Assembly: GCA_027943245.1 (NCBI GenBank)
Contig: JANDJZ010001746.1
Span: forward strand, 248,001 to 312,000
From: Acanthamoeba sp. SK_2022b
Taxonomy: Eukaryota; Discosea; Longamoebia; Acanthamoebidae
Length of the DNA stretch: 64,000 nt
Direction: 5' to 3'
Shown: positions 1 through 64,000 of the stretch, in pieces
Layout of the letters: each line of letters starts with the position of its first letter
Position numbering within the stretch: the first letter of the stretch is position 1
Translations under genes and position numbers: made by a program
Notes under the pieces: model-generated
What the model saw: the letters and a program-made list of their open reading frames with translations, nothing else
The model's database searches: none
What the model was told of the DNA's origin: nothing

Positions 1-364
1 GCAGCTGGCGCCGATGAATGATCGGCACCCCGAGGAAGGATCGGAAACGATCCTCTTTCACCTGCGGAACGTATTTGAAACTGGGGTGGCTTTGGGCATC
101 GGCCAGGTTGATAGGCTCGGCCCGGCGGCCGACCAACCCGACGACGCCCTCGTCAAACGCCAATGCGATAGTGCGCCCGCGCGGCTTTTTCAGCCCGCGC
201 GTGGCCATCAGGTAGTAACAGCGGCGATCGTTGTCCGCCAGGTAGATGGAACACACTTCGGTGTCCATCGCCAGACAGGTTTCATTGACCAGCAGATCCA
301 GCGCATCCGTCAGACTGGCCGCCGCGGCCACCTTCTCTACAATTTCTCGCAAGCGCGTGAGCAT
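1..364 (-). CDS. ptsP: PtsP (nitrogen PTS enzyme I), N-terminal part, cut by window edge
   Basis: The reverse strand opens with an ATG at 362-364 and stays open to the window edge, giving about 121 residues that begin MLTRLREIVEKVAAA. This is the N-terminal GAF sensory domain of PtsP, the first phosphotransferase of the nitrogen-related PTS (PtsP-NPr-EIIANtr). The phosphotransfer domains lie outside the window. It starts 12 bp after the end of rppH on the same strand, so the two are probably co-transcribed, as in other enterobacteria. Identity rests on the N-terminus and on the rppH-ptsP order. Confidence 0.9.
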   Translation of the reverse strand, partial: MLTRLREIVEKVAAAASLTDALDLLVNETCLAMDTEVCSIYLADNDRRCYYLMATRGLKKPRGRTIALAFDEGVVGLVGRRAEPINLADAQSHPSFKYVPQVKEDRFRSFLGVPIIHRRQL

Positions 365-376
365 AGTCGGCTTAAC

Positions 377-904
377 TTAACCTCTCTTTCGGCGATAAGC
401 GGGGGCCTGCCGCGGCGCCGCCTGCTCTTGCATCGGCATCACGGTCACGGCGAATTCTTTCATCACCCGGCGATAGACGTCGCGTTTGAACGACACCACC
501 TGGCGCACCGGATACCAGAAGCTCACCCAGCGCCAACCGTCGAACTCCGGCGTGCTGCTGCGCTGCATATTGATATCAGCGTCATTGCACAGTAGCTGCA
601 ACAAAAACCATTTTTGCTTTTGGCCGATACAAACCGGCTTTGTGTCCCAACGCACCAAACGTTTCGGCAATTTATAGCGCAACCAGTTGCGGGTCGAAGC
701 CAGGATGCGAACATCCTTTTTACTCAGCCCCACTTCTTCGAACAGCTCACGGTACATCGCCTGCTCCGCAGTTTCGCCAGGGTTAATCCCACCTTGGGGA
801 AACTGCCAGGAGTGCTGACCGTAACGGCGGGCCCATAAGACCTGCCCCTGACGATTACAGATTACGATACCAACATTCGGGCGGTAGCCATCATCATCGA
901 TCAC
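377..904 (-). CDS. rppH: RNA pyrophosphohydrolase RppH
   Basis: A 175-residue Nudix hydrolase that removes pyrophosphate from the 5' end of triphosphorylated mRNA, which allows RNase E-dependent decay. The Nudix box spans residues 38-60 with the metal-binding glutamates E53, E56 and E57. The N-terminus [14 protein letters not shown] is characteristic of RppH, and length matches the family. The basic, Pro- and Ala-rich C-terminal tail is variable in the family. It precedes ptsP by 12 bp. A 696-bp gene-free region separates it from divergent mutH. Confidence 0.97.
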
Positions 905-1600
905 CGGACTACCTCGATAAGCTTAAATTCGCATAGATGTCCTGATTGTTTCACACAAGCTACAGGCGGTAAACCACTGCTTTACGGCGCTGCGGACCGG
1001 ATAACATTGGGATAACTCACAGATATAGGCAAAGTTATAAACATACCCCAGCCTTTCGGGCCGGTTTTATTCACTTTTTCTGTGGATAGGTGTGTGCAGA
1101 ACTCGAGGGATAAGCCGGTACAACTCTTAAACCCCAAAATCCCCCACCGCCCTCAAAAACACATATTTACTTTAAAAGCATATACTTAATTAATACCGCA
1201 TCATTATGTACAGGGTAAAAATGTGATCTATGCACGGTAAGGATCTTACCCTGGCGAAAGATCCACCAACGCCGTTTTTATCCACAGATTATCCGAGCAA
1301 GTTACGCACAAAACGGACAAATTCGTAAAAAACCGCCCGAGTCAAGGCTGTAAATTGAACCAGTGATCGGTAAAAATTTGGGTTATCCCATAAATCTGTG
1401 GATAAATAGGTGTAAGATCCTGTTTATTGTCGGTGGCTTCAGGTGAACAAGCCCCGCCAGTGCATTGCCTCCCCCGCAAGGAAATGAAAAAAGTCATGTA
1501 AAATCATGCTACTATTATTCTTTTCCCCAGGCGATGACGGTTATCGTTCGTCGTGCATAATTGCAGTACGTTTTTCAACCAAATTCGACAGGCTTGATTT
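905..1600. other. Gene-free rppH-mutH spacer with several DnaA-box-like 9-mers
   Basis: No convincing gene lies here. The region is AT-richer than its surroundings. It holds two exact consensus DnaA boxes, TTATCCACA at 1278-1286 and TGTGGATAA at 1397-1405, plus near matches TGTGGATAG at 1081-1089 and TTATCCCAT at 1383-1391. Several GATC sites are scattered between about 1225 and 1420. The promoters of both divergent genes must also lie here. Box matches are direct; DnaA binding is inference. Confidence 0.5.
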
Positions 1601-2287
1601 ATGGCGTTTTTATCCCCTTTGCCGCCCCCGCCGGAAAATGAACGGCAGCTGTTCGAGCGTGCTCAGGCGCTGGCCGGCGCCAGCTTTGGCGAGCTGGCCG
1701 CCCGCGCGCAGCTGCCGATCCCCAAGGATCTGAAGCGCGATAAGGGCTGGGTGGGCATGCTGCTGGAGCTGTACCTCGGCGCCATGGCCGGCAGCAAACC
1801 GGAGCAGGACTTTCCCGAACTGGGCATCGAGCTGAAAACCATTCCTGTCGACGCCGCCGGCAAACCGCTGGAAACCACTTTTGTCTGCGTCGCCCCGCTC
1901 ACCGGCAACAGCGGCGTCACCTGGGCCAGCAGCCACGTTCGCCACAAGTTGGCGCGCGTCTTGTGGATACCGGTAGAAGGCGAACGGCAGATCCCGCTGG
2001 CCGAACGCCGCGTCGGCTCGCCGCTGCTGTGGAGCCCGAGCGCCGCAGAAGAAGAGAGTCTGCGCCGCGATTGGGAAGAGTTGATGGATCTGATCGTACT
2101 CGGCCACGTAGAGCGCATCACCGCGCGCCACGGCGAAGTGTTGCAGCTGCGCCCCAAAGCCGCCAACAGTAAGGCGCTCACCGAAGCCATCGGCGAACAG
2201 GGGCAACCTATCATGACGCTGCCGCGCGGTTTCTATCTGAAAAAGAGTTTTACCGGCGCGCTGCTGGCAAGACATTTCTCAATCTAA
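1601..2287 (+). CDS. mutH: DNA mismatch repair endonuclease MutH
   Basis: A 228-residue methyl-directed mismatch repair endonuclease that nicks the unmethylated strand at hemimethylated GATC after activation by MutS-MutL. Conserved blocks include [16 protein letters not shown] (the D-x(n)-E-x-K nuclease core), [19 protein letters not shown] and [18 protein letters not shown], and it ends in [15 protein letters not shown]. Length is that of the E. coli enzyme. The ATG at 1601 is the first in-frame start giving a normal N-terminus. Divergent from rppH, as in E. coli. Confidence 0.97.
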
Positions 2288-2387
2288 GCGATTTCGTTTA
2301 ACTCTGGTTTAGCTAACCCTGTCAGCGCCACGATAAACGCGTATAATTCACGCTTTGCATTTATTAAGTATTAAGGTGTGCCGGGCA

Positions 2388-3104
2388 ATGTTCGAATGGA
2401 TTATGGATCCCAATGCCTGGTTAGCGTTAGGTACGCTAACCATTCTTGAGATCGTACTGGGTATTGATAACATCATTTTTCTGTCGCTGGTGGTGGCCAA
2501 GCTGCCCAAAGCGCAACAGAACAAAGCTCGCCGGCTCGGTCTGGCCGCCGCCATGATTATGCGCCTGGCGCTGTTGGCCTCCATCGCCTGGGTGATCCGC
2601 TTGACGCACCCGCTGTTTACCGTGTGGGATCACGCCATTTCCGCCCGCGATCTGATCCTGCTGTTAGGGGGGCTGTTCCTGATCTGGAAAGCCAGCAAAG
2701 AGATCCACGAAACCATCGAAGGCACGGAGGAAGAGCACCACACCAAGGTGCACAGCTTCTTCGGCGCGATCGTGCAGATCATGCTGCTCGATATTATCTT
2801 CAGTCTGGACTCGGTGATTACCGCCGTGGGCCTTTCCGACCATCTGTTCATCATGATGGCGGCAGTAGTGATCGCCGTCGGTGTGATGATGTTCGCCGCC
2901 CGGCCGATCGGTGAGTTCGTCAATCGCCATCCGTCGGTGAAAATGCTGGCGCTGGCGTTCCTGATCCTGGTGGGCTTCACGCTGATGCTGGAAAGTTTCC
3001 AGGTGCACGTGCCGAAAGGCTACATCTACTTCGCCATGTTCTTCTCGATGTCGGTAGAAGCGCTCAATCTGATGCGCAGCAAGAAAAACCGCTCGCCGGA
3101 ATAA
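2388..3104 (+). CDS. ygdQ: TerC-family integral membrane protein YgdQ
   Basis: A 238-residue polytopic inner-membrane protein of the TerC family (YgdQ/YoaE group), proposed metal-ion transporters. It shows acidic membrane motifs LEIVLGIDNIIFLSL near the N-terminus and LLDIIFSLDSVITAVG in the middle, which are the family signature. An in-frame TTG lies upstream at 2355, but the ATG at 2388 gives the family N-terminus (MFEWIMDPNAWLALG) and follows an AAGGTG-like ribosome site, so I chose it. A perfect 10-bp-stem hairpin follows the stop. Substrate is not evident from sequence. Confidence 0.92.
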   Translation: MFEWIMDPNAWLALGTLTILEIVLGIDNIIFLSLVVAKLPKAQQNKARRLGLAAAMIMRLALLASIAWVIRLTHPLFTVWDHAISARDLILLLGGLFLIWKASKEIHETIEGTEEEHHTKVHSFFGAIVQIMLLDIIFSLDSVITAVGLSDHLFIMMAAVVIAVGVMMFAARPIGEFVNRHPSVKMLALAFLILVGFTLMLESFQVHVPKGYIYFAMFFSMSVEALNLMRSKKNRSPE

Positions 3105-3112
3105 CCCTACCC

Positions 3113-3135
3113 GGAAGCCGCCATCGGCGGCTTCC
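3113..3135 (+). terminator. Hairpin after ygdQ
   Basis: GGAAGCCGCC and GGCGGCTTCC form a perfect 10-bp stem around a 3-nt loop, 8 bp after the ygdQ stop. No long T-run follows, so termination may be partial or Rho-assisted. Confidence 0.6.
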
Positions 3136-3259
3136 ATCGCTTCATTGACCTCTCATTTCACTTTTTCTTATCAGATAAAGACTTATCTGAGACGCCCTTC
3201 GCCGAGAGTTTGCTAATCTTGAAATAACAACCTTTTCTGGATAATCGAGGATCCGCAGG

Positions 3260-3478
3260 ATGAAAAAGTGGGTAATGGCAGTGTCTGCGCTGGTGATGGT
3301 GGCCGGCCTGGCGGGATGTTCCAGCGACTACGTGATGGCGACCAAAGACGGCAACATGATCCTGACGCAAGGCAAGCCAGAGATCGACAAAGATACTGGC
3401 CTCATCAGTTATAAAGACGAGAAAGGCAACCACCGCCAGATTAACGGCGATCAGGTTTCCCAGGTTATCGAACGCTAA
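3260..3478 (+). CDS. ygdR: YgdI/YgdR-family small lipoprotein
   Basis: A 72-residue lipoprotein precursor. The signal peptide ends in a lipobox (VAGLAG followed by C20), and the mature part of about 53 residues is the single DUF903 (YgdI/YgdR) domain, an SH3-like fold with [18 protein letters not shown] and a C-terminal [10 protein letters not shown]. The residues after the cysteine are Ser-Ser, suggesting outer-membrane sorting. Function of the family is unknown. Position between ygdQ and tas is the same as in E. coli. It has its own upstream gap of about 155 bp. Confidence 0.93.
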
Positions 3479-3490
3479 TCACCGCCCGCC

Positions 3491-3517
3491 GGCTATCGCC
3501 CGCGCGAGCGCGGTAGC
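3491..3517 (+). terminator. GC-rich hairpin after ygdR
   Basis: GGCTATCGC and GCGCGGTAGCC pair around a short GC loop just after the ygdR stop at 3478. There is no T-run, so it is a weak terminator or an RNA-stabilising structure. Confidence 0.4.
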
Positions 3518-3684
3518 CCTCATTCGTGTCCGCACGGAATCCGCTTCCCCCATCTTCACCGCTTGGTTATAGTCAGGAAAGGCGACATCGCCGCCCGACG
3601 GACTTTGCGCCGTCTTCTGACATTGGGCTCCTGTTTCACCGGGCCGCGCGGCCCGTCAGCGCTAACAAGAAAGGAAGGCCGTTA

Positions 3685-4725
3685 ATGCAATACCACCGTA
3701 TTCCCCACAGTTCTTTAGAAGTGAGCGTGCTGGGACTGGGCACCATGACCTTTGGCGAACAGAACAGCGAAGCCGACGCCCATGCGCAACTGGACTATGC
3801 ATTGGCCGCAGGCGTGAACCTGATAGACACTGCCGAACTCTACCCGGTGCCGCCCCGCTCGGAAACCCAGGGCCTGACCGAGAGCTATATCGGCAGTTGG
3901 ATCAAGGCGCGCGGCAATCGTGAAAAAATCGTCCTGGCCAGCAAAGTCTCGGGCCCGGTGCGCGGCACCGACAGCAGCATCCGCCCACAGCAGGCGCTCG
4001 ATCGCAAAAACATCCGCGCCGCTCTGGACGCCAGCCTCAAGCGGTTGAACACCGATTATCTCGATCTCTACCAATTGCACTGGCCGCAGCGCGCCACCAA
4101 CTGCTTTGGCAAACTCAACTATCAATACACCGATGACAAAGCTACGGTTACGCTGCTGGAAACGCTGGAGGCGCTGACCGAGCAAGTGCGCGCCGGCAAG
4201 ATTCGCTATATCGGGGTTTCCAATGAAACGCCCTGGGGCGTGATGCGCTACCTGCAGCTGGCGGAGAAACACGAGCTGCCGCGCATCGTGTCGATTCAAA
4301 ACCCGTACAGCCTGCTGAACCGCAGCTTTGAGATTGGCCTGGCCGAGATCAGCCAGCACGAAGGGGTGGAACTGCTGGCCTATTCCAGCCTGGCGTTCGG
4401 CACCCTGAGCGGCAAATACCTCAACGGCGCTAAACCGGCCGGTGCGCGCAATACGCTGTTCACCCGCTTCAACCGTTATTCAGGACAGCAAACCCAGCTG
4501 GCGATCGCCGAGTACGTGGCGCTGGCCAAAAAACACGGGCTGGATCCTTCGCAGATGGCCTTGGCCTTCGTGCGTCAGCAGCCGTTCGTCGCCAGCACCC
4601 TGCTGGGCGCCACCACGGTGGAGCAGTTGAAAATCAACATCGACAGCCTCGATGTGGTATTGGATGAGGACGTGCTGCAGGCGCTGGAAGAAATCCATAC
4701 CCGGTTTACCATTCCGGCACCTTAA
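3685..4725 (+). CDS. tas: NADP(H)-dependent aldo-keto reductase Tas
   Basis: A 346-residue aldo-keto reductase of the Tas/YghZ type, a TIM-barrel NADPH enzyme. The start at 3685 (MQYHRIPHSSLEVSVLGLGT) follows AAGGAAGG; the longer in-frame ORF from 3526 would add 53 residues not found in the family. The barrel motifs LIDTAELYPVPPRSETQG (catalytic Asp and Tyr), LYQLHWPQR and YIGVSNETPWGV are present, and SIQNPYSLLNRSFEIGL is typical of Tas. The physiological substrate is not known. A strong terminator follows. Confidence 0.94.
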   Translation: MQYHRIPHSSLEVSVLGLGTMTFGEQNSEADAHAQLDYALAAGVNLIDTAELYPVPPRSETQGLTESYIGSWIKARGNREKIVLASKVSGPVRGTDSSIRPQQALDRKNIRAALDASLKRLNTDYLDLYQLHWPQRATNCFGKLNYQYTDDKATVTLLETLEALTEQVRAGKIRYIGVSNETPWGVMRYLQLAEKHELPRIVSIQNPYSLLNRSFEIGLAEISQHEGVELLAYSSLAFGTLSGKYLNGAKPAGARNTLFTRFNRYSGQQTQLAIAEYVALAKKHGLDPSQMALAFVRQQPFVASTLLGATTVEQLKINIDSLDVVLDEDVLQALEEIHTRFTIPAP

Positions 4726-4732
4726 TACAGCC

Positions 4733-4762
4733 GGGGCGCAGCCAGGCTGCGCCCCGTTTTTT
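4733..4762 (+). terminator. Rho-independent terminator of tas
   Basis: GGGGCGCAGCC at 4733-4743 and GGCTGCGCCCC at 4745-4755 form an 11-bp inverted repeat followed by G and six T. It sits 7 bp after the tas stop and touches the stop codon of convergent lplT. Confidence 0.92.
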
Positions 4763-5945
4763 ACCGCCGCTGCGACCACCATAGCACGCTAATCGCCAGC
4801 GCAAACACCACGCCAAACCCTACGCCGACGCCCACCACCGGCACGCCCAGCTTCACCACCAGCGAATACAGCGCCAGCATCAGCAACATGGCGGCGTTTT
4901 CACCCAGGTTTTGCACCGCGATCGCATTGCCGGCGCCGACCGAATGCTTGCCCCGCTCCTGCAGCAACGCATTGAGCGGCACCACGAAGAAGCCCCCCAG
5001 CATGCCGATGATCGCCAGCAAGACATAGGCATTGAGCATGGTGGTTTGCAGCGCGAACACCGCGACCGCGACGCCTATCAGGATCCCGGCCGGCATGCAG
5101 CGTTTTACCGTCTTCAGCGTGACGAAGCGCGCGGCAGCGCCGGCCCCCACCACGATACCGACGGCCACCATGGCGTTCAGCAGCGTCGGCGTGGCGTTAT
5201 CGGCGATGCCGAGCGCCACCGGCACCCACAGCACCAGCAGAAAACGCAGCGTCACGCCGGCCCCCCAGAACAGGCTGGTGCCGATCAAGGAGAAACGCGT
5301 CTGCCCATCGCGCCATAACGTGACGCAGGCGGTAAAGAAGCTGTTCGTCATGGCCTGCGGGCGCCAGGAAGCCCCCGGGCGCGCCGCCGCCAGACGCGGA
5401 ATATACAGGTTGGCGACCACCGCTCCGGCGTAAACCAAGGCGCAGGCCGCCAGCGCCGCGACCACATGCCAGTCCGCCAGAATACCGCCGGCCACCGACC
5501 CGGTCAGAATGGCGGCGATGGTCGAGGCCTCCATCAGGCCGTTAGCCTTGACCAGCTTCTCGCCGCTGGTGATCTCGCCCAGAATGCCGTATTTGGCCGG
5601 CGAATACGCGGCGGCCCCCACGCCGACCAGGCTGTAACCGAGAAACGGGTTGAACCCAAAGCAGATCACCAACGCCCCTGCCAGCTTCAGGGCGTTGGCG
5701 AACATCATCACCCGTCCTTTGGCGAAGCTGTCGGCCACCTGGCCGACAAACGGTGCCAGGATGATGTAGGTGGCAACAAAGGCCATCTGCAGGATCGGCT
5801 GGCTCCAGTCCGGATACAGCTGCTGCTTGATCAACGCCAGCGTGGCGAACAGCAGCGCATTGTCGCCGAACGCCGAGAGGAACTGCGCGCTGATGACGGC
5901 GATCATGCCGCGTGACAACAAAGGGGATTCGGTCGAAGGATTCAT
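4761..5945 (-). CDS. lplT: Lysophospholipid transporter LplT
   Basis: A 394-residue major-facilitator-type flippase that moves lysophosphatidylethanolamine across the inner membrane to Aas for re-acylation. About 12 hydrophobic segments cover the chain; the N-terminal [20 protein letters not shown] and the loop [20 protein letters not shown] are characteristic. Its ATG shares one base with the aas stop (TGATG, at 5943-5947), so it is translationally coupled to aas. In some bacteria the two are fused; here they are separate, as in E. coli. Confidence 0.95.
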
Positions 5946-8098
5946 CAGGCACTCTCCGGCTGTTCGGCCATATGACGCAGGGTGACAAAATCGGGTTTGC
6001 CGCTGCCGAGCACCGGCAGCGTTTTCAACAGGCGAATATCACGCGGCACCGCCAGCTCCGGGCTGCCCAGCTCGCGCGCCACCCGCAGCAATGCCTCGCG
6101 GGTGATGGCGGGATCGGTGGTGAACAGCACCAGCGCCTCGCCTTTACTGCTGTCGCTTTTGGCGGTGGCGGCATGCAGTTTTTCCGGCGACAGCCGCTGC
6201 GCCAGCAATTCGACGCTCTCGAGCGACACCATCTCCCCCGCCAGCTTGGCGAAGCGCTTCACGCGGCCGCGAATGGTGCAGTAACCCTGCTCATCCAGGC
6301 TGACGATATCGCCGGTGTCGTACCAGCCCGGCTGCAGCACGCCGTTCTCATCTTCCGCCGCCGGCGGCTCCAGCTCGCCGGGGCGCTCAACCCGCAGATA
6401 GCCTTTCATGATATTCGGCCCCTTCAGCTGCAGGCGGCCGCCGTTATCGATGCCCGGCACCGCGATCAGGCGCGCCTCCATCTGCGGCATGATGCGGCCA
6501 ACGGTGCCCACTTTCGTCGCCAGCGGCACGTTAATGGAGACCACCGGCGCGCACTCGGTCACGCCATAGCCTTCCAGGATGCGGATGCCGTATTTGTCCT
6601 GGTAGATCTGTTTGGTGCTGTCCGCCAGCTTTTCCGCGCCGGCCACCACGTAGCGCAGGCGGGCGAAATCATACGGATGCGCGAAGCGCGCATAGTTGTT
6701 GAGGAAGGTCGCCGTGCCGAACAGCACCGTGCAGTTGCGGTCATACACCAGCTCCGGCACCACGCGATAATGAAGTGGGCTGGGGTAGAGAAAAATGCGG
6801 CTGCCGGTGATCAGCGGCGTGAGCAGCCCCACCGTCAGACCGAACGAGTGGAACAGCGGCAGCGACGACATGAAGCGGTCGCGCGGCGTGAAGTCGGCGA
6901 TGGTGCGAATTTGTTCTACGTTGGCCAGCAGGCTGGCGTGCGAATGCACCACGCCCTTGGGGTGGCCTTCGGAACCGGAAGTGAACAGGATCAGCGCCGC
7001 GTCTTCCGGGCGTTGCGGCAACGCCGCGCGCTGCGGCTGCAGCAAATGCCGCAAAATCCACAGCTTGTCCGCCAGCTTGACCGTATCTTTCAAATCTTCC
7101 AGATACACCCAGTTGGCCTGCGGCACCTGTTCCGGCAGGTGAGTCAGCTTGCCCTTTTCCAGAAACTGGCGCGAGGTGACGATGGTCTTGATGTCGGCGG
7201 CAGTCATCGCGCTGTTCAGACCGTTGGCGCCGGCGGTGTAGTTGAGCATCGCCGGGATGCGGTTGCGCAGCGAAGCGCCGAAGATCGCCGCCGCGGTGAT
7301 GGTGGCGTTCGGCAACAGCAGGCCGACGTGTTCCCCTTCGGCGGTAAAGCGCTGCAGAATACGGCTGACGCCCAGCGATTTCTTGATCAACGTCTGGTAA
7401 CTGTCTTCTTTGAAGGCGATGTCTTCGATACAGGGCTTGCGGCGCCCGTAGCGGTGCTGCGCCGCCAGCAAGGCATGGAACAGCGTCTGCGGTTCACGCG
7501 TATCCATCCGCGCCCGCATCATGATCTGCATCAGCCGATCGCCCGCCAGCGCCCGGCGTTCACGCGCGCGCGGCGCTTCCGGCATCGGCAGCGTGGTCGG
7601 CGGCAAGATGCGGATGCTGATTCGCGGGAACCAGCGGATCTTGAATACCCCGGCCATGCGGCCGAACGGGCTGAATTCAGGCCCGTCGATCCGCACCGGC
7701 ACTACAGTGGCACCCGATTTGGCGGCGATAAACGCCGCGCCGTCGTAGATTTTCATCAGCGCGCCGGTCACGGTGATGCGCCCTTCAGGGAACACCACGA
7801 TCGGCCGCCCCTGCTCGACCATCCGCACCAGCTGTTTGATGGCCATCGGCTTGGTGGGATCGAGCGAGACGAAATCGATGTAAGGCCGCAGCCAGCGCAT
7901 AAACCAGCTCTCGCCGATGCTGGCGTAAACCGCAAACACCGGTTTAATCGGCAGGAACAGCGCCAGCAGCACGCCGTCGAGGAAAGAGACGTGGTTAGGT
8001 GTAATCAGCAGTTTTTGCCGATCGAAGTGCTGGACGTCCCCTTCGACCTGAACCCGAAACAGCAGGCGAAACAGCGCGCGCAGCAGTGAAAAGATCAT
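5945..8098 (-). CDS. aas: Bifunctional 2-acylglycerophosphoethanolamine acyltransferase / acyl-ACP synthetase Aas
   Basis: A 717-residue membrane-associated enzyme that re-acylates lysophosphatidylethanolamine using fatty acid activated on ACP. The N-terminal acyltransferase domain has the HX4D motif in [14 protein letters not shown] and the [10 protein letters not shown] block. The C-terminal adenylate-forming domain has [17 protein letters not shown] and [16 protein letters not shown] chose the ATG at 8098 ([13 protein letters not shown]) after GGAGAAGG; the reading frame extends 33 codons further but those residues are not in the family. First gene of the aas-lplT operon. Confidence 0.96.
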
Positions 8099-8161
8099 GC
8101 CCTTCTCCCTTGGCCATGGAGGCGTAAATCGTTGTAGGGAAAAGAATACTATATGGCGGGC

Positions 8162-8255
8162 AAAAAAAAACCTACGCATCCGCGTAGGTTGGTGCAATTG
8201 AAAATGGCTTCAACATACAGAGTATGCTGATTTCTCACCAATCAATACCTCTGGG
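8162..8255 (-). ncRNA. omrA: OmrA/OmrB-type small RNA
   Basis: Between aas and the next gene, the reverse strand carries CCCAGAGGTATTGATTGGTG at 8255-8236, the conserved 5' seed region of the E. coli OmrA/OmrB sRNAs. A variable middle follows, then CACCAACCTACGC / GCGTAGGTT as a terminator stem and nine T at 8170-8162. Total about 94 nt. In E. coli two tandem copies sit at this locus, are activated by OmpR and repress outer-membrane protein mRNAs with Hfq; here I see only one copy. Ends are inferred from the seed and T-run. Confidence 0.9.
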
Positions 8256-8330
8256 ATCACCTACTCTAGAGAGATGGCGCGCAGGAAACTACCGACGAAT
8301 CGCAAGAGTTCTGCTCCAAATGCAACCAGC
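8256..8330 (-). promoter_or_regulatory. Putative promoter and OmpR-site region of the Omr sRNA
   Basis: Upstream of the sRNA start, reading on the reverse strand, TAGAGT (about 8270-8265) is a plausible -10. Further up, TTTACAGCTGGTTGCATTTG (about 8333-8314) loosely resembles a paired OmpR half-site arrangement. The sRNA family is OmpR-controlled in E. coli; the site here is inference. Confidence 0.35.
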
Positions 8331-8446
8331 TGTAAATTTCCCGCGATCTGCTGTAATAACTCAATGAAACTTAAACCTTCCCGCAGCGGCGAAAAAATAA
8401 ATATAGCAACGACGGCGAGCCGGTTATCCCGACGTGAAATCGTCAT
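8261..8446 (-). CDS. Possible 61-residue hydrophobic protein directly behind the bisC-like gene
   Basis: An ATG at 8446-8444 comes directly after the TGA of the molybdoenzyme gene (TGAATG), and the frame runs 61 codons. The product has two hydrophobic stretches, LAVVAIFIFSPL and a C-terminal amphipathic segment with FIELLQQIAGNLQLVAFGAE. Translational coupling by termination-reinitiation is possible. Against it: no separate ribosome site, no family I recognise, and its 3' part overlaps the likely promoter of the Omr sRNA. Could be chance. Confidence 0.25.
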   Translation of the reverse strand: MTISRRDNRLAVVAIFIFSPLREGLSFIELLQQIAGNLQLVAFGAELLRFVGSFLRAISLE

Positions 8447-10705
8447 TCATCGCGCACTGACCTCCACCAGGCAGCTCATGGCGTTCGGCCCCTGCGACAA
8501 CGATGAGGTGCCGATATCCAGCGTCAGCACGTTCGGGTTGCCCGCCTGTTCGACCGGCCGGCGCTGCGCGTCGTAACCCGGCTCGAACCAGGCGCCGGTC
8601 GCCATCAGCACCACGCCACGCGTCACGCCGTCAGTGAGGGACGCCCCCGCCAGGCAGCTGCCGCGCTCATTGCTGACCAGCACTTCGCTACCCTCTGCCA
8701 CGCCGCGCTGCGCCGCGTCTTCCGGATGCATATACAGGGTTTCACGCCCGGCGGTCTTATTGCCCTGCGCCAGCGGCGCCGGATCCATCTGGCTGTGCAG
8801 ACGATCGCTCGGCTGGATGGAGATCAAATGCAGCGGCCAGGTTTTGGCCTGCGGCGCGCCCAGCCACTCCACCGGCGGCCGCCACTGTGGATGCGGCGCG
8901 AAATCCTCGTAGCGGTAACCGGCGATCCGCTCGCTGAACAGTTCGATCTTGCCGCTGGGCGTCTGCAGCGGACTAGCCAGGGGATCGGCGCGGAACGCGT
9001 CAAAAAAAACGAATTCCTTGGCCGGCGCGGGCAGTTCGACATAGCCCCGGCGCCAAAAATCCTCAAACTCGGGCCAGGCGACGCCGGCACGCCGCTGCGC
9101 CACGCCGCATTGCCGATAGATCTCTTCGATCCAGGCCCGCTCGTCGCGGTTTTCGGTAAAGCGTTCGCGATAACCCAGGCGCTCCGCCAGATCGGCGAAG
9201 ATATCAAAATCGTTGCGCGCCTGATGCTGCGGCGCAATCGCCTGATGCATCGCCAGCACGTAGCGATCGCGCGAGGAGCCGCCGATATCGTTGCGCTCCA
9301 GCGAGCTGGTGACCGGCAACACGATATCCGCCATTTTGGCCGCCGCCGTCCACCAGATATCTTGTACGATCACCGTATCCGGCTTCTGCCAGCCTTCCAC
9401 CAGCCGGTTCAGCTGCTGATGATGATGGAACGGGTTGCCGCCGGCCCAGTGCACCAGGTGGACATCCGGGTACTGGCGCGTCTCGCCGCAAAATTGATAG
9501 GCTTCGCCGGGGTGCAGCAGCATGTCGCAGATGCGCGCCACCGGGATCGCCAGCCCGGCCGGGTTATCCCCTACCGGCATGTTCGGCGCGGGGGTGTCCA
9601 CGCGCGGGTTACCGACGCCGTTCATCGAGCCGTGGCCGAAGGAAAAGCCGCCACCCGGCAGCCCCACCTGGCCCAGCATCGCCGACAGCGCGATCATCAT
9701 CCAATACGGTTGCTCGCCGCGGTGCGCGCGCTGCACGGAGTAGGAACAGGTGATAAAACTGCGCACGCCGATCAGCTGCCGCGCCAGCCGCGCGATGCGC
9801 GCCGCCGGAATGCCGGTAATGGCGCTGGCCCAGGCCGGCGTTTTCACCACGCCGTCGCTCACGCCGTTCAGGTAATCCGCCAGCTGTTGATAGCCTACGC
9901 AGTGGCTGTGCAGGAAGGCTTCGTCCTGCGCGCCCAGCTGCTGGATTTCGTAAGCCAGCGCCAGCATCAGCGCCACGTCGGTATTCGGCCGGATCGGGAT
10001 CCACTCCGCGTTGACGAACCCGGGGCAGTCGTCGCGCATCGGGCTGATGTTGACAACCGGCGTGCCCTTCTGCGCCAGCTTTTGCAGCCAGGGCTTGAGC
10101 GCATGCTCCGCCGCGCCGCCGGAAGAGACCTGGGCGTTTTTCAGCGCCAGCCCGCCAAACGCCACAAACAGCTCGCAATGCTCCACCACGCTCGGCCAGC
10201 TGGTGACGCGCCCGGTCAACGGCGAGAAAGTGCCGATTACATACGGCAGGAAAAACTGCGCCGCGCCCCAGCTGTAGTTGCCCTGCTGATCGACCCCGCC
10301 GCCGCCGCTGAAATAGAACCGCCGTACCAGAGAACGCGCATGATGCAAACGCCCGGCCGACGACCAGCCATAAGAGCCGGTAAACAGCCCGGAGGCACCG
10401 TAGCGATCGCGCACCCGGCGGTTCTCCTGCGCCACCAAATCGAGCGCCAGCTCCCAGTCCACCTCGACGAAGTCTTCCCTGCCGCGCAGCGTGCGGTCGC
10501 TGCCCTCGCGCTTTTGCAGCCACGAGCGGCGCACCGCCGGCTTGCGAATACGTTTGTCGGAGTAAACCATCGGTGCGATGGAATCGAGCAATGGCGAAGG
10601 ATCGGGATCGTCGGCGAAGGGTTCACAGCGGATAAGCCGGCCGTCTTCAACCACGGCGGTATAAGCGCCCCAATGGGCGAGCTGCGGATAGCGTTTAATG
10701 GACAT
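8447..10705 (-). CDS. BisC/TorZ-like molybdopterin oxidoreductase
   Basis: A 752-residue member of the DMSO-reductase family (biotin sulfoxide reductase / TMAO reductase branch). It starts MSIKRYPQLAHWGAY with no twin-arginine signal and no N-terminal FeS cysteines, so it is probably cytoplasmic like BisC. The block GSYGWSSAGRLHHARSL contains the Ser expected as molybdenum ligand. Further family blocks are NPFHHHQQLNRL, DIWWTAAAKMADIVLP and, near the C-terminus, SIQPSDRLHSQMDPAPL. The likely reaction is reduction of an S- or N-oxide, such as oxidised biotin or methionine; the exact substrate cannot be read from sequence. Single gene. Confidence 0.85.
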   Translation of the reverse strand: MSIKRYPQLAHWGAYTAVVEDGRLIRCEPFADDPDPSPLLDSIAPMVYSDKRIRKPAVRRSWLQKREGSDRTLRGREDFVEVDWELALDLVAQENRRVRDRYGASGLFTGSYGWSSAGRLHHARSLVRRFYFSGGGGVDQQGNYSWGAAQFFLPYVIGTFSPLTGRVTSWPSVVEHCELFVAFGGLALKNAQVSSGGAAEHALKPWLQKLAQKGTPVVNISPMRDDCPGFVNAEWIPIRPNTDVALMLALAYEIQQLGAQDEAFLHSHCVGYQQLADYLNGVSDGVVKTPAWASAITGIPAARIARLARQLIGVRSFITCSYSVQRAHRGEQPYWMMIALSAMLGQVGLPGGGFSFGHGSMNGVGNPRVDTPAPNMPVGDNPAGLAIPVARICDMLLHPGEAYQFCGETRQYPDVHLVHWAGGNPFHHHQQLNRLVEGWQKPDTVIVQDIWWTAAAKMADIVLPVTSSLERNDIGGSSRDRYVLAMHQAIAPQHQARNDFDIFADLAERLGYRERFTENRDERAWIEEIYRQCGVAQRRAGVAWPEFEDFWRRGYVELPAPAKEFVFFDAFRADPLASPLQTPSGKIELFSERIAGYRYEDFAPHPQWRPPVEWLGAPQAKTWPLHLISIQPSDRLHSQMDPAPLAQGNKTAGRETLYMHPEDAAQRGVAEGSEVLVSNERGSCLAGASLTDGVTRGVVLMATGAWFEPGYDAQRRPVEQAGNPNVLTLDIGTSSLSQGPNAMSCLVEVSAR

Positions 10706-10892
10706 GGCGTTCTCGGCGCAAATCGGAATGCACAGACGTTACCTCAGCCCGTCGCCAGAGCCAACGTACAAATTGCGCTATCGTTCGGCGGCCGATGGTT
10801 ATGCGTACAGACTCGAAGAGATTCTGCAACGGCCGCCACAAGTTGCGCACGAGACCGCTTGCAGCCCCGGTTGTTTTCCGCAAAACTGAGGG

Positions 10893-10908
10893 ATGTAAGC
10901 GATTACCC
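10893..10908 (+). promoter_or_regulatory. GalR/GalS-type operator upstream of galR
   Basis: ATGTAAGCGATTACCC matches the galactose operator consensus GTGNAANCGNTTNCAC at most positions, including the central GCGATT. It lies 17 bp before the galR start, fitting autoregulation by GalR. Binding is inferred. Confidence 0.6.
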
Positions 10909-10925
10909 AGGATGTATTGACTGAT

Positions 10926-11945
10926 ATGGCTACGATAAAGGATGTTGCCAGGCTGGCGGGTGTTTCCGTGGCCACAGTATCCCGCGTGATAAATAATTCC
11001 CCCAAGGCCAGCGAAGGGTCACGCACCGCGGTGCTGGCCGCCATGGAACAGCTGCAGTATCACCCTAACGCCAACGCTCGGGCGCTGGCGCAGCAATCCA
11101 CCGAGACGCTGGGCCTGATCGTCTCCGACGTTTCCGACCCCTTCTTCGGCGCGATGGTCAAAGCGGTCGAGCAGGTGGCCTACGCCACCCACAATTTTCT
11201 GCTGATTGGCAACGGTTACCACGACGCCGAAAAAGAGCGCCAGGCGATTGAACAGCTGGTGCGGCACCGCTGCGAGGCGCTGGTGGTGCACGCCAAGAGA
11301 CTGAGCGATCGGGAACTTTGCGGCTGGATGCAACAGATCCCGGGCATGGTGCTGATCAACCGCACGCTGCCGGGTTTTGAAACGCGCTGCGTGGCGCTCG
11401 ACGATCGCTACGGCGCCTGGCTGGCGACCTGGCATCTGATCCAGCAAGGGCATCAGCGCATCGCCATCATCTGCTCCACCCACCAGATTTCCGACGCCAC
11501 CGATCGCCTGCAGGGCTATCTCGACGCGCTGCAGGAGCACGGCATTGCGGTGGATGAAAAGCTGATCGCCTACGGCGAACCGGACGAGATCGGCGGCGAA
11601 CAGGCGATGACTGAATTGCTCGGCCGCGGCCGTTCGTTCTCCGCCGTTACCTGCTACAACGATCCGATGGCCGCCGGCGCGCTGTCGGTGCTGAGCGACA
11701 ACAGCGTCGACGTACCGGGGGAAATTTCGCTGATCGGTTTCGACGACGTGCTGATTTCGCGCTACCTGCGGCCGCGCCTGACCACCATTCGCTACCCGAT
11801 CGTAGCGATGGCCACCCAGGCGGCAGAGCTGGCCCTGGCGCTGGCCAACCGGCAACCGCTGCCGGAAATCACCAACATGTTCAGCCCGACGCTGGTGCGC
11901 CGCCACTCGGTCGCCACCCTCAACAACGCGCACGAACAGCCGTAA
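10926..11945 (+). CDS. galR: Galactose operon repressor GalR
   Basis: A 339-residue LacI-family repressor. Residues 1-25 form the helix-turn-helix (MATIKDVARLAGVSVATVSR), followed by the hinge with NPNANARALAQQS-type sequence and a periplasmic-binding-protein-like domain that binds galactose; DVSDPFFGAMVKAVEQVAY and ISLIGFDDVLISRYLRPRLT are near-identical to E. coli GalR. The ATG at 10926 is used; an in-frame TTG nine bases upstream is not needed. A matching operator lies just upstream. Adjacent to lysA in convergent orientation, as in E. coli. Confidence 0.96.
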   Translation: MATIKDVARLAGVSVATVSRVINNSPKASEGSRTAVLAAMEQLQYHPNANARALAQQSTETLGLIVSDVSDPFFGAMVKAVEQVAYATHNFLLIGNGYHDAEKERQAIEQLVRHRCEALVVHAKRLSDRELCGWMQQIPGMVLINRTLPGFETRCVALDDRYGAWLATWHLIQQGHQRIAIICSTHQISDATDRLQGYLDALQEHGIAVDEKLIAYGEPDEIGGEQAMTELLGRGRSFSAVTCYNDPMAAGALSVLSDNSVDVPGEISLIGFDDVLISRYLRPRLTTIRYPIVAMATQAAELALALANRQPLPEITNMFSPTLVRRHSVATLNNAHEQP

Positions 11946-11970
11946 TTCGCGCCGCCGCATGACGCTGTAA

Positions 11971-11996
11971 AGCGGGCGCAGCACGCCCGTCCGCTT
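11971..11996. terminator. Hairpin between convergent galR and lysA
   Basis: GCGGGCG at 11972-11978 and CGCCCG at 11984-11989 pair, extended by an outer GCGG/CCGC. It lies between the two stop codons and may serve both genes. There is no clear T-run. Confidence 0.45.
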
Positions 11997-11997
11997 A

Positions 11998-13260
11998 TCA
12001 GATAAGCTCCAGCGCGATCAGTTCTTCAATGGTTTGGCGGCGGCGGATCAGGCGCGGCTCGCCGTTTTCGAACAGCACTTCAGGCAACAGCGGACGGCTG
12101 TTGTAGTTGGAGGACATCGATGCGCCGTAGGCGCCGGTGTCGTGGAACACCAGATAATCACCGATCTGAACCGGCGGCAGCTCGCGGGTTTCCACGCCGC
12201 CGCCCGCCTGCTGGGTGAACACGTCACCGGATTCGCACAGCGGCCCGGCGATCACCGTTTCGCGCAGCGGTTGCCCCGAGGCATCGCGCCCATCGGCCGG
12301 CAACAGCGAAATATGATGATAGCTGCCGTACATCGCCGGGCGCATCAAATCGTTAAAACCGGCGTCCACCAGCACGAAGTGGCGGCTGCCCATGTCTTTT
12401 ACCGCCCGCACTTCGGCCACCAAGACGCCCGCTTCCGCCATCAGGAAACGCCCCGGTTCGATCTCCAGCTGCACCGGATGCCCCAGATGCGCGGCGATGC
12501 GTTCACGTGCCCGGTTCCACAACCCGAAATAGTGTTCGGTATCGATCGCCTCTTCGCCGTACTGGTACGGGATAGACAGGCCGCCGCCGGCGGAAATGGC
12601 GCTGATGTCATGACCGAGATCGATCACCTGCTGCACCATCGCATCACAGACCCGTTCCAGATGCTGGTAATCGACGCCGGAACCGATGTGCATGTGCACG
12701 CCGATCAGCTTCAGGCCGTAGCGGCGGATCTTCTCCACCGCCCGCGGCAGGTCGGCATACCAGATACCGTGCTTGCTGTTCTCGCCGCCGGTGTTGGTTT
12801 TCTGGCTATGGCCGTGGCCAAATCCCGGGTTAATGCGCAGCCACACCGGGTGCCCTGCGGAAACCTGGCCGAGCTGATCCAGCATGTCGATGGAACCGGC
12901 GTTGACCGGGATCTTCAATTCGCTGACGCGCGCCAGCGTGGCGTGATCCAACACGTCCGCAGTAAACACGATCTCGCTCGGTTCGCCGCCCGGCTGAAAA
13001 CCGGCCCGCAGCGCCCGCTCGATCTCGCCCAGCGACACCGAATCCACCTTCACGCCCTGCTCGCGCATCAAGCGCAAAATATGAATGTTCGAACAGGCCT
13101 TCTGCGCAAAACGGACGGTATCGAAATGGCGCAGCTGAGCGATGCGCTGGCTGATGATGTCCGCATCATAGGCCCAGACCGGGCAGCCGAAACGTTGCGG
13201 CAAGGCCAACAGGTTAGCGGCGTTCAACGCGGTGGAGGTGTCGTGCAACGGGCGTGGCAT
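11998..13260 (-). CDS. lysA: Diaminopimelate decarboxylase LysA
   Basis: A 420-residue PLP enzyme that converts meso-diaminopimelate to lysine, the last step of lysine synthesis. The N-terminal barrel contains FAQKACSNIHILRLM with the Schiff-base lysine, and HMHIGSGVDYQ and the glycine-rich SAGGGLSIPY phosphate-binding segment follow. The C-terminal ESGDVF and DTGAYGASMSSNYNSRPL are substrate-binding blocks. I chose the ATG at 13260 (MPRPLHDTS); an upstream ATG at 13311 would add 17 atypical residues reaching toward lysR. Divergent from lysR, its activator. Confidence 0.96.
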   Translation of the reverse strand: MPRPLHDTSTALNAANLLALPQRFGCPVWAYDADIISQRIAQLRHFDTVRFAQKACSNIHILRLMREQGVKVDSVSLGEIERALRAGFQPGGEPSEIVFTADVLDHATLARVSELKIPVNAGSIDMLDQLGQVSAGHPVWLRINPGFGHGHSQKTNTGGENSKHGIWYADLPRAVEKIRRYGLKLIGVHMHIGSGVDYQHLERVCDAMVQQVIDLGHDISAISAGGGLSIPYQYGEEAIDTEHYFGLWNRARERIAAHLGHPVQLEIEPGRFLMAEAGVLVAEVRAVKDMGSRHFVLVDAGFNDLMRPAMYGSYHHISLLPADGRDASGQPLRETVIAGPLCESGDVFTQQAGGGVETRELPPVQIGDYLVFHDTGAYGASMSSNYNSRPLLPEVLFENGEPRLIRRRQTIEELIALELI

Positions 13261-13393
13261 GGCGATATTCCCAATTCGAAAATGACGGCAGATAACGCCA
13301 TAGTGCCGCACGCTGAATCGGGTGGAAAATATCTATTTAGCCGTAGTCTATTCATTTATGATATGGCATTCCCCTTAATCGAGCGGCCTCACC

Positions 13394-14317
13394 ATGCACA
13401 GCATCTCTTTGCGGCAGATCGAAATTTTTCGGGCGGTGATGACCACCGGCAACCTGACCGAGGCGGCGGCCCTGCTGCAGACCTCGCAACCGACCGTCAG
13501 CCGCGAGCTGGCGCGCTTTGAGAAGCTGATCCGGCTGCAGCTGTTCGACCGGGTGCGCGGTCGCTTGTCCCCCACGGTGCAGGGCCTACGGTTGTTCGAA
13601 GAGGTGCAGCGCTCCTATTACGGCCTCGATCGCATCGTCAACGCCGCCGCCGGCATTCGCCAGTTTCAGCAGGCGCAGCTGTCGATCGTGTGCCTGCCGG
13701 TATTTTCTCAATCGCTGCTGCCGGCGGTGTGTCGGCCCTTTATCGAACGTTACCCGGAAGTCAGCTTCAGCGTCATCCCGCAAGAGTCGCCGCTGCTGGA
13801 AGAGTGGCTGTCTGCCCAGCGTCACGATCTCGGGCTGACGGAAACCACCCTGACGCCGGCGGGCACCGAGCGGGTGACGTTGATGACGTTGAACGAAGTC
13901 TGCGTGCTGCCGACGGGCCACCCGTTGCTGGTGAAAGATCGGCTGACGCCGCAGGACTTCGCCGGGCAGAACTTTATCAGCCTGTCGAGCACCGACAGCT
14001 ATCGCCACCTGCTGGATGCGTTGTTCGGCGAACAGCGCGTCGAGCGCCGCATGGTGATGGAAACGCACAGCGCGGCGTCGGTGTGCGCCATGGTGAGGGT
14101 CGGCGTGGGGGTGTCGATCGTCAACCCGCTGACGGCGCTCGACTATGCCGGCAACGGTGTGCACGTGCGGCCGTTCAGCATCGACGTGCCGTTCACCGTC
14201 AGCCTGATCCGGCCGCTGCACCGCCCTTCATCGGCGCTGGTCACCGCCTTTATCGACCACCTTCATCAGCAGGCCGCCGCCTTTGCCGCCCGGCTGGCCG
14301 CCGCCGTCAGGCGCTGA
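13394..14317 (+). CDS. lysR: LysR, transcriptional activator of lysA
   Basis: A 307-residue LysR-type regulator, the family founder, which activates lysA in response to diaminopimelate. The helix-turn-helix lies in residues 1-60 (SLRQIEIFRAVMTTGNLTEA), followed by a linker helix and an effector-binding domain with VGVGVSIVNPLTALDYAG. It diverges from lysA with 133 bp between starts, the expected place for its operator. Identity is given by orientation and neighbour as well as sequence. Confidence 0.94.
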   Translation: MHSISLRQIEIFRAVMTTGNLTEAAALLQTSQPTVSRELARFEKLIRLQLFDRVRGRLSPTVQGLRLFEEVQRSYYGLDRIVNAAAGIRQFQQAQLSIVCLPVFSQSLLPAVCRPFIERYPEVSFSVIPQESPLLEEWLSAQRHDLGLTETTLTPAGTERVTLMTLNEVCVLPTGHPLLVKDRLTPQDFAGQNFISLSSTDSYRHLLDALFGEQRVERRMVMETHSAASVCAMVRVGVGVSIVNPLTALDYAGNGVHVRPFSIDVPFTVSLIRPLHRPSSALVTAFIDHLHQQAAAFAARLAAAVRR

Positions 14318-14344
14318 AAGCGGCGTGGGAATATTGCCGAAGCA

Positions 14345-15253
14345 TCAGCGCAGCGTCGCCTGCCACTGCGGATCGGTGGCGAACCACTCCACCAGAAAGT
14401 CCAGCATGGTGCGCAAGGTGGCGGGCATCTGGCGGCGTGAGGTATAGATGCCGTAGATGCCCATCGACTGCGGCCGGTAATCCGGCAACAGTTCGACCAG
14501 TTCGCCGCTGGCCAGCAGCGGCGCCGCCGAATAATAGGGCTGCATGGAAATGCCTGCCCCCTGCACCGTGCCGGCCATCAGCACCACCGACTCGTTGGCG
14601 CTCAGGTTGCCGCTGACCGCCACCGCCGATTTCACGCCCTGAGCATCGAAGTGCCACAGGCTTTTGCCGAAATAGGAGTAGGTCAGGCAGTTGTGCAACG
14701 CCAGGTCCTGCGGTTGACGCGGGGTGCCGTGCGCCGCCAGATACGCCGGCGCGGCGCACACCACCGATGCGCAGGTGGACAGCGGGCGGGCGATCAGGTT
14801 GGGATCCAGCTCGTTGGTGATGCGCAGCGCCAGATCGATGCGCTCCTCCACCAGGTTCACCGCCCGGTTGTTCATCTGCAGATCGACCGCCACCTGCGGG
14901 TGACGCTTCAGATACTGAGCGACGGCCCCCACCAGCGCCGTTTGTCCGAGCGACTGCGAACAGGTGATGCGCAGCAGGCCGCGCAGCTCATCGCTCTGCC
15001 CTTCCTCCACCAGGTCGATCTCCCCCGCCAACGCCAGCATTTGCCGGCAGCGTTCCAGAGTACGCTCCCCGGCGTCGGTCAGACTAAGCTTACGGGTAGT
15101 GCGGTGCAGTAAACGCGCCCCGGCCCATTGCTCCATCTGCGCCAGGTAGCGCGTCACCATCGCGCGCGACATCTCCAGCGTTTCCGCGGCGGCGATCATG
15201 CTGCCGCGATCGACGATGGTGACAAAAACCTCAGCGGCGGTAATGCGATCCAT
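14345..15253 (-). CDS. LysR-type transcriptional regulator
   Basis: A 302-residue LysR-type regulator of the CrgA/AaeR-like group. Residues 1-60 carry the winged helix-turn-helix (AAEVFVTIVDRGSMIAAAET), and LLHRTTRKLSLTDAGERTLE closes it. The effector domain has VEERIDLALRITNELDPNLI, frequent in this group. It diverges from the exported metallo-beta-lactamase-fold gene, with a T-N11-A type dyad in the 108-bp spacer, so that gene is its most likely target. Confidence 0.88.
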   Translation of the reverse strand: MDRITAAEVFVTIVDRGSMIAAAETLEMSRAMVTRYLAQMEQWAGARLLHRTTRKLSLTDAGERTLERCRQMLALAGEIDLVEEGQSDELRGLLRITCSQSLGQTALVGAVAQYLKRHPQVAVDLQMNNRAVNLVEERIDLALRITNELDPNLIARPLSTCASVVCAAPAYLAAHGTPRQPQDLALHNCLTYSYFGKSLWHFDAQGVKSAVAVSGNLSANESVVLMAGTVQGAGISMQPYYSAAPLLASGELVELLPDYRPQSMGIYGIYTSRRQMPATLRTMLDFLVEWFATDPQWQATLR

Positions 15254-15266
15254 GATTAGTCCGATT

Positions 15267-15287
15267 TATGCAACGAATAATTGCTTA
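15267..15287. promoter_or_regulatory. LysR-type binding site in the divergent spacer
   Basis: TATGCAA at 15267-15273 and TTGCTTA at 15281-15287 form a near-perfect dyad with a 7-bp centre and a T-N11-A core. The left half recurs as TTTATGCAAC at 15308-15317, a typical second activation site. Assigned to the adjacent LysR regulator by position. Confidence 0.5.
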
Positions 15288-15361
15288 TTATCCGGTTTTT
15301 CTATCGCTTTATGCAACCTAACATCATTACAACATTAACCGATACCCAAGGACCTCTGCCC

Positions 15362-16246
15362 ATGTTTAAGAAATCACTGTTAACTCTGGCCTTCACCGGC
15401 GTCGCCACCCTCAGCACCTACGCCACCGCGGCCGATACCCTGACCATGGAAGTGTATAACCCGGGCGAGAAAAGCGTGTTCCCGGTGTCTTCCGAAATCA
15501 TCAGCGGCAAACACGAAGTGGCGCTGATCGACGCTCAGTTCCAACGCAACGACGCTGAAGAGCTGGTGAAAAAGATCAAGGCGACCGGCAAGAAACTGAC
15601 CACCGTTTATATCAGTCACTCAGACCCGGATTTCTATTTCGGTCTGGACGTGATTAAAGCGGCCTTCCCGGAGGCGAAAATCATCGCTTCGCCAGGCACC
15701 ATCAAGGACATCAACGCCACCAAAGACGGTAAAGTCGCCTATTGGGGCCCGATCCTGAAAGACAACGCGCCGAAAACCGTGATCGTGCCGCAGCCGCTGC
15801 AGGGCGACAGCTTCACCATCGACGGCCAGAAAGTGGAAGTGAAAGGCCTGAACGGCCCGACCCCCGATCGCACCTTCGTGTGGATCCCGGCGCTGAAGGC
15901 GGTCGTTGGCGGTGTCGCCGTCGCCGGTGACAACATCCACCCGTGGATCGCCGACAACCAGAGCGTGGAATCGCGCCAGCACTGGCAGCAGACGCTGAAA
16001 AACATCGAAGCGCTGAAGCCGCAGGTCGTCGTGCCGGGCCACTTCCTGCCGGGTGCAGCACAAACGCTGGCATCGGTGCACTTTACCCAGAAATACCTGA
16101 CCACGCTGGAAGCCGAACTGCCGAAAGCCAAGGATTCCGCCGCGCTGATTGAAGCGATGAAAAAGCACTACCCGACGCTGAAAGACGAGTCGAGCCTGGA
16201 ACTGAGCGCGAAAGTGCTGAAAGGCGAGATGAAGTGGCCGCAATAA
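15362..16246 (+). CDS. Exported metallo-beta-lactamase-fold hydrolase
   Basis: A 294-residue protein with a signal peptide (MFKKSLLTLAFTGVATLSTY, cleavage near ATA-ADT). The chain follows the MBL fold: IDAQF on the first sheet, then the metal motif region YISHSDPDFYFGLD, a GVAVAGDNIHPWI strand, and VVVPGHFLPG with a conserved His. The second His of the usual HxHxDH motif is Asp here (HSDPD), a variant seen in a subgroup of periplasmic MBL proteins. Substrate unknown. The start at 15362 was preferred over an in-frame TTG at 15281 because it gives a clean signal peptide. Divergent LysR gene is the likely regulator. Confidence 0.82.
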   Translation: MFKKSLLTLAFTGVATLSTYATAADTLTMEVYNPGEKSVFPVSSEIISGKHEVALIDAQFQRNDAEELVKKIKATGKKLTTVYISHSDPDFYFGLDVIKAAFPEAKIIASPGTIKDINATKDGKVAYWGPILKDNAPKTVIVPQPLQGDSFTIDGQKVEVKGLNGPTPDRTFVWIPALKAVVGGVAVAGDNIHPWIADNQSVESRQHWQQTLKNIEALKPQVVVPGHFLPGAAQTLASVHFTQKYLTTLEAELPKAKDSAALIEAMKKHYPTLKDESSLELSAKVLKGEMKWPQ

Positions 16247-16314
16247 GCGCCCGTGCGTGATTGAACCAGCCCTGGCGCCGCGGTGAGCTGCCGCGCGCCA
16301 GGCGAGGAGTAAAG

Positions 16315-16962
16315 ATGACCGAAACCACTCTGCATTACATTTTCGATCCGCTGTGCGGCTGGTGCTACGGCGCCGCGCCGCTGGTGAAAGCGGCTCAGAG
16401 CCTCCCCGGGCTGAAGGTCGTGCCGCACGCCGGCGGCATGATGACCGGCAACAACCGCCGCCAAATCACCGACGAATGGCGCAACTACGTCATTCCGCAC
16501 GACAAACGCATCGCCGAGATGACGGGCCAGCCTTTTGGCGAAGCCTATTTCAACGGCCTGCTGCGCGACACCACGGCAGTGATGGATTCCGAGCCGCCGA
16601 TCACCGCTATCCTGGCGGCGGAAAAACTGGCGGGACGCGGGCTGGACATGCTGCACCGCATTCAGCAGGCGCACTATCAGGAAGGCCGGCGCATCGCCGA
16701 CACGCCGGTGCTGGAAGCGTTGGCGAAAGAGCTGGGGTTGCCTTCGGCGGCGTTTATCGCCGAAATGCGTTTCAGCAGCGGCGCGCCGACCGCGCAACAC
16801 ATCGCGGAAAGCCGGGCGCTGCTGGCCAAAGTGCAAGGCCAGGGCTTCCCGACCTTTGCGCTACAGGACAGCGAAGGCCGCCTGCATCTGCTGCCGGCCG
16901 GCAACTATCTGGGTAATGTAGAAGCCTGGAAAAACCTGCTGGGCGCCGCCGCGCTGGCGTAA
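16315..16962 (+). CDS. DsbA-family (FrnE-like) oxidoreductase
   Basis: A 215-residue cytoplasmic thioredoxin-fold protein of the DsbA/FrnE family. The active-site motif CGWC is in YIFDPLCGWCYGAAP near the N-terminus and there is no signal peptide. A helical insert follows, and QGFPTFAL supplies the cis-proline loop. The ATG at 16315 follows GAGGAG; the frame extends upstream but without family residues. It is 68 bp after the MBL gene on the same strand and may be co-transcribed. Role is likely thiol-disulfide or isomerase chemistry; substrate unknown. Confidence 0.85.
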   Translation: MTETTLHYIFDPLCGWCYGAAPLVKAAQSLPGLKVVPHAGGMMTGNNRRQITDEWRNYVIPHDKRIAEMTGQPFGEAYFNGLLRDTTAVMDSEPPITAILAAEKLAGRGLDMLHRIQQAHYQEGRRIADTPVLEALAKELGLPSAAFIAEMRFSSGAPTAQHIAESRALLAKVQGQGFPTFALQDSEGRLHLLPAGNYLGNVEAWKNLLGAAALA

Positions 16963-16994
16963 CCAACCTTTCTCGCCCCGACTGCCGGGGCGGG

Positions 16995-17702
16995 TCATTC
17001 GACCCGCACGAACCGCCCTTCAGCCCGCACGTTGTGACCGAACCCGCAATCCCCGCGCGTGTGCATCTCCAACGTTTGCTCACCAAACGCCAAAGTGACG
17101 TCGCAGACCTGCGCGCTTTCCGAGTCATGCTGATGATAAACAGCTTTGCCGTGCTCGATCGGCAGCTCGGCGGTGAAGTCGCCCATGTTCGGGCCGTAAT
17201 ACAGCCCCATCTGCGGCATGGCGTAGCCGGAGAAATCGATCAGCCAGCGCTCGCCCTGCGGCCTCACCACCACTTCGCTCCACACGCCGCGCCCGGCGTA
17301 TTGCCAATACACGCCGCCCGGCCCCTGCGGCTGCGGCCGCTGCGCCAGCCGTTGGCGCAACAGGCTCATGTTGTGCTGCGATTTGTCATCGTGCGGCGCC
17401 AGCGCCAGATAGGCCTGCGCCTTGAGCAATTCGCCGGCGTGCATCAGCGACAGCGCCACGTTGTTGTAGGCCGTGGCGACGGCCTGCTCGCTCAGGCCGC
17501 AAAACTCGCTCCAGGCCGCCTGATCGCGAAAGATGTCGGCAGCTTTGGCGTAATCCTGCCGCTGATAGGCCTTTTTTCCCAGCTCGGCGTAGCTCGCCAC
17601 CTTTTGGCAGTCGGCGGCGATGTCCGGCTCGTCAATGTGCGCCCAGGCCCGGGCGCTGGCGAAGACGCCGCAGGTCAGCAACAGGGGAACCCAAGCCTTC
17701 AT
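16995..17702 (-). CDS. Periplasmic protein with TPR-like helical repeat
   Basis: A 235-residue protein with signal peptide MKAWVPLLLTCGVFASARAWA. Residues about 35-110 are helical with a tetratricopeptide-like pattern (AYQRQDYAKAADIFRDQAAW and ATAYNNVALSLMHAGELLKA). The C-terminal half is beta-rich with GERWLIDFSGYAMPQMG and two Cys (DCGFGH). I do not recognise a characterised homologue. It is convergent with the FrnE-like gene and stands alone. Confidence 0.75.
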   Translation of the reverse strand: MKAWVPLLLTCGVFASARAWAHIDEPDIAADCQKVASYAELGKKAYQRQDYAKAADIFRDQAAWSEFCGLSEQAVATAYNNVALSLMHAGELLKAQAYLALAPHDDKSQHNMSLLRQRLAQRPQPQGPGGVYWQYAGRGVWSEVVVRPQGERWLIDFSGYAMPQMGLYYGPNMGDFTAELPIEHGKAVYHQHDSESAQVCDVTLAFGEQTLEMHTRGDCGFGHNVRAEGRFVRVE

Positions 17703-17907
17703 CGTTTATCCTTTCTGCAAAAATTCGGCGCCAGTATAACCGCCCGGCGGCGGAGTGTATGCCGCAATTGCGCCCATCTGCGCACCGCTGACGATTCAAC
17801 CGCCTTATTTCAAACGGTTAGCGAGGTCAAAACTGCTTACAGTCGCGGTTTGTTTGTTACCGGCCCGCGGCCCATGCTGAACAAAATGCCGCAATTAACG
17901 AGTCGCT

Positions 17908-19635
17908 ATGAACGCAACCCCCTTGCAGAAACACGCCGTTTGGCAGCTGATCAAACCCTTTTGGGTGTCGGAGGAGCGATGGCGCGCCTGGATGATGCTG
18001 ATTGCCATCGTCGTCCTGTCGCTCGGACTGGTCTATATCAGCGTGCAGATCAACCAATGGAACCAGGTGTTCTACGATGCGCTGCAGAACAAAAACTACC
18101 CGGTATTCAAGGCGCAGCTGTGGCGCTTTACCTATCTGGCGCTGATCTTCATCGTGCTGGCGGTCTACAAGATCTACCTGACTCAGGGGCTGCAGATGCG
18201 CTGGCGGCGCTGGATGACGGAAAAGTTCATGGAAAAATGGCTGGCGCACCAGGCGTATTACCACACCGAGCAGCAGCAGATCGTCGATAACCCCGATCAG
18301 CGTATCGCCGAAGATCTCAACGTGCTGACCCAATATACCCTGTCGCTGTCGCTCGGGCTGCTCTCCAGCCTGGTGACGCTGTTTTCCTTTATCGACATCT
18401 TGTGGCACGTCAGCGGGCCGATGACCTTCGCGCTCGGCCAGCACGCCATCACGCTGCCCGGTTATATGGTGTGGTTCGCGCTGCTGTATGCGGTGCTGGG
18501 ATCGCTGCTGATCTGGTGGGTCGGCAAACCGCTGGTCATGCTGGGCTTCAATCAGGAACGGTACGAGGCGAACTTCCGTTTCGGCCTGATCCGCATCCGC
18601 GAAAACAACGACGCCATCGCGCTGTACCACGGCGAACCGCGCGAGGCGCAGCAGCTGGGCGATCGTTTCGACACCATTCGCAGCAACTGGTGGGCAATTA
18701 TGCGCATCACCCGGCGGCTGAACATCGCCACCAACTTCTACGGCCAGTTCGCCATCGTGTTTCCCCTGCTGGTGGCCGCGCCGCGCTACTTCTCCGGCGC
18801 CATTCAGATGGGCGGCCTGATGCAGATAGCCTCAGCCTTCGGCCAGGTGCAAGGTGCGCTGTCATGGTTTATCGACGCGTTTAACGATTTGGCGACCTGG
18901 AAAGCCTGCGTCAACCGTTTGGCCGGCTTCAACGCCGCCGTCGATCAGGTGCATCATCAGCCGCGCGGCGTTCAGCTGCGGGAAGAGACCGCCCATCCGT
19001 TAACGCTGGATAACCTCAGCCTGAACTTGCCCGACGGCCAGCCGCTGCTGGCCGGCGCCGAGATGACGCTGCAACGCGGCGAACGCCTGCTGATCGTCGG
19101 CCCTTCCGGCTGCGGTAAGTCGACGCTGCTGCGGGCCATCGCCGGTATCTGGCCTTACGGCGCGGGGACTATCGGGGTAGCGGCCAACGCCAACACGCTG
19201 TTCCTGCCGCAGCGCAGCTACATTCCGATCGGCACGCTGCGCGAAGCGTTGAGCTACCCGAGCCTGGCGTCGGAATACAGCGATCCGCAGCTGATGCGGG
19301 TGCTGGAAAACTGCCGCCTGAAGCACCTGCAGCGCTGGCTGGATACCTCCGCCAACTGGAGCCATCGCCTGTCGCCGGGCGAGCAACAGCGGCTGGCGTT
19401 CGCTCGTGCCCTGTTGATTCGCCCGAGCATCCTGTTCCTCGACGAGGCCACCAGCGCGCTGGACGACGAAACCGAACAGTTGATGTACTGCCTGCTGGTG
19501 GATGAACTGCCGGACGTAACGCTGATCAGCGTGGCGCACCGCAACAGCGTGGCGAAGTACCACCAGACCTGCTGGCGCTTCAGCCGCAGCGAAGATCAAC
19601 CGGCGCGCCTGGCGCTGAGCCCGCTGCCGGTATAA
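17908..19635 (+). CDS. YddA-like ABC transporter, permease fused to ATPase
   Basis: A 575-residue ABC half-transporter. Residues about 1-330 are the SbmA/BacA-like membrane domain with six predicted helices, including VYISVQINQWNQVFYDALQ and DNPDQRIAEDLNVLTQYTLS, the hallmark of the YddA/Rv1819c group. The ATPase domain has Walker A GPSGCGKST, signature LSPGEQQRLAFARAL and Walker B ILFLDEATSAL. Function is probably export or uptake of a peptide or hydrophobic compound; not known. Single-gene unit. Confidence 0.88.
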   Translation: MNATPLQKHAVWQLIKPFWVSEERWRAWMMLIAIVVLSLGLVYISVQINQWNQVFYDALQNKNYPVFKAQLWRFTYLALIFIVLAVYKIYLTQGLQMRWRRWMTEKFMEKWLAHQAYYHTEQQQIVDNPDQRIAEDLNVLTQYTLSLSLGLLSSLVTLFSFIDILWHVSGPMTFALGQHAITLPGYMVWFALLYAVLGSLLIWWVGKPLVMLGFNQERYEANFRFGLIRIRENNDAIALYHGEPREAQQLGDRFDTIRSNWWAIMRITRRLNIATNFYGQFAIVFPLLVAAPRYFSGAIQMGGLMQIASAFGQVQGALSWFIDAFNDLATWKACVNRLAGFNAAVDQVHHQPRGVQLREETAHPLTLDNLSLNLPDGQPLLAGAEMTLQRGERLLIVGPSGCGKSTLLRAIAGIWPYGAGTIGVAANANTLFLPQRSYIPIGTLREALSYPSLASEYSDPQLMRVLENCRLKHLQRWLDTSANWSHRLSPGEQQRLAFARALLIRPSILFLDEATSALDDETEQLMYCLLVDELPDVTLISVAHRNSVAKYHQTCWRFSRSEDQPARLALSPLPV

Positions 19636-19657
19636 CCCGCAGACCGACGGCGTTCGT

Positions 19658-20092
19658 TCAGATGCCGTCGGTTTGCACGTCTTCGCATTTCACCCGGCGG
19701 CGCTCATGCCACAGGCTCGTCAGGCCGCGTTTGCCGCACGCCAGCGCCACCTCGCGAAACTCATCCAGGCTCAACCCGTCGCGCTCCAGCATCATTTCCG
19801 CCGCCAGCTGCATATTGACGCCGGTCAGCACTTCGCAATCGCCCTGCGCATCCGCCAGTTCGCAGGCGCTGCGGAACGGCGAGCCGCCGAGCATGTCGGT
19901 GAGAAACACCACGCCGTCCGGTTGCGCCACCGCCGCCAGCGCCGAGCGCAAGGCGTCGTTGAGCTGCGCGGTGCTCATCTGTTCAGGGAAATCGACCGCC
20001 GCGCAGTGCGGCTGCGGCCCCACCACCTGCTCCACCGCCTGCAACAGCCCGGTGGCGAAGCCGCCGTGGCCGGTAATCACAATGCCTGGCAT
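19658..20092 (-). CDS. agaF: PTS EIIA component, N-acetylgalactosamine/galactosamine type (AgaF)
   Basis: A 144-residue EIIA of the mannose PTS family. The phosphorylated His is in MPGIVITGHGGFATGL (His9), and the fold has the FLTDMLGGSPF loop. It accepts phosphate from HPr and passes it to AgaV. Last gene of the kbaZ-agaVWEF operon, 10 bp after agaE. Assignment to galactosamine substrates rests on its neighbours agaV, kbaZ and agaR. Confidence 0.85.
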   Translation of the reverse strand: MPGIVITGHGGFATGLLQAVEQVVGPQPHCAAVDFPEQMSTAQLNDALRSALAAVAQPDGVVFLTDMLGGSPFRSACELADAQGDCEVLTGVNMQLAAEMMLERDGLSLDEFREVALACGKRGLTSLWHERRRVKCEDVQTDGI

Positions 20093-20102
20093 ACCCCACT
20101 CC

Positions 20103-20996
20103 TCACAAAATGCCGATAAATTTGCCCGCTACGCCGATCGCTACGGTGACGCCAATCAGCTTCACCGGCGAGAAGCCGCGCTTCATCAGGAAGAAAATGA
20201 GCAGCGTGAAGCACAGCGGCAACAGGTTGGGCATCAACTTGTCCAACACGTCTGTCTGCAGCGCTACGCTGGCCTTGCCGGCATGCATGACCAGCGGCGT
20301 GGACAGGTGCACATACGAGGCCACCAGTGCGCCGATCACCGTCATGCCGACGATCGACGCGGCGTGAGAAATGCGCCGGGTGTGGGTCTTCAACAGCGCC
20401 AGCGCGCTGGTGCCGGCCTGATAGCCGTAGTGCGCCAGCCCAAAGCGCAGGCCGAAGTGAAACAGATTGAACAGCAGCAGGAAGACGATCGGCCCGAACA
20501 GGCTGCCCTCCAGCGCTAGCGAAGCGCCTATCCCGGCGCAAATTGGCAGCAGCGTCAGCCAAAACAGCGCGTCGCCGATGCCGCCGAGCGGCCCCATAAG
20601 CGCCACTTTCACCGCGCGAATGGTGGAGATCTTCTCCTTGTTCTGTTCCATCGCCAGCACCAGGCCGGACAGGAAGGTGACGTCGAACGGGTGCACGTTG
20701 ATAAATTCCATGTGCATCTTCATCGAGTTGGCCAGATCCTGCGGGTTGCGGTGGATCTTGCGCAGCCCGGGGATCAGCTGATACAGCCAGCCGCCGGCCT
20801 GCATGCGTTCATAGTTGAACGACGCCTGCAGCAGCAGCGAACGCCAGGCCATGCGGTTGATGTCGCCACGCGTCAGCGCTTCGGCGGGTTGGCTGTCCAG
20901 GTAGTCGTCCTGCTCCACCTGGCTGGTGGCCAGCGCCTGCGCCATGCGTTGCTCGGCCTTTTGCGCCAGCAGATCGTCGGAATCGTTAAATGCCAT
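20103..20996 (-). CDS. agaE: PTS EIID component (AgaE)
   Basis: A 297-residue EIID of the mannose family, which forms the membrane channel with EIIC. The soluble N-terminus (SLLLQASFNYERMQAGGWLY) and the block VALMGPLGGIGDALFWLTLLP are family signatures, with a hydrophobic C-terminal third. Its start overlaps the end of agaW by 11 bp, indicating coupling. In E. coli K-12 the corresponding gene is missing; here it is intact. Confidence 0.88.
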   Translation of the reverse strand: MAFNDSDDLLAQKAEQRMAQALATSQVEQDDYLDSQPAEALTRGDINRMAWRSLLLQASFNYERMQAGGWLYQLIPGLRKIHRNPQDLANSMKMHMEFINVHPFDVTFLSGLVLAMEQNKEKISTIRAVKVALMGPLGGIGDALFWLTLLPICAGIGASLALEGSLFGPIVFLLLFNLFHFGLRFGLAHYGYQAGTSALALLKTHTRRISHAASIVGMTVIGALVASYVHLSTPLVMHAGKASVALQTDVLDKLMPNLLPLCFTLLIFFLMKRGFSPVKLIGVTVAIGVAGKFIGIL

Positions 20997-21765
20997 CTTC
21001 GGCGTCCTCCTGCGGAGCGGGCCGGGCCGTCGCCTCTGCCGCGCCGCGTTGCGTGTTGAAGAAGTCGATCAGGGCGATCGCCAGGGCACCCAGCGCCACC
21101 GCCAGGATCGGCAGCTTGAGGAACGTGACCGAGATGAAGCCAAGGATAAAATAGGCCACGTAGGTTTTTTTCATCATCACCTTCATCAGCAGCGAGAAGC
21201 CGATCGCCGGCATCATGCCGCCCGCCACCGCCAACCCGTCCAGCAGCCAGCCTGGCGCCTTCTGCACCATGGCGCTGGCCGCATCGGCGCCGAAGTAAAT
21301 CGGCAGGAATGCCACCACGAAATAGAAGATGAACAGGATGCTGATGCCGAGATAGTTCACCCGTTCGATGCCGCGCCAGTTCAGCTCCTTCACCATGCGA
21401 TCGCAGCGGTGCATCATCGGCGAGAACAGCGTAAACAGCAGCGTAATGCAGCCCTGCACCGCAATCGAGAACGGTACCGCCACGCCGATCGCCACTTTCG
21501 GGTCGGCCTTGGTCAGAATGGCGAACGCGGTGCCGATCACCCCGCCAATCACCACGTTAGGCGGTTGGGCGCCCGCCAGCGGCACCATCCCCATCCACAC
21601 CAACTCCAACGTGCCGCCCACCAGCAACCCGGTGTAGACATCGCCCAAAATCAGCCCCACCAGCGGCCCCATCACCACCGGCCGGTGGAAGTGGGTCAGG
21701 CCGTCGAACAGGTCAACCCCCGCCAGCCCGGCCAACAGCGCAATCAATAACGCATCCGTCAACAT
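20986..21765 (-). CDS. agaW: PTS EIIC component (AgaW)
   Basis: A 259-residue EIIC permease of the mannose/sorbose family with about seven hydrophobic segments. PLVGLILGDVYTGLLVGGTL and the GVAVPFSIAVQG segment are typical. An in-frame TTG at 21783 exists, but the ATG at 21765 follows a strong AGGGGG ribosome site and gives the normal N-terminus. It begins 14 bp after agaV. Length is close to family norm, unlike the truncated agaW of E. coli K-12. Confidence 0.87.
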   Translation of the reverse strand: MLTDALLIALLAGLAGVDLFDGLTHFHRPVVMGPLVGLILGDVYTGLLVGGTLELVWMGMVPLAGAQPPNVVIGGVIGTAFAILTKADPKVAIGVAVPFSIAVQGCITLLFTLFSPMMHRCDRMVKELNWRGIERVNYLGISILFIFYFVVAFLPIYFGADAASAMVQKAPGWLLDGLAVAGGMMPAIGFSLLMKVMMKKTYVAYFILGFISVTFLKLPILAVALGALAIALIDFFNTQRGAAEATARPAPQEDAEDGI

Positions 21766-21779
21766 GCTTTCCCCCTGGC

Positions 21780-22256
21780 TCAAAAGAGCAGTTTGCCGAT
21801 CGCCTCGCCCGCCTCATCCGGCACCCGGCGCACTTCGCACTCCACGCCCAGCGCCGCCAGCGCGCGAAACGCGGCCACGTCGCCGTCGTCCAGCGACACC
21901 GTTTTGTGCACCTGCCGCTTCCCCTCGGCGAAGTGCATATTGCCGACGTTGACGAACCGGATCGGCACCCCGCCGCGCACCAGCGTCAACACGTCCTGCG
22001 GCGTTTTGCACACCAGAAAAATCTTCTGCCGATCCGCCGCCTTGTGGATCACGTCGATGGTTTTCTGCAGCGTGAAGTAGCGGGTCTGCACCCCTTCCGC
22101 CACCACCATGTCCATCAGGTTCTGCTGCACCGGATCGGCGGCCGCCTCGTCGTTGGCCACCACCACCAGGTTGGCGCCGAGGGTGTTGGTCCAGGTCACG
22201 CCCACCTGGCCGTGCACCAGGCGATTGTCGATACGGGTCATTAAAATGTTCGGCAT
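21780..22256 (-). CDS. agaV: PTS EIIB component, GalNAc-specific (AgaV)
   Basis: A 158-residue EIIB of the mannose family. The phosphorylated His15 is in RIDNRLVHGQVGVTW. The block VGNMHFAEGKRQVHKTVSL closely follows E. coli AgaV, as does VVANDEAAADPVQQNLMDMV. It starts one base after the kbaZ stop (TAG, then ATG at 22256), so it is translationally coupled to the aldolase subunit. This EIIB is what assigns the PTS to GalNAc rather than mannose. Confidence 0.9.
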   Translation of the reverse strand: MPNILMTRIDNRLVHGQVGVTWTNTLGANLVVVANDEAAADPVQQNLMDMVVAEGVQTRYFTLQKTIDVIHKAADRQKIFLVCKTPQDVLTLVRGGVPIRFVNVGNMHFAEGKRQVHKTVSLDDGDVAAFRALAALGVECEVRRVPDEAGEAIGKLLF

Positions 22257-22257
22257 G

Positions 22258-23541
22258 CTAGCGGCCCTCCGGGTAGCAGGCGGCGTGATAATCGTCGAGC
22301 ACCTGCGTCACTTTATGCAGCACCCACTCCTGCGGATCGGCGCTCAATTCGCCGGCGTTCAGCGCCCGTGCCTGCTCCGGCAGGTACTGGCTGAGCAGCG
22401 CCAGCGGCGCCGGGCTGCGGCGCAGGTTGTCCAGCAAACCGTCGACCGCCTGCTGCACCTGCGGCTGCGGCCAGTAGTAACGCACCCGATCGCTCAGGCT
22501 GTAGTGGCGATCGAGATACTGCTGGTGCGGCGTGCCGTGGTAGTAGCGGCTCCACTGCTGCGGCTGCTCGCGCATCACCTGCTCCAGCGTGGCGCACAGC
22601 TGCGCCGACTGGCGTTCCCCCAGCCATTCACGCTCGATGCGATCGAGGGCGAACAGCGCTTCGCGCAGCGCGAAGGTCAGCGCCGGCCCCACCTTCAGGA
22701 TGGCGAAGTGATCGCGCACCAGTTGGCGGTAGGCCTGCGGTGGTTGGTAGTCCGTAGAGTGCGCTTCATAGATCATGCCCGGCTGCCGTTCGATGAAATG
22801 GCTCAATGCGTCGGCGCGCTGCGGTTGGTAATGCTCAACGCTGTGGTGATCGAACTCGACGCCCGGCTGTACCACCAGCGCGATAGTTCGCTGCCAGGCA
22901 TCGTTCAGCTCGGCTTTTTGCCAGGCGATGCGGTGCGTTTCCAGCGTTTGCGCCACCGCCTGCGGCGTGGTGACCTGCAGACCCGCCAGCGCCTCCTGCG
23001 CGCCGCCCGGCACCGGCACTTCGGTGCCGATCACATAAACCGGCGCTTCGCCGCCGCTCTGCGCCCAGGCCCGCTCCGCCACCGCGCACAGGCGCGCCGC
23101 ACGCTCAGCGACCGTGGCATCCCCCAGGGGCGAGGGATCGCCGGCGCACGACATGGAACAATCGAGGTGAATTTTGCGAAATCCGGCGCGAACGTAATCG
23201 TCGATCAAGGTTTCCGCCAGCGCCATCGCCTCCTGAGCCGGGCGATCTTGCCAGGCGTTGGGCCCCAGATGATCGCCGCCCAGCCACACTCTCTCGCGCG
23301 CCAGGCCAACCTCATCCGCCAGGCGCCACAGCGCATCGCGGAACTGGGCCGCCGTTTGGCCGGTATAGCCGCCGAACTGATTGACCTGGTTGGACGTCGC
23401 CTCTACCAATACCGGCGTGCCGCGCGCTTTGGCCTGCCGCAGCGCGGCCTTCAGAACCCAGGGATGGGCGGAACAGACGGAAAAGATCCCGACCGGCATA
23501 CCGGCCTTGTGCTGCTCGACAAGCTGTAACAACTGCTGCAT
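22258..23541 (-). CDS. kbaZ: Tagatose-1,6-bisphosphate aldolase accessory subunit KbaZ/GatZ
   Basis: A 427-residue GatZ/KbaZ family protein, needed for full activity and stability of the catalytic aldolase KbaY/GatY. It contains VGIFSVCSAHPWVLKAAL, EATSNQVNQFGGYTG, GGDHLGPNAWQ and KIHLDCSMSCAGD. The start at 23541 lies after GGGGGC; the longer frame into agaR is not used. No gene for the catalytic KbaY is in the window, so it must be supplied from elsewhere or be absent. Second gene after agaR. Confidence 0.92.
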   Translation of the reverse strand: MQQLLQLVEQHKAGMPVGIFSVCSAHPWVLKAALRQAKARGTPVLVEATSNQVNQFGGYTGQTAAQFRDALWRLADEVGLARERVWLGGDHLGPNAWQDRPAQEAMALAETLIDDYVRAGFRKIHLDCSMSCAGDPSPLGDATVAERAARLCAVAERAWAQSGGEAPVYVIGTEVPVPGGAQEALAGLQVTTPQAVAQTLETHRIAWQKAELNDAWQRTIALVVQPGVEFDHHSVEHYQPQRADALSHFIERQPGMIYEAHSTDYQPPQAYRQLVRDHFAILKVGPALTFALREALFALDRIEREWLGERQSAQLCATLEQVMREQPQQWSRYYHGTPHQQYLDRHYSLSDRVRYYWPQPQVQQAVDGLLDNLRRSPAPLALLSQYLPEQARALNAGELSADPQEWVLHKVTQVLDDYHAACYPEGR

Positions 23542-23564
23542 GAAGCCCCCATGCAGGCGCCCTG

Positions 23565-24338
23565 CTACCGATCGGCGATGATGACCTCCACGCCCAGCTC
23601 GGTTAACGCCCGCTCGTAATCGTCCGGAAGACGGCTGTCGGTGATCAGCCGATGGATTTGTCCGGCTTCGCGAATCATGCAAAAGCTCTTGCGACCGAAT
23701 TTGCTGGCATCCGCCACCGCGATAATCTCGCGCGCCACCTCGCACATTACGCGATTGAGGTGCGCCTCACCGGGGTGAGGCGTGGTGATGCCGGCGCTCA
23801 GATCGAACCCGTCGACGCCCAAAAACAGCTTGTCGAAGCGGTACTGACGCAATTGCTGCTCGGCAGCCGGACCGTAGAGCGAGTAAGAGTTGCGACGCAC
23901 GCTGCCCCCCAGCACCATGACCTCTACCCCGTCGTTTCCCGAAAGCTCGTAGGCAATGTTCAGCGCATTGGTCATCACCACCAGATCGCGCCGCCCCTTC
24001 AGGAACGGCACGATCTGCGCGGTGGTGGAACCGGAATCGAGGATCAGCGCATCGCCGTCGCGCACATAGCCGGCCGCCGCGTTGGCGATCAGCGTTTTGA
24101 CGTCGCGATTCAACCGCCCTTTGTCCCGCAGCGGCCGATCGAAAGCGAATTGCTGATTGAGCATCGCGCCGCCGTAAGCGCGCAGCGCACACCCTTTTCG
24201 TTCCAGAAAGCGCAGATCGTTGCGGATCGTCACCGTGGATACCGCAAACTGTTTGCTGAGCTGCTCCACGCGCACGCTGCCGTGCTCGCATAACAGATCG
24301 ATGATGTGTTCACGTCGCTTTGCGGTATTCACTGGCAT
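23565..24338 (-). CDS. agaR: DeoR-family repressor AgaR
   Basis: A 257-residue DeoR-family repressor. Residues 5-55 form the helix-turn-helix (GSVRVEQLSKQFAVSTVTIR), and the C-terminal sugar-phosphate sensing domain has ILDSGSTTAQIVPFL and DKLFLGVDGFDL. It is first in the aga cluster and ends 23 bp before kbaZ. The upstream spacer carries repeated CTTTCG/CGAAAG elements that fit the class of sites described for AgaR, plus a CRP-like site. Confidence 0.9.
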   Translation of the reverse strand: MPVNTAKRREHIIDLLCEHGSVRVEQLSKQFAVSTVTIRNDLRFLERKGCALRAYGGAMLNQQFAFDRPLRDKGRLNRDVKTLIANAAAGYVRDGDALILDSGSTTAQIVPFLKGRRDLVVMTNALNIAYELSGNDGVEVMVLGGSVRRNSYSLYGPAAEQQLRQYRFDKLFLGVDGFDLSAGITTPHPGEAHLNRVMCEVAREIIAVADASKFGRKSFCMIREAGQIHRLITDSRLPDDYERALTELGVEVIIADR

Positions 24339-24430
24339 GAGCTGCGGTCCTCAGGTTTCCGGCATCGCCGGGGAGAAGATGGCTTTCGCTCTACTGCGCT
24401 GGCATTACAGCAAAGCGAAAGCAATGAAAT

Positions 24431-24446
24431 TGTGATCGGGCTTACA
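24431..24446. promoter_or_regulatory. CRP-like site on the agaR side
   Basis: TGTGA-tcgggc-TTACA matches the CRP consensus TGTGA-N6-TCACA at nine of ten positions, about 93 bp upstream of agaR. Confidence 0.55.
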
Positions 24447-24631
24447 GCCCCGTTTTAGCAAAAAAACCGCCAAAAAACCTTTCGAATCGAAACGGATCGA
24501 AAAGCCAAAAAGCGGAAGGGGGAAAAGTGAAATGCCATGACGGGCGCGAACGCCGGGGGGCCACGGAGCCGGCGGTGAGGAAAGCGAAAGCGGCGCATGG
24601 CGCGCCCCGCGCCATGACTTTTAGTTCACTC

Positions 24632-24647
24632 AGTGACCAGGATCACA
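24632..24647. promoter_or_regulatory. CRP-like site on the MFS side
   Basis: AGTGA-ccagga-TCACA matches the CRP consensus at nine of ten positions, about 195 bp upstream of the CynX-type MFS gene. Confidence 0.5.
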
Positions 24648-24840
24648 TAATGGCAATTATCCTGCGGCCGGCAGGGGTTAACCGCCATCATCCCGCCGGC
24701 CCGTCCCCTTGTCAGCGTGAGCCATCTTCCCTACACTTGCGATCGGATACCGCCAATTTGTCGGTACGTAAGCGTTAACGTCAATCAACGCATCACGCCA
24801 TGCAGCACTGATTGACTGCATGCCCTGGTGCGAGGAACCC

Positions 24841-26061
24841 ATGCCGCAACCCGCTTCATCCCCAACGTCCACCGCGACCCCGCGTCGCCGTTTACACCGC
24901 CCTGTCCTGCTGATCGTCGGCATTATGCTGATCGCGGCCAACCTGCGCGCCGCCCTGACCAGCGTCGGCCCACTGTTGGAGCAGATCCAGCAACAGCTGG
25001 CGTTGTCCGCCACCGCCGCCGGCCTGATCAACTCGTTGCCGCTGATCCTGTTCGCCGTTCTCTCGCCATTGACTCCGGCGCTGGCGAAACGCATCGGCAT
25101 CGAGCGCACCCTGGGCCTCGCCCTCGCGCTGCTGGTCTGCGGCATCGCGCTACGTTCCCTGCCGCAAGACGCCATGCTCTGGCCGGGCAGCATCCTGATC
25201 GGCGCCGCCATTGCCTTCGCCAACGTGGTGCTGCCGACGCTGGTGAAAAGAGATTTCCCGCATCGGGCCGCCGCGATGATCGCCGCCTATGCGGCGGTGA
25301 TGTCACTGGTTGCCGCCATCGCCTCCGGTCTGGCGGTGCCGCTGGCTGCCCTGGCCGACCTCGGCTGGCGGTTCTCTTTGCTGTGCTGGGGTTTGCCCGC
25401 CTTGCTGGCGCTGCTGGTGTGGCTGCCGCAGCTACGGCGCTCGGCCACTCCCGCCACCAAAGAACCGAAGCCGACGGAGCCACAGCGCTATCGTTCTCCC
25501 TGGGGCAGCGCGCTGGGCTGGCAAGTGGCGATGTTCATGGGGCTGCAATCGATCGCCTTCTACACCATCATCGGTTGGTTCAGCGCCTTTGCCGCCAGCC
25601 ACGGCACTTCCGCCCAGCAGGCAGGATTCGAGCTGTTCGTTTACCAGGTGGTCGCGATCGTCGCCAACTTTGTCATGGTGGTGATTTTGCCGCGGGCGCG
25701 CGATCAGCGGGCAATCGCGCTGGGCAGTTCCCTGCTGATCTTTATCGGCGTCGGAGGATTATTGGTGCAACCCGCCAGTTCACTGGTGTGGCTGACGTTT
25801 GCCGGATTGGGGGCGGGGAGTTCGCTGGTGCTGGCACTGTCGTTTTTTGGCTTACGCAGTCAGCATCATCATCAGGCGACGCTGCTGTCGGGTATGGCGC
25901 AATCCGTCGGCTATTTGTTGGCGGCGCTGGGGCCCACGTTGTTCGGCCTGCTGCACGATCTGACGGATGGCTGGCGTTTGCCGCTGATCGTCCTGCTGTG
26001 CCTGACCGTTTTGCAAATGCTGTTCGGCGCGCTGGCCGGCCGCAGCCGCGTGATCAGCTAG
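24841..26061 (+). CDS. CynX/NimT-family MFS transporter
   Basis: A 406-residue major facilitator with about 12 transmembrane segments, of the CynX/NimT (YeaN-like) group. After a Pro/Thr-rich N-terminus come RPVLLIVGIMLIAANLRAAL, characteristic of the group, and LGLALALLVCGIALRSLP. The ATG at 24841 follows GCGAGGAA, and an upstream in-frame ATG at 24820 is less likely. Substrate unknown (family members move cyanate, nitroimidazoles or organic anions). Its 3' end overlaps the end of a small convergent gene by 4 bp. Confidence 0.87.
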   Translation: MPQPASSPTSTATPRRRLHRPVLLIVGIMLIAANLRAALTSVGPLLEQIQQQLALSATAAGLINSLPLILFAVLSPLTPALAKRIGIERTLGLALALLVCGIALRSLPQDAMLWPGSILIGAAIAFANVVLPTLVKRDFPHRAAAMIAAYAAVMSLVAAIASGLAVPLAALADLGWRFSLLCWGLPALLALLVWLPQLRRSATPATKEPKPTEPQRYRSPWGSALGWQVAMFMGLQSIAFYTIIGWFSAFAASHGTSAQQAGFELFVYQVVAIVANFVMVVILPRARDQRAIALGSSLLIFIGVGGLLVQPASSLVWLTFAGLGAGSSLVLALSFFGLRSQHHHQATLLSGMAQSVGYLLAALGPTLFGLLHDLTDGWRLPLIVLLCLTVLQMLFGALAGRSRVIS

Positions 26062-26219
26062 CGCCGTTGGGCGATGGGCCGTGCCGGCTCAGGCGCGCTA
26101 TCCTGCCACAAGTCTTCAATGAAGGCGCGTTGCTCATCGCTCAACACCCACGAAGGCGGAATTTTGGACTGCGCACGACGCTGTGCGCCCTCACGGTTTT
26201 TAGCCTGCTTTTTGTTCAC
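26058..26219 (-). CDS. Small basic protein (53 residues), unannotated type
   Basis: A GTG at 26219-26217 opens a 53-codon frame ending TAG at 26060-26058, preceded by AGGAAGG at good spacing. The product begins VNKKQAKNREGAQRRAQSK, a highly basic segment, followed by IPPSWVLSDEQRAFIEDLW and a Pro-rich tail. The basic start, the PPSWVLS block and clean ribosome site argue for a real gene. It lies 24 bp after the small membrane-protein gene and is probably co-transcribed with it. No function assigned. Confidence 0.65.
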   Translation of the reverse strand: MNKKQAKNREGAQRRAQSKIPPSWVLSDEQRAFIEDLWQDSAPEPARPIAQRR

Positions 26220-26243
26220 AAGTCGCCTTCCTGCTTAACCTAC

Positions 26244-26354
26244 TTAATTCAGTAACCAATAAATCACGGCGCCGATGAGTAGCCAAAACAGCCCACTCCC
26301 GATAAATACGCACAGCCATGCTTTACGTTTGATATCTGATCCATCCTTGCTCAC
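26244..26354 (-). CDS. YmiA-like single-span small membrane protein (36 residues)
   Basis: A GTG at 26354-26352 starts 36 codons ending TAA at 26246-26244; a second GTG lies one codon earlier. The protein begins VSKDGSDIKRKAWLCVFIGS and continues with LFWLLIGAVIYWLLN, one transmembrane helix with a basic flank. The KRKAWL-x-VF-x-GS-x-LFW pattern resembles the E. coli small protein YmiA as I remember it. GAGGG precedes the start. First gene of a two-gene small-protein unit. Confidence 0.65.
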   Translation of the reverse strand: MSKDGSDIKRKAWLCVFIGSGLFWLLIGAVIYWLLN

Positions 26355-26743
26355 CACAGCGCCCTCAACCAATAGATTAAACCATTCAAATTTAGATTAT
26401 TGATCTATTTTAACGATCGATAAAGTCGTTTTTTCCTATGGCATTTTAAAAAACTGCTGCTACCCATAGACCTGCACTGCAGCCTCAGTAAGGACGGCAC
26501 CGTGGATACCCTTGTTATCGGCAGCCGTTAACTTGTATTGATAGGCGAACGAATGTGCAGTGTGCCACACCTTGAGAGGTCAAAATTAAACCACTGGTAA
26601 ATAATTCAGCAGTCAATTATTTGACTGGTCATAAGGCAAATCGGCAACAGACCGCGCTGAAGGGGGGAGAGAAAATGAAGCGACGTACTGAAATCCTGCG
26701 GGGGAGCACCGGCCCGTTTTGGTCTCGCCCGGGCCGGCGTGAG
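26355..26743. other. Spacer between small-protein genes and yojI
   Basis: No well-supported gene. A 62-codon frame at 26621-26809 on the + strand overlaps the 3' end of yojI and lacks family features. CCGGCCCG (26710-26717) and CGGGCCGG (26730-26737) form a GC-rich inverted repeat 6 bp beyond the yojI stop without a T-run; it may end yojI transcription. The promoter of the small-protein pair must lie around 26360-26450. Confidence 0.4.
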
Positions 26744-28396
26744 TTAACCGATTCTACTGACGGAATCCCGGCTGGCGTGTTCACGCTCAATGCCGGTCAA
26801 CTCGCGTAAATGGCCTGAGCGCATCTCAAGCAGCCGATCGGCGTGTTCAAAGTAGTGATCGTCATGGCTGATGGCAAACACCGTTTTGCCCAGCGCGCGC
26901 AATTCAGGCAACAGCTCGCGATAGAAAATCCGCCGGAACTGCGGATCCTGATCTGCGGCCCATTCATCCAACAGCAGGATATCGCGCTGCTCTGCCACCG
27001 CCAACAGCAGAGCCAGGCGTTTACGCTGCCCCTGCGACAGCTGCGGGTTGGTCACCCTGGTGCCGTCGAACTGCAGTTTGCTTTTCATATTCAACCGCTC
27101 GAGCCAGCCGGCGACCAATTCCGCATCGGGTTCACCACCTTCCGGCCCCTGCAAGCGATCGAACTGATGAAAATCGGTGAAAATCGCCGAAAACAGCCGA
27201 CGGTAGTCCGGCATATCCGCCGCAGTCTGTGCGACGCCATCCAGAACGATGTGCCCGCTCACCGGTTGGTACAACCCGGTCAACAACATCGCCAGCGTTG
27301 ACTTGCCACTGCCGTTGCCGCCGATCAGAAAGACCAACTCACCACGGCGCAGCGTCAGATTGAGCGGCCCGACGGCAAAACCGGGCTGTTGTTCGGTATC
27401 CGCATAGTGAAAAACCACGTCGCGTAGCTCCAGCGTCTGCCAGGAACGGCCAACGGCGGCAGGAAACGCCGCTTGATACTCGGCCAGGCGCAGCGTCTTC
27501 AGCTTGTTAAAGGCCACTTCGGCGCTGACCAGCGTCGGAAACGCCCCGACCGCCTGCAGTAATGGCGTGCGCAAGAACAGCAGCGTCAGTGAATAGGTGG
27601 CGGCCACCGCCGAGTCCGTCCATCCCAGACTGTTGGCCATAAAGAACACCAGCCCAATCGCGCCCAACATCATGATATTTGACCAGTTGAGCGCGCTCAA
27701 ATGGAAGGTGTCGGCGCGAATGATATGGTAGCGATAAGCTTGCGCATCGGGCTGATAGGCCTGTTCGTACAGCGCCTGCGCCCGCTTGCGGTTCAACGTC
27801 AGCTCCTTACGACCGTCAATCACCGACTCATAACGATGATAGAGACGCTCTTCAGACTCACGCAAACTGGCCATATGACGATAAACCCGTGACACCAGGC
27901 AGCCGCTGCCCACGACGGTCACCGCCACCCAGACTGCCGTGACCGCCAGCATTTTCGGTGATAGCCACCCCAGATAGGCCGCCGCCCCCAGGGTTAAAAT
28001 CACCCCTTGAACCAGCTCAGGCAAGCGCACGAAGGCGACGGTAATATTGCGGATATCGCTGGACAGGCTGGCCAACAATGAGGCGCTACCCAATTGTTCA
28101 AGGCGTTCAATATCGGTATCCAAAATGCGCTTCACCAGCTGCCCACGCAGGCGATAGACGAAGTAATGGCCCAATGTCGTCAGCGCCAATTGCGAGCCCA
28201 GCGTGACCGCCATCAGCAATGCCAGCAGGGCGAGAAACATCGGCAGCACGGCCAATGCATTGCCGCCGGCCTCCATCAGGTATTGATTGATAAATGCAAT
28301 GATACCGATGCCTAAACCGGCGCTGGCCAGGGTCAGCGCCATGACAGCCAGAAATGGCCAACGGTACTGGTGATAAACCACCCGTAGCAGTTCCAT
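26744..28396 (-). CDS. yojI: ABC peptide exporter YojI
   Basis: A 550-residue ABC half-transporter with fused membrane and ATPase domains, closely like E. coli YojI, which exports peptides such as microcin J25 together with TolC. The N-terminus [20 protein letters not shown] and the segments [20 protein letters not shown] and [20 protein letters not shown] follow YojI. Walker A is GGNGSGKST, signature [15 protein letters not shown], Walker [14 protein letters not shown]. The ATG at 28396 follows AGAGG; an earlier ATG at 28456 gives a poor N-terminus. In this window it may be an extra immunity or export factor for peptides, but it is 10 kb from the peptide operon. Confidence 0.93.
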
Positions 28397-28441
28397 GAAA
28401 AAACCTCTGAAGTCGCGATCTGGCAGGCATTGTAAGCGGCG

Positions 28442-28468
28442 TGAGAATGAGATCAAGACGAATTCTCA
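28442..28468. promoter_or_regulatory. Inverted repeat upstream of yojI
   Basis: TGAGAAT at 28442-28448 and ATTCTCA at 28462-28468 form a perfect 7-bp dyad with a 13-bp centre, 46 bp before the yojI start. Possible operator; the regulator is unknown. It does not match the Fur box well. Confidence 0.35.
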
Positions 28469-28772
28469 TCACAATTTATCAAGCACCGACCAGAGAGAGA
28501 GGGTATCTCGTGGTTGCCTGACGGATGCAAACTCTCCATGAGGCTCTTACAGAGATGCTAAATATTCGCTAATTAAATAGCCTCATGAAACAAATTAAAT
28601 AACCATATAAAATACAAAATATATTCACTTGAAAAATGAAAAAATAGAAAAGATAAAAAAACCATCTATTAAAAAATGAAATTATTTATTTCCTTTGCCG
28701 CCCATTATGCTCCAATGCTTTAATAAAACTTCATGATAGAAATCGCCAACATCAAAGACGCAGGAAAGAAAA
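28469..28772. other. AT-rich spacer between yojI and FimB-type gene
   Basis: No gene seen. CATGAGGCT at 28537-28545 and AGCCTCATG at 28579-28587 form a perfect 9-bp inverted repeat with a 33-bp centre, possibly a leader hairpin or operator for the recombinase gene. The strong drop in GC content marks the edge of the fimbrial region. Confidence 0.4.
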
Positions 28773-29324
28773 ATGAAAAAAAGGAAATTTCTCAGTCAGG
28801 TTGAAATTGAGCAGCTGATTGCTGCCGTGCATGAGGGGAAAAATAGCATTCGAGATCGTTGTCTACTATTAATGTGCTTTATTCACGGTTTGCGGGTTAG
28901 CGAACTGCGTGCTTTACGCCTGGAGGATATTGATCTTACCTCCAATCGGATCCATATATCCCGGCTGAAAAACGGGTTTTCCGTTCAGCATCCGATCCAA
29001 CCGCGAGAACGGCAGGCGCTGTTACATTGGTTGGCCCAGCGGACGAGCTATCCTGACGCAGAAGCTCCATGGTTATTCCTGTCGCGCCATGGCGGACAAA
29101 TATCACGTCAGCAGCTGTATCGATTAATGAGAATGTATGGCGAAATGGCCGGTATTAGCGTTCAGGTCCATCCTCACATGTTGCGACACTCCTGCGGCTA
29201 CGCCCTTGCGGATAAGGGGATCGATACGCGTTTGATTCAAGATTATTTAGGACACAAAAATATCCAGAATACGGTGATCTACACCGCGACCAACGTAGAA
29301 CGATTCCGCGCAATCAGCATTTAA
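28773..29324 (+). CDS. FimB-type tyrosine recombinase, distal copy
   Basis: A 183-residue small tyrosine recombinase of the FimB/FimE family, which invert promoter segments for fimbrial phase variation. Catalytic residues are all visible: R41 (RVSEL), H135 and R138 (HPHMLRH), H161 (GHKNIQ) and the nucleophile Y170 (TVIYTA). It has only the catalytic domain, as usual for FimB/FimE. It lies at the far end of the fimbrial operon, convergent with the regulator genes. It resembles the copy at 37118 closely and looks more FimB-like than FimE-like. Confidence 0.88.
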   Translation: MKKRKFLSQVEIEQLIAAVHEGKNSIRDRCLLLMCFIHGLRVSELRALRLEDIDLTSNRIHISRLKNGFSVQHPIQPRERQALLHWLAQRTSYPDAEAPWLFLSRHGGQISRQQLYRLMRMYGEMAGISVQVHPHMLRHSCGYALADKGIDTRLIQDYLGHKNIQNTVIYTATNVERFRAISI

Positions 29325-29555
29325 TCTCACAATGAGAATAACTAGGCGGGATCTCGTCCTTTGCTAAACAGCGCATCGAGTTTGGTACAAACATCAGATG
29401 GGAAGATGCAGCCCGGCACGTCATTAACGGCCTACTCCAGCACGACTTTAACGCCGAGCTGCTTTTCATGCCTCAGCGCCCAGGGGCACGCCGCACTGGT
29501 TATGCTAGCGGTAAACCTGCCGATAAATCATAACGCCATACCCTTTCATTAAAGG
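29325..29555. other. Spacer with an open frame that may be a gene remnant
   Basis: A + strand frame open from about 29345 to the TAA at 29531-29533 includes EFGTNIRWEDAARHVINGLL and an RRTGYASGKP tail but has no good start or ribosome site. It could be the 3' end of a decayed gene. I do not recognise it. Confidence 0.25.
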
Positions 29556-30239
29556 CTAGGTCCCCTTTGACCATTTCCCCCCCAATTGCCGCGTAATATT
29601 GCCGTGCAAAGAAAACAGTTCGCTGTCATTCTTTACCTGCAATTTACGCATGGCGCTGCATTTATGCGCGCTGATCGTCTTGATGCTGCGGCGTTGCAAC
29701 TCGGCGATTTGCCGCAGGCTCATACCGTTAAACAAAAAGGCCAAAACGTCGCTCTCACAGCGGGTCAACTTTCGCGTGCTAACCTCCTCTCCACTCACGG
29801 AAGGCGCCAGAAAAGCCCCAATCTGCGGACTCAACACACGTTCCCCCAGCAACACGCGATTAAAAAACTCCGCCACCAGCGGCAAAGCGTCATCTCTGGC
29901 AACGATGCTGACATTAGGCTGGTTCAACAGGCGCCCTAACTCTTCTGCATTCTGGCAGCAGGTATAGACGATTACCCGCAAGTCGGGCAGCTGCGTGCTC
30001 AGAGCCAGCAATGTTTCTCTGCCCTGAGCCACGGTCTCATCTTCGCCGTCCATTTCGGTAATCAGCACGTCGGCCTGCTGATAGACCACGCTGTCCGCCA
30101 CCGCGCGGACGCTGGTTTCCTTTACGACGACTTTTGCCTGGGTTGGCAGCGTTTTTAAAAAACTCGCCAACCCTTCCAACGTTAATGGACATCTGTCCAT
30201 TATCGCTATGTTCAGCGGTTGCTGACGCCATAAATGCAT
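29556..30239 (-). CDS. LuxR-type response-regulator-like protein with Glu at the phospho-site
   Basis: A 227-residue protein with an N-terminal receiver-like domain and a C-terminal LuxR/FixJ helix-turn-helix (LTRCESDVLAFLFNGMSLRQ and RSIKTISAHKCSAMRKLQV). It is of the RcsB/BglJ type. Where RcsB has the phospho-accepting Asp (LITD), this protein has LITE (Glu62), so it may act as permanently 'on' or as a partner subunit. AGGAG precedes the ATG at 30239. Last gene of the fimbrial transcription unit, 45 bp after its paralogue. Confidence 0.82.
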   Translation of the reverse strand: MHLWRQQPLNIAIMDRCPLTLEGLASFLKTLPTQAKVVVKETSVRAVADSVVYQQADVLITEMDGEDETVAQGRETLLALSTQLPDLRVIVYTCCQNAEELGRLLNQPNVSIVARDDALPLVAEFFNRVLLGERVLSPQIGAFLAPSVSGEEVSTRKLTRCESDVLAFLFNGMSLRQIAELQRRSIKTISAHKCSAMRKLQVKNDSELFSLHGNITRQLGGKWSKGT

Positions 30240-30284
30240 AATCTGCTCCTGTGCTTGCTTAGCCGAAAGGCATTTCGCGCATGC

Positions 30285-30980
30285 CTAGCGAACAAAGGAT
30301 GAACCTTGCGCAGCCATCCATTTCCCCTGAAGGTACAATTCCCCATCGCTGTGAAATCCCAACTTCAACATCGCATTGCGTTTATGGGTGCTGACGGTGC
30401 GTATATCACGGCACATCGTTAACGCCACGTTGGTTACGCTTTTACCGGAAAACAGCTGGGTCAGCACATCCAACTCCTTCGCCGTCAGGGGCTTGTCAGC
30501 CGTCGCTTCATGCAACTGACGTTGACGCACCCGATGGCTGAAACTGCTGCAGCCCGTCAAAACCTGTTGGACGCAGTGAGTCAACGCAATGGCCGGCTCC
30601 TGCTTCAACATCAGGCCGCTGATGCCGGAGGCGATCAGTTGCCGCAGCAGTCTGGGTTCATCCAGCGCCGTGCAAATGACTATCGCGGTGTCCGGCGAGT
30701 TTTCGCGGACTTCAGCGATCAACCGGAAACCGTCCAATACCGACTCTGATTTACCGCACAAATCCATCACCAATAAGCGGTGCACATGCTGAGTGAATAA
30801 GGTTCTCAATGCCACCAGGTTCGTCACCTGCCGAACGTTGTCGGGCTGCAGGCCGCAGGACTCAATCAAGCGATTTCTCATCCCCAACGCCGTGATGAGG
30901 CAGGGCTCCATGATGGCCACGGCCCCCGTCGTTGCCTTACCGGCCGCCAAAGTCGCTCTTGATGGATAATTACTATTCAT
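30285..30980 (-). CDS. LuxR-type response-regulator-like protein
   Basis: A 231-residue paralogue of the next gene, with a receiver-like domain and a C-terminal helix-turn-helix (LTAKELDVLTQLFSGKSVTN). Asp73 in RLLVMDLCGKS is at the expected phosphorylation position, unlike its neighbour. The first 20 residues are an extra Ser/Ala-rich extension. AGGTGAT precedes the ATG. It lies 51 bp after the minor pilin gene on the same strand, so it probably belongs to the fimbrial operon and regulates it or motility. Confidence 0.82.
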   Translation of the reverse strand: MNSNYPSRATLAAGKATTGAVAIMEPCLITALGMRNRLIESCGLQPDNVRQVTNLVALRTLFTQHVHRLLVMDLCGKSESVLDGFRLIAEVRENSPDTAIVICTALDEPRLLRQLIASGISGLMLKQEPAIALTHCVQQVLTGCSSFSHRVRQRQLHEATADKPLTAKELDVLTQLFSGKSVTNVALTMCRDIRTVSTHKRNAMLKLGFHSDGELYLQGKWMAAQGSSFVR

Positions 30981-31031
30981 ATCATCACCTTAAATCTGTC
31001 GTTAGCATTCCACTTAGGACGGTCTTTTTGT

Positions 31032-31559
31032 CTACTGATAGACAAAAGTGACCTGCAAGACACCCTCTATCGAGCCAGGCGTAGAACCGCCATTGGTGCT
31101 GTATGCCCGCGCCCGCAAATTGAATTTGGCTTCATGCGTCGCCTGATTAACTGACTGGGTCATGCTCTTGCCATTGCCCAGGTTCGTTCCCTGGTTGTTT
31201 TGCAATTCAATTTGGACCCGACGAGAACCGCCGGTGCTTTTATATAAGCTGGTGCTTTCCTCAGCGGCCGTCCCGCTGAAGGTCGCGACAACCGACGTGG
31301 TGGTACTCGGACAGTTTTTTAGCGTCAAAGGGAACTCCACCCAAGGGCTGGAGGCCCCGGAGGTCGCCAGGACGGCGGCGGAAATGTCATCCCCCAGATT
31401 GACCGAAATCGAGCCGTTTGCGCCGTCGATTTCGCAGGGCGCCGCTTTGATGTTGCCGGTAATGACTAGTTTTGATGTGGCTTGCGCTGTCGGCATGGCC
31501 AAGAGCAACAGGCCAGCCAGCGCCAATTTGCAGCTGATACCGCTAATAACCTTCCCCAT
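31032..31559 (-). CDS. Minor fimbrial subunit (FimF/FimG-like)
   Basis: A 175-residue pilin with signal peptide (ALAGLLLLAMPTAQA). The mature domain has the two conserved cysteines (AAPCEIDG and LKNCPSTTT), and the penultimate tyrosine at the end (VLQVTFVYQ) used in chaperone recognition. Such subunits form the tip fibrillum or adapt the adhesin to the rod. It comes after the adhesin gene, unlike the E. coli order. AGAAGGA precedes the ATG. Confidence 0.87.
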   Translation of the reverse strand: MGKVISGISCKLALAGLLLLAMPTAQATSKLVITGNIKAAPCEIDGANGSISVNLGDDISAAVLATSGASSPWVEFPLTLKNCPSTTTSVVATFSGTAAEESTSLYKSTGGSRRVQIELQNNQGTNLGNGKSMTQSVNQATHEAKFNLRARAYSTNGGSTPGSIEGVLQVTFVYQ

Positions 31560-31615
31560 ACTTTATTCCTTCTCGTTAAACGCCGGGCACGGCCCGCTAC
31601 CGTTGAAATATCCGT

Positions 31616-32677
31616 TTATTGAATTTCTGCCTGAATGGTCGCCGTTGCATTGAACTGCCCGACGGCAGGGAGCTGGCCGGTGGTGTTGATCGGATAGATG
31701 CTGATCCGTGAACTGCCACTCTGATTGGGATATTGGAAGTTATCGATTGGCAAGCGCCCGCTCTGAGGCCGAATCACATTGCCCTGCATATCCTTAATCA
31801 TCACGCCAATGTCGCGATTGCTGGTTTTCAGCGCCTCAGGCATGCTGCCGTCAGCTTCGCCGCGGAATGACAGGCTGACCTTGACGCCGGCGGAAATATT
31901 GCGACAGGCCAGCGTCAGCGTTCTCTCTTCTGGAGTAAAACGGGGCGGCATCGCGCCCTTGGTTTGGATATTCGAGGTCAAGATGTCGCCAAAATTGACC
32001 GTAACCACTTGCGGATCGATAACACAACTCTGCGGCACGGTGACGGTGCCACTCATTGATATCGTGGAGACCGGCACATCGCTTTTCACGCCACTCGCCA
32101 CCGAGACATAGGTGTCCACCAGGCGGGTGCTGGGGATTGTGGTCACGCCAACGAAAGGGCGGCGGAAATACAGATGAATTCGCCCGCGAGCGCCGCTGTT
32201 GTAGGGCGTGCTGGCACAGGATTCGTCATCGCCATCCATATCGGTCTTAAAGTTAGACTCATTGGTGAACGGTGCGGCAATAAACTCATTGCGATATCCC
32301 GCCACGAAAACTTCGCTCGCGACCCCCAGGTATTCATTCAACGCGTAATACGTTAACCCCCCGCTGCTGAATACCGGCTCGCTCAGCAGCATTTTGGCGG
32401 TGACATAAGACGCCGTACGCGTCTGGCATTCGCACTTCACCCGATAAGAACCGGGCAAATTCCAGTTGCCGCCGTCAGCATTCTTAATAATCCGCCCCAC
32501 CACGTTTTGCGACGGGTCGGTTAAAACCGGGGAAAAGAGGAATGAAAACCCATGAGTCCCCGAAATAGGAGCACACTGCCCGAAAGCCGCCTGTACTTGT
32601 GGTGCGCTGAACGTTGCGCACGCCAATAGCCCGCCGACGATGATCCCTCGTTGAATCGATATTCCTGTCGCCATCAT
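31616..32677 (-). CDS. Two-domain fimbrial tip adhesin
   Basis: About 353 residues, longer than pilins and typical of a two-domain tip adhesin. A signal peptide (LLACATFSAPQVQA) is followed by an N-terminal lectin-like domain of about 180 residues with its own cysteines (FGQCAP, VKCECQ, DESCAS). The C-terminal pilin domain has TVPQSCVIDPQVVTVNFGD and LTLACRN and ends in ATIQAEIQ. Start is one of two adjacent ATGs (32677 or 32674) after AAGGT, 7 bp behind the usher stop. Receptor cannot be predicted. Confidence 0.8.
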   Translation of the reverse strand: MMATGISIQRGIIVGGLLACATFSAPQVQAAFGQCAPISGTHGFSFLFSPVLTDPSQNVVGRIIKNADGGNWNLPGSYRVKCECQTRTASYVTAKMLLSEPVFSSGGLTYYALNEYLGVASEVFVAGYRNEFIAAPFTNESNFKTDMDGDDESCASTPYNSGARGRIHLYFRRPFVGVTTIPSTRLVDTYVSVASGVKSDVPVSTISMSGTVTVPQSCVIDPQVVTVNFGDILTSNIQTKGAMPPRFTPEERTLTLACRNISAGVKVSLSFRGEADGSMPEALKTSNRDIGVMIKDMQGNVIRPQSGRLPIDNFQYPNQSGSSRISIYPINTTGQLPAVGQFNATATIQAEIQ

Positions 32678-32684
32678 ATGTACC

Positions 32685-35234
32685 TTATAAACACTGCCCG
32701 TTAACGAGACGAATCCCACCGCTCTCGAGCTGATTAGCCAATTGATAGTTGACCTGACATTGCTGAGCCGCGTCATTGCCCCACTTCACCCGCAGCTGCC
32801 CACTCTCCGCCAGGCCGGCCAGATAAACCTGGCCACCGTCGCCGACGATGCCGGCATTGTCAGAGGGGCTGTTGAGATTGCTGACGGTGGCGCCGAACGG
32901 CACCGGGTCACCGCTGCGCGTCAGCAAGGTCAGCAACACGCGGGCACCGACGTCCGGATTGAAGCGGGCACGCACCACGGCGCCGCGGGTTGGGATCACC
33001 GTTTGGCTGCTCAGCGTCATGTCGACATCTTCAGCAAAAGATTCACCGTCCAATCCGACGATATTGCGCCGGTAAGGCGTCAGGTAAGGCACGACCGCAT
33101 AGCCGCGCCAATCGGTGCTCACCCCGGTTTGGTTCAGGACATCCACCCCTGACGCGCCGGGCGCCTGCACCAACGCCACCGTATCGCCCAGCGGCTGCGA
33201 CAGCGTGACGCCGTTTTGGTGCACCAGAACGCCCCCCTGTACGCCGTAGTTCACCTGCCGGCGATGGCGATCGTAGCCATACCCCAGGTTCCACTCGGCG
33301 AGGGCGCCTTTGTAGTCCGCCTGAATATTGCCGTTCGCCCCCACGCCCCTGCCGGTATAGCCCTGGTTGATGCTGTAGTTGAGGTTATTGCCCGGCAAGG
33401 CGGTACCGCTCAACCCAAGGTTATTGCTGGTAGCGCCATTGCGGCTGGCGTTCATGCTGTAGGTGGCATAGCTGCCCGGCAGCCATTTGCTGAGCGGTAC
33501 GCTGACGTTGAACGCTACGATATGGTCACGAATACTGCTGCGATTGCCGTTACTGTCGTAGCCGTTCTGGTTGAAGGTGTAATTCAGCCCGTAACTGACG
33601 GCCTCCCAGCTGTTGTTGTAGCTGAGGCTGACAGACTGCGAACGGCGGTTATCGTCCCAGTAGTCTTCGTTAAACAAGCTGAGCGACAACGTTCCCCCCT
33701 GCTCCCACAGGCTTTGGCTCATCGTCAGCTCGGCGCGACTCTTCTTGTGATCGTTATAGATAGCGCTGTTGCCGCCGTAGCTCTCCAGCGCCTCTTGCAG
33801 GTTATAAAAACCGCGCGTGGAATAGCGGTAGCTGGCCAGACTAAAGTTGGTGCCGGTTTCAATGAAGTTCTTGCCGTAACGCAAACGCCATGACTGCCCC
33901 TGCTCCTTCGGCCGGGTTTCCTGCTTGGTCCAGGCCTGGGTGACATCGGCAGACAGCGCGCCCACCGCCCCCAGGTTCTGCCCCCAACCCAGCGCCAGGG
34001 ACTGATACTTACTGGCCGCCTGCACGCCGCCATACAGCGTGGCCCCCCACGGAAGACCGTAGATCCCGGTCGCCTGGCTGAACGGGCGTTCATCAACGCC
34101 ACCGCCGTATGAACGGTATTTCCCGCTGGTCAGGCTGTATTTAAAACGCCCTTCGCGCTGCAATACCGGCACCACGGCGTACGGCACCACAAAATGCTGC
34201 TCCTGGCCGTCAGCCTCACGCACGTTCACATTCAAGTCGCCGCTGCCGCCCGTGGGATACAGATCGGTAATTTCAAATGCCCCCGGCGGCACATAGCTTT
34301 GATAAATCACATAGCCGTTTTGCCGGATTACGATTTGCGCATTAGTACGCGCGATCCCGCGCACCACCGGCGAGTACCCTTTCATGCTGTCCGGCAGGAT
34401 GTCGTCCTCAGAGGCCAATTGCCCCCCACGGAACTGCACGCTATCGAACACATCGCTGGGCGTTGTGCTGTCCCCCAGGGTCAGGCGGCTTTGCAACGCA
34501 ACGATATCGCGCTGCAGGTAGGTGTTGATTGAGCGCCAGGAAGAAGAACCGCCGGTGTAATGGTTCCAGATCGAATAGTTACGCAGGCGCCAGGCGCCCC
34601 AGTTGATGCCCGAGCGCAGATTGAGGTAATAGTTATTGTTGTTTTGCCGTTCGCTGTCGCGCATCTGGTTATTGGCGCCGCTGAAGTTGTAATTGACCAA
34701 CAGCGCCGGTATGCCGGAGTCCCATTTATCCGGGGAAACGTAGTCGCGCGCATTCAAGCGCAGTGCCGCTTGCGGGATGCTCAAATTCAGCCTCAGCTGA
34801 TTGAACAGGAATACCGCAGAGGCCTGTGGAATGGTCTGTGCCAGGTTGACGCAGCTATCCCCGGGCACCATCGCCGGAAACATGGCCACCCTCACGCCCA
34901 GTTCCGCCAATTTTTCCGTGCTGAAACAAGGCTGCAGCGCTTGCTTCCCGTCGGCTCCCGGCATAAGCCGAAACTCGACGTCAAGGCTGTCGATCTGTTC
35001 GCCGTTAAGGTAAAGATCGACCCGGTAGTTCCCGGGCGCCTGGCTGCTGCTCTCCTCAAACACCGAGAGATCGGCGCCGCGCAGCGCCGGATTATCAATT
35101 TCCAGCAGCGCCGGGTTGAAATAATCGCGCGCATGAGCCGTGCCGATCGAGCTCAGCAGCGCCATTTGGCAAGATATCAGGCCGGCCAGAACCGATCGCG
35201 CCCCTGGTAAACCAATGCAATTCGGGTTATTCAT
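32685..35234 (-). CDS. fimD: Outer-membrane fimbrial usher (FimD-like)
   Basis: An 849-residue usher with signal peptide ending ...GTAHA and the mature start RDYFNPALLEIDNPALRGAD. The N-terminal periplasmic domain binds chaperone-subunit complexes; a 24-strand barrel with plug (VFDSVQFRGGQLASEDDILP) and two C-terminal domains follow, closing with QVNYQLANQLESGGIRLV and a final Cys-containing segment. Length is standard. It receives pilins from the adjacent chaperone and assembles the fibre. It lies 106 bp after the chaperone gene, with GGGAG before the ATG. Confidence 0.95.
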   Translation of the reverse strand: MNNPNCIGLPGARSVLAGLISCQMALLSSIGTAHARDYFNPALLEIDNPALRGADLSVFEESSSQAPGNYRVDLYLNGEQIDSLDVEFRLMPGADGKQALQPCFSTEKLAELGVRVAMFPAMVPGDSCVNLAQTIPQASAVFLFNQLRLNLSIPQAALRLNARDYVSPDKWDSGIPALLVNYNFSGANNQMRDSERQNNNNYYLNLRSGINWGAWRLRNYSIWNHYTGGSSSWRSINTYLQRDIVALQSRLTLGDSTTPSDVFDSVQFRGGQLASEDDILPDSMKGYSPVVRGIARTNAQIVIRQNGYVIYQSYVPPGAFEITDLYPTGGSGDLNVNVREADGQEQHFVVPYAVVPVLQREGRFKYSLTSGKYRSYGGGVDERPFSQATGIYGLPWGATLYGGVQAASKYQSLALGWGQNLGAVGALSADVTQAWTKQETRPKEQGQSWRLRYGKNFIETGTNFSLASYRYSTRGFYNLQEALESYGGNSAIYNDHKKSRAELTMSQSLWEQGGTLSLSLFNEDYWDDNRRSQSVSLSYNNSWEAVSYGLNYTFNQNGYDSNGNRSSIRDHIVAFNVSVPLSKWLPGSYATYSMNASRNGATSNNLGLSGTALPGNNLNYSINQGYTGRGVGANGNIQADYKGALAEWNLGYGYDRHRRQVNYGVQGGVLVHQNGVTLSQPLGDTVALVQAPGASGVDVLNQTGVSTDWRGYAVVPYLTPYRRNIVGLDGESFAEDVDMTLSSQTVIPTRGAVVRARFNPDVGARVLLTLLTRSGDPVPFGATVSNLNSPSDNAGIVGDGGQVYLAGLAESGQLRVKWGNDAAQQCQVNYQLANQLESGGIRLVNGQCL

Positions 35235-35340
35235 CCTTTTAACTCCCTGTCCCGATTGGCTCGGCCCGACGAAGAATCAGGTAAGCCGAACGCCTGCTCC
35301 AGCGTTATCCCAGAGCAAAAAAACACGCACCGCGGCCCGG

Positions 35341-36018
35341 TTATAACGTGCTGGTGAAGGTCTGGCCGGTGCCGCCATAGTCGTTGATGATTTGCCAGCT
35401 CAGGCTGCCACCTGCGCCACTTGCCGCCGGCAACGGGAAACTGGCGCTCGCCTGCGGCGCCACCATGGTGTTGCCGGTAATGGCGCGGCCATTCAGCTTC
35501 AAATTGAAAAAGGTGAGGTAGTAGGGAGAAGGGTTGGTCACCTGCAAACGATCGCCGCTGCGCCGCCACGTCACTTTACCGGCCGCCTCTTCCAGATTGC
35601 CGACGAGCCCCTGCGGGCGATAAATCAGCTTGATGCGGGTCTTGATCGCAATTTGCAGCGTGTTCTCTTTCTTTTCCACCGAAGGAATAGCCTTCACATT
35701 CAGCCAATACAGCGACTCTCTGTCCGTCGGTAAATTGCCGCCCGCACGTACCACGCGCAGCAGGTTATTTTGGCCCCCGTCTAAACGAAATAGCGGCGGC
35801 GTGATAATAAAAGGTGCTTTCGCGCTATCGCCCTCTTGCGCATCGACCCAGGATTGGATCAGATAAGGCACCGCATCCGGATTGTTGATATTCAGAGCAG
35901 ACTCTTTTTTACCGCCGTCATAGATGAGGCGCGTTCCACCCACTACCACGCCGGCCTGTACCGGAGCCCAAAGCGTCATCAACAACGCCGCCGTCAGCGC
36001 AAAGTATCCAGCTTTCAT
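35341..36018 (-). CDS. fimC: Periplasmic fimbrial chaperone (FimC/PapD family)
   Basis: A 225-residue PapD-type chaperone with signal peptide MKAGYFALTAALLMTLWAPV. Family features: VVVGGTRLIYDGGKKESALN (G1 donor strand region and conserved Arg), FIITPPLFRLDGGQNNLLRV, YWLNVKAIP and KLIYRPQG. It donates a strand to each pilin until transfer at the usher. The ATG at 36018 was preferred to 36051. An imperfect terminator hairpin lies between it and the pilin gene. Confidence 0.93.
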   Translation of the reverse strand: MKAGYFALTAALLMTLWAPVQAGVVVGGTRLIYDGGKKESALNINNPDAVPYLIQSWVDAQEGDSAKAPFIITPPLFRLDGGQNNLLRVVRAGGNLPTDRESLYWLNVKAIPSVEKKENTLQIAIKTRIKLIYRPQGLVGNLEEAAGKVTWRRSGDRLQVTNPSPYYLTFFNLKLNGRAITGNTMVAPQASASFPLPAASGAGGSLSWQIINDYGGTGQTFTSTL

Positions 36019-36051
36019 CTCTTTCTTCCCGTTCCCATCACCGATGAACAA

Positions 36052-36077
36052 GAGCCAGAGAACACGCCCTCTGGCTC
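36052..36077 (-). terminator. Attenuator-like hairpin between fimA and the chaperone gene
   Basis: GAGCCAGAG and CTCTGGCTC form a perfect 9-bp stem with an 8-nt loop, followed on the reverse strand by TTGTTC rather than a full T-run. Such partial terminators give excess major pilin over assembly proteins. Confidence 0.65.
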
Positions 36078-36114
36078 ATTTTTCTAACTGTTTCGCCGCC
36101 GTGACGGCATAGCC

Positions 36115-36636
36115 TTACTGATAAACGATGGTGAAGTTGGCCGTAGCGTTAGCGCTACCGACGGAAACGTCGTCATAAGCGAAATAGCGCGCGACAAAGC
36201 CCAGGGTGTTGTCTTTGTTCTCTTCCAGCGCATACACGCGGGAATCGTTGCCGATATTGAGCACGTTGCTGCCGTCGTCCAGCAGCTGTACGCCAATACC
36301 GCCCGCGACCCCAGCGGTGCCGGCGCCGGTCAGTTGCAACAGCCCGGACTGCCCCTGCACCTGAGTACCGTCAAAACGCACGGTGGCACCAGTCACAGTT
36401 TGCGGGCAGTTTTTCAGCACCAGGTTGAAGGCTTTGGCGCCGGCGGTTTTAGACAGGGTGAATGCGTCTTTGGCAATCTTACCCAGAGCGACCTGCTTGT
36501 TCTGGGAGTCCGGATCGACGGTGCAAGACTGATCGGTAATGGTGCCAGTGATATTCAGCGCGCCGTCAGCAGCAAATGCAGAGGGGATAAATGCGGACGC
36601 GGTCAATACAGCTACAGCCAACAGATTCTTTTTCAT
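36115..36636 (-). CDS. fimA: Major type-1-like fimbrial subunit FimA
   Basis: A 173-residue pilin: signal peptide (MKKNLLAVAVLTASAFIPSA, cleaved near FA-ADG), then GALNITGTITDQSCTVDPDS with the first conserved Cys, the second in LKNCPQTVTG, and C-terminal NFTIVYQ. It forms the fimbrial rod. The ATG at 36636 after AGGA is chosen; in-frame upstream ATGs would precede the signal peptide. First gene of the operon fimA-chaperone-usher-adhesin-minor pilin-two regulators, and it lies 147 bp from the invertible segment. Confidence 0.93.
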   Translation of the reverse strand: MKKNLLAVAVLTASAFIPSAFAADGALNITGTITDQSCTVDPDSQNKQVALGKIAKDAFTLSKTAGAKAFNLVLKNCPQTVTGATVRFDGTQVQGQSGLLQLTGAGTAGVAGGIGVQLLDDGSNVLNIGNDSRVYALEENKDNTLGFVARYFAYDDVSVGSANATANFTIVYQ

Positions 36637-36783
36637 CCTACTTTCCTTAAAATTATGCAAAATATGCATGGGGTTTATTTCCGACATATCCTTAATGTCA
36701 TTCCTTTTATTTAGTTCCATGAATGTGAAGGGCCGTAGCCAGACTGATTAATGGCTTCTGGCTTATTCACCCAAACGATTCAT

Positions 36784-37084
36784 TTTGAACTAAAGTGACT
36801 CCTTTGGTTTTTAAAACCAATAAAAACCCATTTGACAGGATTTAAAACCAGCTGAGTAACAAAGTGATATTAAATCAGACTAAAAAACCAAGGCGTAAAC
36901 TCAATGATTTAAATCCGCGGATTTTTGATTAGGATTTTGCTTAGATGGAGAGGAGATAGGGGATACGAGGAAAAATCACAACACACTGTTTTCAAAAAGA
37001 ATTAAGCTTTAAGCAGGAAAGAGGGCATGGGAATATTGACATTGTTTTTACGCGTCCTTACAGTATGTTTCAGTTTAGTTCAAA
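36784..37084. repeat. Candidate fim switch: 301-bp segment with 11-bp terminal inverted repeats
   Basis: TTTGAACTAAA at 36784-36794 is repeated as its exact reverse complement TTTAGTTCAAA at 37074-37084. Each repeat is flanked inside and outside by a half-site fitting AAANTGANNC in inverted pairs: 36786-36776 (-), 36792-36802 (+), 37076-37066 (-) and 37082-37092 (+), with a 5-bp centre GAACT/AGTTC. This is the layout of a tyrosine-recombinase target. Length is close to the 314-bp E. coli fimS, and it lies between a FimB-type gene and fimA, as fimS does. Inversion itself is inferred. Confidence 0.82.
37036..37064 (+). promoter_or_regulatory. Strong sigma-70-like promoter inside the switch, pointing away from fimA
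   Basis: TTGACA at 37036-37041, a 17-bp spacer and TACAGT at 37059-37064. Start would be near 37071, just inside the right repeat, so transcripts leave the segment into the 3' end of the recombinase gene in antisense. A weaker match faces fimA (CTGTCA at 36838-36833, 17 bp, TTTAAA at 36815-36810 on the reverse strand). Confidence 0.65.
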
Positions 37085-37117
37085 GTGACTCCTTATCGTT
37101 ATTAACTTAAATCACAC

Positions 37118-37666
37118 TTACCAAATTTCCTTAAAGCGCTGTGCATTGCTGGCGGTATAAATCACCGTATTCTGGATATTTCGGTGCCCGAGGTAATCCT
37201 GAATTAAACGGGTGTCGATACCGCGGTCCGCCAATGCAAATCCGCAGCCATGCCGCAGCATATGTGGATGAGCGTTGACCTCCAATTTGGCCACCTTGCT
37301 GTAATGGCGAATCAACCCGTAAATACGTTGGCGCGACAGACGGCCACCGCGGTTGGACAGGAACAGCCACTCTTGATCGGCCCAGCGGTGCCGTTGACGC
37401 TTATCCAACCAGCGCCGCAGACATTGCCTTTCGCGCAGATAGAGCGGATGGACGGTGGAAAAGCCATTTTTCAACCGATGTACATAGATATTACCGCCTT
37501 CCAGATCGATATCCGATAAGCGCCACCCCCCTATTTCGCTGGCGCGACACCCATGAATAAAACACATATAAATCAAACAATAATCGCGTTCTGGATTCTT
37601 TCCCTGCAGCGTGACCTCAAGCAGTCTCTCCACTTCGGAAGGCGTCAGATGTTTACGATTAGACAT
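37118..37666 (-). CDS. FimB-type tyrosine recombinase next to the switch
   Basis: A 182-residue FimB/FimE-family recombinase with intact R41 (CRASEI), H135 and R138 (HPHMLRH), H161 (GHRNIQ) and Y170 (TVIYTA). HRLKNGFSTVHPL and CGFALADRGIDTRLIQDYL follow E. coli FimB closely. It sits immediately upstream of the invertible segment in the same direction as fimA, the position held by fimE in E. coli. In the present orientation the segment's promoter would produce antisense RNA across its 3' end. Confidence 0.9.
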   Translation of the reverse strand: MSNRKHLTPSEVERLLEVTLQGKNPERDYCLIYMCFIHGCRASEIGGWRLSDIDLEGGNIYVHRLKNGFSTVHPLYLRERQCLRRWLDKRQRHRWADQEWLFLSNRGGRLSRQRIYGLIRHYSKVAKLEVNAHPHMLRHGCGFALADRGIDTRLIQDYLGHRNIQNTVIYTASNAQRFKEIW

Positions 37667-38162
37667 ACAACCTCATTACTTTGCTCGGAAAAATGTGGCT
37701 GTCATTTTCCTTTTACGTCACCACAATGGACTCTCAGGGTAGCCCCTGGCTTATGGATAGGTTCCTGCATCCAGCGCGGAGTATAGCGGATTTGCCGAAT
37801 GCGAACAGCGCGACAGGCGTTATTATCACGGGCATCAACCACCCTTGTGAGTCGCTCTTGCGAATGGGTTCCGCAGATTCCCGGCATTATCACCACACGG
37901 CTTCCTGTTTGCTTTAGCTTGCGTTATCACTGCCTGGCACGATGTGGCGTAAGATTGATAAATTAACCGGCAAAACAAAGAATATTCCTAAAAAATATTG
38001 CCATGTCATTAACACTCGCCATTAATAACACCGCCAAAATGAGAATGAAAAACCGCCACCACGGGTTCATATTAACCTGACGGATAAGCATTAATAATTA
38101 TGGATATCGATAACAGAGTGAAACTGGAAGGGTAAGAGATGAAATGGCAGTCACAACAGACG
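37667..38162. other. AT-rich spacer between the fimbrial region and the peptide operon
   Basis: I see no supported gene. Short frames at 37681-37917 (+) and 37702-37896 (-) overlap each other, lack ribosome sites and have no recognisable features. The upstream promoter of the FimB-type gene must lie in the first 100-200 bp. Confidence 0.4.
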
Positions 38163-38201
38163 AAAAAACCCAGGCCTGACCTCAACAAGCGAGCGCCTGG
38201 G
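38163..38201 (-). terminator. Rho-independent terminator of the peptide/acyl/export operon
   Basis: On the reverse strand CCCAGGC (38201-38195) and GCCTGGG (38175-38169) pair around a 19-nt loop, followed by six T (38168-38163), 10 bp after the ACP stop. It ends the nine-gene operon that begins at 48343. Confidence 0.8.
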
Positions 38202-38210
38202 GGGATGAAA

Positions 38211-38453
38211 TTATTGACGGATTATCACGTGGCACAATTCACCGAGCGTCAACTCAGGGTGTTCGATAAGCATTTCCGCAGTGAGCGTAATGCCGAATTC
38301 TCGCCGAACCACCAGCATCAGCTCCATATAATCCAGGCTGTCCAGCCCAAGCTGTTGCAGCGGCATCTCTGCCGACAGCTGCGCTCTCTCCAGCCCTCTG
38401 GCTTCATACAACATGCCGCAAATCGTCTCATATAACCGATGATACTTTTCCAT
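38211..38453 (-). CDS. Dedicated acyl carrier protein
   Basis: An 80-residue ACP with the phosphopantetheine attachment serine S39 in LQQLGLDSLDYMELML. It is not the housekeeping AcpP: it is more divergent, has Tyr after the DSLD motif and an Arg-rich first helix. It is the last gene of the operon, 11 bp after the ketosynthase, and presumably presents an acyl chain to the ketosynthase and to the acyltransferase-like protein encoded upstream. It needs a PPTase from elsewhere. Confidence 0.9.
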   Translation of the reverse strand: MEKYHRLYETICGMLYEARGLERAQLSAEMPLQQLGLDSLDYMELMLVVRREFGITLTAEMLIEHPELTLGELCHVIIRQ

Positions 38454-38464
38454 AGGCCCTATCG

Positions 38465-39718
38465 CTATTCATTGTGATAACCAAATACCAGCGCCGCATT
38501 GGCGCCGCCGAAACCGAAGCTGAGGCTCATGACATTACGCAGACGGCCATGCCGATGCCCCTCGCGAATATAATCAAGATCGCATTCGGGATCGGTCTCG
38601 TGCAAATGGCAGGTTGCCGGCATCATTTGTTGCTGTAACGCTTGCAGGCAAACGATGGCCTCAAAACTGCCGGATGCGCCAAGCAGATGCCCAGTATAGG
38701 ATTTCGTGCTGGAAATCGGCGTGCGGTAAGCATCACGCCCCAGAGCCGCCTTGATCGCCTCGGTTTCGCTCACATCGTTTTGCCGCGTAGAGGTGCCATG
38801 CGCATTGATATAGTCGATTTTATGACTGTCGAGCTGCGCCTGCTCTAAAGCCCGTCGTATGGTTTTCACTTTCGCCTGCTGATCCTCCGCCGGGGCGGTA
38901 AGATCGAAAGCGTCTGAAAAATTGCCGTACCCTTTGATCTCCCCCAGGATCGTCGCACCACGCGCTAAAGCCGCTTCCCGTTCCTCAAGGCATAACACGG
39001 CGGCCCCCTCCGCCAGGACGAAACCGTTGCGATCCCGGCTGAACGGGCAGCTGGCTTTGGTGATATCTTTCTGCTCCCGGCTCAACAAACGCAACGCATC
39101 CATATTCCAGATCGCACCGTTGCCGCTCAACGATTCCGACGCGCCGGCCAGCATCATTGCGGCGCGGCCGCTGCGAATCACTTCAAACGCATCGCCAATC
39201 GCGATGCCGCCGGTCGCACAGGCCGCCGCCGGCGAGCCTTGATAACCCCGTAGCAGCCAATGCTGGCCGCATATGGCGGTCGCGATATTGGGCATCGCGT
39301 GAAAACAGCCAAACAACTGCCCCAATCCGGATTGCAGATAGTCCGCATTGTTTTGCATGATCTCATCCTGCCCTCCCCAGCCGCTGCCGATAATCGCCCC
39401 GCACTCCAACGACGAATAAAAGTGCGCAGGCCCCCTGTAAGAGGATGAAAACGCCATTTCGATCGCCTCTGCGGCGGCGGCAAGCGCCAACCTGGCGAAT
39501 CTGGGTAGCCGGCGACTTACCCGCGCAGCAACGCCCTCCAGCGGCGGTTCAGACTCCAGCAAAGCAAAAAAGCGCGCGTGGATCCCCGCCGCCGATTTAT
39601 CGTGATAGCGATAGGCCAGGCGGCTGGCCATGATAGCCTGCCAGTTTTGCTGCGCGTTGCCGCCCAGCGCGGTGACGGCACCGTAACCGGTGACCACCAC
39701 TCGTCTTATTTTCTCCAT
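38465..39718 (-). CDS. Beta-ketoacyl-ACP synthase (KAS II type)
   Basis: A 417-residue thiolase-fold condensing enzyme resembling FabF. The catalytic triad is complete: C167 (PAAACATGGIAIGDA), H307 (YINAHGTSTRQNDVSE) and H344 (STKSYTGHLLGASG), with the C-terminal SLSFGFGGANAALVF glycine block. It should catalyse real condensation and not act as a chain-length factor. No ketoreductase, dehydratase or enoyl reductase is encoded nearby, so it either extends with host FAS enzymes or leaves a beta-keto group. It lies 2 bp after the outer-membrane gene. Confidence 0.92.
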   Translation of the reverse strand: MEKIRRVVVTGYGAVTALGGNAQQNWQAIMASRLAYRYHDKSAAGIHARFFALLESEPPLEGVAARVSRRLPRFARLALAAAAEAIEMAFSSSYRGPAHFYSSLECGAIIGSGWGGQDEIMQNNADYLQSGLGQLFGCFHAMPNIATAICGQHWLLRGYQGSPAAACATGGIAIGDAFEVIRSGRAAMMLAGASESLSGNGAIWNMDALRLLSREQKDITKASCPFSRDRNGFVLAEGAAVLCLEEREAALARGATILGEIKGYGNFSDAFDLTAPAEDQQAKVKTIRRALEQAQLDSHKIDYINAHGTSTRQNDVSETEAIKAALGRDAYRTPISSTKSYTGHLLGASGSFEAIVCLQALQQQMMPATCHLHETDPECDLDYIREGHRHGRLRNVMSLSFGFGGANAALVFGYHNE

Positions 39719-39720
39719 GC

Positions 39721-41100
39721 TTATTCTCCTTGCCCCGATGCGAAAGCCTCGTTGCCGCCCAGCGCCAGCCAGAGCTGCATCGTGGCGTTCAGGTAGCGGT
39801 ATTGCAGCGCCGACAGCGAATTTTCGCTGGTCAACACCGCCTCTTGCGCATCCAGCAGCGTTTGCAGCGCGACGGAACCGGCCTGATATTGATGCCGCGC
39901 CAACGCCACGACTTGCCGGCTCATCGCCAGATGCCGCCGCTGGTTGCCGATTTGCCGCTGTGCTTCCAGGCGTTGTCGCATGGCATTGTCCACATCGGCC
40001 AGCGCGCGGTAGACCGCATCGCGAAATTGAATCTCCGCCCGCTGCGCCTGCAACGCCGCTTTGTCACTGGACAAGCGCATCTTGCGCCATTCGATAAACG
40101 GCAGCGTCAACGTGGCCCCCAGCGAACGCGAAGGTTCACTGAACCACTGGCGGAAAAGCCCACTGCCGGCATCCAACCCGGCTTCCAGGCTCAGCGTCGG
40201 ATAAAAACTCAACCTGGCCGCCTCGGCACCGGCCAGCGCCGCTCTCAGGCGGCGCTCTGCCGCCTGAACATCCGGCCTGCGTGCAATCACCGCCGCCGGC
40301 AGGCGCTGCGCGATAGCCACCTCTTCAAGCGGCAACGAACGCCGTTCGCTATAGCGCAGCAGCGGCGATCGCCCAAACAATAACGCCAGCGAGTTACGCG
40401 CGTCTTCCCGCTGCCGCTCCAGCTCATGCAGCTGATTCTCTCTCGCCAACAGGTTCTGTTCCGCCTGCAACAGCTCGAATCGGCCAACGTCGCCCGCGGT
40501 GTGACGTGCCGCCACCAGCCGCAAAGTTTCACGCGCGATCGTCACCATCCGTTGCTGATGGATAACTTGCTGATTCAAATCGGCAATCTGCCAATACCCG
40601 CGCGCGGTAGCCCCTATCAAGGTCAACGCGGTATTGCGCCGGTCCAACGCCGAGGCGACGGCCTGCCATTCTGCCTGTTCGCGAATGCGCGCCAGCTTGC
40701 CCCATAAATCCAGTTCATAGCTCAGAGAAAGCCCTGCACGGTAGCTTTCCTGCGGCGTAGTCGTGCCCCGCAGCGCTCGGGTATTGCGGCCACTCAGGCT
40801 GGCGGCCAGATCCGGCGTCAAATTGCCCTGCGCTAATCCGGCCTCCAACATGGCCTCACGCCACTGCAATCCGGCCAGCGCCAGATCCTGATTCGCAATC
40901 AGCACGCCGTCGATCAGCGCCGACAGTTGCGGATCGTTGAAGTTTTCCCACCAGGCGATGCCCGCGCGCAGTGAACCGGAGCGCTCATCGACCACGCGCC
41001 ACTGCGGCGGCAACGACGGTGGCGCCGTGGCGTCGATCGGCCGCCATCCGCAGGCGCTCAGCGACAGCATCACCAGCCCGCAAACCCAAAGTCGGCTCAT
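39721..41100 (-). CDS. TolC/NodT-family outer-membrane efflux lipoprotein
   Basis: A 459-residue outer-membrane factor with a lipoprotein signal (VMLSLSAC, Cys17), as in the CusC/OprM/NodT branch. The internal duplication typical of TolC-fold proteins is visible: SLSYELDLWGKLARIREQAE, AEQNLLARENQLHELERQRE and ARRPDVQAAERRLRAALAGA (RPDVxxAE motif), then LDAQEAVLTSENSLSALQYR near the end. Its start overlaps the macB-like stop by 4 bp (ATGA). It forms the trans-envelope duct for MacAB and possibly also for the C39 exporter. Confidence 0.92.
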   Translation of the reverse strand: MSRLWVCGLVMLSLSACGWRPIDATAPPSLPPQWRVVDERSGSLRAGIAWWENFNDPQLSALIDGVLIANQDLALAGLQWREAMLEAGLAQGNLTPDLAASLSGRNTRALRGTTTPQESYRAGLSLSYELDLWGKLARIREQAEWQAVASALDRRNTALTLIGATARGYWQIADLNQQVIHQQRMVTIARETLRLVAARHTAGDVGRFELLQAEQNLLARENQLHELERQREDARNSLALLFGRSPLLRYSERRSLPLEEVAIAQRLPAAVIARRPDVQAAERRLRAALAGAEAARLSFYPTLSLEAGLDAGSGLFRQWFSEPSRSLGATLTLPFIEWRKMRLSSDKAALQAQRAEIQFRDAVYRALADVDNAMRQRLEAQRQIGNQRRHLAMSRQVVALARHQYQAGSVALQTLLDAQEAVLTSENSLSALQYRYLNATMQLWLALGGNEAFASGQGE

Positions 41101-43055
41101 TCTCGCGCCAGCGCCTCCACCGGCTGCAGGCGCGCGGCGGTGCGGGCGGGAAAGAACCCGAACCCGACACCGATCAACGCCGAGAATCCGCAGGCCAGCA
41201 ACAGCGGCGGCCAGGTAAAGATCATCGTCACCTGCGGCGCCAATCCGCTCAGAGCCCCTTTAACCAACGCGGCGCAGGCGATCCCCAACACGCCCCCCAG
41301 GCTGCAGATCACCACCGCCTCGATCAGAAACTGCCGCATAATGTCTCTCTCAGCAGCGCCCACCGCCAATCGAATGCCGATCTCATGGGTCCGTTCCGTC
41401 ACCGAAACCAGCATGATGTTCATTACCCCCACACCGCCCACCAGCAGCGAGATGGCGGCAATCGCGGTAATCAGCAGCTGCATGGAGTCTGAGGCGCGCT
41501 GAATGGATTGCGTCAGCTGATCGTCGGTCAGGGTGAAGAAATCCCGCCGCCCGTGTTCTACGATCAAACGCCGGGTCGCATCCCGCCCCGCCTCTTCCAG
41601 CGTCAGTTTTTCATTCACTCGCATCACAATGGATTCCAGCGGCATATCGCCGGCGATGCGGCCGGTGAGGGAGGTATAGGGCAGCCAGGCAAGCGGTTGA
41701 GAGCCGGCGTATTGAGCGCCGCGACGCTGCGCGACGCCAATCACCCGATAAGGCACGCCCGCTATCAGCAATACCGCGCCTACCGGGTCTTGCCGGGAAG
41801 AAAACAGCGCCTGCTTTAACAAGGGATCAATCACCGCTACCGGTGCACGCTCACTCAGATCCTGCGCGGTTAACAGGCCGCCGGAAAGCAGGCGAATGCC
41901 CTGCGTGCGGAAATACCCTTCGCCGACGCCCATCACGGCGAGTGGTACCTGTTTGCCTTCGCGAACGGCCAGCAGTTGGGTGCCGATCACCGGCGAGACG
42001 CTGTCGACGTAAGGCAGCTCCGCCAACAATGCAGCATCGCGCGCGCTCAGCGAACGCGCGAAATCAGGGCGCGATTTTTCCCACCCGAGGCCAGGGCGAA
42101 TCTCCAACGTGCTGGTGCCAAGCTGGCTGATTTCCTTGAGAATATTACGCCGTGTGCCTTCTCCGATGGCGATGGCGGAGACCACCGCCGCAATGCCGAT
42201 AATGATGCCGAGCATCGACAACACGGCCCGGACCCGATGCCCCAGCAATGCCCGCCAGGCCATGCCGACAGCCTCTTTCAGCGCCACACCCGGTGCCATG
42301 CGCTTCAGGGGGGCCACCGGCGATAGCGGCCGTTCGAACGTAGCAGGCTGTCGGGAGGCCTCATGGCGACGATCCGCCACGATCTCGCCGTCGCCGATCT
42401 CAATGATCCGCCGTGCCTGCTCGGCGATCCGCCGATCGTGCGTCACGATAACGACGGTGTGCCCGACCGCGTTCAGCTCGTGCAAAATGGCCATCAACGC
42501 CTGACCGCTGGCGCTATCCAGCGCGCCGGTCGGTTCATCGGCCAAAATGATTTCCGCACCGTTCATCAGGGCACGGGCAATACTGACCCGCTGCTGTTGC
42601 CCACCGGAAAGCTGCGCCGGGCGATGACCGCCGCGCTGCGCCAACCCTAGCCGAGCCAACAAATACGCTGCCCGCTGGCGGCGCTCTGCGGCCGGCATGG
42701 CGGTATACAACGCCGGGATCGCCACATTCTCGCCGGCGGTCAGATAGGGCATCAGATGATAGCGCTGGAAGATAAAGCCGATATGCCGGCTGCGAAGCTG
42801 CGCCAGGCGATCGCCGTCGGCTTGCCCAATAGCCACCCCGTTGATGTACACATTGCCCTGAGAAGGCTTGTCCAGACAGCCGATGATGTTCATCAGCGTC
42901 GATTTTCCAGAACCGGAGGCGCCGACGATAGCGACCAATTCCCCCCGCTGAATGCTCAGGGATACGCGCTTGAGGACCGCAATTTTCTGCTCCCCGGCCT
43001 GAAACTCGCGCGAGACGTTTTCCAACGCAATAATGGGCTCGGCGTTAGCTGACAT
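41097..43055 (-). CDS. MacB-type ABC transporter (ATPase plus permease)
   Basis: A 652-residue MacB-like protein. The N-terminal ATPase has Walker [10 protein letters not shown], signature [15 protein letters not shown], Walker [12 protein letters not shown]. Residue ~270 onward has a transmembrane helix ([20 protein letters not shown]), a large periplasmic MacB domain and three C-terminal helices ([20 protein letters not shown]). MacB proteins act as mechanotransmitters that expel periplasmic substrates, including heat-stable enterotoxin II and acylated siderophores, via TolC. I chose ATG 43055 after GGAGGAAGG; it overlaps the adaptor gene by 11 bp. Confidence 0.93.
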
Positions 43056-44232
43056 GGCCTTCCTCCGCATCAGGCTGCTGATCCAGCAGCACCCGTTCCC
43101 CTGCGCTCAGCCCTTCCAGCACTTCGGCATAGCGACGATCGCGGGTACCGATACGCACTCGGCGTACCACGGTCTGCTCGCCATCCAACACCTTGACCTG
43201 GTAATCCCCTTCATCTAATGCCTCGCCCAGCGCAGCCATCGGCACCCGCACCACGCCCTGCGCGCGTTCGGTAATGATAAATACCTGTGCCGTCATCGAG
43301 GTGCGCAGTCGGCGTTCGTCGTTGGCGACGGCAAACACGCCGTTGTAATACACCGCCGCCGTTTGCTGGCTTGAATTCCTGCCCAGCGGGTCGGTTTCCA
43401 GCGCCTCCGCCGGCGCCTGCTGTATCGCACCCATGGCCCCCTCATATCGGCGGCTGGGATCGGCGGCGACGTAAAACCACAGCGGCTGCCCCGTCTTCAC
43501 CTGCAAGATGTCATTTTCCGATATGCGGGTGTGCACCATCATGGTATCCACGTCTGCCATCACCAAAATGGTCGGCGCGCTTTGCGACGAGACGATGGTC
43601 TGCCCTTCCTGGGTGACAATGCCCAGCACCTCGCCGTCGATAGGGGCGGTAATACGGGTAAAAGCCAGATTGGCCCTCGCGGTTTCCTGCGCCACTTCGG
43701 CCTGGACGATCTGCGACTCGTTCACTTTCAGCTGCGCCAGTTGCGCGTCGCGCTGCGCCTGCGCTTTTTCCAAATCGCTGGCCACGCCGGCGCGGTCACG
43801 CGCCAGCGCCCTTTGCCGCGTCAGTTCCAGCTGGTACTGCTTCAGCTGCGCCTGGCTCGCCAGTTTCTGTGCCTGTGCGCTGCGTAATTCGGCCTGTGAC
43901 TTGCGCAGCTCGTTAAGCTGCAGCGTCGGATCTATCTCGGCCAACAGCTGCCCCTGGGTCACCCTGTCCCCCTGTTTGACATACAGTTTTTTCAACTGCC
44001 CGTTGACCTGTGCGCCAACGTTCACCTGCCGGATCGGTTTTAGAATACCGGTCGCCAACACGCTTTTTTCGATGTCCCCGCGCTCGACGCGCGCCGTTTG
44101 CGGTGGTTGCATGTCAGGAGACCGATTCAGCAACGACAGCCCGCCAACCATCGCCACCAAAACGCACAGCGCCAGCGCCACTCGCCGCCAGCGTCTCTTC
44201 CCGGACTCGTCACTCCACCGCAGCACAATCAT
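43045..44232 (-). CDS. MacA-like periplasmic adaptor protein
   Basis: A 395-residue membrane fusion protein of the MacA/HlyD type. An N-terminal membrane anchor (VALALCVLVAMVGGLSLL) is followed by a barrel-sandwich hybrid (GAQVNGQLKKLYVKQGDRV), an alpha-hairpin rich in Gln/Ala/Leu (about residues 105-185), and beta-barrel and membrane-proximal domains. ATVLGIVTQEGQTIVSSQS-type sequence and KVLDGEQTVVRRVRIGTRDR are as in MacA. It overlaps the end of the C39 exporter gene by 23 bp and the macB-like gene, so the three are tightly coupled. It may serve both ABC proteins. Confidence 0.92.
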   Translation of the reverse strand: MIVLRWSDESGKRRWRRVALALCVLVAMVGGLSLLNRSPDMQPPQTARVERGDIEKSVLATGILKPIRQVNVGAQVNGQLKKLYVKQGDRVTQGQLLAEIDPTLQLNELRKSQAELRSAQAQKLASQAQLKQYQLELTRQRALARDRAGVASDLEKAQAQRDAQLAQLKVNESQIVQAEVAQETARANLAFTRITAPIDGEVLGIVTQEGQTIVSSQSAPTILVMADVDTMMVHTRISENDILQVKTGQPLWFYVAADPSRRYEGAMGAIQQAPAEALETDPLGRNSSQQTAAVYYNGVFAVANDERRLRTSMTAQVFIITERAQGVVRVPMAALGEALDEGDYQVKVLDGEQTVVRRVRIGTRDRRYAEVLEGLSAGERVLLDQQPDAEEGHVS

Positions 44233-46333
44233 TCATCCTCACGTCATGGGGGAATTCAGGCACCAACCGCCCCTGAGACATGCGCAAGACCCGATCGAAC
44301 AACGGCAACAGCCGCGGATTATGGGTGACCGTCACCAGGGTTTTACGATTTTCACGGCAATGCGCCACCAGAGCCGACATCACCGTCGCCGCGGTCTTTT
44401 CATCCAGATTCGCCGTCGGCTCGTCCAGCACCAACACCGGGCAACGGCTGTACATGGCGCGCGCCAGCAACAGACGCTGGCGTTGCCCCAGCGACAGCCC
44501 GGCATGGCTCTCCCGCACCAGGGCATTCACGCCCCCCGGCAGCTGCGCCACCGCGTCCGCCAACCCCAGGCTGCGCAGCGCCTGCTCCACCTGCCGTTGC
44601 TGGCCCGGCGCCGACGGCGCGAACAGCGTGATGTTCTGCAACACCGAGGCATTGAACAGAATGTCCTCCTGGCTTTGCAGGAAAAACAGCCGCTGCGCGG
44701 CGGCGCTTGCCAGTACGCGTCCATCCAGCGCCAGCGCCCCCTGCTGCGGCGTCAGCAGGCAGGCGAGCACCTTCAGCAACGTGCTTTTACCCGCGCCGGA
44801 ACCGCCGCAAATGGCAATACACTCTCCCCGTTCCAGCGTCAGAGACAAATCGCGCAACACCGGTTGGCCGGCGTCGTAAGCGAAGGTCACCCCCCGATAC
44901 GCCAGCCGCGCGTCAAAATGGCTCACGCTTTCGTCCTCAGACGGTGCCCGAACGGATACCGCAGGAAACAGGTCCCGCGCGCGTTCATCGATGACGTGCA
45001 GCTGGTTTTTCTGCAAAACGGCGAAAAAGATCTTGCTGCTGTACGAGGTAAAGATTTCGCGCAGAAAGCTGTAGGCGAAGAATGCCCCCAGGCTGAGCTC
45101 GCCCTCCTTGAGCAGCGGCAACGCCAGCAGCATGAACAACACCATCTCCAGACTGCCGATCAGCTGGTAAATGCTGCCCTTTATCTGCTCATAGATCTTT
45201 TGCTGCTGCAGGCAGTTGAACAGCGAGCGGGCATGTTCGGCGAACCCTTCCTGCCGCTGGCCGGCCAGGCCGGCGGACTTGATGGTCGAAAACCCCTGGA
45301 TGGTTTCCAGGATGAAGTCATTTTGCACCGCGCCTCGTACCTGCAGCTGCTGGGTGTAATGCCGATCGCGGTAGATGGCCCACACGCTGACCGCCCCCAT
45401 CAGCAGCACGCCGACAACCGGCACCAGTGCCAGCATCGGGCTCAGATACCCCATCACCGCCAGCGCGATGGCCCCAATGATCCAGTCGGTGCGCAGGCCG
45501 TTATCCAGTTCGATTTTCTGGCCGGCGGCCATCTGCCAACTGGTGAAACGGCTGAAGATCTCGCCGGGGGCGCGTTTGCTGAAGAAATTGAGCGAGTTTT
45601 CCAGCAGGCGAGAAAAACCGGCGGCGCCGTGCAACAACACGAAATTTTTGATGAAGCGTTCGGTAAAGATGCGAGCAACCAGCGCCAACGCCGTGGACGC
45701 CACGAACGCCAATAGATAGTAGGCATAGGGGAACGCGACCTCGCCGGCCATGGCGAACACCTGATTGATCGCGCTGGCGACCATCATCGGCATGATGAAC
45801 AGCGTCAGCGAGATAAAAAACGTCATCGCCGCCAGGCGATAAATGCCGGCGATGCCGGCGGTATCCTTCAGGCTTAAGCTGGCGAAAGCGCGCCGGCGGC
45901 CGCTGCGCGGGGCAGGTGCACCAGCCGGTATCTCATCGCGATCCAGCACCAACGCATAACCGCTGATTTCCGCTTTCAGGGCAGCGTACGGCAGCAGTTG
46001 CTGCCCCAATGCCGGATTCATTACGCATACGTACCCCCCCTGGCGATACGCCAGCAACACATAGTGGCCTGCGCCGTAATGCAAAATGGCCGGTAAAGGC
46101 AGCGCCGCCAGATCCTGATGCTCAAACGCCACCGGATAAGCCGGTAGCGCCAGCTCTCCCAAAATGGCGCACAGCGTCGCCAGCGAAGTGCCGTGCTGCG
46201 AAGCGGGATAACGCTCCCGCAGTTCCGTCAACGGTGCGCGAATGCCCTGAGTTTCCGCCAGCATGGCGATACAGGCCAGCCCGCACTCATTGATTTCGCT
46301 CTGCAAGACCGGCGTAGGAAGGATGTTTTCCAT
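44210..46333 (-). CDS. Peptidase-containing ABC exporter (C39 domain) for a double-glycine peptide
   Basis: A 707-residue exporter of the CvaB/ComA/LagD type. Residues 1-125 are a C39 peptidase that cuts double-glycine leaders: Cys17 in QSEINECGLACIAM and His90 in HYGAGHYVLL. The third catalytic position, normally Asp in a DP-x-x-G motif, is Asn106 (MNPALG). Six membrane helices follow (about 150-430), then the ATPase with Walker A GGSGAGKST, signature LSLGQRQRLLLARAM and Walker B VLVLDEPTANLD. It should cleave and export the peptide encoded at 48140-48343. Start at 46333 gives the normal C39 N-terminus. Confidence 0.93.
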   Translation of the reverse strand: MENILPTPVLQSEINECGLACIAMLAETQGIRAPLTELRERYPASQHGTSLATLCAILGELALPAYPVAFEHQDLAALPLPAILHYGAGHYVLLAYRQGGYVCVMNPALGQQLLPYAALKAEISGYALVLDRDEIPAGAPAPRSGRRRAFASLSLKDTAGIAGIYRLAAMTFFISLTLFIMPMMVASAINQVFAMAGEVAFPYAYYLLAFVASTALALVARIFTERFIKNFVLLHGAAGFSRLLENSLNFFSKRAPGEIFSRFTSWQMAAGQKIELDNGLRTDWIIGAIALAVMGYLSPMLALVPVVGVLLMGAVSVWAIYRDRHYTQQLQVRGAVQNDFILETIQGFSTIKSAGLAGQRQEGFAEHARSLFNCLQQQKIYEQIKGSIYQLIGSLEMVLFMLLALPLLKEGELSLGAFFAYSFLREIFTSYSSKIFFAVLQKNQLHVIDERARDLFPAVSVRAPSEDESVSHFDARLAYRGVTFAYDAGQPVLRDLSLTLERGECIAICGGSGAGKSTLLKVLACLLTPQQGALALDGRVLASAAAQRLFFLQSQEDILFNASVLQNITLFAPSAPGQQRQVEQALRSLGLADAVAQLPGGVNALVRESHAGLSLGQRQRLLLARAMYSRCPVLVLDEPTANLDEKTAATVMSALVAHCRENRKTLVTVTHNPRLLPLFDRVLRMSQGRLVPEFPHDVRMNDCAAVE

Positions 46334-46352
46334 ACGTAGTGATATCCCTGAC

Positions 46353-47297
46353 TTATTCGTTGATGAAAAATAAAGAGTGCGAATGCCATAACAGCCAATC
46401 ATCCGCATGCCGCCGGAGGGTTCGCTCGACGATCGCCGGCATGGCGCGGCCGACCCGGTCTGCAGCGACCGGCTCTTCGATGTGAATGCGGATGCCGCGA
46501 TCGAAATAAAGCGAATAGAACACCACCTGAGCCCGTAGCGCCCGGGACAGCCGAACGAGGCCGCTGTGCAAATGCGCCGGCCGGCCGAACAGATGACAGG
46601 CCAGTTTGGCCGCAGCATCCTGATTGCTGTGCAGGGTGTAATCCGGCGTGATGTCCGGGAAGAGGATGATGTTGCGCCGATGTTCCGCCGCTTCCAGCAT
46701 CGCCTGCGATAAGGTGCCGGCGATGTGCCGCGGATCGTCGTGAATAGAGCAATAGTCGAGCTGCTGCCGCCATTCGTCTTCCGGTGCTCGCCGCGCAAAC
46801 GCCTGCACATCGCCGGAAACGATCACCGTGGCTCGTCTGGGATAAACATTCGCACCGACCAGCGTCGCCAACACGTCGGAGACCGTATGCATCGGCGCCA
46901 GCAGCACCGGCACGCCCGCGCGATGCAACGGTTCCACGACCCGATCGAGCTGTGCGGAACAGTGCGCCAAATGCTTCATCAGCGCCGCATTGCGAGCATA
47001 GACCGCCGCGATATCCAGCCACTGCCGCCGCTGCATCAGCCAGGCGAAGTCCAGCTTGCCCTCCCCCAACAGGCTCTGGCGGTTCGCCAGCGCTACCGCA
47101 TGCCGGTGGCGAAAGCGGCGCTGCGGTCTGCTTCCCCCCAACCGCCGGCGCACCTCCAGCCACAGGCGATAATCCACGCGCCGCAGCACAGCACACGTCA
47201 GGCGGTTGCCCATCCCGGCACCCGTTGCCGATAAGCGAGCCATCGCGTCTAGGCCGTTGCGCCAGGCCAAATACCCCCGAACCGCGAGCAGGCGCAT
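46353..47297 (-). CDS. Lipid A/lysophospholipid acyltransferase-like protein
   Basis: A 314-residue protein resembling the LpxL/HtrB acyltransferase group (Lip_A_acyltrans). The acyltransferase block is VLLAPMHTVSDVLATLVGAN with His137 and an acidic residue at Asp141, so spacing is HX3D and not the usual HX4D/E. FPDITPDYTLHSN and RALRAQVVFYSLYF follow in the places of later family blocks. No clear N-terminal membrane anchor. ATG 47297 overlaps the DsbA-like stop (TGATG). With the operon's ACP it could move an acyl chain to the peptide or to a lipid. Confidence 0.68.
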   Translation of the reverse strand: MRLLAVRGYLAWRNGLDAMARLSATGAGMGNRLTCAVLRRVDYRLWLEVRRRLGGSRPQRRFRHRHAVALANRQSLLGEGKLDFAWLMQRRQWLDIAAVYARNAALMKHLAHCSAQLDRVVEPLHRAGVPVLLAPMHTVSDVLATLVGANVYPRRATVIVSGDVQAFARRAPEDEWRQQLDYCSIHDDPRHIAGTLSQAMLEAAEHRRNIILFPDITPDYTLHSNQDAAAKLACHLFGRPAHLHSGLVRLSRALRAQVVFYSLYFDRGIRIHIEEPVAADRVGRAMPAIVERTLRRHADDWLLWHSHSLFFINE

Positions 47298-47962
47298 CAC
47301 GAGCCCAGCGGCTTATCGTGCTGCAATAGCGACAGCAGCTGCTGGCTGAAAGCGGAAAACTCACGATCTTGCAGTGCCAGCCATTTGCGATTGACGATAA
47401 AACTGGGGGTCGCGTTGATCTGGTAATAGCGACTCACTGCCGTCATATACGCCAACAGCTCTTTGACCCGTTCCGACTCTCTGGCCTGCTGATAGGCGGT
47501 CTTATCGATACCGTTGGCCGTCAGCCAGGCGCTGAGCTGCTTGTCGTCCGCCAGGTTGAGGTTTTCTTTGATAATGGCGCGGTAAGCGGCGGGGCGATGT
47601 TGCGCTTCGATCCCCATGATCGTCAGCGTGGCGAACAGGGGCGCAAAGGCCGCCATGCCGGCTTGACTGTCGTCGCTGAGGTGCAAGCGCACCAGTTTGG
47701 CCCCCGCCGGTAAACTTTTTTCCAGCTCGGCCACACCGCTCTCGTTGACTTCACAATAGTGGCAGGCATAAGAGAAGACTTCGACAATGGTATTATCTTC
47801 TTGCAATGGGCTTTGCTCGATTTTTTCCGGGGCGATAAAGCTCAGGCTTTCTGCCTCCGGCGGTTGCATGACGTAATGTTTAAAATAAAAGGCGGTCAGA
47901 AAAGAAGAGGCAAAAACAATGACCAGCGTGTAGCTAATGAAAAGCAAGGGACGTTTATACAT
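47297..47962 (-). CDS. Membrane-anchored DsbA-like thiol:disulfide oxidoreductase
   Basis: A 221-residue thioredoxin-fold protein anchored by an uncleaved helix (LFISYTLVIVFASSFLTAFY, residues 7-28) with the catalytic domain in the periplasm. The active site is CHYC (C67, C70) in EVFSYACHYCEVNESG and the cis-Pro loop is INATPSFIVNRK. A helical insert between the two is as in DsbA. Its place directly after the cysteine-containing peptide gene suggests it forms the peptide's two expected disulfides after export to the periplasm. Confidence 0.88.
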   Translation of the reverse strand: MYKRPLLFISYTLVIVFASSFLTAFYFKHYVMQPPEAESLSFIAPEKIEQSPLQEDNTIVEVFSYACHYCEVNESGVAELEKSLPAGAKLVRLHLSDDSQAGMAAFAPLFATLTIMGIEAQHRPAAYRAIIKENLNLADDKQLSAWLTANGIDKTAYQQARESERVKELLAYMTAVSRYYQINATPSFIVNRKWLALQDREFSAFSQQLLSLLQHDKPLGS

Positions 47963-48074
47963 AACGGACGCATCCTGCGCATATATTAATACCCACCCGA
48001 CAGGGTGAATACATGAAAAAGAGTTAATACCGTAAATAATGAGATCGTAAAGATGACTTTGTCGCCCGGTATCA

Positions 48075-48101
48075 GGCGGGCCAGCGTGAACGCTGCCCGC
48101 C
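48075..48101 (-). terminator. Intercistronic hairpin after the peptide gene
   Basis: GGCGGGC (48075-48081) and GCCCGCC (48095-48101) pair, with AGCGT and ACGCT inside after a one-base bulge: a very stable stem with a 2-4 nt loop. It lies 39 bp after the peptide stop and has no T-run. It probably stabilises the peptide mRNA or partly stops transcription before the maturation genes. Confidence 0.65.
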
Positions 48102-48139
48102 TGCCCACCGCTAATCTAAATGCAGGGGATTAACCCGCC

Positions 48140-48343
48140 TCAGCTTGGCGTGGTTGGGTTAGACGGGCAGCTTGCTACCGGAGCCGGGTGATAAGTCTTT
48201 CTCACACCGCCAAACTTATCGGCGCAGGTGGTGACCAGCTGGCAGGTGCGGTTATTGCCGCTGCCCACCCAGGCAAACTCCTTGGTACAAACAAAAGTAC
48301 CGCCGACGATGTTTCCCGCTTCTGACAGATTGATTTTCTTCAT
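48140..48343 (-). CDS. Double-glycine-leader, four-cysteine secreted peptide (bacteriocin-like)
   Basis: A 67-residue precursor. The leader MKKINLSEAGNIVGG ends in Gly14-Gly15, the C39 cleavage site, leaving a 52-residue core with Cys at core positions 4, 19, 25 and 44, and a Pro/Ser/Thr-rich tail. Four cysteines imply two disulfides. The pattern of leader, cysteines and a PAP-x(2)-SCP end resembles the DUF4762 peptides of Serratia and related genera, as I remember that family. AAGGA precedes the ATG at 48343. First gene of the operon; it is followed by a strong hairpin. Biological activity is inferred from context only. Confidence 0.82.
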   Translation of the reverse strand: MKKINLSEAGNIVGGTFVCTKEFAWVGSGNNRTCQLVTTCADKFGGVRKTYHPAPVASCPSNPTTPS

Positions 48344-48763
48344 TACAATATCCTTATATATATTAAAATATAAACACACTACCCATTACTCTGTCGGAAG
48401 ACAGAGCAATTCTTCAATACATTTTAAAACCATCTAATTAATAACAATGAGAGCGCTTCGGGAAAAAGCATAGCCATCCCAAACGAGCAGATCAATACAA
48501 TTATTTACACTGCAAGAGAAAGTTAATCGAATAAGTAAGCCGTGAATGCGGGACTATTCCAATTTAAATTAGTCTAAAAACAAGAAAAGTAGATAAAAGC
48601 CTATTAAAGCAAGAAAAACATAAAAGGATAATTCTCAATAAAATGAAAAAACAAATAAGAAAAATTCAGATCTGACCAGTTGGCGACGACGTGCAACACG
48701 CTGAAAAGATTGCTTCCTGCCGCGCCGGATTTACACTGGGCAGCAGGACTCTCACTCTACAGG
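48344..48763. promoter_or_regulatory. AT-rich leader/promoter region of the peptide operon
   Basis: No gene. On the reverse strand two promoter candidates are seen: TTGATC, 17 bp, TATGCT (about 48496-48468), and TTGTTA with TAAAAT (about 48452-48426, short spacer). The + strand region before the LysR gene is extremely A-rich (about 48570-48670). Regulator sites cannot be defined. Confidence 0.4.
48389..48406. repeat. Perfect 7-bp palindrome with 4-nt centre in the peptide-gene leader
   Basis: CTCTGTC-ggaa-GACAGAG. It would form a stable small hairpin in the 5' leader of the peptide mRNA, 46 bp before the start, or be an operator. Confidence 0.5.
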
Positions 48764-49690
48764 ATGCCCATGCTCGCCACTCACGAATACGCCAACGACC
48801 TGATTCTGTTCGCCCTGATTGTCGACTGCGGCTCGTTCAGCAAGGCCGCAGAGAGCGCCGGCATCACCAGCTCGGTGATCAGTAAACGCATCGGGCGGCT
48901 GGAAAAATCGCTGGGTGCCCGGCTGTTATACCGCACCACCCGCAGCTTGACGCTGACCGAAAGCGGCCAGGCGCTCTACCAGCAGGCCAAAGAGATCGGC
49001 GCCAAAGTGCAGGAGGCACTGTACGCCGTCAGCGAAAAGAGCGAAGAGTTGACCGGCACCATTCGCATGTCGGTGCCGACCATTTCCGGCGAGCTGCTGC
49101 TGAGCGAGAGCGTGGCGGAATTTTGCGCTCTGCACCCCAGCCTGAAGGTCGAGATGCGGCTGGAAAACCGCTTTGTCGATCTGGTGGAAGAAGGTATCGA
49201 TCTGGCGATCCGCACCGGCACCATGCCGGATTCGAGCCTGATTGCCCGGCCGATCTTCGATTCCCGCTGGGTGATCGTCTGCTCGCCGGGGTACCTGGAA
49301 AGCCACCCGGAACCGCGTAGCGCCGAAGACCTGCTTGGCCACAACTGCCTGACCTACACCTACCAGGAGAGCGGCACCGCCAACTGGCTGATGAAACGAC
49401 CGGGACGCAACGAAATCTACGAGCTGCAGGTTAACGGCAACCTGTCGGCCAACAATGCGCGAGCGATCCGCAAAGCGGTGATCGGCGGCCACGGTATCGC
49501 CATGGTGCCGCGCTGCATGGTGTATGAAGATTTGCAGGACGGCAAGCTGACCGAGATCCTGGTCGGCCACTGCGGCAAAGTATTGGGCATTTACGCCGTC
49601 TATCCTTACACCCGCAATCTGCCGTTAAAAACCCGTCTGCTGATCGAACATATCATCGGTTCCTACCAAAATATCAGCCATTATTTTTGA
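48764..49690 (+). CDS. LysR-type transcriptional regulator
   Basis: About 308 residues, LysR-type, in the CrgA/AaeR-like group. The helix-turn-helix spans ANDLILFALIVDCGSFSKAA to LLYRTTRSLTLTESGQALYQ. The effector domain includes LVEEGIDLAIRTGTMPDSSL and AVIGGHGIAMVPRCMVYED. The start is one of ATG 48764 or 48770 after AGG. It lies between the divergent peptide operon and the lactate genes 323 bp downstream, so either may be its target. A GC-rich hairpin follows. Confidence 0.87.
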   Translation: MPMLATHEYANDLILFALIVDCGSFSKAAESAGITSSVISKRIGRLEKSLGARLLYRTTRSLTLTESGQALYQQAKEIGAKVQEALYAVSEKSEELTGTIRMSVPTISGELLLSESVAEFCALHPSLKVEMRLENRFVDLVEEGIDLAIRTGTMPDSSLIARPIFDSRWVIVCSPGYLESHPEPRSAEDLLGHNCLTYTYQESGTANWLMKRPGRNEIYELQVNGNLSANNARAIRKAVIGGHGIAMVPRCMVYEDLQDGKLTEILVGHCGKVLGIYAVYPYTRNLPLKTRLLIEHIIGSYQNISHYF

Positions 49691-50013
49691 GTTCCCTGCT
49701 CTGATTATTTCCCCGCGGCCGCAAAAAGCCGCGGGGATTACCGCATTTTTGGACATAATCTATTGAACATTACCGCTTAATTAATGTGAACCCACGCATT
49801 TATCACACAAAATCGCTTCCTATCAAACTGATTTTAAAGCAGTTAATTTAACCCCTTCTGCCGGCCAGTTTCCCACCGCCGCCGCCGTTCGCCGATGTTA
49901 AAAAAATACCGCATGGCATCGTCACCAACGTTGTGATTAGAATGAAAATGTTGCGGTAATTAACCTTTCAGCTACATATCTCTGCCCATAAAAATAATAA
50001 CCCTGAGGATCTT
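49691..50013. other. Spacer before lldP
   Basis: Contains the LysR-gene terminator hairpin at 49711-49736; the rest is AT-rich and must hold the lldP promoter. I found no clear operator or gene. Confidence 0.4.
49711..49736 (+). terminator. Terminator hairpin after the LysR-type gene
   Basis: CCCCGCGGC at 49711-49719 and GCCGCGGGG at 49728-49736 form a perfect 9-bp stem with an 8-nt A-rich loop. No downstream T-run. Confidence 0.6.
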
Positions 50014-51597
50014 ATGCCCCTGCTTTTCAGTATTGCGCCCATCGTCCTGCTGATTTGGATGATGACCAAAAGGAATGGCGTGCCCTCTTACCTCGCCCTG
50101 CCGCTGACGGCCGCCGTGGTGTATGCCGTACAGCTCCTGTGGTTCGATGCCTCGCTGCGGCTGCTGCATGCCAATATCATCACCGCGCTGGTGTCGACGC
50201 TGACGCCGATCACCATCATCGCCGGCGCCATCCTGCTCAACAAACTGATGCAGATAAGCGGCGCGGAAAACGTGGTGCGGCGCTGGCTGGAAACCATCAG
50301 CCCCAATCCCGTGGCCCAGCTGATGATTATCGGCTGGGCCTTCGCCTTTATGATTGAGGGCGCCAGCGGCTTTGGCACACCGGCCGCCATCGCCGCGCCG
50401 ATTCTGGTCGGGTTGGGCTTCAACCCGCTGCGCGTCGCCCTGCTGACGCTGGTGATGAACTCGGTACCGGTCTCCTTCGGCGCCGTGGGCACCCCCACCT
50501 GGTTCGGCTTTGCCAACCTCGGTCTGTCGGACGCCAGCCTGCTGGAGATCGGCCGGCAGACCGCGCTGATCCACTTTGTCGCCGGCTTCGTCATTCCTCT
50601 GCTGGCGCTGCGCTTTATCGTTTCCTGGCAGGATATCCGCCGCAACCTACCGTTTATCCTGCTCAGCGTGCTGAGTTGCACCGTGCCCTATCTGCTGCTG
50701 GCTCAGGTGAACTATGAATTCCCGGCGCTGGTCGGCGGCGCGATCGGCCTGGCGCTCTCGGTACTGTTGGCACGCTGCGGCATCGGCCTCACCCGCAGCG
50801 ACAAATCGCAGAGCGCCGGGCAGGCGGTGCCGTTCTTACAGGTGGTCAAGGCCATGACCCCGACCCTGCTGCTGATTGCTATTCTGATAGTGACACGCGT
50901 CCACCAGCTGGGCCTTAAAGCGCTGCTCAACAACACCGCGCTGCTGTGGCAGGAAAACCTCGGCTGGCTCGGGGAACTGCGCATCAGCCGGGCGCTGATC
51001 GTCGAACTGCAGCAGGTGCTGGGTACCTCCGCCGCTGCCGGCTACAAAACGCTGTATGTCCCGGCGCTGATCCCGTTCCTGCTGGTGGTGCTGCTGTGTA
51101 TTCCGCTGTTCCGTCTGAATGGCGGCCAGGTGCGGCAAATGTTCAGCGAAACCGGCGGGCGCGTCGCACGGCCCTTTATCGCGCTGTTCGGCGCGCTGGT
51201 GATGGTCAACCTGATGATGCAGGGCGGCGACAACGCGCCGGTGATCCTGATCGGCAAAGCGTTGGCGGCGCTGACCGGCGAGAGCTGGCTGCTGTTCTCG
51301 TCGTTCCTCGGCGCGCTGGGCTCGTTCTTTTCCGGTTCCAATACCGTCTCGAACCTGACCTTCGGCGGCATTCAGCAGTCGATCGCCCAGAGCAGCGGCC
51401 TTGATGTCAATCTGACGCTGGCCCTGCAGTCCGTCGGCGGCGCCATGGGCAACATGGTGTGCCTGAACAACATTATCGCCGTCTGTTCGATCCTCGGGAT
51501 CGGCAACGCCGAAGGCAAAATCATCAGAAAGACCGTGCTGCCGATGCTGGCGTACGGCGGGATTGCGGCTGGTATGGCAGCGATCCTCACGCTCTGA
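50014..51597 (+). CDS. lldP: L-lactate permease (LldP family)
   Basis: A 527-residue lactate/proton symporter-type carrier with 12-14 membrane segments. Family blocks are FMIEGASGFGTPAAIAAPIL, VMNSVPVSFGAVGTPTWFG and GALGSFFSGSNTVSNLTFGG, with a C-terminal MVCLNNIIAVCSILG. Slightly shorter than E. coli LldP. It precedes the lactate dehydrogenase by 42 bp, and the two form an uptake-and-oxidation operon. Unlike E. coli there is no GntR-type lldR between them; the upstream LysR gene may take that role. Confidence 0.93.
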   Translation: MPLLFSIAPIVLLIWMMTKRNGVPSYLALPLTAAVVYAVQLLWFDASLRLLHANIITALVSTLTPITIIAGAILLNKLMQISGAENVVRRWLETISPNPVAQLMIIGWAFAFMIEGASGFGTPAAIAAPILVGLGFNPLRVALLTLVMNSVPVSFGAVGTPTWFGFANLGLSDASLLEIGRQTALIHFVAGFVIPLLALRFIVSWQDIRRNLPFILLSVLSCTVPYLLLAQVNYEFPALVGGAIGLALSVLLARCGIGLTRSDKSQSAGQAVPFLQVVKAMTPTLLLIAILIVTRVHQLGLKALLNNTALLWQENLGWLGELRISRALIVELQQVLGTSAAAGYKTLYVPALIPFLLVVLLCIPLFRLNGGQVRQMFSETGGRVARPFIALFGALVMVNLMMQGGDNAPVILIGKALAALTGESWLLFSSFLGALGSFFSGSNTVSNLTFGGIQQSIAQSSGLDVNLTLALQSVGGAMGNMVCLNNIIAVCSILGIGNAEGKIIRKTVLPMLAYGGIAAGMAAILTL

Positions 51598-51639
51598 CTG
51601 AACACTCGTTATCGCAAGCAAGACAAGAAGGTAAACACT

Positions 51640-52779
51640 ATGATCATCTCCGCGTCAACCGACTACCGGGCCGCCGCCCAGGCCAAACTGCCACCGTTTC
51701 TGTTTCACTACATCGACGGCGGGGCCTACGCGGAGCATACGCTGAAGCGCAATACCGCAGATCTGGCCGATATTGCCTTGCGCCAGCGCGTGCTGCGCAA
51801 TATGTCCGAACTCAGCCTGGAGACCACGCTGTTCGGCGAGCAGCTGGCGATGCCAGTGGCGCTGGGGCCGGTGGGGTTGACCGGCATGTACGCCCGCCGC
51901 GGCGAAGTGCAGGCCGCGCGCGCCGCGGCTAAAAAAGGCATTCCGTTCACGCTGTCCACCGTGTCGGTCTGCCCGATCGAAGAGGTGGCGCCGGCGATCG
52001 ATCGGCCGATGTGGTTCCAGCTTTACGTGCTGAAAGATCGCGGCTTTATGCGCAATGCGCTGGAGCGCGCCAAGGCCGCCGGCGTGAAAACGCTGGTGTT
52101 TACCGTCGACATGCCGGTGCCGGGCGCCCGTTACCGCGACGCCCACTCAGGGATGAGCGGCCCTAACGCCTCGCTGCGCCGCGTGCTGCAGGCGTTTGCC
52201 CATCCGCAGTGGGCCTGGGATGTCGGCCTGCTCGGCAAGCCGCACGATCTGGGCAACGTCTCGGCCTACCGCGGTAAACCCACCAGCCTGGAAGACTACA
52301 TCGGCTGGCTGGGTGCCAACTTCGATCCGTCGATTTCCTGGAAAGATCTGGAGTGGATCCGCGAATTCTGGGACGGCCCGATGATCATCAAAGGCATTCT
52401 GGATCCGGAGGACGCCAAAGACGCGGTGCGCTTCGGCGCCGACGGCATCATCGTCTCCAACCACGGCGGCCGCCAGCTGGACGGCGTGCTGTCGACCGCG
52501 CGCGCCATGCCGGCGATCGCCGACGCGGTGAAAGGCGACATCACCCTGTTGGCCGACTCCGGCATCCGCAGCGGTCTGGACGTGGTGCGCATGATCGCTC
52601 TGGGGGCCGACAGCGTGCTGCTGGGGCGCGCCTTCGTCTATGCGTTGGCGGCGGCCGGCGAAGCCGGGGTGGCTAACTTGCTGGATCTGATCGACAAGGA
52701 AATGCGCGTCGCCATGACGCTCACCGGCGCGAAAACCATCGCGGAGATCAACGCCGGATCGCTGGTCAGAAACGCCTGA
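51640..52779 (+). CDS. lldD: FMN-dependent L-lactate dehydrogenase LldD
   Basis: A 379-residue FMN-dependent, membrane-associated L-lactate dehydrogenase that feeds electrons to quinone. The N-terminus ([20 protein letters not shown]), [16 protein letters not shown], and the FMN/catalytic block [15 protein letters not shown] with the catalytic His are typical; ILADSGIR-type and [12 protein letters not shown] phosphate-binding blocks follow. AAGAAGG precedes the ATG. Its stop is one base from the stop of convergent moaF. Confidence 0.96.
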
Positions 52780-52780
52780 A

Positions 52781-53590
52781 TCAAAGCGGCTGCACGCCTT
52801 CCGGGTAGGCGTTGTAGCTCATCTTGCTGATGAAGGCCCCGGCCGGTGACACCAACACCCGGCCGGCGGCGTCCAGCCCGAGGAAGGTACCGGTGCAGCG
52901 CCCGGAAATAAAGTCGAAGAAGAACACCGAGCACACCGGGATAATCTTTTCCCGGAAGGTGAACAGGAACATCTCGTCCTCAAACTTGTAGTAGGTGGCG
53001 TAGTCCATATCGCCGTGGCCGAATTGCTCGCCGCGCAGGTTTTGCCAGGCATAGCGCTCGGTATTGACGTAGAAGTGTTCGTAATAGTGGTTGGGGCTGT
53101 AGACGTTCAGCGTACGATAGCCGATCAGCTCGCGGGTCAGATGCGGCGCGACGCCACTCGGCGTGACGCCGACAATCCGGCCGACGTGGAAGCTTTGCTT
53201 GAGGCGCGAGCCCTTTTCCACCGTCTGTTCCGGCAACAGCGTGCTGCGCACCAGCAGCGCCCGGCCGCTGTCACGATTGAGTACCAGCGTCAGGCACTCG
53301 TTGCCCGGCGACTGCAGCGGAATATTGAAGAAATAGCGCGCGGCGGAGGTTTGCACCTCTTCGTAAGCGTCCTCACCGCTCTCCCCTCCCCAGGCCCACA
53401 GCACCCGTTGCCGATCGGCACTGAAACGCAGCGTGATTTCTCCGTCGTTGTCAAAGGCGATCTGCAGCGTTTTGCCCCGCCAGTCCTGGGTGCCCGGCAG
53501 GCGGTTAGTGTCGATACCGCGCGCGAAATCGTCGTAATTCTTCCAGTCCGGCTCGGCATTTTGATTCAGTACGGATTGTTCTGCTGACAT
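52781..53590 (-). CDS. MoaF-family protein
   Basis: A 269-residue soluble protein of the MoaF family (named from the Klebsiella monoamine regulon; N- and C-terminal MoaF beta-barrel domains). The N-terminal half has FDNDGEITLRFSADRQRVLW and the C-terminal half ERYAWQNLRGEQFGHGDMDY, then VFFFDFISGRCTGTFLGLD. No signal peptide. It is 36 bp after the MFS gene on the same strand, so a ligand linked to that transporter is likely. Biochemical role is unproven. Confidence 0.75.
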   Translation of the reverse strand: MSAEQSVLNQNAEPDWKNYDDFARGIDTNRLPGTQDWRGKTLQIAFDNDGEITLRFSADRQRVLWAWGGESGEDAYEEVQTSAARYFFNIPLQSPGNECLTLVLNRDSGRALLVRSTLLPEQTVEKGSRLKQSFHVGRIVGVTPSGVAPHLTRELIGYRTLNVYSPNHYYEHFYVNTERYAWQNLRGEQFGHGDMDYATYYKFEDEMFLFTFREKIIPVCSVFFFDFISGRCTGTFLGLDAAGRVLVSPAGAFISKMSYNAYPEGVQPL

Positions 53591-53626
53591 CTTCGCTCTC
53601 CTTGATTGAATGGGATGAAAACCGCC

Positions 53627-54892
53627 TCAAACGTCGGCGACGCTCGCCGGTTTCACCGCTCTGCGGCTCACCACTGCGGGGGCGGTTTCATCGAGAAAAC
53701 AACTCAGTACGCCGGCGCACACGGCGCCCGCGGCCGCCAGCCACATCACGCTGACCAGCCCGTAGCGATCGGCGATCAGCCCGGCGATAAACGGCGCCAG
53801 ACAGCCGCCAATCACCTCACCAATCCCCATCACCAGCCCCAACGCGGTGGCGATACGGGCCGGCGATACCGTTTCCGACGGGATGGTGGCCATAAACAGC
53901 GTGAAGCAGCCAAGGCCGGTATAAGACAGGAACACCAGCACGCCCAGCAGCCACGGGTTATCGACGTAGCTCAGGAACAGCGGGCAGCACACCGCCAGCA
54001 GCGAAAAGAAGATCAGCGTCGGCTTGCGGCCGAGGCGATCGGAAATCGCCGGCACCGCCACGCCCCAGAACACCCAGGCGGCGCCGATGGCGCTCATGAT
54101 GCCGCCCATCGTGCCTTCGCCGAAGCCGCGGTCGGTCACCAAAAAGTTGGGGGTGAAGGTAATGATGATCATGAACCAGGTGACGAACACGCAGGAGATC
54201 AGAATGCACAGCGCCACATTCTTGATTTTAAACAGCTCGCCGTAAGCGGCTTTGTTCGCCGCCTTGCCGGCCGCCGGCGCGGCGCTGAAAGCGGGATCCT
54301 TCTTGCCGTTCACATAGCGATAGATCAGCCACGCCAGAATGATGCCCGGCACGGCGGTCAGATGAAACGCCATGCTCCAGCCCCATTTCTGCGCCAGATA
54401 GATGATCAACGGCGGCGCGATAATGCCGCCCAGCAGCCCCGGCGCCGCCCCCTGGATCAGCCCCATGTTGAAGCCACGGCGCTGCGGCTGCGATTTTTCC
54501 ACCATCAGCGATTGCGCGATCGGCAGCACCGGCCCTTCGGCGATCCCCATCAGCGCGCGGAAGATCAATAACATGGCAAAGCCGCTGACCAGCCCCGACA
54601 GCGCGGAGAACAGCGAAAACACCAGGATCGACAGGATCAGCATCGGTTTACGGATATTGAAGCGATCGGCAATCGCCCCCAGCCCCGCCCCGGACAGCGC
54701 CCAGGTCAATGCCAGCACCGCCGACAGCGTGCCAAGATGCACGTTGCTCAGCTTCAAATCGGCGGCGATCATCGGAAACAGGAAAGAGATAGTCAGGCGA
54801 TCGACGAACACGCAGCCGAACACGAAGAATAAAATAATCAGCAATCGGTTCTCTTCGCTCAATCGCGAGCGCTGCCCTGGCGAGTTATTCAT
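53627..54892 (-). CDS. MFS transporter of the anion:cation symporter type
   Basis: A 421-residue major facilitator with about 12 helices, of the ACS (ExuT/GudP/phthalate) subfamily by its FVDRLTISFLFPMIAADLKL first helix, IADRFNIRKPML loop and RALMGIAEGPVLPIAQSLMV. Basic loops KPASV at the C-terminus. It probably takes up an organic anion. First gene of an operon with moaF. A 16-bp perfect palindrome lies 13 bp upstream of the start. Confidence 0.87.
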   Translation of the reverse strand: MNNSPGQRSRLSEENRLLIILFFVFGCVFVDRLTISFLFPMIAADLKLSNVHLGTLSAVLALTWALSGAGLGAIADRFNIRKPMLILSILVFSLFSALSGLVSGFAMLLIFRALMGIAEGPVLPIAQSLMVEKSQPQRRGFNMGLIQGAAPGLLGGIIAPPLIIYLAQKWGWSMAFHLTAVPGIILAWLIYRYVNGKKDPAFSAAPAAGKAANKAAYGELFKIKNVALCILISCVFVTWFMIIITFTPNFLVTDRGFGEGTMGGIMSAIGAAWVFWGVAVPAISDRLGRKPTLIFFSLLAVCCPLFLSYVDNPWLLGVLVFLSYTGLGCFTLFMATIPSETVSPARIATALGLVMGIGEVIGGCLAPFIAGLIADRYGLVSVMWLAAAGAVCAGVLSCFLDETAPAVVSRRAVKPASVADV

Positions 54893-54905
54893 AGCGTCAT
54901 TGGTC

Positions 54906-54921
54906 CATAAGTTAACTTATG
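54906..54921. promoter_or_regulatory. 16-bp perfect palindrome upstream of the MFS-moaF operon
   Basis: CATAAGTTAACTTATG is fully self-complementary. Its distance (13 bp) from the MFS start suggests an operator overlapping the transcription start or ribosome site. No regulator gene is next to it. Confidence 0.65.
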
Positions 54922-55546
54922 AATGGCAAGCGGCCATGGCATAAGTCGATTAAGCGCGCAGCCAAGAAAAACATTGGCCATCGGTCACGATAACAACTCA
55001 TTAACATGTTAACGATATAAACTTATCTCAAGTAACGGGCATGTCAAACGGCCGTTGAAAACGACGACGGGGTGACAAATCAGGTATTTTTCACAGAGCG
55101 CGAATGACATGAAAATAAATCAACATTATGTTTTTAATGATTTAAATAAAATTACCCGGCACTTTTTACTTTTATCGAAAAAGCCAAAATGCCGTGATTT
55201 ATAAACAGGTTAATAAATAAAACTTAACCTTACCTTATAAATTGACGCTATTTCCCTTTTCATCGGCCGCATTGCCCCACCCGCTTTATTATTTGAATCT
55301 GTTTGCTTTATCGCGGTTATGGCGCGAACGATTAACTCCATTGTGTTAATCAATAATCACGTCATGACATTATCAATGCTGAATAATAATAAAAACGTAG
55401 GCCGTGACAGGAATCACAAACAGAACGCCCTTTAACGCCATGTGAATGGGTTATTACCGGCGCGGCTAGCTTATGCCAACTCGATCCAACCCCGGATGAA
55501 AAAACGGCGGCATGATAAGCGGCAGGTAACCAGCAAGGAGATGAAC
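54922..55546. other. Long AT-rich spacer between the MFS gene and the VOC gene
   Basis: No gene is supported. The stretch from about 55080 to 55420 is markedly AT-rich. Short frames are present but lack ribosome sites. The divergent promoters must lie here. Confidence 0.4.
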
Positions 55547-55978
55547 ATGACGACAGCACTGACAAAAGCCGGTTTCTGGCGCAAAACCGCCGACTCTTCA
55601 TCGCTGCGTGAGCCACGCGTGCTGATTCGGGTCTACGTTGGCGAAGGCGAAATCGATCGCACCATCGCGTTTTACGAGCAGCTGCACGGCGTAACGGCGG
55701 ACATGCGCTTCGATTTTCCCGAGCATCGGCTGGTATTGGCGGCGGTGGGGCCGTTTCTGATCCTGGAGGGGGCGGAAGAGCAATTGCGCCCTTTCCGCAG
55801 CACCGTCGGCACGCTGCTGGTCGATGACATTTATCCCTACCACCAGCGGCTGCTGGCCGCCGGAGCAGAGATTTTCTTCGGCCCGGTGGAGGTGCCCACC
55901 GGCGCCTGTTTCAATGCGCGCCTGCCGGACGGCACGACTGTCGAGTACGTGCATCACCGGCCGCGTGCAGACGAATAA
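55547..55978 (+). CDS. VOC-superfamily (glyoxalase/dioxygenase-fold) protein
   Basis: A 143-residue protein with the paired beta-alpha-beta-beta-beta units of the VOC fold: PRVLIRVYVGEGEIDRTIAFY then RLVLAAVGPFLILEGAEEQL, and a second unit ending in FNARLPDGTTVEYVHHRP. The ATG at 55547 follows AAGGAG at proper spacing; ATG 55541 is too close. Metal ligands are not obvious for all positions. Function unknown. It converges on the BCCT gene, 6 bp away. Confidence 0.75.
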   Translation: MTTALTKAGFWRKTADSSSLREPRVLIRVYVGEGEIDRTIAFYEQLHGVTADMRFDFPEHRLVLAAVGPFLILEGAEEQLRPFRSTVGTLLVDDIYPYHQRLLAAGAEIFFGPVEVPTGACFNARLPDGTTVEYVHHRPRADE

Positions 55979-55984
55979 ACCGCC

Positions 55985-57529
55985 TCAGGGCAGCACCGGC
56001 TTCATGGCGTAACGACACAGATCCTTGCGCAGGCTGACCATGTACAGCACGATCACCGCCGAGAACGGCAGGCCGCACAGCACCACCGCCGTCTGCATCG
56101 CGCTGAAACTGCCGGCATACAGCAGGCCGGCGCATACCAGCGTAGTCACCGCCGCCCAGAATACCCGCAACCAGGCCGGCGCGTCATCATGGGCGGAACC
56201 GCCCTGGCAGGAGAGGTTCGCTATCATCAGCGTGCCGGAATCGACCGGCGTCAGGAACAGCACGAAGCTTATCACCACCACAAAGCCGGCGGTCAGCTGG
56301 GTATAGGGCAAGTATTCGAACAGCTTGAACACCGCCATCGGCGGATCGCTTTGCGCCACCTGCCCCAGGATCGCCTGTCCGCCTTCCAGCACCAGGCTGA
56401 TGGCGGTATTGCCGAAGATGGACAGCCACGCCAGCGTGAAGCCCAGCGGGATCAGCAGCACGCCGAAAATCAGTTCGCGAATGGTGCGTCCTTTGGAAAT
56501 GCGCGCGATGAACAGCCCGACGAACGGCGCCCACGCCACCCACCAGGCCCAGTAGAACAGCGTCCAGGCGCCCTGCCACTGGCGCGCCTTGCCGTACAGA
56601 TACATATCGAAGCTGCGGCTGACCAGCGAGGTCAGATAATCGCCGAGGTTCTGCAACATGCCGTTCAGCAGATTCAGCGTCGGCCCGGCCAGAAACACGA
56701 ACAGCAGCAGCAGGCACAGGAAGCCGACGTTGATGTTCGACAACATGGCGATGCCCTTCTCGACGCCGGTGACCGCCGCCAGCGTGGCCACCACCATCAT
56801 CACCACGATCAGGGCCAGCAGCACGCCGGTGCTTTGCGGAATATCGAACAGATAGAACAGCCCCGAGTTCACCAGCAGCGCGCCGATCCCCAGGTTAGTT
56901 ACCATCGAGATCACCGTCACCAGAATGCCGAAACTGTCCACCAGATGGCCGACGCCGCCGTGGGTGCGCTCGCCGAAGATCGGGTATAACGCAGAGCGCA
57001 GCGCCAGCGGCAGGCCGCGGCAATAGGCGAAATAGGCCAGCGCGGTGGCGATCAGCGCATACAGCGCCCAGCCGTGCAGCCCCCAGTGCAAAAAGGTCAG
57101 CGCCATCGCCTGTCGCGCCGCCTGCACGGTACCGCCGCTGCCTTCCGGTGGCGACAGGAAATGATCCAGCGGTTCATAAGCGCCGTAGTACACCAGCGCA
57201 ATGCCGATGCCCGACGAGAACAGCATCGCCACCCACGAGGGATAGCTGAACTGCGGCGGCTCGTCATCCTGGCTGAGGCGAATATGGCCGAAGCGCGACA
57301 GCGCCAGCCAGAAGACGAATGCCATACAGGCGACCATCAACAGCATGTAGTACCAACCGAACACGTCGGCGACCCAGCTTTGCGCGGCGTTCAGCCACAG
57401 TTTGCTGGCGGCGGGAAACAGCACGACCAGCGATCCCAGCAGCAGGATCACCGCCGCCGAGCCGAAAAATACCGGAGCATTCAATCTGACAGGTTCTTCG
57501 TCAAGCGATGGAGGAGTTTTTGTTGTCAT
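55985..57529 (-). CDS. BCCT-family (choline/betaine-type) transporter
   Basis: A 514-residue BCCT carrier with about 12 helices. Family landmarks: LFSSGIGIALVYYGAYEPLD (Gly motif of helix 3), the tryptophan-rich FYWAWWVAWAPFVGLFIARI and SKGRTIRELIFGVLL. It lacks the long C-terminal extension that makes E. coli BetT about 677 residues. The ATG at 57529 is used; an upstream ATG at 57643 would read through the operator. Divergent from a BetI-type repressor across a perfect 20-bp palindrome, so choline or a related betaine is the likely substrate. Confidence 0.88.
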   Translation of the reverse strand: MTTKTPPSLDEEPVRLNAPVFFGSAAVILLLGSLVVLFPAASKLWLNAAQSWVADVFGWYYMLLMVACMAFVFWLALSRFGHIRLSQDDEPPQFSYPSWVAMLFSSGIGIALVYYGAYEPLDHFLSPPEGSGGTVQAARQAMALTFLHWGLHGWALYALIATALAYFAYCRGLPLALRSALYPIFGERTHGGVGHLVDSFGILVTVISMVTNLGIGALLVNSGLFYLFDIPQSTGVLLALIVVMMVVATLAAVTGVEKGIAMLSNINVGFLCLLLLFVFLAGPTLNLLNGMLQNLGDYLTSLVSRSFDMYLYGKARQWQGAWTLFYWAWWVAWAPFVGLFIARISKGRTIRELIFGVLLIPLGFTLAWLSIFGNTAISLVLEGGQAILGQVAQSDPPMAVFKLFEYLPYTQLTAGFVVVISFVLFLTPVDSGTLMIANLSCQGGSAHDDAPAWLRVFWAAVTTLVCAGLLYAGSFSAMQTAVVLCGLPFSAVIVLYMVSLRKDLCRYAMKPVLP

Positions 57530-57627
57530 TGGCAGGCTTCCATGGTGCGAAAGACAGACGATTTCAATGCAACTTTCGGTTAACATTTTATCGTCATTTA
57601 TTTGACATTTTTGCAGCATATAGAGTA

Positions 57628-57647
57628 TTGATTGACCGTTCAATCAA
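57628..57647. promoter_or_regulatory. BetI-type operator
   Basis: TTGATTGA-ccgt-TCAATCAA is a perfect 8-bp inverted repeat between the divergent BCCT and TetR genes and resembles bet operators. Confidence 0.75.
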
Positions 57648-57687
57648 TCAAATCCAAAGTGTGATTGGCCTATCAGTTGGGGAAAAT

Positions 57688-58284
57688 ATGTACCGCAGAG
57701 ATATTCCGGAGCAGCGTAAGGAGCAGCTGATTAACGCCGCCTTCGAGACCATTAACGTCGTCGGGCTGGCCGGCGTCACCCTGTCTCAGGTGGCGAAAGA
57801 AGCTGGGCTGTCGACCGGCATCGTCAGCCACTATTTTGGCGATAAAGAGGGGTTGCTGAGCGCCACCATGCGCAAAATCCTGCGCGATCTGCGCGACGCA
57901 GTGGCCGAGTGCCGCGCGCAGGCGGCGAGCGACAGCCAGTCACAGCTGTTCGCCATTATCCAGGGCAACTTCCACCCCAGCCAAACCAACGCCGTGTCCA
58001 TGCGCGCCTGGCTCGATTTCTGGGCCGCCAGCATGCACCAGCCGGTGCTGCGCCGCCTGCAGCGCGCCAACGATCGGCGACTCTATTCCAACATTTGCTG
58101 CCAGTTCCGCCGCGAGCTGCCGCTGCGGCAGGCGCGTGATGCCGCGCGCGGGCTGGCGGCCATGATCGATGGGCTCTGGCTGCGCGGCAGCCTGGCCGGC
58201 GACGAGACAGACCTGAAGCAGGACTGCCGCATCGCCTGCGACTACGTGGCACAGCGGCTCAATGCCGCGCAGCCGCTGGGGTGA
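57688..58284 (+). CDS. betI: BetI-like TetR-family repressor
   Basis: A 198-residue TetR-family protein. The helix-turn-helix (VTLSQVAKEAGLSTGIVSHY) and FGDKEGLLSATMRKILRDLR are those of BetI, as are MRAWLDFWAASMHQPVLRRL and the FRRELPLRQA segment. BetI represses bet genes and is released by choline. ATG 57688 follows GGGGA. No betB or betA follows: the next gene is a convergent ABC transporter. It could regulate bet genes elsewhere. Confidence 0.86.
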   Translation: MYRRDIPEQRKEQLINAAFETINVVGLAGVTLSQVAKEAGLSTGIVSHYFGDKEGLLSATMRKILRDLRDAVAECRAQAASDSQSQLFAIIQGNFHPSQTNAVSMRAWLDFWAASMHQPVLRRLQRANDRRLYSNICCQFRRELPLRQARDAARGLAAMIDGLWLRGSLAGDETDLKQDCRIACDYVAQRLNAAQPLG

Positions 58285-58293
58285 ACGCCCTCG

Positions 58294-60066
58294 TCAGCGC
58301 GATTCCTGCTCTTCGCTGTACTGGGTTTGCCACATCGCGGCGTAGCGGCCGTTCGCGGCCAGCAGCGCCTCGTGCCCCCCGCGCTCGACGATCGCCCCCG
58401 CTTCCAGCACGATGATCTCATCGGCGTCCACCACGGTGGAGAGCCGGTGGGCGATCACCAGCGTGGTGTGGTTGCGGCTCACCTCGCGCAGGTGCCCCTG
58501 GATTTCGCGTTCGGTCTGGGTATCCAGCGCGCTGGTCGCCTCGTCGAACACCAGGATGGCCGGATTTTTCAGAATGGTGCGCGCGATCGCCACCCGCTGC
58601 TTTTCACCGCCCGACAGCTTCAGCCCGCGCTCGCCCACCCGGGTGTCGTAACCGTCGGGCAGACCGACGATAAAATCATGGATATGCGCCAGCCGCGCCG
58701 CCCGCTCGATTTCTTCATCGCTGGAGCCGGTTTTGCCGTAGCCGATGTTGTAGCGCAGCGTATCGTTGAACAGCACCGTATCCTGCGGCACGATGCCGAT
58801 CGCCTGCCGCAGGCTGGCCTGGGTCAGTTGGCGAATGTCCTGGCCGTCGAGGGTAATGGCGCCGCTCTGCACGTCGTAGAAGCGAAACAGCAGGCGCGAC
58901 AGCGTGGACTTGCCCGCGCCGGAGGCGCCGACCACCGCCACCGTGTGGCCCGCCGGAATGGTAAAACTCACCTGCTTGAGGATCGGCCGGCGCGTGTCGT
59001 AACCGAAGCTGACCGCATCGAACCGCACTTCGCCGCGATCGAGGCGCAGCGGCTGCGCATCCGGGCTATCGACGATTTCACGCTTTTCCTGCAGCAGATC
59101 GAACATGTTCTCCATGTCGATCAGTGCCTGGCGCACCTCGGAATAAATAAAGCCGAAGAAGTTCAGCGGCTGATACAGCTGCAGCAGGTAGGCGTTGACC
59201 AGCACGAAGTCGCCGACCGTCATCGTCCCCTGCGTAATGCCCTGCGCCGCCATGGCCATCATCACGATCAGTCCGATCGAAATAATGGCGGTTTGCCCCA
59301 GGTTGATCGCCGTAAAACTGAATTGGTTCTTGATGGCCGCGTATTCGTACAGCCGGCGCGACAGGTCGAAACGCTCGGCCTCGAACTCTTCATTGCCGAA
59401 GTACTTTACGGTCTCATAGTTCAGCAGGCTGTCGATGGATTTGCTGTTGGCGTCGGCGTTGGCCTTGTTGAGCTCGCGGCGAAAGCGGGTGCGCCAGCTG
59501 ACCGCCAGCACGGTAAACAGGATGTAGCAGCCGACCGTCGTCAGGATAGCCAGCGCGAACCAGCCGTTCAGCATATGCCACATGATCGCCGTGACCAGCG
59601 AGAGCTCGAACAGGATCGGCACGATGGAGAACAGCAGCCGCGACAGCACCGTGGACACCGCCTGGGTGCCGCGCTCGATGGACAACGACAGCCCGCCGGT
59701 CTGGCGCTCCAGATGGAAGCGCAGGCTCAGCGCATGCAGCTGGCGAAACACCCGCACGCCCAGCAGGCGCGTGGCGTTCTGGCTGACGTGGATGAACATC
59801 ACGTTGCGCAGTTCCTCAAACAGCGCGCCGCCCACCCGCGCCACGCCGTAGGCGACGATCAGCCCCAGCGGCACCGCCAGCATTTTCGCCGTCTCGCCGC
59901 TCAGCGCATCGACCATCGCTTTGTAGGCCAGCGGCACCAGCGTAGTGCTGACCTTGGCCGCCACCATGAACACGAAGGCCACCACCAGATACCCCCGCAG
60001 GCGCGGGTTGTCTTTCGGCCACAGGTAGGGCAGCAGGAATTTCAGCAAACGGGAACGATCCATCAT
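58294..60066 (-). CDS. ATM1/HMT1-type ABC exporter
   Basis: About 590 residues, an ABC half-transporter of the mitochondrial ATM1 / bacterial heavy-metal-tolerance type. Six helices are followed by the family block SLLNYETVKYFGNEEFEAER and, in the ATPase, Walker A GASGAGKST, signature LSGGEKQRVAIARTI, Walker B ILVFDEATSALD and H-loop TTLVIAHRLSTV. Relatives export glutathione-linked iron-sulfur or metal complexes. Start at one of two adjacent ATGs (60066, 60063). Convergent with betI. Confidence 0.9.
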   Translation of the reverse strand: MMDRSRLLKFLLPYLWPKDNPRLRGYLVVAFVFMVAAKVSTTLVPLAYKAMVDALSGETAKMLAVPLGLIVAYGVARVGGALFEELRNVMFIHVSQNATRLLGVRVFRQLHALSLRFHLERQTGGLSLSIERGTQAVSTVLSRLLFSIVPILFELSLVTAIMWHMLNGWFALAILTTVGCYILFTVLAVSWRTRFRRELNKANADANSKSIDSLLNYETVKYFGNEEFEAERFDLSRRLYEYAAIKNQFSFTAINLGQTAIISIGLIVMMAMAAQGITQGTMTVGDFVLVNAYLLQLYQPLNFFGFIYSEVRQALIDMENMFDLLQEKREIVDSPDAQPLRLDRGEVRFDAVSFGYDTRRPILKQVSFTIPAGHTVAVVGASGAGKSTLSRLLFRFYDVQSGAITLDGQDIRQLTQASLRQAIGIVPQDTVLFNDTLRYNIGYGKTGSSDEEIERAARLAHIHDFIVGLPDGYDTRVGERGLKLSGGEKQRVAIARTILKNPAILVFDEATSALDTQTEREIQGHLREVSRNHTTLVIAHRLSTVVDADEIIVLEAGAIVERGGHEALLAANGRYAAMWQTQYSEEQESR

Positions 60067-60244
60067 GTAATATTCATCTTCTCGGTCGGGATCGCGGCAC
60101 ACGGCCGCGCGGGGGTTATGAGTTTGGCCTGGCCGGCGGCAAACGCCGCAGCCATCCCGTTGTCCTGCGGCGGCAACTCAGCATCATCCGTCAGGAGAAG
60201 CGGCGGCGGCTCGGGCAAAGTTCAGGCATGGAGGAGACAATCAC

Positions 60245-61102
60245 ATGACCCAGACGTATGCAAAGCGCTTTGCGCAGGTCTTTGACTATATCGATCGCCA
60301 CCTGGACGAGGCGCTCACCGTCGAAAAACTGAGCGAAGTGGCCCACTTTTCGCGCTTTCACTTTCAACGCCAGTTTAGCGCGTATTGCGGCATCTCGGTG
60401 TGGCGTTATATCCAGTGGATGAGGCTCAAACGCGCCTCGTACCGCCTGGCGTATAACCCGCTGGAGCCGGTGATTGACATCGCGCTGGACGCCGGTTTTC
60501 AAAACCCGGAGTCCTTCAGCCGCGCCTTCAAACAGGCGTTCAGCCAAACGCCAAGCCAGTTTCGCAAACGGCCGGCCTGGATCGATTGGCAGCAGCGCTT
60601 TCCCGAGCCGAAACACAAAAGGAAACAACCCATGAAGGTAGACATTGTCGACTTCCCGGCCACGCCGGTGGCGATGATCGAACATCGCGGCCCGTCCGCG
60701 CTGGTCAACGAAACCGCCGCGCGCTTTATCGAGTGGCGCAAAACCAGCGGCCTGTCGCCGGTCAGAAGCAGCCGTACTTTCGGCATCGCACCGCACGATC
60801 CGGCCACCACCGAAGCGCAGGACTTCCGCTTCTTCATTTGCGGCGAGGTTACTGCGCCGATCCCCGAGGACAACGCCTTCGGCGTGGTGAACAGCACGCT
60901 GCCGGCCGGGCGCTGCGCGCTGCTGCGCCATCACGGCTCGCTGGATGGGCTCTCGGAAAGTGCTCATTATCTGTACCGCGAGTGGTTGCCGGCCAGCGGC
61001 GAGGAGCTGCGCGATTTTCCGCTCTATTTCCACTACCACAACTTCGTGCACGAAGTGGCGGAATATGAACTGGTGACCGATCTTTACCTGCCGCTGAAGT
61101 AA
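60245..61102 (+). CDS. AraC-family regulator with GyrI-like ligand domain
   Basis: A 285-residue protein. Residues 1-105 form the two AraC/XylS helix-turn-helix motifs (AQVFDYIDRHLDEALTVEKL, GISVWRYIQWMRLKRASYRL and PIDIALDAGFQNPESFSRAF-like). Residues about 130-285 form a GyrI/SbmC-like domain, as in Rob, that can bind cationic compounds. Short GAGGAG-type ribosome site. It diverges from the ATM1-type exporter, its possible target. Confidence 0.88.
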   Translation: MTQTYAKRFAQVFDYIDRHLDEALTVEKLSEVAHFSRFHFQRQFSAYCGISVWRYIQWMRLKRASYRLAYNPLEPVIDIALDAGFQNPESFSRAFKQAFSQTPSQFRKRPAWIDWQQRFPEPKHKRKQPMKVDIVDFPATPVAMIEHRGPSALVNETAARFIEWRKTSGLSPVRSSRTFGIAPHDPATTEAQDFRFFICGEVTAPIPEDNAFGVVNSTLPAGRCALLRHHGSLDGLSESAHYLYREWLPASGEELRDFPLYFHYHNFVHEVAEYELVTDLYLPLK

Positions 61103-61108
61103 CTGACA

Positions 61109-61130
61109 TCTGGCTCCGCAAGGAGCCAGA
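61109..61130. terminator. Shared hairpin between the AraC-type gene and actS
   Basis: TCTGGCTCC and GGAGCCAGA pair perfectly around a GCAA loop between convergent genes. Few T follow on either side. Confidence 0.65.
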
Positions 61131-61136
61131 TTGACG

Positions 61137-61892
61137 TTAACAGGACGGCGACGAACCTTGCGGCGGCAGATAGCGCTGCGGATCGAGCGCGGTCGCGCGG
61201 TAGCGGATCTGGAAGTGCAGGAACACCGAATCGGTGCCGGTGCTGCCCATGGTGCCGATCTTCTGCCCCGCCTTCACATCCTGGCCGTTGCGCACCAGCG
61301 TGGTGTCGTTGTGCGCATAGGCGGTAATGAAGTCTTCGCCGTGCTTAATCATGATCAGGTTGCCGTAGCCGCGCAGCTGGTTGCCGACGTACACCACTTT
61401 GCCCTTGGCGGAAGCGTAGATCGGCTGGCCGCGTTTGCCGGCGATGTCGATGCCCTTGTTGCCGCCATCTGAATTGGAGTAGGCCTGCACGATCCGGCCG
61501 CTGGTCGGCCAACGCCAACAGCGGGCAGCGCCCGGCGGCGGCGTTTGCTTGGCGATCGCGGCGGAAGAAGAAGAGGTTTTACGGCGCGTGGCGGCGGTTT
61601 TGGTCGGTGCGCTGCCGCTCAGCCGCAGTTTCTGCCCCACTTCCAGGCTATAGGGCGGGCGTATCTTGTTGATTCTGGCGAGATCGCTGACTTCGCTGTC
61701 GGTGATCCAGGCAATGTAGTACAGCGTATCGCCCCGTTTGACGGTGTAGGACTTGCCGGTGTAGCTGCCCTTCGGCAGTTTGTCGTAATCGCGGTTGTAG
61801 GTGTTTTTACCCGAACACCCGGCCAACAACAGCCCCAATGTCAGACACACCGCGATGCGGCGCCACCCAGCCCATTTGCTTCCTGTGCTCAA
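61137..61892 (-). CDS. actS: ActS/YgeR amidase activator lipoprotein (LysM + degenerate LytM)
   Basis: A 251-residue lipoprotein with lipobox LLLAGC, a LysM domain (YTVKRGDTLYYIAWITDSEV), a Ser/Thr-rich linker and a LytM domain ending in RYLPPQGSSPSC. The LytM zinc ligands are partly lost: the first His of HxxxD is Asn (GGNKGIDI), and HxH is Phe-Leu-His. Thus it should activate a cell-wall amidase (AmiC in E. coli ActS), not cut peptidoglycan. Closely similar to E. coli YgeR in order and length. Confidence 0.92.
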   Translation of the reverse strand: MSTGSKWAGWRRIAVCLTLGLLLAGCSGKNTYNRDYDKLPKGSYTGKSYTVKRGDTLYYIAWITDSEVSDLARINKIRPPYSLEVGQKLRLSGSAPTKTAATRRKTSSSSAAIAKQTPPPGAARCWRWPTSGRIVQAYSNSDGGNKGIDIAGKRGQPIYASAKGKVVYVGNQLRGYGNLIMIKHGEDFITAYAHNDTTLVRNGQDVKAGQKIGTMGSTGTDSVFLHFQIRYRATALDPQRYLPPQGSSPSC

Positions 61893-62041
61893 ATCCAGTC
61901 CTCAGTCGTCGTTTCGGTTCTGATACGCGTCAGCCGCACAGTGTAACATTTGCGCCGGGTCAGTCAAAAACCCCCAGACGGTCTATGCTAAACAGGTAAG
62001 GATGACTGATTAATTACCCAACGACGAAATGGAGTACTGTC

Positions 62042-62611
62042 ATGTTGAACCTCGACCGCAATAATCTGCCCCTCCTGAGCGAAGAACTGCTCAAAAAGCA
62101 ACGCACCACCCTGCTGATCATCGCCTTCCTGCTGCTGGCGGGCGGGATACTGTGCCTGGTCAATCCTTTCGCCTCCGGCGCAGCGCTGAGCATCGTGGTC
62201 GGCATCCTGCTGCTGTTGAGCGGCGCCGGGCTGATTATCGCCATGATCGCTAACCGGGCACAGAATACCTGGCCGATGATCGGCGGCATTTTGCTGGGCG
62301 TGGCCTACCTGATTATCGGCTATGTGTTCATCACCAGTCCGCTGGCGGGCATTCTGGCGCTGGCGGTATACCTCGCCGTGCTGTTCGCGCTTGGCGGCAT
62401 CGCTCGCCTGGCAGCGGGCTACATGCGCCGCGGGCTGCCGGGCAACTGGCTGCAGTTCGTTATCGGCGTGCTCGACTTGATCATCGCCTGGATGCTGATC
62501 GGCTCAGGCCCGGCGGCATCGGTCACGCTGGTGACGGCCATCGTCGGCATCGAGATGCTGGTCAGCTCCTTTGCGCTGTTCCAGGCGGCGAATCTGTTTA
62601 AACGCGCCTGA
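62042..62611 (+). CDS. HdeD-family membrane protein
   Basis: A 189-residue protein with six hydrophobic segments: LIIAFLLLAGGILCLVNPFA, SIVVGILLLLSGAGLIIAMI, AYLIIGYVFITSPLAGILAL and others, fitting the HdeD family. E. coli HdeD takes part in acid resistance at high cell density. Here hdeA/hdeB are not next to it. The ATG at 62042 follows GGAG. A GC-rich hairpin (62619-62636) follows. Confidence 0.85.
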   Translation: MLNLDRNNLPLLSEELLKKQRTTLLIIAFLLLAGGILCLVNPFASGAALSIVVGILLLLSGAGLIIAMIANRAQNTWPMIGGILLGVAYLIIGYVFITSPLAGILALAVYLAVLFALGGIARLAAGYMRRGLPGNWLQFVIGVLDLIIAWMLIGSGPAASVTLVTAIVGIEMLVSSFALFQAANLFKRA

Positions 62612-62618
62612 CGCTACC

Positions 62619-62636
62619 GGCCCGCCGCCGCGGGCC
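62619..62636 (+). terminator. GC-rich hairpin after the HdeD-like gene
   Basis: GGCCCGC and GCGGGCC pair around 4 nt; no T-run. Confidence 0.45.
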
Positions 62637-62746
62637 TCATCGCTTTCGTTGTTTCCAGACAAAACAAGGCGATACCCCCTCTGCTTGTCCGTGGTTATCT
62701 TCATCGGTAAGTGCCAATATAGGCGCAGACAAGGGAGCTGAAACCG

Positions 62747-63085
62747 ATGACAACCCATTCCAACCCGTTGAACTCGCGGGAAGTCTGCCTGCAATTACGC
62801 CACTTCAATCAGGTAATCGGGCAACAATGCCGCAATATGGCGCGCCAAAAAACCACCTGCCCATGCTGCCTGACGGACATTGCCACCGGCTGCGACGCCG
62901 GTATCAAACTATGCGGGCAACAGTTAGCCAAACCCAGCCCGCAAACCCCGTTATTCCAGCAGATTCGCAACTTGCTGCTCGATCTGCGCGCCGAAGCGAA
63001 AGGGGTTCGCCGAATCGAGACGCTTAATCGCACCAACAACGAAATATCCTGGCTGTTGCGCGAGCTGTATTTCGAGACGTTCTGA
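62747..63085 (+). CDS. Small cysteine-containing protein, unknown function
   Basis: A 112-residue soluble protein preceded by AAGGGAG. It has two close cysteine groups (TTCPCCLTDIATGC and GIKLC), suggesting a small metal-binding site, and a helical C-terminal half (LLLDLRAEAKGVRRIETLNR). No signal peptide. I do not recognise a family. Convergent with the GNAT gene; a CCCCG/CGGGG hairpin at 63088-63104 separates them. Confidence 0.65.
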   Translation: MTTHSNPLNSREVCLQLRHFNQVIGQQCRNMARQKTTCPCCLTDIATGCDAGIKLCGQQLAKPSPQTPLFQQIRNLLLDLRAEAKGVRRIETLNRTNNEISWLLRELYFETF

Positions 63086-63105
63086 CCCCGCCTTTGTCGG
63101 GGCAG

Positions 63106-63555
63106 CTAAAGCGCCAGACTGTAGTAATGTTCTTCCTTTTCAATCTTGCCGGTAAAGCGAAAGCCGAAGGTGAGATACAGGCTTTTGGCGACGAGATTAT
63201 GTTCATCAATCATTAGCGTCACCTGCTCTATGCCGTGCAACCTAAAATCCGCGAGTATCGCGGCGAAGCTCTCACGCCCCAATCCCTGCCCCATAAACTT
63301 ATGGTCAAGCATATAGCGACACAGCTCGGCCTCATGTGGGTTATGCGGCCAGCACTTGTACATGAAAAAACCGATGAGCTCGCCGTCGCGGTAAAGCGCG
63401 CGGGGCTGGCATTCCGGAAAAAACGCCGCCTCGGAAATAGAGATGGCGTTACAGCAAATAAACGCCTCGAACACGGTGCCAACGCCGTCTTGATTCGACG
63501 TCAGTTCGCACACGTCAAACAGGTTATCGCGGTTAATCTCGCGTATTTCAATCAT
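63106..63555 (-). CDS. GNAT-family N-acetyltransferase
   Basis: A 149-residue GNAT. Starts MIEIREINRDNLFDV; the core has LYRDGELIGFFMYKCW, the acetyl-CoA loop CRYMLDHKFMGQGLGRESF (Q/R-x-x-G-x-G/A) and C-terminal VAKSLYLTFGFRFTGKIEKE. SpeG/RimI-like in size. ATG 63555 is preferred to ATG 63594. Substrate not evident. Confidence 0.82.
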   Translation of the reverse strand: MIEIREINRDNLFDVCELTSNQDGVGTVFEAFICCNAISISEAAFFPECQPRALYRDGELIGFFMYKCWPHNPHEAELCRYMLDHKFMGQGLGRESFAAILADFRLHGIEQVTLMIDEHNLVAKSLYLTFGFRFTGKIEKEEHYYSLAL

Positions 63556-63796
63556 AACGGTATCCCAGTAGAAGTAAGCGGCGAACTCCAGCATTCACCC
63601 TGGCGCTAACCATTGCTCTGCAGTCAGCTCGCTACTTTAACGCATCGCCGCCGGCATACAACGCTCCCACTGTTCACCCCACTTTACGACCGCCGTCACA
63701 CCTCACCACCGCCAAATTGCGTTGGTTATAGAGTCGTCTACAATTCAATCGAATTACCCCCTACAACATCAGAAATTATTATTATTAGAGGTGATT

Positions 63797-64000
63797 ATGT
63801 TACAGAAACACGAAAACGTAATAAGTATGACTGTACTAAGCCCGCAAGCCACCCAACAACTGATGCCTTCGTTTTCCTCCTTGCCCCACACGCAACACGC
63901 CGACGGCAAATATCGCCTGCGCCGTTATTCGGTCGTCAAATACCTCAACCCCAACGTCGCCGAAGTGGGGCCGCGTACCTTCATGCAGTCCGATCAGATC
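63797..64000 (+). CDS. 2OG-Fe dioxygenase-like protein, N-terminal part, cut by window edge
   Basis: An ATG at 63797 after AGAGG opens a frame that reaches the window end (68 codons). HADGKYRLRRYSVVKYLNPN followed by VAEVGPRTFMQSDQI resembles the N-terminal part of the 2OG-Fe dioxygenase family that includes bacterial free-amino-acid hydroxylases. The iron-binding residues lie beyond the window, so this is a family-level guess. Confidence 0.55.
   Translation, partial: MLQKHENVISMTVLSPQATQQLMPSFSSLPHTQHADGKYRLRRYSVVKYLNPNVAEVGPRTFMQSDQI

Follow-up and report, generated by a model that had tools for sequence, protein, structure and literature searches.

A conserved Serratia operon that joins a cysteine-rich double-glycine peptide to an LpxL-like acyltransferase, two exporters and a fatty-acid-type module

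Layout of the nine-gene locus

The window, that is, the whole 64,000-nucleotide stretch analysed here, carries nine ORFs that all lie on the minus strand at the positions given in an earlier sequence-only reading, and the nine co-oriented genes described there were borne out. From the peptide gene onwards, the features are:

48140..48343 (-): DUF4762 precursor peptide, 67 aa (PF15959, 34.2 bits, cut-off 27; 51-sequence alignment)
47963..48139 (-): intergenic stretch of 177 bp with a strong hairpin (fold z-score -3.1)
47297..47962 (-): DsbA-like oxidase with a CHYC motif (PF01323)
46353..47300 (-): LpxL/LpxM/PatA-type acyltransferase, GTG start
44210..46333 (-): C39 peptidase-containing ABC exporter (PF03412, PF00664, PF00005)
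43045..44232 (-): MacA-like periplasmic adaptor (304.7 bits, under the MacA equivalog cut-off of 342)
41097..43070 (-): MacB-type ABC pump (PF12704, PF02687, PF00005)
39721..41100 (-): NodT-type outer-membrane factor, OMF (TIGR01845, 238.5 bits, cut-off 210)
38465..39718 (-): FabF-type ketosynthase, KS, with Cys, His and His motifs
38454..38464 (-): 11-bp KS-ACP junction, where a MaoC-type dehydratase gene sits in other lineages
38211..38453 (-): acyl carrier protein, ACP, with a DSL serine motif (PF00550)
about 38163-38200 (-): stem-loop and T run 3' of the ACP stop; the ketoreductase gene of relatives is absent here

The genes are packed closely with one exception, the 177-bp gap 3' of the peptide gene, in which no conserved ORF was seen by eye and small ORFs varied from locus to locus. 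At the remaining junctions, the DsbA-like and LpxL-like genes overlap by 4 bp, a 19-bp gap leads to the C39 exporter gene, overlaps of 23 bp (C39-MacA), 26 bp (MacA-MacB, with the longest MacB start) and 4 bp (MacB-OMF) follow, and the last gaps measure 2 bp (OMF-KS) and 11 bp (KS-ACP). The 23-bp limit proposed for the stretch from the DsbA-like gene to the ACP was thus kept by the gaps and exceeded by the single overlap of 26 bp. The T-run terminator proposed at the operon end was found as the stem-loop and T run listed above; this match is weak by itself, because 17 terminator-like sites were observed and 12.2 were expected from shuffles.

Profile searches assigned the families PP-binding, FabF-type ketosynthase, OEP, MacB, MacA-like adaptor, C39-ABC, DSBA and DUF4762. 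The MacB-type pump scored 722.8 bits, under the MacB equivalog cut-off of 966, and the adaptor reached 53.4 bits against the type I HlyD profile (cut-off 208.65). The OMF scored above the NodT cut-off and far below that for TolC, so that of the supposed MacAB-TolC set the MacA-like adaptor and MacB-type pump stand and the TolC assignment does not. In addition, an N-terminal hydrophobic anchor on the DsbA-like oxidase and a lipoprotein signal on the OMF were read from the sequence.

Conservation of the operon in Enterobacterales

The gene cluster is that of Serratia, with relatives in many enterobacteria. The order and strand of the genes from the LpxL-like protein through C39, MacA, MacB, OMF and KS to ACP were kept in 53/53 Enterobacterales loci retrieved by way of the LpxL-like protein; the acyltransferase was the query of the pattern scan that yielded these loci, which restricts them to loci that have it. 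Among 392 sampled genomes, DUF4762 was found in 41, the acyltransferase in 47 and both in 40 (hypergeometric 3e-46, kinship not corrected for), and 46 of the 52 DUF4762 copies lay 760-1235 bp from the acyltransferase gene. On the strength of the conserved order and this co-occurrence, we rejected chance neighbourhood; independent occurrence of the genes, which would have refuted the earlier reading, was not seen for the core set. Codon comparison of the window with L002-L004 gave dN/dS values of 0.02-0.28 and demonstrated purifying selection on all nine genes.

A few genomes depart from this pairing. G684 has DUF4762 without the acyltransferase, and its contig (L065) stops about 120 bp past the peptide gene. 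The acyltransferase occurred without a DUF4762 match in G004 and G005 (loci L040 and L043), G623 (the Ewingella locus L011, by coordinates), G637, G640 and G695 (L063, L064 and L067) and G656; pattern matching or inspection by eye revealed a double-glycine peptide in the first six and none in G656. Five genomes holding the operon also have DUF4762 genes without an adjacent exporter. In L062, the peptide, acyltransferase, C39 and MacAB genes are kept, with no KS or ACP within the 16 kb fetched. One apparent fusion of C39 with the acyltransferase (P0009), on a single short contig, was discarded because it looks like a frame slip.

Relatives usually carry eleven genes; the two additional ones, newly found here, encode a MaoC-type dehydratase (DH) and an SDR ketoreductase (KR). 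With queries taken from other loci, DH was detected in 59/65 loci and KR in 58/65, and most relatives have KS, KR, DH, ACP and acyltransferase together (the DH of L073 has no Pfam match, yet matches the dehydratase of other loci). Both genes are absent from the window and from L002-L006, the S. marcescens clade. DH was not found elsewhere in the five L002-L006 genomes or in the window's assembly, in a search that was positive in 5/5 control genomes. Judged by gene content, the operon with nine genes is a shortened form, the S. marcescens clade having lost DH and KR. Decay of the window operon after this loss was not supported: the dN/dS of KS and ACP was 0.09-0.27 and their motifs are intact in most relatives, the KS HG-x-T-x-x-ND motif being missing in L004.

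Near-identity searching of E. coli genomes with the window operon, a method that detects only close DNA, gave no match. A relative of the operon was present in 9/5426 E. coli genomes, every copy on a plasmid. Six plasmid copies from E. coli and Salmonella (L073, L074, L077-L080) had no double-glycine peptide upstream, and the three checked had none downstream; none was found near L066/L075 or L048 either.

The precursor peptide, its cysteines and the acyltransferase

The DUF4762 precursor has a 15-aa double-glycine leader and a 52-aa core with Cys19, Cys34, Cys40, Cys59 and a conserved Lys43 (K-x-G). The calculated monoisotopic mass of this core is 5530.63 Da, falling to 5526.60 if two disulfides form and rising to about 5709, 5737 or 5765 for a C12, C14 or C16 acyl group; the core of L006 (Serratia plymuthica) is different and would have other masses. 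With a C39 peptidase present by sequence, the leader is one for a dedicated protease; the exact ECG[LM]AC motif was found in 50/58 C39 sequences. Lys43 was invariant in 51/51 aligned peptides and was the sole invariant nucleophile besides Cys, no Ser or Thr being conserved at >=90%. K-x-G occurs somewhere in the core of 56/57 peptides, L062 being without it, and could be a structural turn. Among close relatives, the peptide gave a dN/dS of 0.02-0.10 (67 codons only).

The proposed tie between the DsbA-like gene and the peptide cysteines held up in the comparison, since DsbA was present with 52 peptides of 4-6 Cys and absent with five of 0-2 Cys, counts that few evolutionary events underlie. 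L076, with 2 Cys and no DsbA annotated, agrees with this pattern, and L040 and L043 are without Cys1, Cys3 and DsbA. When recounted with queries from other loci, DsbA was present in 49/53 loci, and 49/50 DsbA ORFs recovered from the loci had CxxC. A weak model of the peptide (pLDDT 67) paired strands 18-26 and 33-41, placing residue 19 opposite 40 by register only, and had no fold match in the PDB at E <= 0.001.

The LpxL-like protein of the window had no Pfam match even with E up to 10; its LpxL-type assignment rests on its fold and on relatives matching PF03279, whose cut-off was exceeded by P0073, P0077 and the L073 protein. The fold is that of LpxM/PatA, the closest folds are lipid or glycolipid acyltransferases, and the protein's profile gave a single, unrelated match (E 0.5) to PDB sequences. 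His138 and Asp142 were invariant in 35/35 sequences, and AP[LM]H-x3-D was found in 56/58 acyltransferases. HX4D/E is the catalytic motif of the LpxL family; the enzyme studied here differs from LpxL, LpxM and PatA in its His-x3-Asp spacing, one residue shorter, and in the place of its gene inside a peptide export operon. Known LpxL-fold members acylate hydroxyls, and we know of no precedent for Lys acylation by an enzyme of this fold. Taken together, these comparisons demonstrate gene content, synteny, catalytic motifs and DsbA-cysteine coupling at the sequence level, and they support the sequence-only reading of one unit that combines a Cys-rich double-glycine peptide, an LpxL-type acyltransferase, two exporters and a fatty-acid-type module.

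Predicted product and competing explanations

We propose, with a probability of about one half, that the operon is devoted to the synthesis, acylation, folding and export of a small peptide, each chemical step being a prediction. KS and ACP would assemble a special acyl chain on the latter, aided in most relatives by KR and DH. A membrane-bound, cytosol-facing LpxL/PatA-type enzyme would then take the chain off ACP and attach it to the precursor. The Lys43 side chain is the most likely acceptor, since the mature N-terminus is not exposed until export, out of reach of the acyl-ACP. The C39 exporter would cleave after Gly-Gly and deliver the core to the periplasm, where the DsbA-like protein would pair the four cysteines in two disulfides, Cys19-Cys40 and Cys34-Cys59 being the most likely arrangement, and MacA-MacB with the outer-membrane factor would release the product. 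In most relatives the module comprises KS, KR and DH but no enoyl reductase of its own, so an unsaturated or hydroxylated chain is likely there. The S. marcescens clade has neither KR nor DH; its chain may be a common fatty acyl, the missing steps probably being supplied by enzymes of host fatty-acid synthesis. The plasmid copies with no peptide gene nearby and the L062 peptide without K-x-G speak against the proposal.

Alternatively, the operon might serve two products: KS/KR/DH/ACP and the LpxL-type enzyme would build a special lipid exported by MacAB-OMF, and the C39-exported peptide would help to anchor or display it. We consider this unlikely. It would account for the plasmid copies, which retain the biosynthetic set with no peptide nearby, and for the lipid and glycolipid acyltransferases being the closest folds; the E. 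coli aryl polyene cluster also includes KS, KR, DH, ACP and a lysophospholipid acyltransferase (PMC8253772). However, the acyltransferase remains with C39 and MacAB where KS and ACP are absent (L062), DUF4762 and the acyltransferase are nearly one to one in the sample, and the glycosyltransferase, thioesterase and Lol-like genes of that cluster, as given there, are not among the nine genes. Aryl polyene clusters are described in the same text as having several KS and several ACP, activation of an aromatic starter, and Lol-like and RND export. They share KS, ACP and a lysophospholipid-type acyltransferase with the operon (KR and DH only with its relatives), whereas the operon combines a single KS and a single ACP with a ribosomal peptide and ABC exporters; aromatic starter activation, a second KS and RND/Lol-type export are all missing from its nine genes.

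That the peptide is a class II microcin-like bacteriocin, whose lipid genes modify it or give immunity via the producer's envelope, seems improbable to us. The double-glycine leader, C39 exporter and Cys-rich core fit this explanation, and other S. marcescens class II microcins are reported to be active when secreted heterologously (PMC13101503). Disulfides, known from class IIa, are predicted here too. In contrast, class II microcins (MccV-type secretion) use an HlyD/CvaA-type adaptor with TolC, whereas the operon has a full MacAB-OMF set and adds its own DsbA, acyltransferase, KS and ACP (DH and KR in relatives), and the core varies little among close relatives, though over the 67 codons only. 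No small gene is conserved beside the peptide: an immunity gene sought in the peptide-DsbA gaps by eye and in 3.5 kb upstream gave nothing conserved (a short gene may escape such a search), the 14 largest of the clusters listed from upstream read as fimbrial-type, LuxR-like or antisense ORFs, and, of the loci listed, L002 alone has a counterpart of the 40-aa ORF at 47986-48108. The term microcin is doubtful because no conserved immunity gene was found in the operon loci, and the lipid-based immunity suggested earlier gained no positive evidence. Even less probable, in our view, is a fimbria-associated surface peptide that works, acylated or oxidised, with adjoining chaperone-usher fimbriae in adhesion or biofilm. 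Usher and chaperone genes are indeed found upstream, in the same orientation, in 28/53 loci, and fimbrial genes lie downstream in five S. marcescens-clade loci. Yet 19/53 loci had no fimbrial match within the fetched stretch, the 27 of the 28 placed on the tree all fall in two clades, and linkage is not function. Furthermore, identity between the window's usher and the eleven others compared is only 28-31%, so that the adjacency looks like a separate juxtaposition.

The dedicated acylated-peptide system that we favour has partial parallels. HlyC acylates a type I secretion substrate with chains fed by ACP, and pyoverdine export by PvdE and PvdRT-OpmQ proceeds in two steps with periplasmic maturation and a MacAB-type pump, but the enzymes and substrates of both are unrelated to those of the operon. 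Goadvionins, lipolanthines and selidamides are lipidated ribosomal peptides made with GNAT-type transferases. A ribosomal peptide with a fatty acyl is the common theme, the acyl on the operon product being predicted. Nostolysamides are likewise ribosomal peptides, acylated on Lys by a GNAT-type transferase (PMC13060382); the operon differs in its LpxL/PatA-fold enzyme, its own type II synthase genes and its occurrence in Enterobacterales. Searches of open-licence PMC papers, with PMC9746304, PMC13174018, PMC8253772, PMC13060382 and PMC13101503 among them, brought up no account of this gene set, in agreement with the earlier reading, to which no described system with the full set was known. The window peptide may be among the 93 microcin sequences that PMC13101503 gives in its supplements.

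More tentatively, DUF4762 proteins could be the precursors of an undescribed Enterobacterales class of secreted peptides with acyl and disulfide modifications, in which a KS-KR-DH chain is built on a dedicated ACP and linked to the invariant Lys by an LpxL-fold enzyme, and the peptide is matured in the periplasm by the operon's own DsbA and released by MacAB as a second exporter, with a trimmed version lacking KR and DH in the S. marcescens clade. If true, this would assign a role to an uncharacterised Pfam domain, bring a new enzyme fold into peptide lipidation and reveal how a Gram-negative cell passes a ribosomal lipopeptide through two exporters, with maturation in the periplasm. The acyltransferase's presence in 47/392 sampled genomes of the family would point to a widely shared product, undescribed as far as the searches of open-licence PMC papers show, and the natural variants (with or without DsbA, KR/DH and KS/ACP) allow every step to be probed by removing genes. 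With no enoyl reductase, the chain of such a class would be enoyl, hydroxy or polyene.

Core gene order and the eleven-gene form

Species genomes were pattern-scanned for relatives with an alignment of the acyltransferase as the query; this gave 53 loci, all of them from Enterobacterales as judged from their titles. The order and strand of LpxL-C39-MacA-MacB-OMF-KS-ACP were constant in 53/53 of these loci; for this core, the refuting case named in the sequence-only reading (independent occurrence of the genes in related genomes) was not borne out. DsbA was detected in 49 of the 53 loci, and one of the remaining four (L032) begins at a contig edge. When one GTDB family was sampled (392 genomes, counts uncorrected for kinship), the acyltransferase was found in 47 genomes, DUF4762 in 41 and both in 40; the distance between a DUF4762 copy and the acyltransferase was 760-1235 bp in 46/52 copies. 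In the wider order sample, 9/394 genomes carried the acyltransferase (also uncorrected for kinship), and every named relative of the distant acyltransferase of locus L064 was again from Enterobacterales (Mangrovibacter, Kosakonia, Serratia).

The operon had been described as having nine genes, which holds for the window but not for most of its relatives, which have eleven. The KS-to-ACP match spacing was 782-900 bp in 48/53 loci but just 14-33 bp in the S. marcescens-clade loci L002-L006 (marcescens, nevei, ureilytica, inhibens and plymuthica). The gene between KS and ACP encodes a MaoC-type dehydratase: PF01575 matched 5/5 tested, three above the curated cut-off, and a D-x-N-P-H type motif was present in 52/52 dehydratase ORFs; the diverged copy of plasmid locus L073 gave no match in the Pfam search. 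Using queries from L007 and L041, the dehydratase was found in 59/65 loci, and queries from other loci placed an SDR ketoreductase 3' of the ACP in 58/65, with the cofactor and YxxxK motifs in 54/55 recovered ORFs. The ketoreductase is missing from L002-L006 and from L062; the L067 stretch stops at the ACP, short of the position in question. The window carries neither gene, and a search elsewhere in the genomes of the five S. marcescens-clade loci and in the assembly that holds the window turned up no dehydratase (positive controls, 5/5 genomes). On the operon trees, the missing pair reads as a single joint loss on the S. marcescens branch. The KS and ACP of this clade are still under purifying selection (dN/dS 0.09-0.27).

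Separable modules and plasmid copies

Locus L062 contains only the peptide, acyltransferase, C39, MacA and MacB within its 16 kb stretch. In L063, L064 and plasmid pE41 (L076), MacB-OMF-KS-DH-ACP-KR-LpxL-C39 are consecutive; MacA precedes MacB in the first two, and a gene of unannotated function takes this spot in L076. The peptides of these three loci have two Cys, and no DsbA was found there. E. coli F-type plasmids carry DsbA-LpxL-C39-MacA-MacB-OMF-KS-DH-ACP-KR, and the Salmonella copies resemble this set, with several broken genes in L074 and a DsbA matched in pieces only in L080. Across these variants, then, acyltransferase and exporter form the constant core, from which KS/ACP, KR/DH and DsbA are separable.

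Relatives borne on E. coli and Salmonella plasmids are L073, L074, L077, L078, L079 and L080; annotated insertion-element remnants lie upstream of dsbA, the expected site of the peptide gene, in L073, L078 and L079. In the second Rahnella laticis copy (L048, 25-10804), a very large ORF and another ORF, which we take to be passenger-autotransporter-like and SapC-like, stand upstream in place of the double-glycine peptide. Orphan DUF4762 genes (L068-L072), single or paired, lie apart from any exporter in genomes G410, G538, G454, G705 and G002, each of which also has the operon; by eye, an AraC-like regulator adjoins them in 3/5 genomes. Their peptides are possibly extra substrates in trans.

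Cysteines, the conserved lysine and proposed acylation

Cysteines and DsbA were compared for 57 peptides from 55 loci. DsbA was in the locus for 52 peptides with 4-6 core Cys and absent for five with 0-2 Cys; L040 and L043 lack Cys1, Cys3 and DsbA together. Because the changes are confined to a few clades, this correlation represents a handful of evolutionary events, not 57. Plasmid copies with DsbA but no adjacent peptide run counter to it, as does the L036 peptide (Enterobacter mori, 9071-9271), in which Trp replaces the last (fourth) conserved Cys although DsbA is present. In a weak predicted peptide model, the register of strands 18-26 and 33-41 would make Cys19 face Cys40.

Cys19, Cys34, Cys40, Lys43 and Gly45 were the invariant core residues in a 51-peptide alignment, and Lys43 was the sole invariant nucleophile apart from Cys. 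K-x-G occurred somewhere in the core of 56/57 peptides, the exception being that of L062, and by reading, 7/7 orphan peptides had K-x-G and four core Cys. A side chain would be the likely acceptor, because acyl-ACP is cytosolic whereas the mature N-terminus would arise at export; we infer that Lys43 would be the most likely one. In the leading rival reading, the fatty-acid part of the operon would make a separate lipid, as in aryl polyene clusters (PMC8253772). Since a conserved candidate immunity gene was sought in the peptide-DsbA gaps and 3.5 kb upstream and none was found, bacteriocin function is not our first reading.

An operon of this gene set was not described in the accessible portions of the open-licence papers searched, nor mentioned in the main-text portion covered of a 2026 S. 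marcescens microcin paper (PMC13101503). The system is related to known kinds, namely lipidated ribosomal peptides and double-glycine exporters; if acylation of the peptide were proven, it would border on a new class.

Origin and surroundings of the window

All nine window operon proteins have counterparts in S. marcescens 106R with 89-99% identity. The assembly holding the contig comprises 44.9 Mb in 1129 contigs and has no relatives in the prokaryote collection; the contig is probably Serratia DNA inside a mixed or eukaryote-sized assembly.

Upstream usher and chaperone genes were found in 28/53 loci, downstream fimbrial genes in the five S. marcescens-clade loci and any fimbrial match in 34/53. 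The window usher shares 28-31% identity with the eleven ushers compared, and a link between operon and fimbria is suggestive only. The second FimB/E-like recombinase listed below and fimA come after the peptide operon in 5/5 S. marcescens-clade loci. Window features in these surroundings were as follows:

28773-37666, fimbrial operon of the chaperone-usher type that includes two LuxR-type regulators (named by eye)
28773-29324, FimB/E-like recombinase ORF at one end of the fimbrial operon
37118-37666, FimB/E-like recombinase ORF bracketing it at the other end
8163-8255, OmrA-B small RNA
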